37,516 nucleotides of DNA from a virus: the IMG/VR virus record IMGVR_UViG_3300025168_000233, positions 1 through 37,516 of that record. The stretch is one strand, 5' to 3'. The notes below the pieces were generated by a model. It searched no databases, had not been told where the DNA came from, and saw nothing but the letters and a program-made list of their open reading frames with translations. Positions 1 through 37,516 of the stretch are shown piece after piece; position 1 is the stretch's first letter; every line of letters starts with the position of its first letter. A program made the position numbers and the translations under genes.

Positions 1-459
1 CCTAAGGTAGATGCATTGCAAAATCATCTAATGGCATTAGGAGTTTTCACAGTGAATACATATAATGAGAGATTCTCAGAGTATTATCCACAGGGAGAGA
101 ATGACATTGCTATACTTGGGTTTGATTCTATGTCAGTAAGATTACAAGCAGTAGAGGCACTATGTGGAATAGCTGGTGTGAGGCCATTATATATAATTGA
201 TGGCCGTATGGGTGCTGAGCACTATCAGCAGTACATATTTGATAAGCCTACTGTTAGTAAGTACAAGAAGACCTGGTACTCAGATGAGTCAGGTAGCCCA
301 GAGCCATGCAATGCAAAGGCAACAAGCTACTGTTCTAATTTATCAGGCAGTATGATAGCAAATACAGTAAGGAAACTCGTTACAGGACAACCATTTAACA
401 GATCATTCTCATTTAATTTTCCCACAATGTTATTGGAAAAGTCCGTTATGATGTCGTAA
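1..459 (+). CDS. ThiF/E1-like adenylyltransferase family protein, 3' part only
   Basis: The reading frame is open from base 1, so the N-terminal half, which would hold the ATP-binding glycine loop, lies outside the window; 152 codons and a TAA stop are visible. Seen: a GFDSM-S-VR segment near bases 118-141 that fits the 'vDs...R' strand-helix turn after the nucleotide site in ThiF/E1 enzymes, an IDGRMGAEH segment, and a PCNAKATSY segment with a cysteine at 307-309 followed by a helix. This order is typical of phage- and plasmid-borne ThiF-family proteins that adenylate a C-terminal carboxylate. The partner (a ubiquitin-like, E2 or JAB protein) is not visible here and may lie to the left. It is the first gene of the plus-strand arm and is followed by a strong terminator. 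Family assignment is fairly good; substrate and role are unknown. Confidence 0.7.
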   Translation, partial: PKVDALQNHLMALGVFTVNTYNERFSEYYPQGENDIAILGFDSMSVRLQAVEALCGIAGVRPLYIIDGRMGAEHYQQYIFDKPTVSKYKKTWYSDESGSPEPCNAKATSYCSNLSGSMIANTVRKLVTGQPFNRSFSFNFPTMLLEKSVMMS

Positions 460-499
460 ATTACATACGCATTTCGAACGCAAATCCTTATTTGTAATG

Positions 500-528
500 A
501 AAAGGGGTGGTATATCTGCCCCTTTTTT
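500..528 (+). terminator. Rho-independent terminator after the ThiF-like gene
   Basis: AAAAGGGG (500-507) pairs with CCCCTTTT (519-526) across an 11-base loop and runs into six T's (523-528). It lies 40 bases after the ThiF stop and 22 bases before the Erf start. The A-rich left arm means it could also work on the opposite strand. It separates the ThiF gene from the recombination genes. Confidence 0.85.
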
Positions 529-550
529 AACCCCCTAAAAGGAGACTTAA

Positions 551-1042
551 ATGTCTGAAAAAGAAAGAGCCAAAACCGTGGAAGATTACTTGACCCCAGA
601 AGAAGCTGATGAATTTATGTGGGTAGGACCTGTATTAAATTCAAATACTATTGGTAAATTAGCTGGTGCGCTAGCTAAGGCACAATCACAAATGACTATG
701 ATTGAAGGTAAGAGTACTAATCCCTTCTTTAATAGTAAATATGCTAGCCTAGCTGCCGTATTAGAAGTAGCAATGCCTGCATTAAATGCTAATGAAATAG
801 CATTAGTTCAAGGTAATAGATGGGATGCAGAAGATAATGGATTCTATATTACTAGTATGTTAATGCATTCATCAGGTGAATGGATTAAAAGTGAAATAAG
901 AATGCCAGTATCTAAGAAAGATGCTCATGGTATTGGAGCTGCTACTACATATGGCCGGAGATATCTATTATCTTCTATGGTTGGTGTAGCCCAAGCAGAT
1001 GATGATGGTAATGGTGCAATACAACAAGCACCCAGAAAGTAA
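551..1042 (+). CDS. Erf-family single-strand annealing recombinase
   Basis: This 163-residue protein matches the ERF superfamily pattern: an N-terminal helical AKAQ.QM segment, N-FFNSKYA-LA-V, an HSSGEW strand, then the signature Gly-rich turn and TYGRRY (about residues 130-140) followed by the acidic VAQADDDGNG tail. Erf proteins form rings on single-stranded DNA and anneal complementary strands during phage recombination and genome circularisation. The start has an AAAGGAG site seven bases upstream of the ATG. It is followed after 11 bases by the SSB-like gene, so the two are probably one transcript, and a resolvase-like nuclease further down completes a recombination set. It is shorter than P22 Erf (about 200 residues) and lacks an extended C-terminal domain. 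Confidence 0.9.
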   Translation: MSEKERAKTVEDYLTPEEADEFMWVGPVLNSNTIGKLAGALAKAQSQMTMIEGKSTNPFFNSKYASLAAVLEVAMPALNANEIALVQGNRWDAEDNGFYITSMLMHSSGEWIKSEIRMPVSKKDAHGIGAATTYGRRYLLSSMVGVAQADDDGNGAIQQAPRK

Positions 1043-1053
1043 AGGAGAAAATA

Positions 1054-1581
1054 ATGGCAAGAACATTTACATTACCTAAGAAAGGTACTGGTTTATGGAA
1101 TGAAGGTTGGCATACAGTCACTATTAATAAAGCTGAAAAAGGCGAACTAGATAATGGATCTAAGTATATAGATACATGGTTTGATGGATATCCTGATAAC
1201 TTTAATATGCGTATTTATGAGAAGATAGGTAAAGATGGCGAAGAGTTTGCTGTTGGCAACTTATTTAGATTTGCTAACGCTGGCATTACTGACGCATTAG
1301 AAAGTGCTGAAGGTGAGACTGTTATTAAAATGAATGATGATACTTCAGAGCTAGTAGGTAAGACAGTAAATACATACTTTTATAAAGATGGTAAATTTAC
1401 TAGAATACTTGGTCAAGTAGCTCCAGTTCCATTTAAGAATATAGTAGAAGAGTTTACTGACAAAGATGTAAAATACTTTAAAGGTAGATGTGAATCTTTC
1501 TTTAGTAAGTGGGTTGAACCTAAGTTGAAAGATACTGAGGATACACCTACTGAAACGGTAACAGAAGATATACCCTTCTAG
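1054..1581 (+). CDS. Phage single-stranded DNA-binding protein with SSB-type acidic tip
   Basis: The 175-residue protein is predicted to be beta-rich through about residue 145, then has a linker rich in Thr, Asp and Glu and ends in TEDIPF. That ending is close to the DDDIPF tip with which bacterial SSBs recruit RecO, PriA, exonuclease I and other partners. The fold is inferred from this tail, from the aromatic and basic strand segments (WHTVTINKAEKG, TWFDGYPDNFNMRIYEKIG) and from its position directly after Erf; the body is not obviously similar to E. coli SSB and resembles the 'DUF-type' phage SSBs instead. The start is fixed by AAGGAG seven bases upstream. A hairpin follows the stop, so this probably ends the first replication transcript. 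Confidence 0.75.
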   Translation: MARTFTLPKKGTGLWNEGWHTVTINKAEKGELDNGSKYIDTWFDGYPDNFNMRIYEKIGKDGEEFAVGNLFRFANAGITDALESAEGETVIKMNDDTSELVGKTVNTYFYKDGKFTRILGQVAPVPFKNIVEEFTDKDVKYFKGRCESFFSKWVEPKLKDTEDTPTETVTEDIPF

Positions 1582-1605
1582 GTAATAATCTAAAACAATA
1601 ATATG

Positions 1606-1660
1606 AAAGCCCACTGAATAGATTAGTCGCTGCGGACAAGTCTTAAGTAAGTGGGTTTTT
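1606..1660 (+). terminator. Hairpin with T-run between the SSB-like and primase genes
   Basis: AAAGCCCACT (1606-1615) pairs with AGTGGGTTTT (1650-1659) with one G-U wobble, and the right arm runs into T's at 1656-1660. The loop is unusually long (34 bases) and contains GTC/GAC pairings of its own, so this may be a terminator, a partial attenuator or a small structured RNA. The primase start follows 21 bases later with its own GGAG site. Confidence 0.6.
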
Positions 1661-1680
1661 GTATTTAATAAGGAGATAGA

Positions 1681-3453
1681 ATGATAAAAGAATTTGCATT
1701 TGGTTTAGCTAACAGACATTACTTTCAAGACGCTGATAATGTATGTGATTGGATGAATATAGATAAAGATACATATATGTCTTTATATGATTTTGATGAA
1801 AGTATTACAGCTTACTTCAGTAAAAACAACACCTTATCTGGTTTTGATGGCCTTGTATATATCCCTGATGAATTTATATTAGATGTTGATGGTAAGATAG
1901 ATGACAACCTAGAAGAAGCAAGGCAAAAAGCCTTAGGTCTATCAGTATTATTAGAGGATTTGGGTATACCATTTCGCTTATATTTTAGTGGGAATAAGGG
2001 TTTTCATTTCGGATTACCAGGTACAGCATTTAGATGGAAACCTGATGTAAATTTACATTTGAAGGTAAAAGATGCATTAAAAAATGGCGGTATATTTGAT
2101 TATGCTGATCCATCAGTGACCGACAAAACAAGGTTAATACGGGTCAATAATACGAAGAATTTAAAGGCTGGGCTGTGGAAATGTATAATTCCGATTAGTA
2201 TACTGCATGAGGATAATGTGCTTGAAGCATTGAAGAAAATAGCATATAAGCCAGGAGATATACCTGCATTTGAATTAGAATGTGAACCAGTATTTGATGT
2301 ATTAGAAAGGAATAAAAGTGAAGAAGTTAAATCTCCTGAATTTATTAGTCAAGGTAGGAATCCTGATCCAGTTAATTATCCCTGTATATCTAGTATGCTT
2401 GCTAGTAACGCACAGGGTGAACGTCACGCAACTGCTTTACGTCTCGCTGCTTGGTTTAGGTGGCTCTACCCTGAGTCAGTTGTTCGTGTTGTCATGGAAC
2501 AATGGAGACAACAAGTAGACGATCCTAATAGTTCATTTACTGCTAAAGAGATGGAGAGTATAGTTAAAAGCTCTTATGAGTCTCATGGTGGACAGGGTAA
2601 CAGGTATGGGTGTAATGATCCTATAATGGATAAGCATTGCGGCCAAACATGCAAACTGTATAAATCCAAGAAAAGTCAGTCTGTTATGGATTCTAAATCT
2701 ATGGAAGATAGCTTAATAGCATTCTTGGGCAGTGACATTAAACCTATAAATCTAGGAACTATATTCGAAGGTGAAGACTTTCCTATATATCCAGGTGAAG
2801 TAGTAGTTATACAGGCACCACCTAAATCTATGAAGACTATGCTATTACAAAACATAGTAAATGGCCTAAAGAGACCTACATACTTTATAGAGATGGAAAT
2901 GTCACCACGTCAAATATGGTCTAGGTTTGTACAAATAGAGATGAATTGGTCTGAAGATGACCTAAGAGAGCATTATCAGCAAATGAAAAATGGAATGGAT
3001 AAGAAGTTCCAATGGCTTACTGTTGATTATTCATCTCCTTATGCTGCAGAACTAGAGAAACGTATAGCTATGCTTGCAGTTAAACCAGAGATAGTTGTCG
3101 TTGATCATATGGGCTTGTTTAAATCTAAACAACGTGACGCTAACATGAAAACAGAAGAAGCATCTCAAGCTATGATGGAACTTGCAGTTAAGCATAATAT
3201 TATTGTGTTTGCTGTTAGTGAGATTACTAAATCTGCATTTCATGAAGGCAATATGAATATAGCATCAGCTAAAGGCTCATTTAGAACCGCTTACAATACT
3301 AATAAGTTATTGTCAGTAATTCCATCTAAGAGCAAGATGACTGGACTAATAGAGCAATTACAAGTACGATGTGAAGCAAATAGGGAGAGAGAACACCTTG
3401 ATGTTAAACTAGTTGTACATAACAATCAAATCAAAAAGGAAGTATATTCATGA
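1681..3453 (+). CDS. Primase-helicase: AEP primase, four-Cys PriL-like region and RecA-like ATPase
   Basis: This 590-residue protein probably primes and unwinds DNA at the phage fork. Residues 60-170 carry the three archaeo-eukaryotic primase motifs: LDVD (Asp68, Asp70), SGNKGFHF (Ser103-His109) and a DP...RLIR segment (Asp143, Arg151). Residues 228-330 resemble the helical primase-C-terminal/PriL type: PCISSML, GERHATAL and a C311-x8-C320-x3-C324 cluster, which with Cys235 gives four cysteines. Residues 365-550 form a RecA/DnaB-like ATPase with APPKSMKT (379-386) as P-loop and IVVVD (471-475) as Walker B. The P-loop is odd: Met384 stands where glycine is usual before Lys-Thr. The start has AAGGAG seven bases upstream, and the stop overlaps the next start as ATGA. 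The replicative polymerase is not in this window. Confidence 0.85.
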   Translation: MIKEFAFGLANRHYFQDADNVCDWMNIDKDTYMSLYDFDESITAYFSKNNTLSGFDGLVYIPDEFILDVDGKIDDNLEEARQKALGLSVLLEDLGIPFRLYFSGNKGFHFGLPGTAFRWKPDVNLHLKVKDALKNGGIFDYADPSVTDKTRLIRVNNTKNLKAGLWKCIIPISILHEDNVLEALKKIAYKPGDIPAFELECEPVFDVLERNKSEEVKSPEFISQGRNPDPVNYPCISSMLASNAQGERHATALRLAAWFRWLYPESVVRVVMEQWRQQVDDPNSSFTAKEMESIVKSSYESHGGQGNRYGCNDPIMDKHCGQTCKLYKSKKSQSVMDSKSMEDSLIAFLGSDIKPINLGTIFEGEDFPIYPGEVVVIQAPPKSMKTMLLQNIVNGLKRPTYFIEMEMSPRQIWSRFVQIEMNWSEDDLREHYQQMKNGMDKKFQWLTVDYSSPYAAELEKRIAMLAVKPEIVVVDHMGLFKSKQRDANMKTEEASQAMMELAVKHNIIVFAVSEITKSAFHEGNMNIASAKGSFRTAYNTNKLLSVIPSKSKMTGLIEQLQVRCEANREREHLDVKLVVHNNQIKKEVYS

Positions 3454-3884
3454 AGAAAGAAGAGTTTGATGAATTGTTTTTAGATATAATGATGGAGGTA
3501 AAGAAAACACGTGATGAGGGACAGAAAGAGTATGCACATACAAAAAGAAATGTATTTGCCAACTTTGAACGTGTAGCTAATAGCCTAGATATATCTAAAG
3601 AACAAGCATTAATGGTATACCTTATGAAGCACATAGATGGTATAAACGCATGGATTAAGGGTCATAAATCACAAAGAGAGGATGTTACAGGCAGGATTAA
3701 AGATGCTATAGTATATCTATGTTTATTGTGGGGTATGGCTAAAGAACAAATAGTATCTGAAGAAGAGATAGATGCATTTTTTGATGAAAAGGGATTTATT
3801 CCCTCTAAAACCCCTAATGGATCTATATTTAACCCAGAAACAGGAGAAGTATCGTATCAATCTCTAGGAGAGGACGCAGTATGA
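3450..3884 (+). CDS. Helical phage protein of unknown function (144 aa)
   Basis: The function is not known. The protein is almost entirely alpha-helical with a QKEYAH...NVFANFERVA segment near residues 25-45, a VYLMKHIDGINAWIKG segment near 57-72, and a GRIKDAIVYLCLLWGM helix near 81-97. This layout (Glu-Tyr, Asn-x-x-Phe, Lys-His-x-Asp, then Asp-Ala-x-x-Tyr) is common in small phage proteins next to replication genes and is loosely MazG-like, as in all-alpha nucleotide pyrophosphohydrolases. I do not claim that activity. The start overlaps the primase stop in ATGA, and an AAGGA site lies nine bases upstream, so translation is probably coupled to the primase. Confidence 0.75.
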   Translation: MKKEEFDELFLDIMMEVKKTRDEGQKEYAHTKRNVFANFERVANSLDISKEQALMVYLMKHIDGINAWIKGHKSQREDVTGRIKDAIVYLCLLWGMAKEQIVSEEEIDAFFDEKGFIPSKTPNGSIFNPETGEVSYQSLGEDAV

Positions 3885-4108
3885 ACTCAGATAAAAGGAA
3901 AAATGGGAGTATGGATAATATCGGAGAGCGATATAAAGATAGACTTGCTGACCAATCTGATTTCGTAGATGGAATTAGTGCATTCAGAGAGGAAACTCAG
4001 GAAAGAATGCTTGATTTACACGCTAGAATGAATGAATTGGAGTTAAGTCTTGAAGAAAGCATACAAAAAATTCGGGACTATCTCGAATCCTCAAAGAAAA
4101 AGAGTTAA
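3881..4108 (+). CDS. Small charged coiled-coil protein (75 aa)
   Basis: No family recognised. After a short polar N-terminus, residues 30-70 form a continuous amphipathic helix with heptad-like leucines (MLDLHARMNELELSLEESIQ), suggesting a small dimeric coiled coil, perhaps an adaptor for the replication proteins around it. The start overlaps the previous stop as ATGA, preceded by GGAGAGG, so it is translationally coupled. Its last 59 bases overlap the next gene in another frame. Confidence 0.65.
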   Translation: MNSDKRKNGSMDNIGERYKDRLADQSDFVDGISAFREETQERMLDLHARMNELELSLEESIQKIRDYLESSKKKS

Positions 4109-4289
4109 CTTTCACTGTCAAGATTGTGGTGGCGTATGGAAAAGACCAGTAAATTACTTCCTGCGCCATCCACATCCAGCAGTTTCAGCATTAGTCCCTG
4201 AATATGTAAAGGAAATATGCAAGAAATGTGCAGTCAGAGAATTTGGAGCTAAAAATAAAAGGAGAAAGAGGTTTTTTGATGAAATCTGA
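4050..4289 (+). CDS. Zinc-ribbon protein with TTG start (79 aa)
   Basis: Two CxxC knuckles, Cys23-x2-Cys26 and Cys57-x2-Cys60, about 30 residues apart, indicate a zinc ribbon; the surroundings are rich in Lys and Arg (KRKR near the N-terminus, KNKRRKR near the end), which suggests nucleic-acid binding. No ATG exists in this frame before the first knuckle; TTG at 4050 has a GGAG seven bases upstream and is the best start. The gene begins inside the previous one (59-base overlap) and its end overlaps the next start by 11 bases. It may regulate transcription or assist replication, but no specific function can be assigned. Confidence 0.65.
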   Translation: MKKAYKKFGTISNPQRKRVNFHCQDCGGVWKRPVNYFLRHPHPAVSALVPEYVKEICKKCAVREFGAKNKRRKRFFDEI

Positions 4290-4599
4290 ACTAGAAATAG
4301 AGTGTGCATTAGCAGAAGAAATGCAATACCTTGATGACCCTAACTATCCAATGGATGAAATGCAATGGGCAAATAATCAAGGGTGGATAGAAGCATTAGA
4401 ATTTGTGCTAGATCGTACACATGAACAACCTAAAGATATATCACACTTATTAGAAGGAGCAAATAATGAAACCATTACAAAAGCGCTTAAAAGGCTTTCC
4501 GAAGGCCTTGGTTTTGGACGAAAAGACGATGTTGTCGATAGCAAGAATGATAGCATACGTGATGGTTGGCTCTACGGACCGCAACAATGCACCCCCTGA
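4279..4599 (+). CDS. Small acidic protein ending in a CCC_TGA shifty stop (106 aa)
   Basis: No family recognised. The ATG at 4279 with GAGG seven bases upstream is preferred over an upstream ATG at 4228 that lacks a site. The N-terminal half is acidic and helical with several Trp, Tyr and Met residues (EEMQYLDDPNYPMDEMQW), reminiscent of phage proteins that bind host factors, though that is only an analogy. The second half (4466-4599) overlaps a plus-strand gene in the +1 frame. In this overlap the third codon positions are AT-rich (17 of 44 are G or C by my count), like the neighbouring genes, whereas the other frame is GC-rich there. The gene stops at ACC CCC TGA, a known kind of +1 frameshift site, so the real product may continue to 4693 as a 137-residue fusion. 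Confidence 0.65.
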   Translation: MKSELEIECALAEEMQYLDDPNYPMDEMQWANNQGWIEALEFVLDRTHEQPKDISHLLEGANNETITKALKRLSEGLGFGRKDDVVDSKNDSIRDGWLYGPQQCTP

Positions 4600-4693
4600 G
4601 CTGAGTAAACAGGCAATTGAGCTGGATGCTCAAATCGTAGATAAATGGTTAACAGAAGGGAGTAAAAATGTCTGCAAAAAGTGCGAAAGCTAA
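4466..4693 (+). CDS. Overlapping 75-aa reading frame, or frameshifted tail of the previous gene
   Basis: This frame has a good ATG with GGAG six bases upstream, and it ends in a CKKCES segment with one CxxC pair. Its first 134 bases lie within the previous gene. In that stretch its third codon positions are unusually rich in G and C (25 of 43 by my count), unlike neighbouring genes, so the overlap may not be coding in this frame. Downstream of 4599 it encodes an ordinary-looking helical segment (LSKQAIELDAQIVDKWL). Two readings are possible: an independent overlapping gene, or a C-terminal extension reached by +1 frameshifting at CCC_TGA (4594-4599). Its last 26 bases overlap the resolvase-like gene. 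Confidence 0.45.
   Translation: MKPLQKRLKGFPKALVLDEKTMLSIARMIAYVMVGSTDRNNAPPELSKQAIELDAQIVDKWLTEGSKNVCKKCES
4591..4600 (+). promoter_or_regulatory. Candidate +1 programmed frameshift site, CCC_TGA
   Basis: Reading in the frame of the 106-residue protein, the codons are ACC CCC TGA. A ribosome pausing at the TGA with a prolyl-tRNA on CCC can slip one base forward onto CCT and continue as CCT GAG CTG. CCC_UGA is an established +1 shift-prone pair and is reported for Listeria phage PSA structural genes. No strong upstream SD-like stimulator is visible, which weakens the case. Confidence 0.45.
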
Positions 4694-5003
4694 AGGCAGA
4701 AGATTACAAAATATGTTAAGAGATGTTCTCAGAGAGACGTTTCCTCAGTTAGAGGAAGATGATATTAAATCACAAACTATGGGTATGTCAGGTGAGGATA
4801 TAGTTTTATCGCCTGCTGCACGTAAGGTTATTAAGTACAGCTTTGAATGTAAGAATGTAGAGAGACTAGATTTATGGAAGTCTCTAGCTCAAGCCGATGG
4901 AAACAGTGATGATAGAGATCCTGTTTTGGTAATGAAAAGAAATCAAAGCAAGACATATGCTATTGTCGAGCTAAATACATTCATCAACTTAATAAAGGAA
5001 TAA
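4668..5003 (+). CDS. PDDEXK-type nuclease, candidate Holliday-junction resolvase
   Basis: The 111-residue protein has the layout of small phage PDDEXK nucleases: a basic N-terminal helix (KGRRLQNMLRDVLRE, residues 10-24), a MSGEDIVLS strand with Asp44, a FECKN strand with Glu60-x-Lys62, a helix after W70 including Gln75, and a DPVLVMKRNQSKTYAIVEL closing hairpin. The Asp/Glu-x-Lys set is the metal-binding and catalytic core of this fold. With Erf and the SSB-like protein it completes a recombination set, so resolving branched recombination or replication intermediates is a likely role; nicking or repair are alternatives. GGGAG lies six bases before the ATG. The start lies inside the preceding frame (26-base overlap). 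Confidence 0.7.
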   Translation: MSAKSAKAKGRRLQNMLRDVLRETFPQLEEDDIKSQTMGMSGEDIVLSPAARKVIKYSFECKNVERLDLWKSLAQADGNSDDRDPVLVMKRNQSKTYAIVELNTFINLIKE

Positions 5004-5004
5004 A

Positions 5005-5163
5005 ATGTCTTTGGAGATTTACAGAAAACCAGAATACCATAATAATAAAAACTATAATTATATCAAATGGTTTAACCATATGAATAAGAGATTAAGTCTA
5101 ATTGAGAGATCAGTTAAAGATATAAGCGATACACTAAAAGCTGATATTACTGAAACTTATTAG
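5005..5163 (+). CDS. Short terminal plus-strand gene, 52 aa
   Basis: An unbroken frame runs from ATG at 5005, two bases after the nuclease stop codon, to TAG at 5161-5163, with AAGGA a few bases upstream of the start. The product begins MSLEIYRKPEYHNN, is rich in Tyr, Asn and Lys at first, and then forms a helix (NKRLSLIERSVKDISDTL) of the small coiled-coil type. No family recognised. Support comes from the ribosome site, the tight spacing and the helical periodicity. Its 3' end overlaps the convergent ejection-protein gene by 17 bases, so it is the last gene of the plus-strand arm. Confidence 0.6.
   Translation: MSLEIYRKPEYHNNKNYNYIKWFNHMNKRLSLIERSVKDISDTLKADITETY
5064..5082. repeat. 19-bp near-perfect dyad at the convergence point
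   Basis: CAAATGGTTTAACCATATG reads nearly the same on both strands, with one mismatched pair and a central odd base. The core ATGGTT-T-AACCAT (5067-5079) is exact. It lies within the 52-residue gene, just beyond the end of the minus-strand transcript, where an operator or a weak bidirectional stop could be placed. It may also be chance; no T-run follows on either side. Confidence 0.35.
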
Positions 5164-8047
5164 AAAACTTATTAGTCCCCAGCTTTAATTGCTTGGATAA
5201 CTCTTTTAAATTATCTTCGGAGCTAATAGCTGGGGCATTCTCGTACCCTATATATTCATTAAATTTTTCCTTGATTGGATCTGGAGTGTGTTCTGCAATT
5301 AAGTTACGAGTATCTCGTATCTTCTTGCTAGGGTATAACCCAGTTTCAATTTTTAAAGCTTGAAACATATCGCCCTTTAGAGCTGCAGGGAGACTATATT
5401 CCATTAATCGAGCGGCTTGCCCATTAAAGATCCTTAGCGAATTATATAACTTTGAATTATCACCTTTCTCTTTCCATGCATCGTTATACGCAGCTTCTCT
5501 ATGTGGCAGGCCAAACTCGTCTAATTTCCATAAATCTGCAATCTCACCCATTGTTAGAATATCAGAAACAACTGGCCCTCCAATTGTACCGGCAACAGGC
5601 CCAACTCCATAGAATGAATCAGCCATTTGTCTCTTGCCTTCATCAGTTTCTCGATCTCCCGTCATAAAGTCATACCATTGTGTCATCATGCCAAAAGTAT
5701 CATTAGACACTAAGTTGCCTAAGCTTGCATTAGTAAGAACCCCAAGTGCTCCTACTGATGAGTATAAAAATGCCATTCTATATAATCTTTGCATTTCTTG
5801 ACCACTAAAGTCACCCGCTTTCATAGCACGCTTAGCATCTTTTAACCATGTAGACTGAAGATCTATCATCGAGAATCTATAATGCTGATACTGACCAAAT
5901 ACTCTACCAGCTTTACCTCTTAATACTCGAGGTTTACCAGACTTAGCATAATCAAAATGCAAATCAATAGTCGCATGATATGCATAGTTACCAGCTTTAT
6001 CTGCAGCATATTGATCAGCCACCTTATCCGTAACGCTCTCAGCTTTATCTGCACTAATACGCCCATCTCTAACCATTTCTCTCTTAATAAAGTCATAGCC
6101 ACCAGATTTAAAACTATTATAAGCTAATGCAAAGGCTACCTTAAAAGTTTCCTGTCTATTGGCATTCTCTACTCTTCTATGTATCCCGCTTAAAGGCCCA
6201 CTAGATGCCATATCTCCAGCCTTTTGAGCTAATTTTTCCCCCATACTAGGAGTAGCATCAACCATTTGGCCTTTTTGATTGATTTTAAATTCACCTGGTA
6301 AATTAGGATCTACATTTTCTACAGCACCCCTAGTCATACTGGCTATATCTTTAACATTAGAACCCTGGGCTTCCCATGATATACCATGCTTTTTTAATGC
6401 TGCTGTTACTAGATCTGTATGCTCTCTATGATTAGCTCCAGTATAAAAGTCCTTTGAAAACTTTAAACCTTGACGACCAAATTGAACATAATTAAAAACT
6501 TTTTGCAATCTGTTTCGAATACCAGACCTAATATTACCACCCATTTTAGCTGCATGTTCCACAGATGTAATAAATCTAGTCATATTTTCTAGCCCAGAAT
6601 TACTATTCATATTAGAGCCTAATATAGCGTCATAAGTATAATTCATTGTTTCCATTAAGGATTCTGCAAATGGAGCTACCTCTGTAGCATTTTTGGACTT
6701 TTTGAATCTTGCCTCTAAGCTTCTAGCTGCCTGTGAATAATGAAGATCAAGACTAGTAGATAGGTTAAAGCGTGCGATATCATGTATATATTTATTCATA
6801 AAATAAAATGGATCTAATGAATACTCCTTAATAGTAATATCCTGTCTCTCTTGTAGCCTTTTGATTACGCCACCAAAGCTCTTCTCTTTTTCATGGAATT
6901 TTTCCCAGACATCCTTATTGCTTGATTTTGTATCTGATAGCATACTTTGCATGTCATTTAAGTGCTCGAATACTTTTAATACATAGTGTGGCATATACTT
7001 TCTTTGAATGACAGGCTTACCATTCTCAGTTTTAATTGCCCCATTAACAAAGCTGTCTTGAGCATTCTCTGATGGATGCCTATCTGTCTGTGATTGTTCC
7101 TCTAAAGTCTTTATTATCTTTTGGTATTTTTCAATTGTTTTAACTATTTTATTTGTATAAGGATCATTCTCCCTAGCTCTCAATTGAGTCAGTCTAATTA
7201 AGTTGCCTACACCAGCTCTAGCTCCCTCATACCCTACTTCTCTAATCTTTATATAATTATCATGAATATTCTTCATTAACACTTTATCTTGCTTGCTCCA
7301 TGGCTGACCATTAGATTTCTGGAGTGTATCTACGCTTTGAACTCCCTCTAATACATCTCTTAAACCTAGGTATAAATCTCCAGCCCTATCTCTTCCTCTT
7401 AGATTATCTAAGTTACCATCTGCTCTGCCCGTAAGATGCGTAGTTATACGTTTCCATATATTATCTATGTCTTTCATTGCGGCTCTAGCTTTAGGCTCAT
7501 TCTTACCATCATATTTTGCAAAATTATGACTTGCCTTTCTAAATTCTAATTCCATTTTTCTTAAGTCTGCTGGCTTTACATCAAACCCTTTTGCCAATTT
7601 AGTAAATGATTGCAGAATTACACTAAGATTTTTTGCAGGCTCATTAGTATGGTCTTTATAATAAGATAAAGCTAACTCCACAGCATCAACAAACTTCTTA
7701 GTCTCTGGGGACTTTGAGAGTAACCTACGAGGGATCTTTAAAAGGTTGCTAACACCACCATCAGCATGAGCAATATCAGCTTTAAACTCTTTGACTCCAA
7801 TAGCAAACTTTTTAATGTCAGCTGGGCTAAAGTTATATTCCTGTAAATCCAAGGGTACGCCTACAGACTTCTTGAATAGCCACAATAAAGTCTCTGTATC
7901 ATTATAGTGCAGATCCTTAAGCATTGAGTCATTCTGAAACTTTTCAACTGTCTTAGTCAATAAAGCATCTGCAGCCTTTGTGTCCTCAGGGCTCATATCT
8001 CGCTTCATCTTCTTTAATTTATCTATTGGTATACAAGCTGTGCTCAT
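5147..8047 (-). CDS. Large internal virion/ejection protein (966 aa)
   Basis: The protein is mostly helical. Around residue 350 it has a KYMPHY segment, seen in many large phage ejection proteins. From about residue 620 onward it shows the pattern of the C-terminal domain of polyvalent/internal phage proteins: NRQETFKVAFALAYNSF, then FGQYQHYRFSMIDL, then a hydrophobic stretch near 759-785 (MAFLYSSVGALGVLTNASL) that could insert into a membrane. Such proteins are packed in the capsid and pushed into the host to form the DNA channel; T7 gp16 is the functional analogue, with no close sequence match claimed. GGGAG five bases before the ATG supports the start. It lies 11 bases after the giant gene, and its 3' end overlaps the convergent plus-strand gene by 17 bases. 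Confidence 0.65.
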   Translation of the reverse strand: MSTACIPIDKLKKMKRDMSPEDTKAADALLTKTVEKFQNDSMLKDLHYNDTETLLWLFKKSVGVPLDLQEYNFSPADIKKFAIGVKEFKADIAHADGGVSNLLKIPRRLLSKSPETKKFVDAVELALSYYKDHTNEPAKNLSVILQSFTKLAKGFDVKPADLRKMELEFRKASHNFAKYDGKNEPKARAAMKDIDNIWKRITTHLTGRADGNLDNLRGRDRAGDLYLGLRDVLEGVQSVDTLQKSNGQPWSKQDKVLMKNIHDNYIKIREVGYEGARAGVGNLIRLTQLRARENDPYTNKIVKTIEKYQKIIKTLEEQSQTDRHPSENAQDSFVNGAIKTENGKPVIQRKYMPHYVLKVFEHLNDMQSMLSDTKSSNKDVWEKFHEKEKSFGGVIKRLQERQDITIKEYSLDPFYFMNKYIHDIARFNLSTSLDLHYSQAARSLEARFKKSKNATEVAPFAESLMETMNYTYDAILGSNMNSNSGLENMTRFITSVEHAAKMGGNIRSGIRNRLQKVFNYVQFGRQGLKFSKDFYTGANHREHTDLVTAALKKHGISWEAQGSNVKDIASMTRGAVENVDPNLPGEFKINQKGQMVDATPSMGEKLAQKAGDMASSGPLSGIHRRVENANRQETFKVAFALAYNSFKSGGYDFIKREMVRDGRISADKAESVTDKVADQYAADKAGNYAYHATIDLHFDYAKSGKPRVLRGKAGRVFGQYQHYRFSMIDLQSTWLKDAKRAMKAGDFSGQEMQRLYRMAFLYSSVGALGVLTNASLGNLVSNDTFGMMTQWYDFMTGDRETDEGKRQMADSFYGVGPVAGTIGGPVVSDILTMGEIADLWKLDEFGLPHREAAYNDAWKEKGDNSKLYNSLRIFNGQAARLMEYSLPAALKGDMFQALKIETGLYPSKKIRDTRNLIAEHTPDPIKEKFNEYIGYENAPAISSEDNLKELSKQLKLGTNKFSNKFQ
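5153..5175. repeat. Tandem 11-bp repeat at the convergent gene ends
   Basis: AAACTTATTAG occurs at 5153-5163 and again at 5165-5175, one base apart. The first copy holds the TAG stop of the plus-strand 52-residue gene; both copies lie in the C-terminal coding region of the minus-strand gene, where they encode a repeated NKF-type motif. It is probably a small slippage duplication. Confidence 0.7.
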
Positions 8048-8058
8048 CTACACTCCCT

Positions 8059-11000
8059 TTAAAAAGTTGGTTTGCATCTTTGTTTGATTTTTTCTTTTAC
8101 ATAGCTCAAAGGCTCTTGAACAAGGTGACTACCTGGCTGGCCAAATCTACCTGTTCCTGAAAACTTCTGAGTTCCTACTATAGTTTGGCCGAAATGAGCA
8201 TCTCCATAAGGAGTAGACTTATTGTTCTTATCTACGGAGAACCTTTGATTTAGATACATCTCTTGAGGATTAAAACCCTTCTCTATAAACTTATTGGTTA
8301 ACCTGTCTAATTGAGATGGAGTCATTACTCTCTTGCCAGTCATCCAGTCCAAAAAGTTATTTAATATCTCAGACTTATGCATTGATTCTGCATTTATTTT
8401 AGTTAAAAAAGTCTCATTTAACTTGCCAGATATAACATCTAAATCAACATCACTAGCTCTAGAGGTACTCATATCATGGGATAAATTGTTTATATGGTAT
8501 GTAGGATCATATAATCTCATCTTTTCAACTGTTTTCATTTCAGTTATAGACTTCATAATCTCTCTGCTTTCTGCTTTAGGAAAGGCATGCTCATTAGCCG
8601 TATCACTAAATCTGCTGCCTGTAGCTTTAGCTGCCAAGTACTTATAAACAGGTTGCTCCCAAAAATTAGGCTTAAATGCATAGTCAAATGTAGTATTGCT
8701 GCCTGGCAAATTAGACGATGAAGTTATTGCTATAACCTCTCTATCAACCCCTGGTGTTAATAAAGAAAATATAAATGCTTTTCTTTGTGATGGGCCATCA
8801 AGCTCTTTAAGAGCATGGTTTAACAACGCCTCTTTCTCTATACTCTTTTCTGCAAATTTAGCCTCGTCCATTTCAAACTTATCATATCTTTGATCGTTCT
8901 CCATAACCTTATGGATCAGGCTTTTAACTTTGCCGTCAATATATAGCTTTTCTGTTATAGGCATAGTGCTTCCATCTCTATATTTAAGCACGCCACCAAA
9001 AACGTTAAACGCAGCTTTAGCGTCCCTATACTCGCCACCATCAACATGCTGAAATCTTCTGCCATTAAGTACAGCAATTTCATTTGCCCCAATATATTTT
9101 TTATTAGATTGTGTTGGATGAATAACTTCAGATATTTCCCTACCCTTACCAGTCTTTGTATATACAACAATTGGAGTCTTGAAGTTATTTATATACTTGC
9201 CTTCAGGATATGTAATCTGAGATCCATCCTCGCGCTTTCCAGCAATTTTAATCTTAAAGGTATTCTCTTTATCAAAAGTACTTACTAGTGCGTTCAAGTC
9301 AGCCTCTGCTCTCTTTAAAGCATCAAGCTTTTCCACTATAGCTATATGTTCTGGCATAACCTTGTAGGTCTTCTGATTATATTGTTCTAGCTCTCTTCTA
9401 GTCCTATCTAAGCCTTTTATAGCAGCGCCTAACTCTCCTAATTCTACAACCTTAGCCTGATTGTTCACATAATGTGCATATATTTTATTTAAATTCTTAT
9501 TCATATAAGCATCAATCTTAGTGGCTTCAAATCCAGAATTAGCAGCCGAATTTATCAATGTACTAACTATATCATTAGGACCCGACCTATTGCCTGCTCT
9601 GGCATTGTGAATAGATGATAATTCTGCCATTCCTCTGTCAAAAGGAGTCTCAGATGTACTATTAATATACTTCCAAAGAGCTTCCTTCCCATTTGTTATT
9701 CTAAAGTCACCCTCCATTTGTAGCCTGAAATCTGATTTATGGAAACTGTTAGTTAATGACCACATCAAGTTTGAGCGTCCTAATGCAAAATCGGCTAACG
9801 TGGCCTGCATAGACCCTTCTGAGCTCATTACTTCACCTTTATTAAAGCCTATATATTTACTTAATGGTTGTATCATCTCACGTACAATAGCATCCTTAAC
9901 TGCAGGATAATTCTTGCCATTCATAAACGCTTCTGCTTCACTTTGCTCTGATCCTCTTTTTGCACGCAATGTAAAGAGCCCATCTTTCCCAAAGTATATT
10001 TCTTTAATTATATCTTGGCCAGTATCATAATTCTCTAATCCTTTTGGTGGATTTTTATAATAATCTAAAAACTTTTTAACTAGAGTCCTAACAAATGCCT
10101 TATTGGTAGTGATTTCCATTGGGTTTCTAAGTATTACTTCTCCTATCATCCCACCAGTACCTATGTTAACCTCTCCTACAACTGTTCTACCATCACCGTT
10201 CTTATATAAATCAGCACCTCTACCACCATATTCACCGAATGCATTAACTAAATAAGTAACGATTTGATGCGCCTTAACGATTCTTCCTCTAAACTTATTA
10301 ACATCTGCTAACATATCCTTAACGCGTGCAGCATCATTAGGATTTGTAAGATCTATGTTTTGCTGCTCTGTTTTAACCATCTCTTTAATGGCATCTAAAG
10401 TAATCTGATCTGACACCTGATCGTGTCCTGCTACACTTAATACATTCTTTAAGAACTTCCCATGCACTGCAGTGTATGAAGCAGACTTATCCCAGTCAAA
10501 ATCTGCATCTTGAACTCTGTCAGCATCAGTCATATTCATCATTTTCATTGGGCCCATGTTCTCAGATAAGGCACCTTCAAAATATATTTCACCAGTCTTT
10601 GGATCAATATGGAATTGCCCTCTGGATTTAGTAACTACATTGTCAGTACCATTACTTGGCATTCTTAAGTCTGTAGCACCTAGCCATCTATTAGACTTAC
10701 CTGTAGCATAACCTTCCCTTATGTTTCTTAATGCTAGTTCTAATCCAAATGCATCAGTTTCTTTTATAAAATCACCATCACCATTTCGTCTTAATACTTC
10801 ATATCTGCCTGTTATATTGTTATGGGCTATATATAATTCTTGACCCCCAGCATAGTTATATTTTTGATTTAAACCAACAGGCTTACCTAATGTAAACTCA
10901 TATCCCTCTGAGCTCCTTTTAGAGATATCTGCATTGGTAATACCAAATATATCTTCTCTAGCGATAGCTTCCATTGCATCTGCATAAGTTAACGGCCCCT

Positions 11001-14000
11001 CTCCTTTTAGAGCCTCTAATTTATCCATCTCAGATACCAGCTCTTCTCTATGGATCTTTCTAGCTTTCTTTAATGCATCTGTATTTAAATCCCGTGGGGT
11101 TGTCTTTCCATTATTGCTCACTAATTCACCACTTAATAATAATTCAAACCCTTCAACTGATACCTTAGCAGTGTTGCCATCTTTATATATAACATATTCA
11201 GCATGTATAGGGATTTCTTCTCCGTGAGTTACTGGTACATCATTCTTCATCTCCCATCCAACTCTCTCTGAACGTTTGATAATAAAAGAACCTACATTTT
11301 GATGAGTCCCATCACTATGTCCAAAGAAGCTAAGCTCTTGTGCACCCTCTACATGAGATGGCATACTCTCACCAAAGATATACTGTCTACCATCATGCTT
11401 TAATGGTTGGGCAAAATTCCCTCTTTCAGGTATCATAATATTCATATTACCACGACCAGCTTCTGCAGTAGCAATAGATCCACCATTTAAATAATATGAG
11501 ATCATTTTTTGTTCTATCTGCCTACGAATCCACGGTGTATCACCTGTCCCACCATCCTTCAAGAAGATATCTAAACCTGAATTAATGCCTGACATATCTC
11601 CATCTCTAGTAAGAACATCAGTTACTTGTCTAGCAATTTTAGTAGACCTATATGGATCAGTATAAAGGTTAGAGAAACTTTTTCTAGCTGCTTGAAATCT
11701 AGAATTTAATTGTCCCCACTCAAATATACCATTATCATGATTGGTATGAACTCCCATAGACTGAGACAATGTAGGTAGGTGGTTTAATGCCATATTCTTA
11801 AGCATAATACTTGAAAGGGGAATTTCTGCAACATGATTAGGGTTATGTGGGCTAAAGCTAGCTCCATCCTTATCGACCAATTGCTTCATGCCATCATGAG
11901 CTAATGGATTAAGTAGACGATTAGGACTGCTATCCATATCCCTCATATACCTATCCGTACCAGGCCCACTATCTGGGGAAAAATTATTAACCTTATTACC
12001 AGACTTAAATGCTAACATGTCTACGCCTAAATCTTTCATTATGCCAGCCATAACAGGATCATAATGGAATGCTGTTTTATTATAATAAACTTCATGAGAA
12101 CCATTGGGCCCTACATAAGAATGCGCTATAACAGGCTTTAATCCATATTTTAATCCATTGATGTTACCATCTCCATCAAAGGTAAAATGCTCTTGTCTAG
12201 GCCCCATAATGCTAGCGAAAGCAACCATTGGGTCTAATGTTACATATGTCACGGCATCAGTCATCTCTTTAAATTTACCTTCAAGCTCTGCTATTTGCTT
12301 CTCAAGCATATGCTCTGGGATTCCACCTTTTATTTTATTCCCATCAACATCATAGCCCTCATAGAATCTCTCTCTCATGGCTGCTACATATCTATCGTAT
12401 ATATTATATTTATTAGGTAAAGGCTTTCCATTTGCATCAACACCATTTGCACTTTCATCAATGGTTAATATTTTAACTGAACCAGTCCCATCAGGTTTGA
12501 TTACATTAGACGCTCTATCTAAAACTGCCTTAAATAAAGGACTATTCATAGACTTTAAGATGTCTATTGATGACTTAACCATTACTGGGTTAGGAATAAT
12601 ACCACTCTTTGATGAGCTCATCTTTAAGCGCTTCCATAAATCTGCATTCTGTGTCCCTTCATAACTGACACCATCACCCCATAGATTCTTATCTAGATAC
12701 ATCTCTTTCAATTTATGTGGGAAAGCTTTCATTAACCTTGCATGTAATATTATTTCCTTAGCTTGTGAATCAGTAAGAGTTTCTTTAGAATTTATCATCT
12801 TATTGAACCTAGTATGGCCATCAGTATTCGCAACCATACGATCTAATACGTTTTTCATTGGAGCTCCTTCAGAAAAGGCTCCTCTGATACGATCCTTCGC
12901 TTCTTTATCAAATCGTATAATAAGATTAGTACCTTCGTCCATAGCTATTCTAATATACTTTTTTGGAGTTGTTCCTTTAGTATTTATTTCCCCAGCCTCG
13001 CCTAAATGCCCTTGAATATTCTCTACATTGAGTACAAACTGTTGTAGGTCTGAATCTATTCTAGCCATTTCCTTAGTGCCAAATCCAAATACTGGTTTTC
13101 CGTCAATCTTTCCAGTGTCCTTGAGTATATATGCACCATCCCACAAATTGAAAGCATCTAAGACACCTGTAACTCCATGGTCTGTCCAATTGCTAAGTCG
13201 TTGCTCTCCTACAGTACCAACTCCTGCTTTCCCGTTCTGGGAATTATATGTTATTTCTTTTACAACTCTTGAATTTAATAAATGGTCAACAAACCCCTGT
13301 TGAAGGTCAACGACTATTTCATCCATAGTGGGTATTTTAATAGTGGGGTCAGATTGATTCCTGAGTATCATTCTGTCCATTAGTCTCTCAGCCCATGGCT
13401 TGATAAAATCTTGTGGTGTTGCATTATTTATATCAAATTGAGGTTGATTTAAACTCTTATAACCATTTGCATCAAAGAATACCCTGTCTATACCTATAAG
13501 GTATTGACTGTTGTTAGGGGAAGTGGGGTCATAATACATGGCTGCCGCTTTTCCTAAACGCTTTACAATTGATTGGTCTAGTCCAAATTTAACAATAAAT
13601 TCTTGTAAGCTTACCCTGGGCTTATCACCCATACTTTTAGCTGCTGCCCTGTCAACGTTATTCTGTCCAACCATATCCTCAAAATGCTTATCATACTCTT
13701 TTATATCTTTTGCAAAAGTCATCTTCTTAACTATGCTGTCTAATATTTTAGCATGCATCTCAGAAATAGGGCCATCTATCTCTCTATTTGTTTGCACATC
13801 ATCAATAATCTTATCTAGTCGATGAACCTCTTTTGCTAAGGCATGAAGAACTGTTCTATCTCCTTCAGCCATAGCGGTTTTATATTTATATTCTAAAGCA
13901 TTAGTCTGCTTAAGATGAGAAGTTAGCATTTCAAGCAATGCTGGTTCTGTAGCTGGATCAGCCATCTTTATCTCTATGAATCTTTTGGATAATGACATAC

Positions 14001-17000
14001 TATCACCTACAGCATTACTAAGGTCGCCACTATCTATAATCTCATATCTATATGTATCAGATGCACGCATAGCCTTCTCTATGGCTATTGTCCAGTCTAC
14101 TGCATTATCATGCTGTGTTGATCTCTCCAGGGAAATAATACCTCTCTCTGTACTACTCTGCAATTCTCCAACTAACTCTCTGTAGAAACCCATATAATGT
14201 TCGGTCATATCTACACCATTTGGCTTATTAGAATATAAAACATTGAGATGCTCTAAGACAGATGGAAGGTCTGGCAATACAATCTTTCCGGTGGCTTTAT
14301 CCCAACTTCCAAAGTCTCCACTACTAACCAATTCCAAAAGGCCTCTCTTAACGTCATGTCTATTATGTAGGCCATGCCCACCTAAGTCTTTGGTGAAGTT
14401 TTCAATAGATAATGTTACAGCCTTACTAAATGACTTAGGATTGCTAAATACATCTCCAATCATAGGGATCAATTTATCCCTTAGATTTTTTAACTCACCC
14501 ATATTTAGATCTACTTTTTCTGGCTTTGATACAGGAGGATTATAATATTTCAGATACTGATTAAGGTTCTTGGCAAATACTTGAAGCTCCGTAACTTCAG
14601 CAGTGTCCATATTCCCTGGCTCCCATGTTATGTCTTTATTGGCCAGCCTAGAAAATAATTCCCTAACATGCTTTGCGTCAGCAACATTAACACCGCTAGG
14701 ATCACCTTTTCCGGTAACTACATATTGTATTCGATGGGCTTGATTGTTTTCTCTATAGGCATGATACGAGGCCCATCCAGCATCAGAAGCCATAGCCATA
14801 TCCATATTAGCTGCATGAATGCCCTGATCCCTATAATTTACCCCATGTATTTCTGAAAGCACCCTGTGATTAGCATCATCAAATAGTTCTTTTCTAATCT
14901 CCCCTGTAACTTTACTAGAAGGCATCTTAATATCCATTTTTGTTTCCGTACTACCAGAAAGAAGCCCTGCCTCACTAGCTCTATTGATAAGTCTAACAAT
15001 ACTATCAGTCATCATCGGGTCACCACCCTTAGACCCAAAGTCAAATATTCTTGTGCCTAAATCTAATACATTTTGTGGTATCTCAATCTTCCCTGTCTCT
15101 GGATTATAATCTGAAGGTATATCTAGCTTTTCAAATAATTTATGCAAGAACTCCATCTTTATATTAGTAGTCCCAAGTGTTTGTTCCTGGAATACCTTAT
15201 TGGCTCGATCAGTTAACATCTGAGATAGCTGTCTAGGAGTATCAGCACGTTGGTTCCCAACTGACTGATTCTTTAAACCCTCTAGCATAAGGTCAAAGTC
15301 ACCTTTTTCCATAGCCACTTCATTAACTTTTTCTACACTATAAGCTCTTTTATGGGCTAAGATAGCCTCAAACATCCCTTGGGCTGTCTTTACCTCCCTT
15401 AATGCAACGCGTCTATCAGCTTCACTTAATGCTGGATCAGCTTTAATCTCTACTATTTTATCTACGATATATTGCTTGAAGGTTTTTGCACCATCTCCTA
15501 ATCGATCTAATCTTTCACCCATAGTTTTACGTGGAGCATTAGCAGCTTCAATAGTATCATATGCAGATTTTAAATCAGGGTCCTTAATAATTTGTTGCTT
15601 TGCTTGATCTCCAGCCAGACTAATATCACTGCCTTTAAAGGCTTGGTGGTGAAGTTCTAATACCTTATCTGAATAAGATAGATAATTTGACGCCTCTTGT
15701 AATTTTTTAATTTCATCTGCAGTCTCTGCGAAATGTCTATTGCTTTCAGACATCTGTTCCCAATACTTACTCTTATTTCTAAACTTTTCACCACGCTTAG
15801 AGAACATCATGCCAACAAATAAATTAGCCATAATCTCTTCAGGCTCAGTACCCAGTATTGAAGATGCATCACTAAGACTACCGCCAGATTTACCTAACTC
15901 CCATATATTAGGGAGATTCATAGCGGCAGAACCAGCCAACATCCTAGGGAGAGACTGATACATATCTTTCCACGCCCCACTTGCAACAAGGCTATTTAAC
16001 TCTGATGGAATATTCTTCATTGATGCAGTAAGAATAGCATCTAATTCTGCTTCAGGCATACTCTTTATAGATGATAAGTCAAATTTAGGGTTTGTAACCC
16101 CCATCTTAGTTAGCACCCCAGACTCCCCTTTTGAGGCCTTATATAGTAGTTTAACGGCCTCTCTTTTCTGCGGGATAGTATAACTTAACATCTTCTCAAA
16201 AGAGGTTGTACTACGCTTTATAATACCACCTATATCATCAGCAAGTATCTTACTGCCTTTACCCCCAGGTATAAATCTTGCTACTCCTATAAAGCCACCC
16301 CAAGCTCCATGATGAAGCATATCTGATGCCATCTTACCAGCACCATCATACTCAACCTTTGCATCTATAGCATGTTCAGCGCCAAATTTAGTAATATTAT
16401 GGGCTACAGCAGTCATCCCACCATGGAGACCTACTAATACAGCATCCATAGCATAGGCTGATATAAGATCTTGTGCTTTATCTGGAAGGCTATCGCTTAA
16501 TAAAGATCTAATAGCATGCCTAACATTGGTCGGGTTCTCTGTTTTGACAACCTTAAATACTGCTTGGGTTATTTGCTCTAGTTCATCTGGGCTAACCTTA
16601 ATAGCTCCTCCAGCCGCACTATCTAAAACCCCCGCAATACTTTTCTGCAAGTGGTTAACAGTAATCTCTTCAGCTACATCATTCCCCATCCTTCTTGCGC
16701 CCATTTGAATAGCTTCTTCGCTTAGGGTTGTGTATCCAGACTTCATTGGATTGATGAAACCATTGCTTACTTGCTTTAATTTATTTCCCTCTGCAACTAT
16801 ATCCGATACTACTTGCGATCCTAACTTATTAATCTTTCCAGTAGATCCAGTAATAGACTTTGCTAATGTATTATTTGCTACTTCATCAACAAGAAACTTT
16901 CCTATCTGTTTTTCATTCTCTTTAGTAAGTGCCTTAGCCCCAAGTCCAATGCCTCTAGATGTTGCAGATACAGCCTTGCTAGCCCAACCAAACGTAGGTA

Positions 17001-17394
17001 GCATGCCCAGTCCAGAGCCAACTACATAACCGGCTTTACCCATGCCTGTTAAATCATCCCAGTTTCCCTCAGCCCCTAATGCTAAATACTTTTCTACTGC
17101 ATTCTCTTCAGTGAGGCCTGTACTCTCAGATAAAGTTTCTCCCAGTTCTAACGTACCCCATGCAGCACTATCTAATGCCCCCCATACCATCTGTCCAACA
17201 AATTCATGCATGTTATTAGCAATGCTATTATCTTTTTCCTTGGAGGGTTCAGTGGGTTGTGCCGGAGGAGTATATTCAGGTAATCCCTCAACGACATCCT
17301 TTTCTTGGGATTGCTGAGGATTAGGGCTGGATACTCCTGCTTTTCTCTTTTCTTCTTCTGTAAGGAAGTTTAAAAATTCTTCAGTTAATGCCAT
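8059..17394 (-). CDS. Giant ejected virion protein (3111 aa), candidate DFDxD-type RNA polymerase
   Basis: This single frame takes a quarter of the window. Residues 1-60 are polar and rich in Pro, Gln and Glu; 65-150 and 310-375 contain glycine-rich hydrophobic segments; the rest alternates helices and strands. Residues 1738-1801 hold a KPVIAHSYVG...YNKTAFH...LGVDMLAFKSGNK run, with Lys1797 and Lys1801. Residues 2296-2303 read DADFDWDK, placing Asp2298, Asp2300 and Asp2302 in the DxDxD spacing of the metal site of two-barrel RNA polymerases (YonO, crAss-like gp66, QDE-1); those enzymes also have a catalytic lysine in the first barrel. Position among ejection proteins and size fit a virion-packaged polymerase that enters with the DNA. 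No lytic transglycosylase or peptidase motif was seen. Virion/ejection role is likely; polymerase activity is a hypothesis. GAGG precedes the ATG by seven bases. Confidence 0.6.
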   Translation of the reverse strand: MALTEEFLNFLTEEEKRKAGVSSPNPQQSQEKDVVEGLPEYTPPAQPTEPSKEKDNSIANNMHEFVGQMVWGALDSAAWGTLELGETLSESTGLTEENAVEKYLALGAEGNWDDLTGMGKAGYVVGSGLGMLPTFGWASKAVSATSRGIGLGAKALTKENEKQIGKFLVDEVANNTLAKSITGSTGKINKLGSQVVSDIVAEGNKLKQVSNGFINPMKSGYTTLSEEAIQMGARRMGNDVAEEITVNHLQKSIAGVLDSAAGGAIKVSPDELEQITQAVFKVVKTENPTNVRHAIRSLLSDSLPDKAQDLISAYAMDAVLVGLHGGMTAVAHNITKFGAEHAIDAKVEYDGAGKMASDMLHHGAWGGFIGVARFIPGGKGSKILADDIGGIIKRSTTSFEKMLSYTIPQKREAVKLLYKASKGESGVLTKMGVTNPKFDLSSIKSMPEAELDAILTASMKNIPSELNSLVASGAWKDMYQSLPRMLAGSAAMNLPNIWELGKSGGSLSDASSILGTEPEEIMANLFVGMMFSKRGEKFRNKSKYWEQMSESNRHFAETADEIKKLQEASNYLSYSDKVLELHHQAFKGSDISLAGDQAKQQIIKDPDLKSAYDTIEAANAPRKTMGERLDRLGDGAKTFKQYIVDKIVEIKADPALSEADRRVALREVKTAQGMFEAILAHKRAYSVEKVNEVAMEKGDFDLMLEGLKNQSVGNQRADTPRQLSQMLTDRANKVFQEQTLGTTNIKMEFLHKLFEKLDIPSDYNPETGKIEIPQNVLDLGTRIFDFGSKGGDPMMTDSIVRLINRASEAGLLSGSTETKMDIKMPSSKVTGEIRKELFDDANHRVLSEIHGVNYRDQGIHAANMDMAMASDAGWASYHAYRENNQAHRIQYVVTGKGDPSGVNVADAKHVRELFSRLANKDITWEPGNMDTAEVTELQVFAKNLNQYLKYYNPPVSKPEKVDLNMGELKNLRDKLIPMIGDVFSNPKSFSKAVTLSIENFTKDLGGHGLHNRHDVKRGLLELVSSGDFGSWDKATGKIVLPDLPSVLEHLNVLYSNKPNGVDMTEHYMGFYRELVGELQSSTERGIISLERSTQHDNAVDWTIAIEKAMRASDTYRYEIIDSGDLSNAVGDSMSLSKRFIEIKMADPATEPALLEMLTSHLKQTNALEYKYKTAMAEGDRTVLHALAKEVHRLDKIIDDVQTNREIDGPISEMHAKILDSIVKKMTFAKDIKEYDKHFEDMVGQNNVDRAAAKSMGDKPRVSLQEFIVKFGLDQSIVKRLGKAAAMYYDPTSPNNSQYLIGIDRVFFDANGYKSLNQPQFDINNATPQDFIKPWAERLMDRMILRNQSDPTIKIPTMDEIVVDLQQGFVDHLLNSRVVKEITYNSQNGKAGVGTVGEQRLSNWTDHGVTGVLDAFNLWDGAYILKDTGKIDGKPVFGFGTKEMARIDSDLQQFVLNVENIQGHLGEAGEINTKGTTPKKYIRIAMDEGTNLIIRFDKEAKDRIRGAFSEGAPMKNVLDRMVANTDGHTRFNKMINSKETLTDSQAKEIILHARLMKAFPHKLKEMYLDKNLWGDGVSYEGTQNADLWKRLKMSSSKSGIIPNPVMVKSSIDILKSMNSPLFKAVLDRASNVIKPDGTGSVKILTIDESANGVDANGKPLPNKYNIYDRYVAAMRERFYEGYDVDGNKIKGGIPEHMLEKQIAELEGKFKEMTDAVTYVTLDPMVAFASIMGPRQEHFTFDGDGNINGLKYGLKPVIAHSYVGPNGSHEVYYNKTAFHYDPVMAGIMKDLGVDMLAFKSGNKVNNFSPDSGPGTDRYMRDMDSSPNRLLNPLAHDGMKQLVDKDGASFSPHNPNHVAEIPLSSIMLKNMALNHLPTLSQSMGVHTNHDNGIFEWGQLNSRFQAARKSFSNLYTDPYRSTKIARQVTDVLTRDGDMSGINSGLDIFLKDGGTGDTPWIRRQIEQKMISYYLNGGSIATAEAGRGNMNIMIPERGNFAQPLKHDGRQYIFGESMPSHVEGAQELSFFGHSDGTHQNVGSFIIKRSERVGWEMKNDVPVTHGEEIPIHAEYVIYKDGNTAKVSVEGFELLLSGELVSNNGKTTPRDLNTDALKKARKIHREELVSEMDKLEALKGEGPLTYADAMEAIAREDIFGITNADISKRSSEGYEFTLGKPVGLNQKYNYAGGQELYIAHNNITGRYEVLRRNGDGDFIKETDAFGLELALRNIREGYATGKSNRWLGATDLRMPSNGTDNVVTKSRGQFHIDPKTGEIYFEGALSENMGPMKMMNMTDADRVQDADFDWDKSASYTAVHGKFLKNVLSVAGHDQVSDQITLDAIKEMVKTEQQNIDLTNPNDAARVKDMLADVNKFRGRIVKAHQIVTYLVNAFGEYGGRGADLYKNGDGRTVVGEVNIGTGGMIGEVILRNPMEITTNKAFVRTLVKKFLDYYKNPPKGLENYDTGQDIIKEIYFGKDGLFTLRAKRGSEQSEAEAFMNGKNYPAVKDAIVREMIQPLSKYIGFNKGEVMSSEGSMQATLADFALGRSNLMWSLTNSFHKSDFRLQMEGDFRITNGKEALWKYINSTSETPFDRGMAELSSIHNARAGNRSGPNDIVSTLINSAANSGFEATKIDAYMNKNLNKIYAHYVNNQAKVVELGELGAAIKGLDRTRRELEQYNQKTYKVMPEHIAIVEKLDALKRAEADLNALVSTFDKENTFKIKIAGKREDGSQITYPEGKYINNFKTPIVVYTKTGKGREISEVIHPTQSNKKYIGANEIAVLNGRRFQHVDGGEYRDAKAAFNVFGGVLKYRDGSTMPITEKLYIDGKVKSLIHKVMENDQRYDKFEMDEAKFAEKSIEKEALLNHALKELDGPSQRKAFIFSLLTPGVDREVIAITSSSNLPGSNTTFDYAFKPNFWEQPVYKYLAAKATGSRFSDTANEHAFPKAESREIMKSITEMKTVEKMRLYDPTYHINNLSHDMSTSRASDVDLDVISGKLNETFLTKINAESMHKSEILNNFLDWMTGKRVMTPSQLDRLTNKFIEKGFNPQEMYLNQRFSVDKNNKSTPYGDAHFGQTIVGTQKFSGTGRFGQPGSHLVQEPLSYVKEKIKQRCKPTF

Positions 17395-17407
17395 TTTTTA
17401 TCCTCGA

Positions 17408-18562
17408 TTAATAGTCTAAGCCTTGATCTTTTAAAAACGCCTCTGGAGAAACTCCAGTCTCTGCATACCCCTCGTTTCTATAGGCCTCAATAAGTCCACC
17501 AGACCCTTGCTGATTAAGAGCTTGCTTTAATTGTGGACTCTGCTGATATATAGAGTCTAATTGTGCTTCATAAGTCTGCTGTAAGCTAGCTCCAGATTTA
17601 GTCGTATTGAGAGGGTCTACCTTTTTAGATTTAGCAGAAAGATTGGCAGCAAGATCTGCTGCTTTTGCTTCGGCTTCCATCTTTTCTAATATTGGGATTA
17701 GAACATTCTTTTTATCTCTATAGCTATAACTCTTTAATCCTTCAATCTCGGTTTCTCTTCTTGTGGTTAATTCATGCTTATTCCATTCTTCCATTGTATT
17801 GAATGTCTTTTCTTTAGTAGACTTACTCTTTAGGAACTTTTGCTCACCCATAGCAAGCAAAGAATCATAAGCATCTTGACCCATTTCATTTTTAATATAT
17901 TCATGCGTAGCTTTAGAGGGATCATCCCAGCTAAATGGATTCCCACCAAATCCTAAATCATCTTGCTTAAGTAACTCTGGATTAGCCTTTGATGGATCCA
18001 TCCCAAGTGTCTCAAAATTAAAAATTGATAGTAATGGATTTTCTCTATTATAATGAGAGTCTGCTATAGGATTCAACTCATTTAAAATATAATCATCAAA
18101 CTCAGGTCTCCAAACATCTTGCACTTCCTCTCTAATCTCCCCTGCAACAACATGCTTTGGTCTTTCCATAGTATCTTCAGGCTCCATAAAGCCACGAGTG
18201 CGATTATCATGGATGCTGAAATTCGTATCATCATCCTGCAATTCACCCTTCTCAAGTACAGTTAAGGAATCATATATAGCATCCCATCCACCAGAAGCAG
18301 TAATCCTGGCCTGAAAATCAGCATCCCCTTTATCCACTTCTCCACTTTCAAAGGATTTAATAGCATTCTCATTATATTTAGCACTACGATTTGCAGCATC
18401 TGTACTATCTTGTATTGCTCGGTTAAAGTCAATATCTTCCTGTGCCTTTATTTTCTCTGCTGCAATCATACTTAACGAATCTAATGCATAATCTGTATTC
18501 TCAGTGAGATCATCAATATTAAATGGTAATCCTTGTCCTGGTTTCTTTGGCTTTGCAGACAT
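17408..18562 (-). CDS. Internal virion protein, unknown fold (384 aa)
   Basis: No family recognised. The protein is hydrophilic and mostly helical, with an acidic central part (residues 90-160, containing EVQDVWRPEFDDYILNEL) and a C-terminal segment of Gln/Ala-rich helix (QQTYEAQLDSIYQQ) ending QGLDY. There is no signal peptide or membrane segment. Its place between two other ejection-block genes and directly before the giant protein suggests it is packaged in the capsid or acts as a chaperone or scaffold for the giant protein. The ATG follows the upstream stop directly (TAAATG), and the AAGGAG ribosome site is encoded in the last codons of the upstream gene, so the two are translated in tandem. 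Confidence 0.6.
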   Translation of the reverse strand: MSAKPKKPGQGLPFNIDDLTENTDYALDSLSMIAAEKIKAQEDIDFNRAIQDSTDAANRSAKYNENAIKSFESGEVDKGDADFQARITASGGWDAIYDSLTVLEKGELQDDDTNFSIHDNRTRGFMEPEDTMERPKHVVAGEIREEVQDVWRPEFDDYILNELNPIADSHYNRENPLLSIFNFETLGMDPSKANPELLKQDDLGFGGNPFSWDDPSKATHEYIKNEMGQDAYDSLLAMGEQKFLKSKSTKEKTFNTMEEWNKHELTTRRETEIEGLKSYSYRDKKNVLIPILEKMEAEAKAADLAANLSAKSKKVDPLNTTKSGASLQQTYEAQLDSIYQQSPQLKQALNQQGSGGLIEAYRNEGYAETGVSPEAFLKDQGLDY

Positions 18563-19906
18563 TTATAGCTCCTTACCTATTTCGATTAATATTGAGTTCC
18601 TGGCAGACCTACTTAATGCACCTCCTTTATATTGTTCCATTAATGCATTAATCTCCTCTTTCCCACCGCCAGAAGACAAGATGAGTTTTGCCTCATTATA
18701 AAATTGATTTTGATAGCCTTTATAGATATTATCTGCTTTACCAGTTTGCAACTTCCCTAAGACAGCTTCTCTTAATCTTAATTGCTTACTGTTAATGGCT
18801 GTCCTTACAGACTTAGCTTCCTCTTTATTTATCTTAAGAACACTTCTGCGATTCTCTAGAGCTTGATTAACAGCAGCATATATACCTGGATGCATCGCTT
18901 CCTCAGCCTGCATCTTCTCTACATACTCTTTCCATGCCGGCCCATCAGATGTTTTCATTCGTAGTATCTTATCTAGTTCTACCTCTGGCTGTGTAGATAG
19001 AACCAAATTGCCAATAACACTTTCGGTTGCCCATGCAGTATCCTTTAGCTCATAGCCAGTTTTCTTCTTGTTAACCTTAAACTTACCATACTGACTAAGT
19101 ATACCTTTAAGATTTGATGCTACGTTAGATACCACCTGGTTATGGTTTTTGTATTCTTCTGTCTGGGTTAACGCACTGGCAAGTTCAAAGTCATCTTTAG
19201 TATTAGATGCTAAGTATTCATTGTACTCTGCAGTATCCTTGTATATGCTACTATTCTTTCTTAAGCCTTCCTTAAAAGAGTTGTATCTGCGTGATAATGT
19301 TTCCCGATCAACTCCTACTTTATCCTCAAACTTTTGTCCACCAGTCCCCGCAATGCTAGTATATGTTTCACCAGCTTCAAGGACACCCATGGACTTTAAG
19401 TATTCATCATTCGACATAGGCTCTTGGTTATTATATATATGGTCTTCCATATAATTATCTAAAACTAATACATCTTCTTCTGTAGTGTAGGATGGGGAAA
19501 AATCTGGCATATCAGAGTAATAAGCATTAGCCTTTGTAAAGGTAGAGCTAGCTAAATTTGCCCCAACAGAAGAAAACCGAGAGTGTTCATTAATTGCTAA
19601 TAGTGTTGCCTCTTCATCTAGAGCGCTAGTACCATCATCATTCTGAGTCCATTTCTGAAACCTTTGATTCTCAGGAGCTGTAGCCATTGATGTATTTGCC
19701 TCAGCTATCCTATGCTCCTTTCTCTTATCTAACAATGAAAAGTCATGCTTGCGAGCAAGCTCATTCTCTGCGCCCTGTGATTCTAATTTAAGTTTTTCTA
19801 ATGCATAGTTCATCTCTCTCATTTTACTATCAGTATAAGCACCATGCAATTCTTTAACTACCGCTGCCCAATCCCCTACGTTTGAATCTCTTCTATAACT
19901 TGCCAT
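18563..19906 (-). CDS. Internal virion protein, helical (447 aa)
   Basis: No close family recognised. The sequence is strongly helical and highly charged throughout, with a coiled-coil-like N-terminus (MREMNYALEKLKLESQGAENELARKH near 33-60) and repeated Tyr-rich helices. No membrane segment is visible. Position in the ejection block, together with size and composition, fits the class of internal core proteins such as T7 gp15, which form the core stack and help DNA translocation; this is an analogy by position only. It starts ten bases after the 276-residue gene. Confidence 0.55.
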   Translation of the reverse strand: MASYRRDSNVGDWAAVVKELHGAYTDSKMREMNYALEKLKLESQGAENELARKHDFSLLDKRKEHRIAEANTSMATAPENQRFQKWTQNDDGTSALDEEATLLAINEHSRFSSVGANLASSTFTKANAYYSDMPDFSPSYTTEEDVLVLDNYMEDHIYNNQEPMSNDEYLKSMGVLEAGETYTSIAGTGGQKFEDKVGVDRETLSRRYNSFKEGLRKNSSIYKDTAEYNEYLASNTKDDFELASALTQTEEYKNHNQVVSNVASNLKGILSQYGKFKVNKKKTGYELKDTAWATESVIGNLVLSTQPEVELDKILRMKTSDGPAWKEYVEKMQAEEAMHPGIYAAVNQALENRRSVLKINKEEAKSVRTAINSKQLRLREAVLGKLQTGKADNIYKGYQNQFYNEAKLILSSGGGKEEINALMEQYKGGALSRSARNSILIEIGKEL

Positions 19907-19915
19907 ATATAATCC

Positions 19916-20746
19916 TTATGATAAATCTTCGGTTAATGCATCTAATTCTGCGCTACTATAACTCTTATCTGTTGCCCCTTGGTATGCGCTAGTCATAGAC
20001 GAGATATCTTTAGCCATGGATGCTAATGCGTTGGCCTGATTAAGTGTAGCTTGACCTATCTGTGCATCCTTAGTATCCTTAGCTTGAGCATACGTATCAT
20101 TAGCAGCACCTAATGCATCGGTTGCATTTGCCCTTGTATCTCCTGCTGTAGCATATGCTTGCTGTGCATTAAAAGCTGTTTCCATAGCTCCAAATTGAGA
20201 GGTTCTTTGTGCCATTCCTGCCTGAGTATTAGATATAGCAGCCTGTTGATAGGCATCTTTCATTGCATTCTCATGCTGTGTTTGAACTTGTCCCATACTC
20301 TCCATGCCAGATGCAGCTGCCATTTGAGTGGCTGCTCCTCCTGATTTTGCTGCTGCTGCTTTACCAGCCATTGATGTTTGAGCACTAGCAAGCCCAGCTG
20401 CAGTACCAGCATTCTGCATTTGCATGCCCGCTTTAGCTTGACCCATCATCTTCTTATCACCTGCACGATTAAATGCGGCTCCTGCTCTCTCATCTTTCCC
20501 GGCAGCTCTTGCTTGAGCATTGCCTGCTCTGTTATATTGATTGACAGCTCTATTCTTCTCCTGTGTAGTAAACGTATCTAATGCTGTCATTTGTTTACTC
20601 ATTTGACCTAATGCTGTATCTAGATTTCCAGCCAATGATGTATTTCTTGCAGTAATACCCCTGCGATCCTCTCCATAATTAGAGTTGGGATCTGAACCAA
20701 ATATTCCCCAACCTCCTTTTGATGGTTGCCATTTAGAACTACTCAT
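19916..20746 (-). CDS. Ala/Gln/Gly-rich internal virion protein (276 aa)
   Basis: The composition is extreme: Ala, Gln, Gly, Met and Thr dominate residues 60-240 (for example GQAKAGMQMQNAGTAAGLAS), arranged as a long amphipathic helical array with no aromatic core. Proteins of this composition and place (after the tail tubular and fibre genes, before the larger core proteins) are typical small internal virion proteins that enter the outer membrane during ejection, as T7 gp14 does; sequence identity to gp14 is not claimed. The start overlaps the preceding gene by eight bases, with GAGG nine bases upstream. Confidence 0.6.
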   Translation of the reverse strand: MSSSKWQPSKGGWGIFGSDPNSNYGEDRRGITARNTSLAGNLDTALGQMSKQMTALDTFTTQEKNRAVNQYNRAGNAQARAAGKDERAGAAFNRAGDKKMMGQAKAGMQMQNAGTAAGLASAQTSMAGKAAAAKSGGAATQMAAASGMESMGQVQTQHENAMKDAYQQAAISNTQAGMAQRTSQFGAMETAFNAQQAYATAGDTRANATDALGAANDTYAQAKDTKDAQIGQATLNQANALASMAKDISSMTSAYQGATDKSYSSAELDALTEDLS

Positions 20747-21086
20747 TTAAGTTGGCCTCTATTTTCCATTGCAATACTTTCATATCTTTGAACCTTCTTT
20801 CCCAAAGTTTACCATCTCGTTTGGTTGTGAATTGCACCTTAATGCATTTGTGCCTTCTGGCAAAATCTTTAATATCATTCCATACTTCATTAGACTCTTT
20901 AATATTTTGAGTATCCCAGAACATTGTTCTTATCCAGAATAGATTGCCTATGATTTCATATTCAACCCAGCCTCTATCACCAAGGTCATACAGAAGAGCC
21001 CCACCATCGAATAACTCTTCCTTTGTATCCTTTGATTTATGCAGATATGGTTCAAGGTATCTTAAGACATTCTCAGATATATTAAT
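20739..21086 (-). CDS. T7 gp13-like/GNAT-like small virion gene, probable ATT start (115 aa)
   Basis: The frame is open from 21086 to a TAG at 20739. The C-terminal half (VWNDIKDFARRHKCIKVQF followed by GKLWERRFKD) matches the small phage proteins between tail tube and internal protein genes, whose pattern is W-x-x-I-x-x-[WF]-A-x-x-x-x-C-x-x-[IV] then a W-E-R-x-x segment; these are described as gp13-like or acetyltransferase-like. The N-terminal half (LFDGGALLYDLGDRGWVEYEI) also fits that family, so the 61-residue form from ATG 20924 would be truncated. No ATG, GTG or TTG exists in the N-terminal half. ATT at 21086, overlapping the preceding TAA as ATTAA and with GGAGG 11 bases upstream, is the best candidate; CTG codons are the alternatives. 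Confidence 0.6.
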   Translation of the reverse strand: MNISENVLRYLEPYLHKSKDTKEELFDGGALLYDLGDRGWVEYEIIGNLFWIRTMFWDTQNIKESNEVWNDIKDFARRHKCIKVQFTTKRDGKLWERRFKDMKVLQWKIEANLNE

Positions 21087-21903
21087 CGTTTAAGAATCCT
21101 CCAAGGAGACTTGCTCCCATAGCGCCCCAGCCTATTGGCCCTGATAAGAGCCCAGCAGCCATAGCAGCACTTCCTAATCCACCTGCTACTTGTAATGCCC
21201 CACCAGCTTTACCTGCTGTTGTTTCTGATTTCATCATTTTATTTGCACCACCAACAGCTCCGGCTACACCAGCTACACCACCTGCAACATTCATACCCGT
21301 TCCAAGTGCTGATTTAAGACCGCCTTTACCAGCTTCAGCAGCAGCAGCAACACCACCTTTAGTAGTAGCATCAGCAGCACCTTTAACAGCAGTAGTAGCA
21401 TTTGACACAGGAGGTGGATTCATAACATCATCTAAACTATCAGCAAGATCTCCGCCAGACAGTTTATCAACTGCTGGAGTTACTTTCATGCCTAATTTTT
21501 CTGCAGCAGGAGTCATACCAGCTCCCTCAGCACCCTTAACAGCTTCTACGCCTTGAGAACTAAATGTTTGCTTGGCTTTATCCCATATATTTGCATTGGG
21601 GTCGGGGTTTATATTTTGAAATTGATCTGCCCCTACGACTTTATCCGTTTGCATGCTTGATAATTTTGCTTGTTGTAAATCTCTAGACTTACTTGCAAAT
21701 TCAGCTTGCTTAATAGCCATCTGACCAGTATTAGTAACAGCATTCATTCTAGATGCGCCTGCTTCATCTTCTTTTTGTTCGCGTTCTAACCTATCCTTTT
21801 TATGTAGCATAGCTTGGTCACTAAATATACTTGATAAACTCCCTGATGTGCCTGGTTGCCCAAAGGTAGCACCACCTCCTAAAAAACCTGGTCCTGTAGC
21901 CAT
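21082..21903 (-). CDS. Internal virion protein with glycine-zipper C-terminus (273 aa)
   Basis: Residues 1-130 are polar and helical (KKDRLEREQKEDEAGASRM near 36-54). Residues 160-270 are nearly all Ala, Gly and Val, with two hydrophobic blocks (MNVAGGVAGVAGAVGGANKMM and MAAGLLSGPIGWGAMGASLLGGFL) whose Gly spacing resembles glycine zippers found in membrane-inserting peptides. This fits an ejected protein that inserts in the host envelope. GGAG precedes the ATG by six bases. It lies between the tail fibre and the gp13-like gene. Family not recognised; a virion/ejection role is inferred from composition and place. Confidence 0.6.
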   Translation of the reverse strand: MATGPGFLGGGATFGQPGTSGSLSSIFSDQAMLHKKDRLEREQKEDEAGASRMNAVTNTGQMAIKQAEFASKSRDLQQAKLSSMQTDKVVGADQFQNINPDPNANIWDKAKQTFSSQGVEAVKGAEGAGMTPAAEKLGMKVTPAVDKLSGGDLADSLDDVMNPPPVSNATTAVKGAADATTKGGVAAAAEAGKGGLKSALGTGMNVAGGVAGVAGAVGGANKMMKSETTAGKAGGALQVAGGLGSAAMAAGLLSGPIGWGAMGASLLGGFLND

Positions 21904-21968
21904 AACATTCTCCTTATTAGAAATCCTTGTAATTTATTACTATTTAATATTGTTATCCAAGTTATATA

Positions 21969-24900
21969 TTAAGCATCATAACTACAGACCATACCTACAC
22001 TGCCACATATCTGATGCCAATATACAAGCTTTTGTGGATCTCCAGTATTACTCCATGCTACCCTCAGCTTCGAAGCGTTCAGATAAGTACTAGGAACAGC
22101 TGTCATTGTCACTGTTTCAGAACAGAACCCGTCTCCAGATGAAGCAGCATTATGATTGGATCCAGAATCAAGAAAAGACCAAGTTACCGTGCTATCTGAT
22201 ATAAAAATATATAATAGCATCGCCCTACTATTCTCGGTTTGCTTTGATAAGACTCCAACAGCCCAACCACTTACGTTTCCGTTCAGCCTATGTATTGAAT
22301 GCCTCCCGGCATTGGTCCTGCAACCTGATGCATATCCAAAGACGTTCTTTCCACCAGCAGTAGTTGTAACTCCAGTACTCTCTCTACTACAGGCCCTACT
22401 TGTAAATATGGTGGCACGGTCACTAATAATATTTGTAACATTATTATTCCAATGGTGAGAGGCAACGCCTGTAATAACACTAGATTCAGAATCATCACCG
22501 TAACTGGAGAGTACACTGTTTAATTCAGCTGTGTATAAATTAGCATCATTATCTGAAGCTGGAATTATCAAAAGCTTTCCTGAGTTACCTTGAATGCTTT
22601 GGCCTACCTTTAAGTATCCTCCGGTGGCTATATAACTTCTATCTATAGCTGACCCATACTCATCATCAGTGGCATCAACAGCGAAATGAGGGGTGGTCAT
22701 CTCATTGCCTATATAGAAATTATCAACTGATGCTTTGTTTATAGAGGTGAAAATACCTTTAGGGGATGCCTGGGTAACTATTTGCTGATAAAGGATCGAA
22801 TTAGCCCCGTCGTATACTTCTGTTTGCCATCTCGTATAGGCTACATTGCTATTGACGTTATTATCTCCTGTTGTAACCGAAGTATACTGATTAGCTGAAT
22901 GCCATATTCGACCTCTAAATTTACCCGCAGCTACAGTATTCCCACCAAGCCTCATTATAGAGCCACCCCCGTTTTGATAAATACCTACATGAATTAAATC
23001 TGTGTCATTCCCTCCGAGCGCACCTCCAGACCCATGTGGAGATATTTCTATAAAAGAACAAAGCCCTCCAATAGAGGCTGAATTAGCAATAGAATTATCA
23101 GATATGACAACCCTTGGACCACTAGCTCCAGTTTGTAAAGATGCACCACTAATAATTCCTGAGGCAGTTATTTGTCCGCCAACCCCATCTAGATCTATAC
23201 TAGCACTTGATGAGACTAGCTTTACAGAAGTACCAGATAATTCTAAATAATTAGATGCACTAGCTCTAAGAGTCACTTTGGCAGCATCTGAATCTAACCA
23301 TATATATTTATTTGCACTACCCCCATATAATACTATATCTCCTGCATCCACTAAATCAGTCCCAATCATATCATGGTTACTACTAGATGCTAGAAATATA
23401 TAATTTGTACCAGACCCAATCGTTGTATTCCCGTTTCCATCTACCTCAAATTTATTAACAGTGCTTGTAGAGTTATACTTTACTGCGAAACCTAAATTAG
23501 ACGCTCTCATCCATGTACCAGTTGCAGTATAATTACCAGCAGCTATTCCGTATTGGTCAGCTCCACTTTCACCAAATAAATTATTTAAATTGCCTACTGC
23601 AAAAGACTCTACAGTATCATAATAATCAGTGGCAGAAGTTCTTTTTAAACCAAGTATTGTAGGGCCAACAGGCGCAGTACCACTACTAGAGCCAGGTAAT
23701 AATAATGCGGATTGAGAGTATAGTTCCATCATGCCATCACCTGCAGCACTACCAGCATATGATGCTACTGAAGTACCAGCATCCCAAGTAGGAACAGATC
23801 CTAATCCGTTTTTATTTCTAGTTGAGCTAGGATAGTGATACATAGTCCTTATGCCATCCGAGTGTGTAGAAGTACCTGATTGAGAACCTAATCTTATATA
23901 CTCTGCATTGCCCCCGCTTTTTAAGACTATATAATGATCACCTAAACTATTATGCATTAATTTTACAGTAGAGCTGGCCTCGCTAATTAACCCTTCTCCA
24001 AGAGTGCTTGAAGGAGTAACTATAATCCTACCACCTATAGTAGCTATTACATTGTCACTAACTAAAGTCTCAACCCTTAAAGTTTCAGCATGTATCTCTT
24101 TAAATTTCTTTGCTAGGACACCAAGGTTTACACGTGGCGTTGTATCATTTGGTCTAACATCCCCACCTGTATTATCAAATACTATATCTCCCGCTTTTGC
24201 CCCGGATGCTGTTCCATCATTTAGAAATGTTTGGAGCGTAAGACTAGGGACTGCACTATTACTAGTCGCCCTAATAACCATTTCACCATTAGATCCTGTA
24301 TGAATTTGTCCATGATCACCATCATTGCCATCCCTAGACATATGGAGAGATACATTGCCAACCTGACTTGCTACATGTAAGCCTCCTGCTAGAGTCGTAT
24401 CGGTACCTATTAACACTCCTCCACTATTATTTTGTATCTTAACAATACCTTTGGAATTATCTGTGGTACTCTCTAGGTACAAGTGGCCCCCAGGCGCTAC
24501 CCCTCCCCTTAGATTCTGCTCAGATCCAGCTCTTCCTGTTAATATTGCATATTGAGTATGATCATCATCACTCTTTCCACCTAAGGTGCCATGATCTATA
24601 CCTGTCTCAGTTCCAGCTGCGGTCAATACTCCGTTAACAGTTAATCCAGTAACAACTAATGGATCAGGAAGAGTTCCACTTGAATCTAATACATCACCGC
24701 CACTTGATTCAAGGACATCCATCCCCATACTAGCTAATGCTGCAGCTATAACCTCATTTATATTAGAACCATCTGGAGCAAAATTAGAGGTGCCATAATA
24801 AACAACCCATGAACCGTTTGTCTTACGATACATAATAGGCCCATTAGCTGACATAACTGTTCTAATCTCACCCTCATATCCATCATTATCTGCAGGAGTG

Positions 24901-25160
24901 GTTCCATCATCAATAACAGTGTCTGTAGTACCACTAGTACCGCTTCCTGATTGACTTTCAGATGGAGGACTAGCAGGAGGACCTACTGGAATCTCCTCTT
25001 GTGTAGGAGGAGCATAATTGCCTCCAGGTTGAGTTTCTCCATTGCCAGGGCCATCTCCACCACCACCGCCTGGATCGCCCATTTCATAAGTATAATCTGA
25101 ATATTCCTCATCACCATAGACATAGTCATTATAGGGATTGTATTTGTAGTCGTCCATCAT
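21969..25160 (-). CDS. Long tail fibre (1063 aa)
   Basis: Residues 1-100 form a Tyr/Gly/Pro-rich linker. Near residues 170-200 stands the tail-fibre signature GIDHGTLGGKSDDDHTQY, common in phage fibres, followed by a very long beta-rich, Ser/Thr/Gly/Asn-rich shaft with repeated SGG, SNS and TIGSG turns, up to a C-terminal globular part with several cysteines (residues about 960-1063) that is probably the receptor-binding tip. No intramolecular chaperone (peptidase S74) motif is visible. The start overlaps the stabilisation protein's stop as ATGA. The fibre is the most likely host-range determinant here, although the LamG and carbohydrate-binding-like proteins upstream may also bind surfaces. 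Confidence 0.85.
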   Translation of the reverse strand: MMDDYKYNPYNDYVYGDEEYSDYTYEMGDPGGGGGDGPGNGETQPGGNYAPPTQEEIPVGPPASPPSESQSGSGTSGTTDTVIDDGTTPADNDGYEGEIRTVMSANGPIMYRKTNGSWVVYYGTSNFAPDGSNINEVIAAALASMGMDVLESSGGDVLDSSGTLPDPLVVTGLTVNGVLTAAGTETGIDHGTLGGKSDDDHTQYAILTGRAGSEQNLRGGVAPGGHLYLESTTDNSKGIVKIQNNSGGVLIGTDTTLAGGLHVASQVGNVSLHMSRDGNDGDHGQIHTGSNGEMVIRATSNSAVPSLTLQTFLNDGTASGAKAGDIVFDNTGGDVRPNDTTPRVNLGVLAKKFKEIHAETLRVETLVSDNVIATIGGRIIVTPSSTLGEGLISEASSTVKLMHNSLGDHYIVLKSGGNAEYIRLGSQSGTSTHSDGIRTMYHYPSSTRNKNGLGSVPTWDAGTSVASYAGSAAGDGMMELYSQSALLLPGSSSGTAPVGPTILGLKRTSATDYYDTVESFAVGNLNNLFGESGADQYGIAAGNYTATGTWMRASNLGFAVKYNSTSTVNKFEVDGNGNTTIGSGTNYIFLASSSNHDMIGTDLVDAGDIVLYGGSANKYIWLDSDAAKVTLRASASNYLELSGTSVKLVSSSASIDLDGVGGQITASGIISGASLQTGASGPRVVISDNSIANSASIGGLCSFIEISPHGSGGALGGNDTDLIHVGIYQNGGGSIMRLGGNTVAAGKFRGRIWHSANQYTSVTTGDNNVNSNVAYTRWQTEVYDGANSILYQQIVTQASPKGIFTSINKASVDNFYIGNEMTTPHFAVDATDDEYGSAIDRSYIATGGYLKVGQSIQGNSGKLLIIPASDNDANLYTAELNSVLSSYGDDSESSVITGVASHHWNNNVTNIISDRATIFTSRACSRESTGVTTTAGGKNVFGYASGCRTNAGRHSIHRLNGNVSGWAVGVLSKQTENSRAMLLYIFISDSTVTWSFLDSGSNHNAASSGDGFCSETVTMTAVPSTYLNASKLRVAWSNTGDPQKLVYWHQICGSVGMVCSYDA

Positions 25161-27799
25161 TTAACTCTTTTACCCCTATATACTACACTCATATCATTAA
25201 TTTCAAAATCTGCAGGTACAGTATTTAAGCTGGCTACATATAATTTTCCACCACTACCACCACCTACATCTACCACATCACCTTCTGCATAGCCTACTCC
25301 ACCATTGCCAATGGCAGAAACCCCAGTCAGGGCATTACCACCACTTACAGTCGTAGTTACTGATAATCCCTCACCGCTACCCCCACTAGGACTAACAGTG
25401 GTGGCACTGTAGCCTGAACCGCCAGTATGAACTGCCATTGTAGCTACAGATCGTATAGCAGATATTTTAATTTGTACAGAGTATATATTATTAGCTTCTG
25501 ATGAAGTAAATGGTCTTAACTCAGCCAATGTCCATACAGATTTAGACCCATCCAATTCAGCATAAGTCACTGAATTAGTAGTATATCCAGTTGCCATATC
25601 TTCACTTCTGCCTACTCCAAATTGCTTCCAATCTTTACTCCCATTGACCGCATATTGCACAATAACATTAGTATCTGCAGTTGTGCATTTATACGTTATA
25701 TATAACTTGTATACTTTTTTCTTTACTGAAGGTTCTTCAAAGTCTATATCTTTAGTCACTACATTAAAATAAGAGGAGGGCTGAGGGGTTTTATCCCATT
25801 TATACATTTTACTACCAGCAGCTGATATATGTGTATTGCTACCTGTTTTAATACTATTATAGACAACAATATTTCCATTAAAATCAGTAATCATATTTGA
25901 AAGATAGCTATCAGGAATATAGGATACATTTAAACCATCCTTTTTATATATAAACGCCTTCAACTTTAGGTCAAATATATATATGTCTTTATCTACATCC
26001 TCGTCACTACCTCTTGAGATAATGGCCTTTGCATCATTAGCATCATATGCTATTGAGGGTATGTTATCTAAATCAAAGAATGCGTTCCATACACTAGTAC
26101 TTATCTTGCCATCAATTAAATTTGTAATACTCTGGCCATTATAAAGCATTATACCCTTTTCACATACCCATGCAACACCTGATGCAGTTGTACAAACTTG
26201 TGAAGGGTGAGTAATACCTAAGTGCTTATGCGTACTTTCTAATGCTTCTGCAGCTCCTGTAATATTTATAACATATAAAGTATTTTGTTTGAATTGTAAT
26301 AATTTTCCCATAAAATAAGCTAGATGAGTAATCTCTTCACCATCATTATTTGCTAACTCTACCATTTCACTAGCTGGAAATATATCAGGAGATACCTTAC
26401 CATTCACTCTCTTACTTTTAAGCATTCTATCAGGATAAACTGTCTCAGAAGCACCAGCATCATCTGCATGCATAACATTGCCTATATACATTCTGCCTCT
26501 TGCTTCTACTGCACATTTATACCTGGCATGAACAGCCTCATTAACACGTCTCCCCGTTCTAGTTCTAAAGGTTTCAACGCTAGGAGGACTAGCCCAAGTA
26601 TCAGTATTAGCATAAAAGTCATCTGAAGACCCTGTCCAATCACCCCATCCATCATCTTGAGGACGCTTGCCACCTTTTCCATTCTCAAATTCAAATACTC
26701 CAGCTAAAAACCAATTGTTAGATTGAGCACTTGATGCAGAACTCCCTTTAACATATAAGTTTACACCTTTTAATCTTGGGTTCATACATTTAGCCGAAGC
26801 TCCACTTCCTGTCTCTGGCGAAAAGTAGGCTCTAAAGCTAACATTGTGGGCCGCTTGAATGCCGATAGTAGTAGATGAAATTTTTAAAGGAGACTCCTGT
26901 CCATCATCATAAACATAAGATATACCAGCTTGCCAATTAACACCAGTCACTGCATTGTTCCACCCAAAAGCATTTGCATTTGCACTCTCTACGAACCAAA
27001 TATTAACATCAGCAGTACTAGTTTGAGTATTGCTAGGGGCACTTCCGCCAGCTGTCCATAGCTGGACAGTTAAATCAGTTGTTTCTGCAGTAGCCCTAGC
27101 ATGCATTCCAGTCTTCTCTGGATTATTAGATATCTCTTGGTTACAGGTAAACCAACCATTAAATGAATTGCCAGCAGTACCATCATCAAAATGTGTTCTC
27201 TTGATATATTGGAGAACTTTAGAATCGCCTCCAGTTAAATCAAAATTAGATTCACATGCTCGTATACCACCATTTAGATTGTATATTAAGGGTTTTGAAA
27301 GTTCACTTGCACTAGCAGTGTCATGACTGATATCTATACCAGTTAAATGCCAGAGATCTGCATTATGATCATATAAAGCCACTGTATTCTGTGCCCCTGA
27401 GCCAGTATAAGAATTGCCTAGAAGGGTTATTTGGTTAGCTACCTGAGCAATAGTCTCAGAACTTACAACCTGATCATCTATTTCATGTGCATCCCTATAG
27501 TCGTCTACTGCTGCCAATACCTGTACATCGCTAGTTGTCTGATACAATCCATGGCCAGGGTGAACAAAGCCCAATAATTGCTTATCAGAGCTCATTGCAC
27601 TATTATCTGCAGTATAATCAGCAGCATAGCCCGTAGACCCACCGTTAGCTACTATACCACCGGATAGGCGTATTCGTCCTGGGTCATCTATATTGACAGA
27701 ATCTAATTCAGCAAATTGATTAGGTCCTATATCCCTAGGATCTTGTAGCTCGTTCAGGCCCCCTGCGAAGTCCTTTATCTTTATCGTCTGCTTTGGCAA
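25157..27799 (-). CDS. Stabilisation/tail tubular protein B-like, TTG start (880 aa)
   Basis: The N-terminus, KIKDFAGGLNELQDPRDIG then a FAELDSVNID segment, is the usual opening of phage stabilisation proteins (P22 gp10, T7 gp12 class), which form the tail nozzle ring. Residues 450-690 carry propeller-like strands with SIAYDANDAKAII and YIFDLKLKAFIY, also typical. No ATG exists before about residue 68, so TTG at 27799 is the start; the nearest GGA is ten bases upstream, and coupling to the overlapping 53-residue gene probably drives initiation. Near residues 787-858 a glycine-rich segment (GGSGY, GGSGEG, GNGGVGYAEGD) interrupts the C-terminal sandwich, which resumes with FEINDMSVVYRG; it looks like an inserted repeat module. 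Confidence 0.8.
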   Translation of the reverse strand: MPKQTIKIKDFAGGLNELQDPRDIGPNQFAELDSVNIDDPGRIRLSGGIVANGGSTGYAADYTADNSAMSSDKQLLGFVHPGHGLYQTTSDVQVLAAVDDYRDAHEIDDQVVSSETIAQVANQITLLGNSYTGSGAQNTVALYDHNADLWHLTGIDISHDTASASELSKPLIYNLNGGIRACESNFDLTGGDSKVLQYIKRTHFDDGTAGNSFNGWFTCNQEISNNPEKTGMHARATAETTDLTVQLWTAGGSAPSNTQTSTADVNIWFVESANANAFGWNNAVTGVNWQAGISYVYDDGQESPLKISSTTIGIQAAHNVSFRAYFSPETGSGASAKCMNPRLKGVNLYVKGSSASSAQSNNWFLAGVFEFENGKGGKRPQDDGWGDWTGSSDDFYANTDTWASPPSVETFRTRTGRRVNEAVHARYKCAVEARGRMYIGNVMHADDAGASETVYPDRMLKSKRVNGKVSPDIFPASEMVELANNDGEEITHLAYFMGKLLQFKQNTLYVINITGAAEALESTHKHLGITHPSQVCTTASGVAWVCEKGIMLYNGQSITNLIDGKISTSVWNAFFDLDNIPSIAYDANDAKAIISRGSDEDVDKDIYIFDLKLKAFIYKKDGLNVSYIPDSYLSNMITDFNGNIVVYNSIKTGSNTHISAAGSKMYKWDKTPQPSSYFNVVTKDIDFEEPSVKKKVYKLYITYKCTTADTNVIVQYAVNGSKDWKQFGVGRSEDMATGYTTNSVTYAELDGSKSVWTLAELRPFTSSEANNIYSVQIKISAIRSVATMAVHTGGSGYSATTVSPSGGSGEGLSVTTTVSGGNALTGVSAIGNGGVGYAEGDVVDVGGGSGGKLYVASLNTVPADFEINDMSVVYRGKRVK

Positions 27800-27896
27800 T
27801 TTTATGTTTTCCTTTTTTCTTTAGGTATGAGTATAACAAATCATTATCATCATCATATTCTTCCCAGTCCCTAGGATTTAATGCTTTTTTACCCAT
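27735..27896 (-). CDS. Small charged protein overlapping the stabilisation gene start (53 aa)
   Basis: The ATG at 27896 overlaps the previous stop in TAATG and the frame runs to TAG at 27735, entering the stabilisation gene by 65 bases. The product starts MGKKALNPRDWEEYDDDNDL and becomes strongly basic (KKKGKHKIAKADDKDKG), a switch from acidic to basic that resembles small phage linker proteins. No family recognised. Its use as a coupling gene would explain how the TTG-started stabilisation gene, lacking a good ribosome site, is translated. No strong ribosome site of its own; coupling is assumed. Confidence 0.5.
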   Translation of the reverse strand: MGKKALNPRDWEEYDDDNDLLYSYLKKKGKHKIAKADDKDKGLRRGPERATRS

Positions 27897-28093
27897 TAAA
27901 ATTTCTTCATAATGGCTGCCTTAAGGATACCTTCAATAGTATCATATACAGCATTTAATGCTTTTTCTTCAGTGGCTTCTGATATAAATGGAATATCAAT
28001 ATTCTTATTCAAAGCAGTTACAATTTCTTTTTGTAAGTCTTCTCCAAATAACTCATTTACTAAATCCTCTTTAACTCCATCAAACATTCCCAT
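27896..28093 (-). CDS. Small helical protein, unknown (65 aa)
   Basis: No family recognised. The sequence MGMFDGVKEDLVNELFGEDLQ continues into amphipathic helices to a lysine-rich end (LKAAIMKKF). It follows the holin-like gene almost directly, with a GGAG site in the 3' end of that gene, and its stop overlaps the 53-residue gene as TAATG. Possibly a structural accessory; no evidence for a specific role. Confidence 0.65.
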   Translation of the reverse strand: MGMFDGVKEDLVNELFGEDLQKEIVTALNKNIDIPFISEATEEKALNAVYDTIEGILKAAIMKKF

Positions 28094-28094
28094 G

Positions 28095-28355
28095 TTACTT
28101 CTCCTTCTTTATTAGTTTGGTTATTATATCTACAAGAGCCTTGTAGGACTTTTCTATTCCTTTTTGCTCTATTTGAATTTTCTTTTGCTGATTAATCAAC
28201 TGAATGATAATGCCTTCCAATCTCTTGAAACTTTCTTCTAATTCCTCCATCAGTGTATCCTGGATGAATTTGTTCTGTTTCCAAATAAAATATGCAAGCC
28301 CTATTGCTGCTACTATCGGAAATCCATATTGGTCCAAGATTGCTATAAAGTCCAT
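28095..28355 (-). CDS. Single-TM coiled-coil protein, BhlA/holin-like (86 aa)
   Basis: Residues 5-27 form one hydrophobic segment (YGFPIVAAIGLAYFIW), followed by a long charged helix with regular leucine/isoleucine spacing (EELEESFKRLEGIIIQLINQ) and a lysine-rich end. This short-TM plus cytoplasmic coiled-coil plan is that of BhlA/UviB-type holin-like phage proteins. It overlaps the phosphoesterase stop in TAATG. No endolysin was recognised in the window, so a lysis role cannot be confirmed by context; it could also be a membrane anchor for virion assembly. Confidence 0.55.
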   Translation of the reverse strand: MDFIAILDQYGFPIVAAIGLAYFIWKQNKFIQDTLMEELEESFKRLEGIIIQLINQQKKIQIEQKGIEKSYKALVDIITKLIKKEK

Positions 28356-29137
28356 TAATTACCATCCAGTACTTCTCCCCATAGTGTTGTTTTGCCATTG
28401 ATAATTTCAACTACTTCAACCTTAAAGTCGCCATTATCAAAGAAGTCAATTATTGCAAAAGCATGATTCCAATTAGTGAGTCTTCCACTTAGCCAATCTT
28501 CATCCTCTTCTATGTCTTTCAAACAGCCTAAACTCCACGCACTTATAGTCCCTCCTGCATGAGTTTTGGTATGCCTTTGCAGATCATGAGTATGTCCGTA
28601 CATTATATTTTCACTATAAACATCTAAATGCTTATAAGAATGATACTTTGAAACAAACTTCCCATGCGTAAAGTTTAACTTACCTATCTTTAAAGTTTTC
28701 TTTCTATTGTAAGGATGAAACTGATAACCTCTATCGTTTAAGTTAAGAGCGTTTTCTGTAACGTAATGATTTAAGTATGGATATCTATGGACAAATTTAT
28801 CCAACCATACCTCATGATTACCTTGTACAAAATGCCTTTCCTTACACCTAGTTTTATTTAAAGATGCATCTATCTGGTCCATACCTTTATTTACTTGCCT
28901 AATTTCTTCATCAAGCAATGGGATTAAATCTTCCATAGGTTTAGCAGATCTACCTTTCCAGTAATGAGTGCTAAAATATTGCCACTCACCTGTGTCTCCT
29001 AAATCAATGTAAATATCCGGCTTTACTATTTCGATAGCTTTACATACTACCTTTATAGCCTTTTTATCCTCTAAGGGGAAGTGCTTATCTGGGGTCACTA
29101 TTGCCCTCTTAACGGCACTTTTATTCCTTTTAGGCAT
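28355..29137 (-). CDS. Calcineurin-like metallophosphoesterase (260 aa)
   Basis: All signature blocks of the dimetal phosphoesterase family are present in order: TPDKHFP (Asp17, His19), LGDTGEW (Asp48), QGNHE (Asn107, His108), FTHGK (His158) and YGHTHD (His182, His184). The length is usual for a stand-alone domain. Targets in this family include nucleotides, nucleic acids and proteins; the sequence does not decide which. It lies within the virion gene arm, between a basic 110-residue protein and the holin-like gene, and starts with GAGGAG five bases upstream. Possible roles include end-trimming of host or phage nucleotides, or removal of a host signal nucleotide; both are inference. Confidence 0.9.
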   Translation of the reverse strand: MPKRNKSAVKRAIVTPDKHFPLEDKKAIKVVCKAIEIVKPDIYIDLGDTGEWQYFSTHYWKGRSAKPMEDLIPLLDEEIRQVNKGMDQIDASLNKTRCKERHFVQGNHEVWLDKFVHRYPYLNHYVTENALNLNDRGYQFHPYNRKKTLKIGKLNFTHGKFVSKYHSYKHLDVYSENIMYGHTHDLQRHTKTHAGGTISAWSLGCLKDIEEDEDWLSGRLTNWNHAFAIIDFFDNGDFKVEVVEIINGKTTLWGEVLDGN

Positions 29138-29173
29138 ATTCTCTCCTCAACTTAAAGTTACGATGAATAACTA

Positions 29174-29506
29174 CTATCTATCTGATCGGCCCCTAACTGG
29201 GCTTGCGTGTCCACCCTTTTGTTTTTGCATCTTAGATGGGGTTTTATCTTTTTTGCCTTGAGTCCATCGCGTCATATTAAGATCACCTGATGTAGTCTTT
29301 TTTGGCTGTGCTTGCGTAGCCTTTACACTGGCTTGCTTAGTGATTCCGCCTTTTTTTATTTTACCTGCAGGCTCTGAACCTTTTGCTAGAGTATGTGCTG
29401 CAGATTCTGCCTTAGCTCTAGATAGTGATTCTTTTACCGTACTAGATTTACCACTATATGAAAGCCCCATTGGATTATTTACGTTTACTGGATCTCCTAC
29501 TGCCAT
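29174..29506 (-). CDS. Small basic, disordered protein (110 aa)
   Basis: No family recognised. The protein lacks a hydrophobic core and is rich in Lys, Ser, Thr, Gln and Gly (KKTTSGDLNM, GKKDKTPSKMQKQKGGHASP), ending VRGRSDR; such proteins are usually disordered and may bind DNA or the capsid interior. GGAG lies near the ATG, whose start is otherwise undisputed. It sits between the LamG-type gene and the phosphoesterase gene. Confidence 0.65.
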   Translation of the reverse strand: MAVGDPVNVNNPMGLSYSGKSSTVKESLSRAKAESAAHTLAKGSEPAGKIKKGGITKQASVKATQAQPKKTTSGDLNMTRWTQGKKDKTPSKMQKQKGGHASPVRGRSDR

Positions 29507-29521
29507 TTCCTTCTCCTTTTG

Positions 29522-30826
29522 TTAGTATGTGTTTTCAAATATTGCACCATTAAACCACTTATGGTCTAAGTAGTGTCCTATTGCATTTACCATTTCTTCG
29601 TTTAAGCCATAGTCAGCAAACTCACTAACAGATAGCCGGTTTTTAAAAATAAGTATTTCGTGTATATTCCCTTCAAGGAAATTGGTGGGGGTAGATGTAG
29701 GCCAATTAATCTCACATCCTAATGTGTCACCAGCTGTAGCGCTCCATGCATTGCCATAATTATAGCTTGATACTGCTTCACTTGGGCCATTAGAGTCTAT
29801 CCATACATAGTCTGCCCATGTTGCCAGCTGAGTATCATATCCTACTGAATTAATAATAATCGTCCCCTGGTCTGCTATATCCACTGTAGCTTCAGTTATC
29901 CCTGAAGCAATAAGCCCACCAATGGTTCTTTTATAATATGCTGAACTTCCTGATGGATTAACAATTTCAAACCTATTCTGGCAATATGTAGTTCCTGAAT
30001 CATCATATGCTCTATCAAGTATCGTTCCCGTAAGACCTGTGCCCCCACTAACCACCATCGCTATAGTATAATAATCTGCCTGTGGAGTCGTGTACTCAGA
30101 AAAAGCATTTGCTGGGCCCACTCCAGTATTCGAACTCATGTATTTACCGCTAGTAAATTGTATTGCATCAGCGAATTGGCTACCCCCTTGCGTTCTTAAA
30201 TCAATCTGCACCTTTTCTGGCTGCTTAAGTGAGGTCACCTGACGAAAGGAGTGAGTGGCATCTAATTTGTTATCCCAGCGAGATACATTTCCTGAAAGAG
30301 CTAACATTGTACTAGAATCAGATGCATCTAGCCAATAAACTAATCCGCTTTCAAAACCTCCCATTTGAGCACTGCCTGCAAGTGCAGTAAAGTCTGTAGA
30401 GATATTAATGTGATTTTTTATCTCTAAGTCTGCCCCATAAATATTAGCTGAGCCATCAAGTATCTTTACCTCACTAAAGTTACCAACTATCTCCTGACCT
30501 TTAGTCATAACAATATAGTCTCCGCCATCAGAGTCCCAAATAGAAGCTGACTCAAAATCTCCCTCGGTAACAGTAGTAGTAGAATTGCCCCCAGAAAAAC
30601 CTGGTGCTCCTGAAGCAGGTTTATTGTCAGTAAAGTATTCCGATCCATCTCTTGTTAAGTCGTGCCCGACAGTATTACTCTTCATTTTAACAAGCAAGTA
30701 ATCATAATTAGAGACGACCTTATATATAGTCCCACTGCATACCTGAAACCCTCTTAAAACCTTACGGTCAAGTTGGTTTAAATCAATATTTGCGGATTCA
30801 GATGCTATTAATGTATGAAGATCCAT
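29522..30826 (-). CDS. LamG/concanavalin-like lectin-domain virion protein (434 aa)
   Basis: Residues 161-420 follow the LamG-type jelly-roll pattern: GLVYWLDASDSST, then VSRWDNK, then QPEKVQIDLRTQGG and IQFTSGKYM, ending FLEGNIHEILIFKNRLS, the standard closing strand of these domains. Residues 1-160 are a beta-rich neck. Such domains in phage virions commonly bind polysaccharide and decorate the head or tail. The gene is preceded by a 130-residue surface-type gene with only three bases between. No catalytic residues expected or seen. Confidence 0.8.
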   Translation of the reverse strand: MDLHTLIASESANIDLNQLDRKVLRGFQVCSGTIYKVVSNYDYLLVKMKSNTVGHDLTRDGSEYFTDNKPASGAPGFSGGNSTTTVTEGDFESASIWDSDGGDYIVMTKGQEIVGNFSEVKILDGSANIYGADLEIKNHINISTDFTALAGSAQMGGFESGLVYWLDASDSSTMLALSGNVSRWDNKLDATHSFRQVTSLKQPEKVQIDLRTQGGSQFADAIQFTSGKYMSSNTGVGPANAFSEYTTPQADYYTIAMVVSGGTGLTGTILDRAYDDSGTTYCQNRFEIVNPSGSSAYYKRTIGGLIASGITEATVDIADQGTIIINSVGYDTQLATWADYVWIDSNGPSEAVSSYNYGNAWSATAGDTLGCEINWPTSTPTNFLEGNIHEILIFKNRLSVSEFADYGLNEEMVNAIGHYLDHKWFNGAIFENTY

Positions 30827-30829
30827 TTA

Positions 30830-31222
30830 TTATCCTAAATAAGCACACACAATTGTGCTTGAGCCAGTCCACACTTCATTAAATGACCCAAAGTATTGAT
30901 CTGCTAATCCTACAGTAATATCAGTGCTTGTGAAGGTCCCGCTAGTAGGGGCAGCTCCAGTAGTAGTGAATGCATCTCCTCTAATTGTATTGCATGATAT
31001 TGTCCCTGCATCTAATACCTTTATCACAGGAAACTGATTGCATTTTATACTCAGATCACCTAGGGCAACCGCAGCAGAACTACCATTATGATTTGATATA
31101 TATGGCACTCCTCCCACCAGATATAACTTTTTGCTTGCAGGAATAATAACAAATCCTGTTTGCCCCATTAATATATTACTAGTTTCCTCACTAGTATATT
31201 GCCTTATTCCTTTATGCGCCAT
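30830..31222 (-). CDS. Small virion protein with MAxKG N-terminal docking-like motif (130 aa)
   Basis: No named family. The N-terminus MAHKGIRQYTSEETSNI aligns loosely with that of the 120-residue protein at 32949-33311 (MANKGRHEFSIQEAVNM), and the remainder is beta-rich and Ser/Thr/Gly-rich, as expected for a small capsid or tail decoration. It overlaps the coiled-coil gene by 11 bases, so the two are coupled. Structural role inferred from composition, N-terminal similarity and place. Confidence 0.6.
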   Translation of the reverse strand: MAHKGIRQYTSEETSNILMGQTGFVIIPASKKLYLVGGVPYISNHNGSSAAVALGDLSIKCNQFPVIKVLDAGTISCNTIRGDAFTTTGAAPTSGTFTSTDITVGLADQYFGSFNEVWTGSSTIVCAYLG

Positions 31223-32189
31223 TTAATACCTCCGATAATTGATCGCTTCCTATAATATGAAATGCCTCTGTTAGAGCATTAATATCGCTAGTTAATTGTA
31301 ATTTAGTTACCTCAGACAACACATCAGTCTTCCATGATTTAAAGTTTTTATGTATCTCACCAGCAGAACTGTTCGCCTCTTCTATTATCTTACTCGCTTT
31401 AAACTCAGCTCTTTTAATATCATTCTCTTTTTCTATCATTTGCTCACCTAATTGACCATACTCATCTGTCCTCTGTTTGATAAGATGATTAAGACCCTCT
31501 ACCTGTGCATTTGTACGCTCTGTAGTAGCCTCTAGTTGTTCAGACTTAAGTTTACATTCTTTTTCCAAGGCCTTATGCTTTGTTGTTGCTTGCTTAAGAT
31601 TAGCTTCAATCTTCTTAGTTTCAATAGACATAGTTTTTATCGCTTCTCTATGCTCTTCTTTCTGTATAGCCAGGGCTGAATATAATACACTTGCATTCTC
31701 TTTACCTACCTCTATATCCTTAAGAAGCTTAGATAATATTACATTAGAATCCCTTACTTGTTTCTTGATTCCCTTATTTGCTTCTATTAAATCTAGAATC
31801 TCATTTTTTCTAGTAATCTTCTTGGTTAGCTCCACATCAAGAATATCAATATCAGCAATTAATCTAGCCTCATTGCTTGCAAGAGATTTAGTATTCCCCT
31901 TTAAGGTTGTAGCTGTCTTCTTTAATGAAGTTATCTCCCCTTTCATCTCATCCAAACTATCTGTTAGGGATAAGGTTTGAGTGTATAGACCAGAGATGTG
32001 GTCCTCTTCTTTCCTACAGCTCTTAACAATCTCAGAAATAGCCTTTTTACCATCTTTTATATCAGTTTTTTTGGACTTTATATCAGCATCTAAAAGTTCA
32101 CACTCTTTCATAAGAATCATATTCTTAGTCAATATAGCTTGATCTAGATCTTTTTTCCTAACTATTAATTTTTTCTTTTGTCCAAACAT
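31212..32189 (-). CDS. Long coiled-coil protein (325 aa)
   Basis: Residues 10-285 are almost continuous heptad-like helix, strongly charged and with no Pro (LKKTATTLKGNTKSLASNEA, IEANLKQATTKHKALEKECK), ending in a short non-coiled segment (SDINALTEAFHIIGSDQ). Lys, Glu, Asp, Ile and Leu dominate. It is not long enough for a siphophage tape measure, and the rest of the window lacks other long-tail genes. A rod-like spacer, scaffold or internal assembly factor is likely. It lies within the cluster of small decoration proteins. Family not recognised. Confidence 0.65.
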   Translation of the reverse strand: MFGQKKKLIVRKKDLDQAILTKNMILMKECELLDADIKSKKTDIKDGKKAISEIVKSCRKEEDHISGLYTQTLSLTDSLDEMKGEITSLKKTATTLKGNTKSLASNEARLIADIDILDVELTKKITRKNEILDLIEANKGIKKQVRDSNVILSKLLKDIEVGKENASVLYSALAIQKEEHREAIKTMSIETKKIEANLKQATTKHKALEKECKLKSEQLEATTERTNAQVEGLNHLIKQRTDEYGQLGEQMIEKENDIKRAEFKASKIIEEANSSAGEIHKNFKSWKTDVLSEVTKLQLTSDINALTEAFHIIGSDQLSEVLNGA

Positions 32190-32197
32190 AATATTCC

Positions 32198-32941
32198 TTA
32201 GTGATATGAATGCAAGTCAAACGTATCTACGGAAGAGTCATTATCATACCCATGAGATCCGTAATGCATTGTTAAATCAAGTTGAGTTATTAACATACCC
32301 TCAATAACAAAAGGTAAATCCGATACTTCTATAGCGATCCTTTTATTGGCACTATATTCCCCATTTAACATTATTTCTATAACATCATCGTCTTCATATC
32401 CTATAGCTCCAACGCCTTCCCACCCTGCTATCTTATCTAAACTTATCTTTTTAGCTGGGTTTGCACTAGTAATATATGTCGCTACATGATCAGATGGGGC
32501 TTCCTTTACGCTTACATTATCTATTGAAAGCCTCCCACCTGAAACAGAGGTAAATTTAAGCTTAGTAGTAATAGCTATAAATGTCGCGGTATGAGTGCCT
32601 GTACTAGAAAACGAAATGACCTCTGGCTTCATCCCCTCTATACGGATGCTTCCTGACACAAAGCTCACTATGTCAAATGTAATCGTATACTCGTTTCCTA
32701 TAGACATTACTGATGCAGATGACGACTCTATATCTCTACCAGAAACAGGCCCCCCAGGATCAACATAATTTGCTTGGTTCCCACTGCCAGGATTAGAAAT
32801 GGTCCAACCAGTATCTAAAGTCCAATCTGAAGCATCATCAAAACTTCCTATATCTGGGGAGTCCAGGAAAACAAAGCTTTCATAGTTAATCTCTTTATAT
32901 ACCTTACTATTAAGGGCCTCATTTATAGAAAGATTATGCAT
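32198..32941 (-). CDS. Virion surface protein with inserted carbohydrate-binding-like domain (247 aa)
   Basis: Residues 1-23 and 150-247 form one domain that is paralogous to the 120-residue neighbour: LSINEALNSK/NYESF matches FSIQEAVNM/NYEEI, YITSANPAKK matches YITASDPAKK, and SDLPFVIEGMLITQLDLT matches TDLPFTLAGVMVTSLTIT. Residues 24-149 are an extra jelly-roll of the CBM4_9-like kind: DWTLDTGWTISNPG, YTITFDIVSFVSGSI, STGTHTATF and a closing RLSIDNVSVKEA. This closing 'DNVSV' strand is typical of phage carbohydrate-binding-like modules. It therefore appears to be a decoration protein into which a binding domain was inserted. Confidence 0.7.
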   Translation of the reverse strand: MHNLSINEALNSKVYKEINYESFVFLDSPDIGSFDDASDWTLDTGWTISNPGSGNQANYVDPGGPVSGRDIESSSASVMSIGNEYTITFDIVSFVSGSIRIEGMKPEVISFSSTGTHTATFIAITTKLKFTSVSGGRLSIDNVSVKEAPSDHVATYITSANPAKKISLDKIAGWEGVGAIGYEDDDVIEIMLNGEYSANKRIAIEVSDLPFVIEGMLITQLDLTMHYGSHGYDNDSSVDTFDLHSYH

Positions 32942-32948
32942 TTATACC

Positions 32949-33311
32949 TTAATGAAACGCTAACACAGCCACTGAATTAGTTCCACCTGGGGCACTATTA
33001 GTGATTGTTAATGATGTTACCATAACACCGGCAAGGGTAAATGGCAAATCAGTTGCATCGACTTTTATAATACCAGGAGCAGCCGCCCCATTTATAGTTA
33101 AAGATAATACATCCCCAGCATCTAAGTAACTAGTACCTGATCCAGGCTTATCATAAATAACTACCTTTTTAGCTGGATCTGATGCTGTGATATATTGAGC
33201 GCTCTTTGCCCCTCCAGTAGACAGATCGATTTCTTCATAATTCCAACTAGTAAAGCTATCCATATTAACAGCTTCTTGTATTGAAAATTCGTGTCTTCCT
33301 TTATTTGCCAC
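32949..33311 (-). CDS. Small virion surface protein, GTG start (120 aa)
   Basis: The frame starts at GTG 33311, with GGAG seven bases upstream; this start gives MANKGRHEFSIQEAVNM, which aligns with neighbouring genes. The rest is a small beta-sandwich-like domain (QYITASDPAKKVVIYDK, DATDLPFTLAGVMVTSLTIT). It is the ungapped paralogue of the 247-residue protein and probably the ancestral form. Capsid or tail decoration is likely; no catalytic motif. Confidence 0.65.
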   Translation of the reverse strand: MANKGRHEFSIQEAVNMDSFTSWNYEEIDLSTGGAKSAQYITASDPAKKVVIYDKPGSGTSYLDAGDVLSLTINGAAAPGIIKVDATDLPFTLAGVMVTSLTITNSAPGGTNSVAVLAFH

Positions 33312-33465
33312 CTGGAAGCTCCTTTCTAATCTTTATTATTATATGTATAAAGGTAGCGATTAAGATCCCAAACCTTACTACTTCAGGTATAAATTCCAAC
33401 CAACTTATTAAAATTGCTCCACCTCCTTGACTTACGGTAATTAAGGAGTCCTTTAGATTATCCAT
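33301..33465 (-). CDS. Small membrane protein (54 aa)
   Basis: A frame from ATG 33465, with GAGGAG seven bases upstream, runs to TAA at 33301. It starts inside the previous gene (eight-base overlap) and ends inside the GTG-started gene (11-base overlap). The product has a polar N-terminus, a GGGAILISWLEF segment, then a longer hydrophobic run (VRFGILIATFIHIIIKI) and a basic end. The size and plan fit small phage holins, spanin partners or membrane anchors. The overlap pattern and strong ribosome site argue that the gene is real. Confidence 0.6.
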   Translation of the reverse strand: MDNLKDSLITVSQGGGAILISWLEFIPEVVRFGILIATFIHIIIKIRKELPGGK

Positions 33466-33655
33466 CGATAAGCTCCTCTTCTTCCATTAACTCTGGAGCT
33501 TGTGGCTCTGGAGCATCTGTAAATGCCTGCTGTAGCTTGCTAACTAAAGCTAATGCGTTTTGTGCAACTTTCAATCCGTCTGATTTCACTGCTATGTCTA
33601 GTAGCCCAATTAGGACATTAGCTTCTTGCTCTGTTAATAATACTTCCTTTTCCAT
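33458..33655 (-). CDS. Small acidic helical protein (65 aa)
   Basis: MEKEVLLTEQEANVLIGLLDIAVK followed by a helix and an acidic tail (PELMEEEELIDG). The plan, an N-terminal E-x-x-L-L-T-x-x-E-A helix and a central LLDIAVKSDGL, is common in short phage proteins near head and tail genes whose function is unknown. GGAGAGATAATG gives a ribosome site. Its stop overlaps the 54-residue gene. Confidence 0.65.
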   Translation of the reverse strand: MEKEVLLTEQEANVLIGLLDIAVKSDGLKVAQNALALVSKLQQAFTDAPEPQAPELMEEEELIDG

Positions 33656-33663
33656 TATCTCTC

Positions 33664-34227
33664 CTAGTCTTTTGTCATTTGTTCGTATGTTGAGTTACTC
33701 ATGTATTTAATCTTTGAGGTAAAATTACTACCTAATTGGACAACACCTGGAGTCCCTGTAGTGAGTTGAAACCAGCCAGAAGCAGAAGTATTTACCTGAC
33801 TACCTGTCCAAGCTGATCCTGTCCAGAAATAGTATTCCGTAGATGGATACACTGCATACATTCCTGTAATCTTACCATCTGCTACCCCAAGAATGTCATT
33901 AATATCATTTCGGCTTTGAACTCCCTCATCCCAATAAATCATATTGTCAATAATCCCAGCATGACTGTTAGGCCCAGGTAATAAGGTATTAGAAGCATTA
34001 TTTACATCATGTAGCAAACCAAGCTGATCATAGTCCAATGCCCATTTACTCCTATTAGCCTTCATGGCAATTGCGCTTCCGTGATCTGTACGGTTGAACG
34101 TATTGGCAGTATATCCAACTGTATTATTAAATTCAATAATTATAGGGGCTGGCTCATTGGAAGAAAGCCTCCAATCACCATAATCTAAACTCATTGAATC
34201 ATTTCTACTATTTGAATCCCAGCCCAA
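33664..34227 (-). CDS. Beta-rich virion protein, TTG start (187 aa)
   Basis: No family recognised. Trp, Tyr, Asn, Ser and Thr are common (YFWTGSAWTGSQVNTSASG near 130-148), suggesting a small beta-sandwich or fibre-type domain. TTG at 34227 follows the upstream TAA directly, with GGGGG nine bases upstream; the first ATG (residue 12) lacks a site, so TTG is preferred. Place between connector genes and decoration genes suggests a virion role. Confidence 0.6.
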   Translation of the reverse strand: MGWDSNSRNDSMSLDYGDWRLSSNEPAPIIIEFNNTVGYTANTFNRTDHGSAIAMKANRSKWALDYDQLGLLHDVNNASNTLLPGPNSHAGIIDNMIYWDEGVQSRNDINDILGVADGKITGMYAVYPSTEYYFWTGSAWTGSQVNTSASGWFQLTTGTPGVVQLGSNFTSKIKYMSNSTYEQMTKD

Positions 34228-34758
34228 TTACATAATCCCCCATGTTCTACCAGTCTTAACTTGTTTGGGTCCATAAAATCTTTTATTGCCCACATATCTA
34301 TGAGCCTTCTCTTTATACTCATTGTACTTAGCATTAAATACTTCATTAAGCTTCATGAGTTCTGGTTTATTTTCATAGCCCTTAGATACAGCATAATATA
34401 CTAAGGCTCTATGGAATTGACTTGGAAACTCTGGCATGTCAGTCATGCCTCCAGCTATAAACTTTCCAGATGGAGAAGTCCCAGCGTTCTTTTCTGCCTC
34501 AGTAAATACTTCTGATTTCTTAATGCAAAATATTCTTATCTGTGTAATCTCATGTGGGGATAGCCATTCTCCAGTATAACTTCTTTCACGAATGCCAGTG
34601 GTAGAGCTAAAAGTACCATCAGGGAGTCCATCTCCTCCAATAATAGCCCTTCCTCCATTAGACTGAGTATCTTTAGCATAGGCTATTGCAATGTTGCCTC
34701 TATCAAGCCACCAGGCATAATCTTTATCTATTGTATGTGGGTATGTAGGTTGTGCCAT
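34228..34758 (-). CDS. Head-tail connector/adaptor-type protein (176 aa)
   Basis: The PEFPSQFHRALVYYAVSKGYEN segment near residues 109-131 is the common 'P-x-x-[FW]-H-x-x-[LI]-x-x-x-A' helix of phage adaptor/connector proteins, and the N-terminal half is beta-rich with a LSPHEITQIRIF segment. Its start overlaps the 92-residue gene's stop as TAATG, so the two are made together. Together these two proteins look like the two halves of the usual adaptor layout (helical plus strand). Confidence 0.6.
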   Translation of the reverse strand: MAQPTYPHTIDKDYAWWLDRGNIAIAYAKDTQSNGGRAIIGGDGLPDGTFSSTTGIRERSYTGEWLSPHEITQIRIFCIKKSEVFTEAEKNAGTSPSGKFIAGGMTDMPEFPSQFHRALVYYAVSKGYENKPELMKLNEVFNAKYNEYKEKAHRYVGNKRFYGPKQVKTGRTWGIM

Positions 34759-35036
34759 TATCCAATATCCCTTTCATCTGGTATACCTATTAATCTAGGT
34801 ATGCGTTTTCCTCCTGAAGTACTACTATCATAGTTTATTTCTTTTATCTCTAATATATCATCTGATAAGGGGTAATACCTTTGATCTACTGCCGTATTAA
34901 AAGTAAATGAGCCTTCTGAGATTCTTGTATCAGAAGAAAAGTCATCCATAGCCTCATTTAGCAATATTATAATCTCTTTTTCACCCATACCAGGATGGTG
35001 TTGTTTTACAAATTCAATCATTTCTCGTAATATCAT
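34758..35036 (-). CDS. Small head-tail adaptor-type protein (92 aa)
   Basis: Residues 1-35 are helical (REMIEFVKQHHPGMGEKEII) and residues 40-75 carry DQRYYPLSDDILEIKEINYD, the usual 'YxLPxDxlxIxxV' pattern of phage adaptor proteins, which lie just below the portal. AAGGAG lies four bases upstream, and the ATG overlaps the previous stop in TAATG. Split from the 176-residue protein, with which it probably works. Confidence 0.6.
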   Translation of the reverse strand: MILREMIEFVKQHHPGMGEKEIIILLNEAMDDFSSDTRISEGSFTFNTAVDQRYYPLSDDILEIKEINYDSSTSGGKRIPRLIGIPDERDIG

Positions 35037-36151
35037 TATGCTCCTTCACTAGCTGCAGCAGATGCAAATGGTTCTAGGTATTCAGATTTTAATCTAGACA
35101 ATCTTTCTTGATACCATTGATATTCTAAAGTCCATTGTTGCTGTTCTGCGTTTAATTCTTGTAATTTAGCTCCAGCCAATTCCACATCCTCTTCATCTTG
35201 TATATAGAACCTGACAGCCTCCCATCCATTAACTGCAGTAGCACTATCTGAAGTTAAGTTTGGAGTGGCTCCTTTAGTGTCTTCATCGATCATGGTAGAT
35301 AATCCATCATTCATTTTTGATAATTTAATCTCCACCAATTTAACAGCTACATATAGCACTAAATAAATGCAAAAATCCTGTGGCATAATTATATCGCCCG
35401 TTGAAATTAGCTGATTAGGGTATGTATAAGTTACATCTATTGTATCTGGAGATGCTATACCTAAAAATTCAAATTCTCCACTATTAACAGTGTGATCTGG
35501 TATAACTGTTAATTGCCTGTTTTCAGTAAAATATACTGGATCCATTTCTGTAGCTGCATATATACTATTGGGATCCGAGACTAAATGTTTCTCATGAACT
35601 AATGCCTCTCTGCATTCCCTAAATTTATCAGCAGGAGCAGCGCTTCCCTTTCTGAATACCCCAAATATATAATGATTTTGTAATGGATATGTATTATTAG
35701 TCCACCCACTATCTATCTTCTTAGAGAATAAACCTAGCATATCTGGTGAAGATGCAGCCACTTTATTAACTACGTCTTTATAGGCCTCGGCAAGATATAC
35801 TCCTGCCCGAGTATCGTCAGGAAATGTACTTTTAAATGTAAATGAGGCACCCGTAGATGTTTCTTGAGTACCAGTAGATATAACTCCTTCAAGAGTTACT
35901 GCATTAGTTGATAAAGTTGCTAATTGTGTAACTACGCCATTTAAGGCGGTCAATTGAGTAAAACCTGAAAGCTCTACTTGATCCCCAATATTAGTAGCCG
36001 TTAGGCCATGTCCTGCAGTAAGAGTAAATGTATATGCAGCACCAGCAGAGCCAGTACTATCAGTAGCACTCATAGTAGCAACTATACTAGTTTGATCTCC
36101 ACCGAGATTAAGTCCTGCTTTTTCTTCTATTAATTGCTTATATGTTGCCAT
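35036..36151 (-). CDS. Virion connector/neck protein with inserted beta domain (371 aa)
   Basis: Residues 1-23 (MATYKQLIEEKAGLNLGG) join residues 110-371 (DDTRAGVYLAEAYKDVVNK, then PLQNHYIFGVFRKG, REALVHEKHLVSD and a long C-terminal helix, QQQWTLEYQWYQERLSRLKS) as a typical podophage head-to-tail protein. Residues 24-109 are an extra beta-rich module with TAGHGLTATNIGDQVELSGF and ALNGVV, like the E1-FCCH-type inserts often found in phage structural proteins. GAGGA lies before the ATG. It follows a probable terminator after the capsid-associated genes. Confidence 0.6.
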   Translation of the reverse strand: MATYKQLIEEKAGLNLGGDQTSIVATMSATDSTGSAGAAYTFTLTAGHGLTATNIGDQVELSGFTQLTALNGVVTQLATLSTNAVTLEGVISTGTQETSTGASFTFKSTFPDDTRAGVYLAEAYKDVVNKVAASSPDMLGLFSKKIDSGWTNNTYPLQNHYIFGVFRKGSAAPADKFRECREALVHEKHLVSDPNSIYAATEMDPVYFTENRQLTVIPDHTVNSGEFEFLGIASPDTIDVTYTYPNQLISTGDIIMPQDFCIYLVLYVAVKLVEIKLSKMNDGLSTMIDEDTKGATPNLTSDSATAVNGWEAVRFYIQDEEDVELAGAKLQELNAEQQQWTLEYQWYQERLSRLKSEYLEPFASAAASEGA

Positions 36152-36163
36152 TTAATTCCTCTT

Positions 36164-36212
36164 AATAAAACCTACCCCCCCCTGGGGAGAGAATTTCCAC
36201 AGGTGAGGGGGG
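36164..36212 (-). terminator. G/C-run hairpin after capsid-associated genes
   Basis: On the minus strand CCCCCCT (36212-36206) pairs with AGGGGGG (36183-36177) across a 22-base loop and is followed, after GGTAGG, by TTTTATT (36170-36164). It sits in the 87-base gap after the 157-residue gene. The T-run is weak and displaced, so partial termination or an mRNA-stabilising hairpin is possible. The eight-C run at 36175-36182 is also a spot where base-calling errors could occur. Confidence 0.55.
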
Positions 36213-36238
36213 CAGATTTATTTGTTTATCTACTTGAC

Positions 36239-36712
36239 TTACTTGATATAGTAGAGCTCAACTGTAACACTACCAGCGCTTACATCACCGAAGTCAGATC
36301 CAGCAGTAATAGTAACAACAGGGGCTTTTGCTGCAGAATGATTAGCTATACCTGATGGTATTCCTAAATCTACTCCGGCAGCTGCTGTTGCAAATACACT
36401 CGGAGTTCCCGTACTGTATCTATCAACATCAGTTCCATCGCCTATTGTCATAGTAGCAGAAGAATCGCCAGCGAAACCAGCTCCTACTATGCATACTGCT
36501 CTCAAGAACACTGCTCCTGCTGGAATAGATTCCGCAAAAGTAAATGTTCCAGCTGTACTTCCTCCGTCAGCCATCTCAGAGTATAAGATAGTCTTTGTGA
36601 GTTTTACTATAGCTCCTAAATCAACGGCAGCTATGCCAGATGCACCAGCTGTTTCAGAAACTACAGAAACAACCTTGTCTGGTTTATTAGCCACCCAGTA
36701 TTTATCAGCCAT
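36239..36712 (-). CDS. Capsid-associated small protein (157 aa)
   Basis: A beta-rich Ala/Gly/Thr/Val protein with ESIPAGAVFLRAVCIVGAGF, TMTIGDGTDVDRY and a VSAGSVTVELYYIK end. This pattern (IPAGA..., IGDGTD..., SAGsVtVel.Y) recurs in small phage proteins next to capsid genes, where they are thought to be decoration or cement proteins. It starts two bases after the upstream gene; no strong ribosome site, so coupling is likely. Structural assignment is from pattern and place. Confidence 0.65.
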   Translation of the reverse strand: MADKYWVANKPDKVVSVVSETAGASGIAAVDLGAIVKLTKTILYSEMADGGSTAGTFTFAESIPAGAVFLRAVCIVGAGFAGDSSATMTIGDGTDVDRYSTGTPSVFATAAAGVDLGIPSGIANHSAAKAPVVTITAGSDFGDVSAGSVTVELYYIK

Positions 36713-36714
36713 GA

Positions 36715-37143
36715 CTAAGCACCAACCCAGATACCGGCTCCTTCAGCAATATACCAGCCATCTACACCATCAGCGATAAGTGTTACTCTGTCACCTCTGT
36801 TTGAAGTTGCTTTGGTATTCACTAAGTCACCATCATCTGAGGCAGTAGCTACAGCGTCAGCAGCAGCATTAACTATAGTGCCAATGATCTTATCAGCAGC
36901 AGCAGGACTAATAGTAATGATATTATTACCATCAGCGCCACTATTGATAAAGGTATACTGAAGTCCTGCAGAAGTTGCAGGCAGTGTTACTACAAGCGCA
37001 TCTGTACCTACCAAAACAGCACTACCGCTATCATCGGCAGTTAAGGTACAACTTCCAGTTACAGTTTTTACTTCACATTTACCTTTGGCATATAGATTAG
37101 CATCGTCATCGAACTTATTTGATCCATATAATGGATTTGCCAT
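36715..37143 (-). CDS. Capsid decoration/head-fibre-like protein (142 aa)
   Basis: The ATG at 37143 with AGGAGG seven bases upstream is chosen; a longer frame to 37164 would overlap that ribosome site. Residues 20-142 follow the pattern seen in phage decoration and head-fibre proteins: CTLTADDSGSAVLVG, VVTLPATSAGLQYTFINSG, IITISPAAADKIIG, then RVTLIADGVDGWYI. It lies directly after the capsid gene. Function in shell stabilisation or surface binding is inferred. Confidence 0.7.
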   Translation of the reverse strand: MANPLYGSNKFDDDANLYAKGKCEVKTVTGSCTLTADDSGSAVLVGTDALVVTLPATSAGLQYTFINSGADGNNIITISPAAADKIIGTIVNAAADAVATASDDGDLVNTKATSNRGDRVTLIADGVDGWYIAEGAGIWVGA

Positions 37144-37154
37144 AATCAGACCTC

Positions 37155-37516
37155 CTATCGCCAAACAGCGTGAGCTTCAGGGCAAGACCATTCCATACCG
37201 GCTTCGGTTAGGATTAAGTCTACTCTTCGGTCAATTCCGCTGTTTTCTAGTGTTTGAACACCAACGTATACAGATGTATCACGATTGATGCCGTTACCTG
37301 CCAATGGACGATAGTTACAATACTTCATGTTAATACCAAGCATTTTAATATCAGTCCCATCAAGGTGCATATTTCTAGCTACGTTCATGTCTCCATAAGG
37401 AGTTGAGAATGTAGTGATATCAATACCCATTACCTTCTTTTTGCCTGTTGTAGCAAAGTCAGCACGGAAGTTAGAGGAGATTTCAAGATTGTTCTTGAAG
37501 TATCCACCAAGTTTGT
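37155..37516 (-). CDS. Major capsid protein, C-terminal 120 residues
   Basis: The frame is open to the right edge of the window, so the N-terminal part lies outside. Visible: KLGGYFKNNLEISSN at the edge, then GIDITTFSTPYGDMNVARNMHLDG, then MKYCNYRPLAGNG, and the ending EAGMEWSCPEAHAVWR before TAG. This order, a short strand with fs/dfG, an 'arN/nR' motif, a 'yRp' motif and a final E-x-x-L/M-x-x-x-x-x-x-AHA-x, fits the SU10/DUF5309-type HK97-fold capsid proteins; the assignment relies on that and on the adjacent decoration-type gene. The AGGAGG site for the next gene overlaps its stop. Confidence 0.7.
   Translation of the reverse strand, partial: KLGGYFKNNLEISSNFRADFATTGKKKVMGIDITTFSTPYGDMNVARNMHLDGTDIKMLGINMKYCNYRPLAGNGINRDTSVYVGVQTLENSGIDRRVDLILTEAGMEWSCPEAHAVWR

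Follow-up and report, generated by a model that had tools for sequence, protein, structure and literature searches.

A giant putative ejection protein of an uncultured phage with a predicted internal two-barrel RNA polymerase

Gene content of the window

The window analyzed here is a whole IMG/VR record (IMGVR_UViG_3300025168_000233) of 37,516 bases, classed as linear. Its gene strands converge near 5.0 to 5.1 kb, with replication-type genes on the plus strand (1-5003) and structural genes on the minus strand (5147-37430). Since neither a terminase nor a portal was recognized, the record is probably incomplete. Positions 1681-3453 encode a primase-helicase fusion, in which an archaeo-eukaryotic-type primase part resembling the primase of Thermus phage P23-45 is joined to a DnaB-like helicase part. 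No promoter was found in the window, and no promoter-like repeat family stood out.

The structural strand carries a 3,111-aa open reading frame (ORF) at 8059-17394, which an earlier reading made from the sequence alone had listed without its strand and which we place on the minus strand (Table 1). That sequence-only reading also assigned the gene to an ejection block, an assignment that its neighborhood bears out: a tail-tube-like gene and small structural genes lie upstream, a PLxRFG-type gene lies downstream, and this order is kept in the relatives described below. The 966-aa product of the downstream gene scored below the cutoff of the PLxRFG domain model NF032893. It also gave a weak match to the C-terminal end of phrog_11358 (3,431 positions), as if a giant fused version existed elsewhere. 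Direct searches with the giant protein itself against Pfam, PHROGs, NCBIfam, PDB sequences, phage records, and viral contigs gave no match, and its family is unnamed in every profile library used.

Table 1. Features of the giant protein and of its neighboring genes, in window coordinates
Feature	Coordinates	Strand	Basis
880-aa gene, tail-tube-like by inspection; led to relatives	25157..27799	-	
Four upstream ejection-block/structural genes (384, 447, 276, 273 aa), no cysteine	17408..21903	-	
Giant probable ejection protein with predicted internal two-barrel RNA polymerase	8059..17394	-	ORF; family membership
Conserved N-terminal region, aa 49-572 (RFIPGG, SxPRM)	15679..17250	-	hmmsearch domain; blastp hits in relatives, lowest E 1e-6
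First barrel (DPBB-B) region, aa 1567-1802, predicted	11989..12696	-	hmmsearch domain; part before RxP versus crAss RNAP profile, P=7e-5
NKTAF, conserved Lys1773	12067..12081	-	K in 17/17
FKSGNK, conserved Lys1801	11992..12009	-	K in 17/17; aligns with DGVK (K1065) of gp66
Inter-barrel connector, ~175 aa longer than in relatives	10669..11988	-	Spacing count
LRMPS, invariant R2244-x-P2246	10654..10668	-	18/18; R-x-P also in crAss RNAPs
Second barrel (DPBB-A) and bridge-helix/trigger-loop-like region, aa 2277-2885, predicted	8740..10566	-	hmmsearch domain; hhalign 2274-2899
DADFDWDK, putative metal-site triad D2298, D2300, D2302	10486..10509	-	18/18
C-terminus RCKPTF and stop codon; sole cysteine, residue -5	8059..8079	-	
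Next gene, 966 aa, PLxRFG-type; a homologue follows the giant in every relative tested	5147..8047	-	9/9 records, best E 3e-51

The giant protein belongs to a divergent family

From residue 2296 onward the giant protein reads DADFDWDK, with aspartates at positions 2298, 2300, and 2302 in the spacing of a two-barrel RNA polymerase (RNAP) metal site, as the sequence-only reading had pointed out. The protein contains three DxDxD motifs in all; its shuffled versions gave an expectation of 0.91, with at least one motif in 57% of shuffles. Because about 0.9 such motifs are expected by chance at this length and composition, DxDxD alone is no evidence for a polymerase, and it gains meaning only through its conservation among relatives of the protein.

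Relatives were reached through the 880-aa tail gene, which led to nine contigs, the longer of which have a similar gene order and a giant ORF; alignments of these giants then led to more. The relatives now comprise about 20 IMG/VR contigs, in which giants of 2,772 to 2,993 aa (2772 to 3111 aa for the family with the window included) are directly followed by a protein of 887 to 951 aa. Scanning genome contigs with the family alignment yielded no relative. In two of the IMG/VR contigs, L030 and L031, the primase-helicase is 57 to 62% identical to that of the window, and since they have both this gene and the cassette in common with it, they belong near the phage from which the window derives. 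We also observed that the partner downstream of the giant in L023 is split into two overlapping ORFs (14626-16053 and 15992-17326; 475 and 444 aa), possibly by a frameshift, and that the tail-tube-like protein, a single ORF in the window, is represented by two adjacent ORFs (~519 and ~392 aa) in L002, L006, L009, and L010.

BLAST matches between the window protein and the relatives' giants were weak yet collinear. When the window protein was compared by hhalign to a profile built without it, residues 2274-2899 were aligned with P=1e-13 and a probability of 98%, with DFDWD placed on the DFDID of the family, while the reversed sequence gave P=0.085 and ten local shuffles gave 0.12 or worse. With hmmsearch --max, the protein scored 43 bits over three collinear blocks (residues 49-572, 1567-1802, and 2277-2885), compared to 1.0 bit at most for 200 local shuffles; this match needs the filters off, as the bias filter causes the default search to miss the protein. 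Judged by these alignments, the window protein is a member of the giant family.

Conserved residues and barrel spacing

In a core alignment of 18 sequences, whose relatives are mostly 15 to 25% identical to the window protein, seven residues are invariant (R2244, P2246, N2287, D2290, D2298, D2300, and D2302), and on this conservation we reject a chance origin of the DxDxD motif. The tryptophan of DFDWD is absent from the relatives. Three lysines, K1753, K1773, and K1801, are kept in 17 of the 17 sequences that cover those positions. The sequence-only reading had offered two candidates for the first-barrel lysine, Lys1797 and Lys1801, both within GVDMLAFKSGNK, which begins at residue 1790; Lys1801 is among the conserved positions, Lys1797 is not, and the second conserved lysine is instead K1773 in NKTA.

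Alignment to the crAss-like RNAP gp66 of phage phi14:2 sets K1773, K1801, and D2298 against K1027, K1065, and D1361, respectively. This alignment of the first barrel, together with general knowledge of the enzyme class, suggests that K1773 and K1801 are the catalytic lysines. They would lie in DPBB-B, which is N-terminal to DPBB-A as in single-chain forms, and the DxDxD metal site of DPBB-A aligned to that of gp66. The spacing between the two lysines is 28 to 31 residues in the family, close to the 38 in gp66. The lysine-to-aspartate spacing is 497 in the window protein, versus 299 to 338 in the relatives, a range close to the 296 in gp66. This large spacing, for which an insertion had been predicted, is accounted for by an insertion of about 175 residues that is specific to the window.

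Profile and structural kinship to two-barrel RNA polymerases

We compared the family alignment to a profile that combined gp66 with ten crAss-type phage RNAPs. The match spanned both barrels over 311 columns (P=2.1e-7, score 74.2), and 100 column shuffles scored 27.8 at most. It was also seen for only the segment preceding RxP (P=7.3e-5), for the second barrel alone (P=6.6e-4), with the motif masked (P=1.5e-5), and with the window sequence left out (P=3.4e-6); an earlier 14-sequence alignment behaved in the same way. Among 135 phage proteins compared to the family, gp66 ranked first, with the low score of a single sequence, and YonO ranked fifth, in the wrong place, its best alignment lying away from the catalytic site (P=0.13, single sequence). 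YonO, one of the enzymes named for comparison in the sequence-only reading, was thus not recovered at a meaningful position, the nearest proteins being crAss gp66 and QDE-1. P23-45 gp96 and gp64, used as single sequences in hhalign, gave no useful match to the family, and no BLAST-level match to the phi14:2 capsid or terminase was found in 13 records (fragments) comprising the window and relatives.

An AlphaFold2 prediction of residues 1480-2640 of the window protein was unusable (pLDDT 39.8). Since this model of its own core is poor, the fold of the window protein rests on homology to its relatives. For one of these, L077, a prediction of residues 1480-2400 from 18 sequences reached a pLDDT of 71 and a pTM of 0.69, with pLDDT mostly 80 to 95 around RxP and DxDxD, and it includes a 33-residue helix (607-639) after DPBB-A. 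In a Foldseek search of the PDB with this model, phi14:2 gp66 (6VR4) ranked first (E=8e-7), followed by QDE-1 (E=1e-6), RDR2, and a P23-45-type gp64, with TM-scores by query length of 0.30 or less. VIA-align returned two-barrel RNAPs in 50 of 50 rows, with Z values that are moderate for a 921-residue model (QDE-1, 12.1; P74 gp62, 10.1; 6VR4, 9.3 over 588 residues; gp96, 9.1). Among viral predicted structures, the best matches were unnamed proteins (29% identity or less, TM 0.80), followed by crAss-like proteins.

The sequence-only reading had predicted two double-psi barrels with the metal-site aspartates on one of them, and had proposed structure prediction of the core as a check. That check was uninformative for the window protein and favorable for L077, whose two-barrel matches agree with the crAss profile match. 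The predicted two-barrel core fold is therefore supported for L077 and is carried to the window protein by homology.

Cysteines at the termini of the giants and their partners

Each of the 15 giants examined has exactly one cysteine, always among its last five residues, and each downstream partner likewise has exactly one, among its first nine. This set comprised the window, L016, L017, L018, L020, L021, L023-L026, L030, L031, and L077-L079; of these, the giant of L031 and the partners of L023 and L031 come from incomplete ORFs. In the window, the 966-aa partner has its sole cysteine at residue 5 (8033-8047), and the tail proteins contain seven cysteines (880 aa) and six cysteines (1,063 aa). 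Because cysteine is rare in these contigs (0.23%), its scarcity is only mildly surprising (P ~0.01 per giant); it is the placement at the termini that stands out.

A similar placement is found in crAss-like cassettes. In phi14:2, gp67 ends in a cysteine, gp66 has cysteines at residues 3 and 2179, and gp65 has one at residue 3. In crAss001, the positions are -3 in gp47, 5 and -9 (and 1334) in gp50, and 5 in gp49, and in the DAC15 cassette they are -3, then 5 and -1, then 4, with a few internal ones. In cr50_1 gp059 and Fpv3 gp32, which have long N-terminal extensions, the N-terminal cysteine is absent and the C-terminal one is kept, and their partners keep the N-terminal cysteine. Carjivirus gp44, which is annotated as fused to another subunit and has its DxDxD at residue 1432 of 4070, keeps C3 and has no C-terminal cysteine. 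Where subunits are fused, then, the terminal pair is gone at that junction. N4 gp50-52, T7 gp15 and gp16, and P23-45 gp96 have no cysteine, and YonO has 14.

Taken together, these patterns lead us to lean toward a model in which the ejected RNAP subunits of the giant family and of crAss-like phages are joined C-to-N by disulfides between terminal cysteines, as one chain passing through the tail in order, with fusion replacing the joint in some phages. Such joints would be opened later, in the reducing cytoplasm. Alternatively, the terminal cysteines may bind something else, for example, a metal or a third protein. When the partners of the giants were compared to those of the crAss-like phages, they matched with P=0.006, which is only suggestive of homology, and no profile match was seen between the giant and crAss gp67-type proteins. 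Two structural papers make no mention of cysteines in cargo proteins, and our literature search found no report of cysteine joints or of the giant family.

Discussion

Overall, the evidence makes it very probable that the 3,111-aa protein is a giant virion ejection protein that carries a two-barrel RNAP in mid-chain (approximately residues 1500 to 2640) and is injected into the cell, its nearest described kin being the crAss-like virion RNAPs (vRNAPs). The proposed packaging, ejection, membrane role, and early transcription are drawn by analogy to several precedents. The gp66 protein of phi14:2 is a virion component that accompanies the DNA into the cell, where it transcribes early genes (PMC7886860), the gp96 vRNAP of P23-45 is fused to the tape measure (PMC10770324), N4 gp50, an ejected protein of 3,500 aa, has its polymerase in the middle third (PMC12633501), and crAss001 virions contain RNAP subunits as cargo, the ejection of which is thought to involve partial unfolding (PMC10172136). 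By this analogy, the window protein would be packaged, threaded through the tail, and then refolded. Its N-terminal region, which is marginally hydrophobic by hydropathy at residues ~310-330, is possibly a membrane or channel part and would probably help exit from the capsid and envelope crossing. The polymerase part would enter the cell with the first DNA and then transcribe early genes, with the catalytic metals held by D2298, D2300, and D2302 and with K1773 and K1801 contributed by the barrel opposite.

We weighed this proposal against three others. The protein could be a degenerate polymerase, in which the two-barrel fold is kept as a structural or DNA-binding domain of an ejection protein and no RNA is made. 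In favor of this, no member of the family is more divergent than the window protein, which has DFDWD and a large insertion. In contrast, every catalytic position is retained in a chain that for the most part is below 20% identity, and loss of function should have eroded the triad and the lysines first, so we consider degeneration improbable. A two-barrel RNAP made after infection and not packaged has a precedent in the non-virion enzyme gp64 of P23-45 (PMC10770324). We regard this as very unlikely for the window protein, since its gene is on the late structural strand with tail and ejection-type genes as neighbors, a conserved N-terminal region is fused to the polymerase, and the protein is nearly cysteine-free like known ejected proteins, although this last argument is weak because gp64 also lacks cysteine. 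Finally, an N4-type (T7-like) giant virion RNAP, or a plain ejection protein without a polymerase, would fit the size and gene position, which are those of the N4 vRNAP, and a DxDxD motif expected about once by chance, but a motif scan found no T7-type motifs, the motif is invariant, and the family fold matches two-barrel RNAPs, leaving this explanation hardly any room; a PF00940 search gave no match, and its control gave none either.

The preferred reading, a packaged and injected two-barrel polymerase, adds a family of uncultured phages to the crAss and P23-45 cases already described for virion-packaged enzymes of this class, and it would provide a second arrangement, convergent with N4, of a polymerase buried in a giant ejection protein. 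We place the window protein in a new and highly divergent lineage within a known class of enzyme, encoded in a phage cassette unrecognized by the libraries used; a new lineage had also been proposed in the sequence-only reading. That reading named the class of enzyme correctly, came close on the residues, and was less accurate about the nearest relative. The terminal cysteines offer a simple, testable idea for how giant proteins are ordered during ejection, a question that N4-like and crAss-like phages also pose.

Among known systems, YonO of SPbeta is likewise a single-chain two-barrel RNAP (PMC5467207), but it gave no meaningful profile match and is rich in cysteine, whereas near absence of cysteine is common to the window protein and the ejected gp66, N4 gp50, and gp96. 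The highest structural scores were to the eukaryotic RNA interference polymerases QDE-1 and RDR2 (Z of 11 to 12), which, unlike the window protein, are cellular enzymes without fusion to ejection proteins. N4 gp50 (Schitoviridae) is similar in its size of about 3,500 aa, its polymerase in the middle third, its ejection, and its lack of cysteines (PMC12633501), a likeness that is convergent because the N4 enzyme has a T7-type polymerase fold. P23-45 gp96 (8H2M), which was found by the same DxDxD route (PMC10770324), also joins a two-barrel vRNAP to a giant tail protein that is ejected, but there the RNAP is N-terminal and clamp-less, and there is no sequence match. The crAss-like vRNAPs (phi14:2 gp66, 6VR4; crAss001 gp50) differ in that sequence similarity is at the profile level only, the window protein is longer and has its own N-terminal region, and the crAss-like partner is 1.35 to 1.6k aa compared to 0.9 to 1.0k aa in the window family. 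They share with it a single chain with both barrels, the R-x-P..DFDID signature, a cassette near the tail genes, a partner protein encoded next to the polymerase, and cysteines at the termini.
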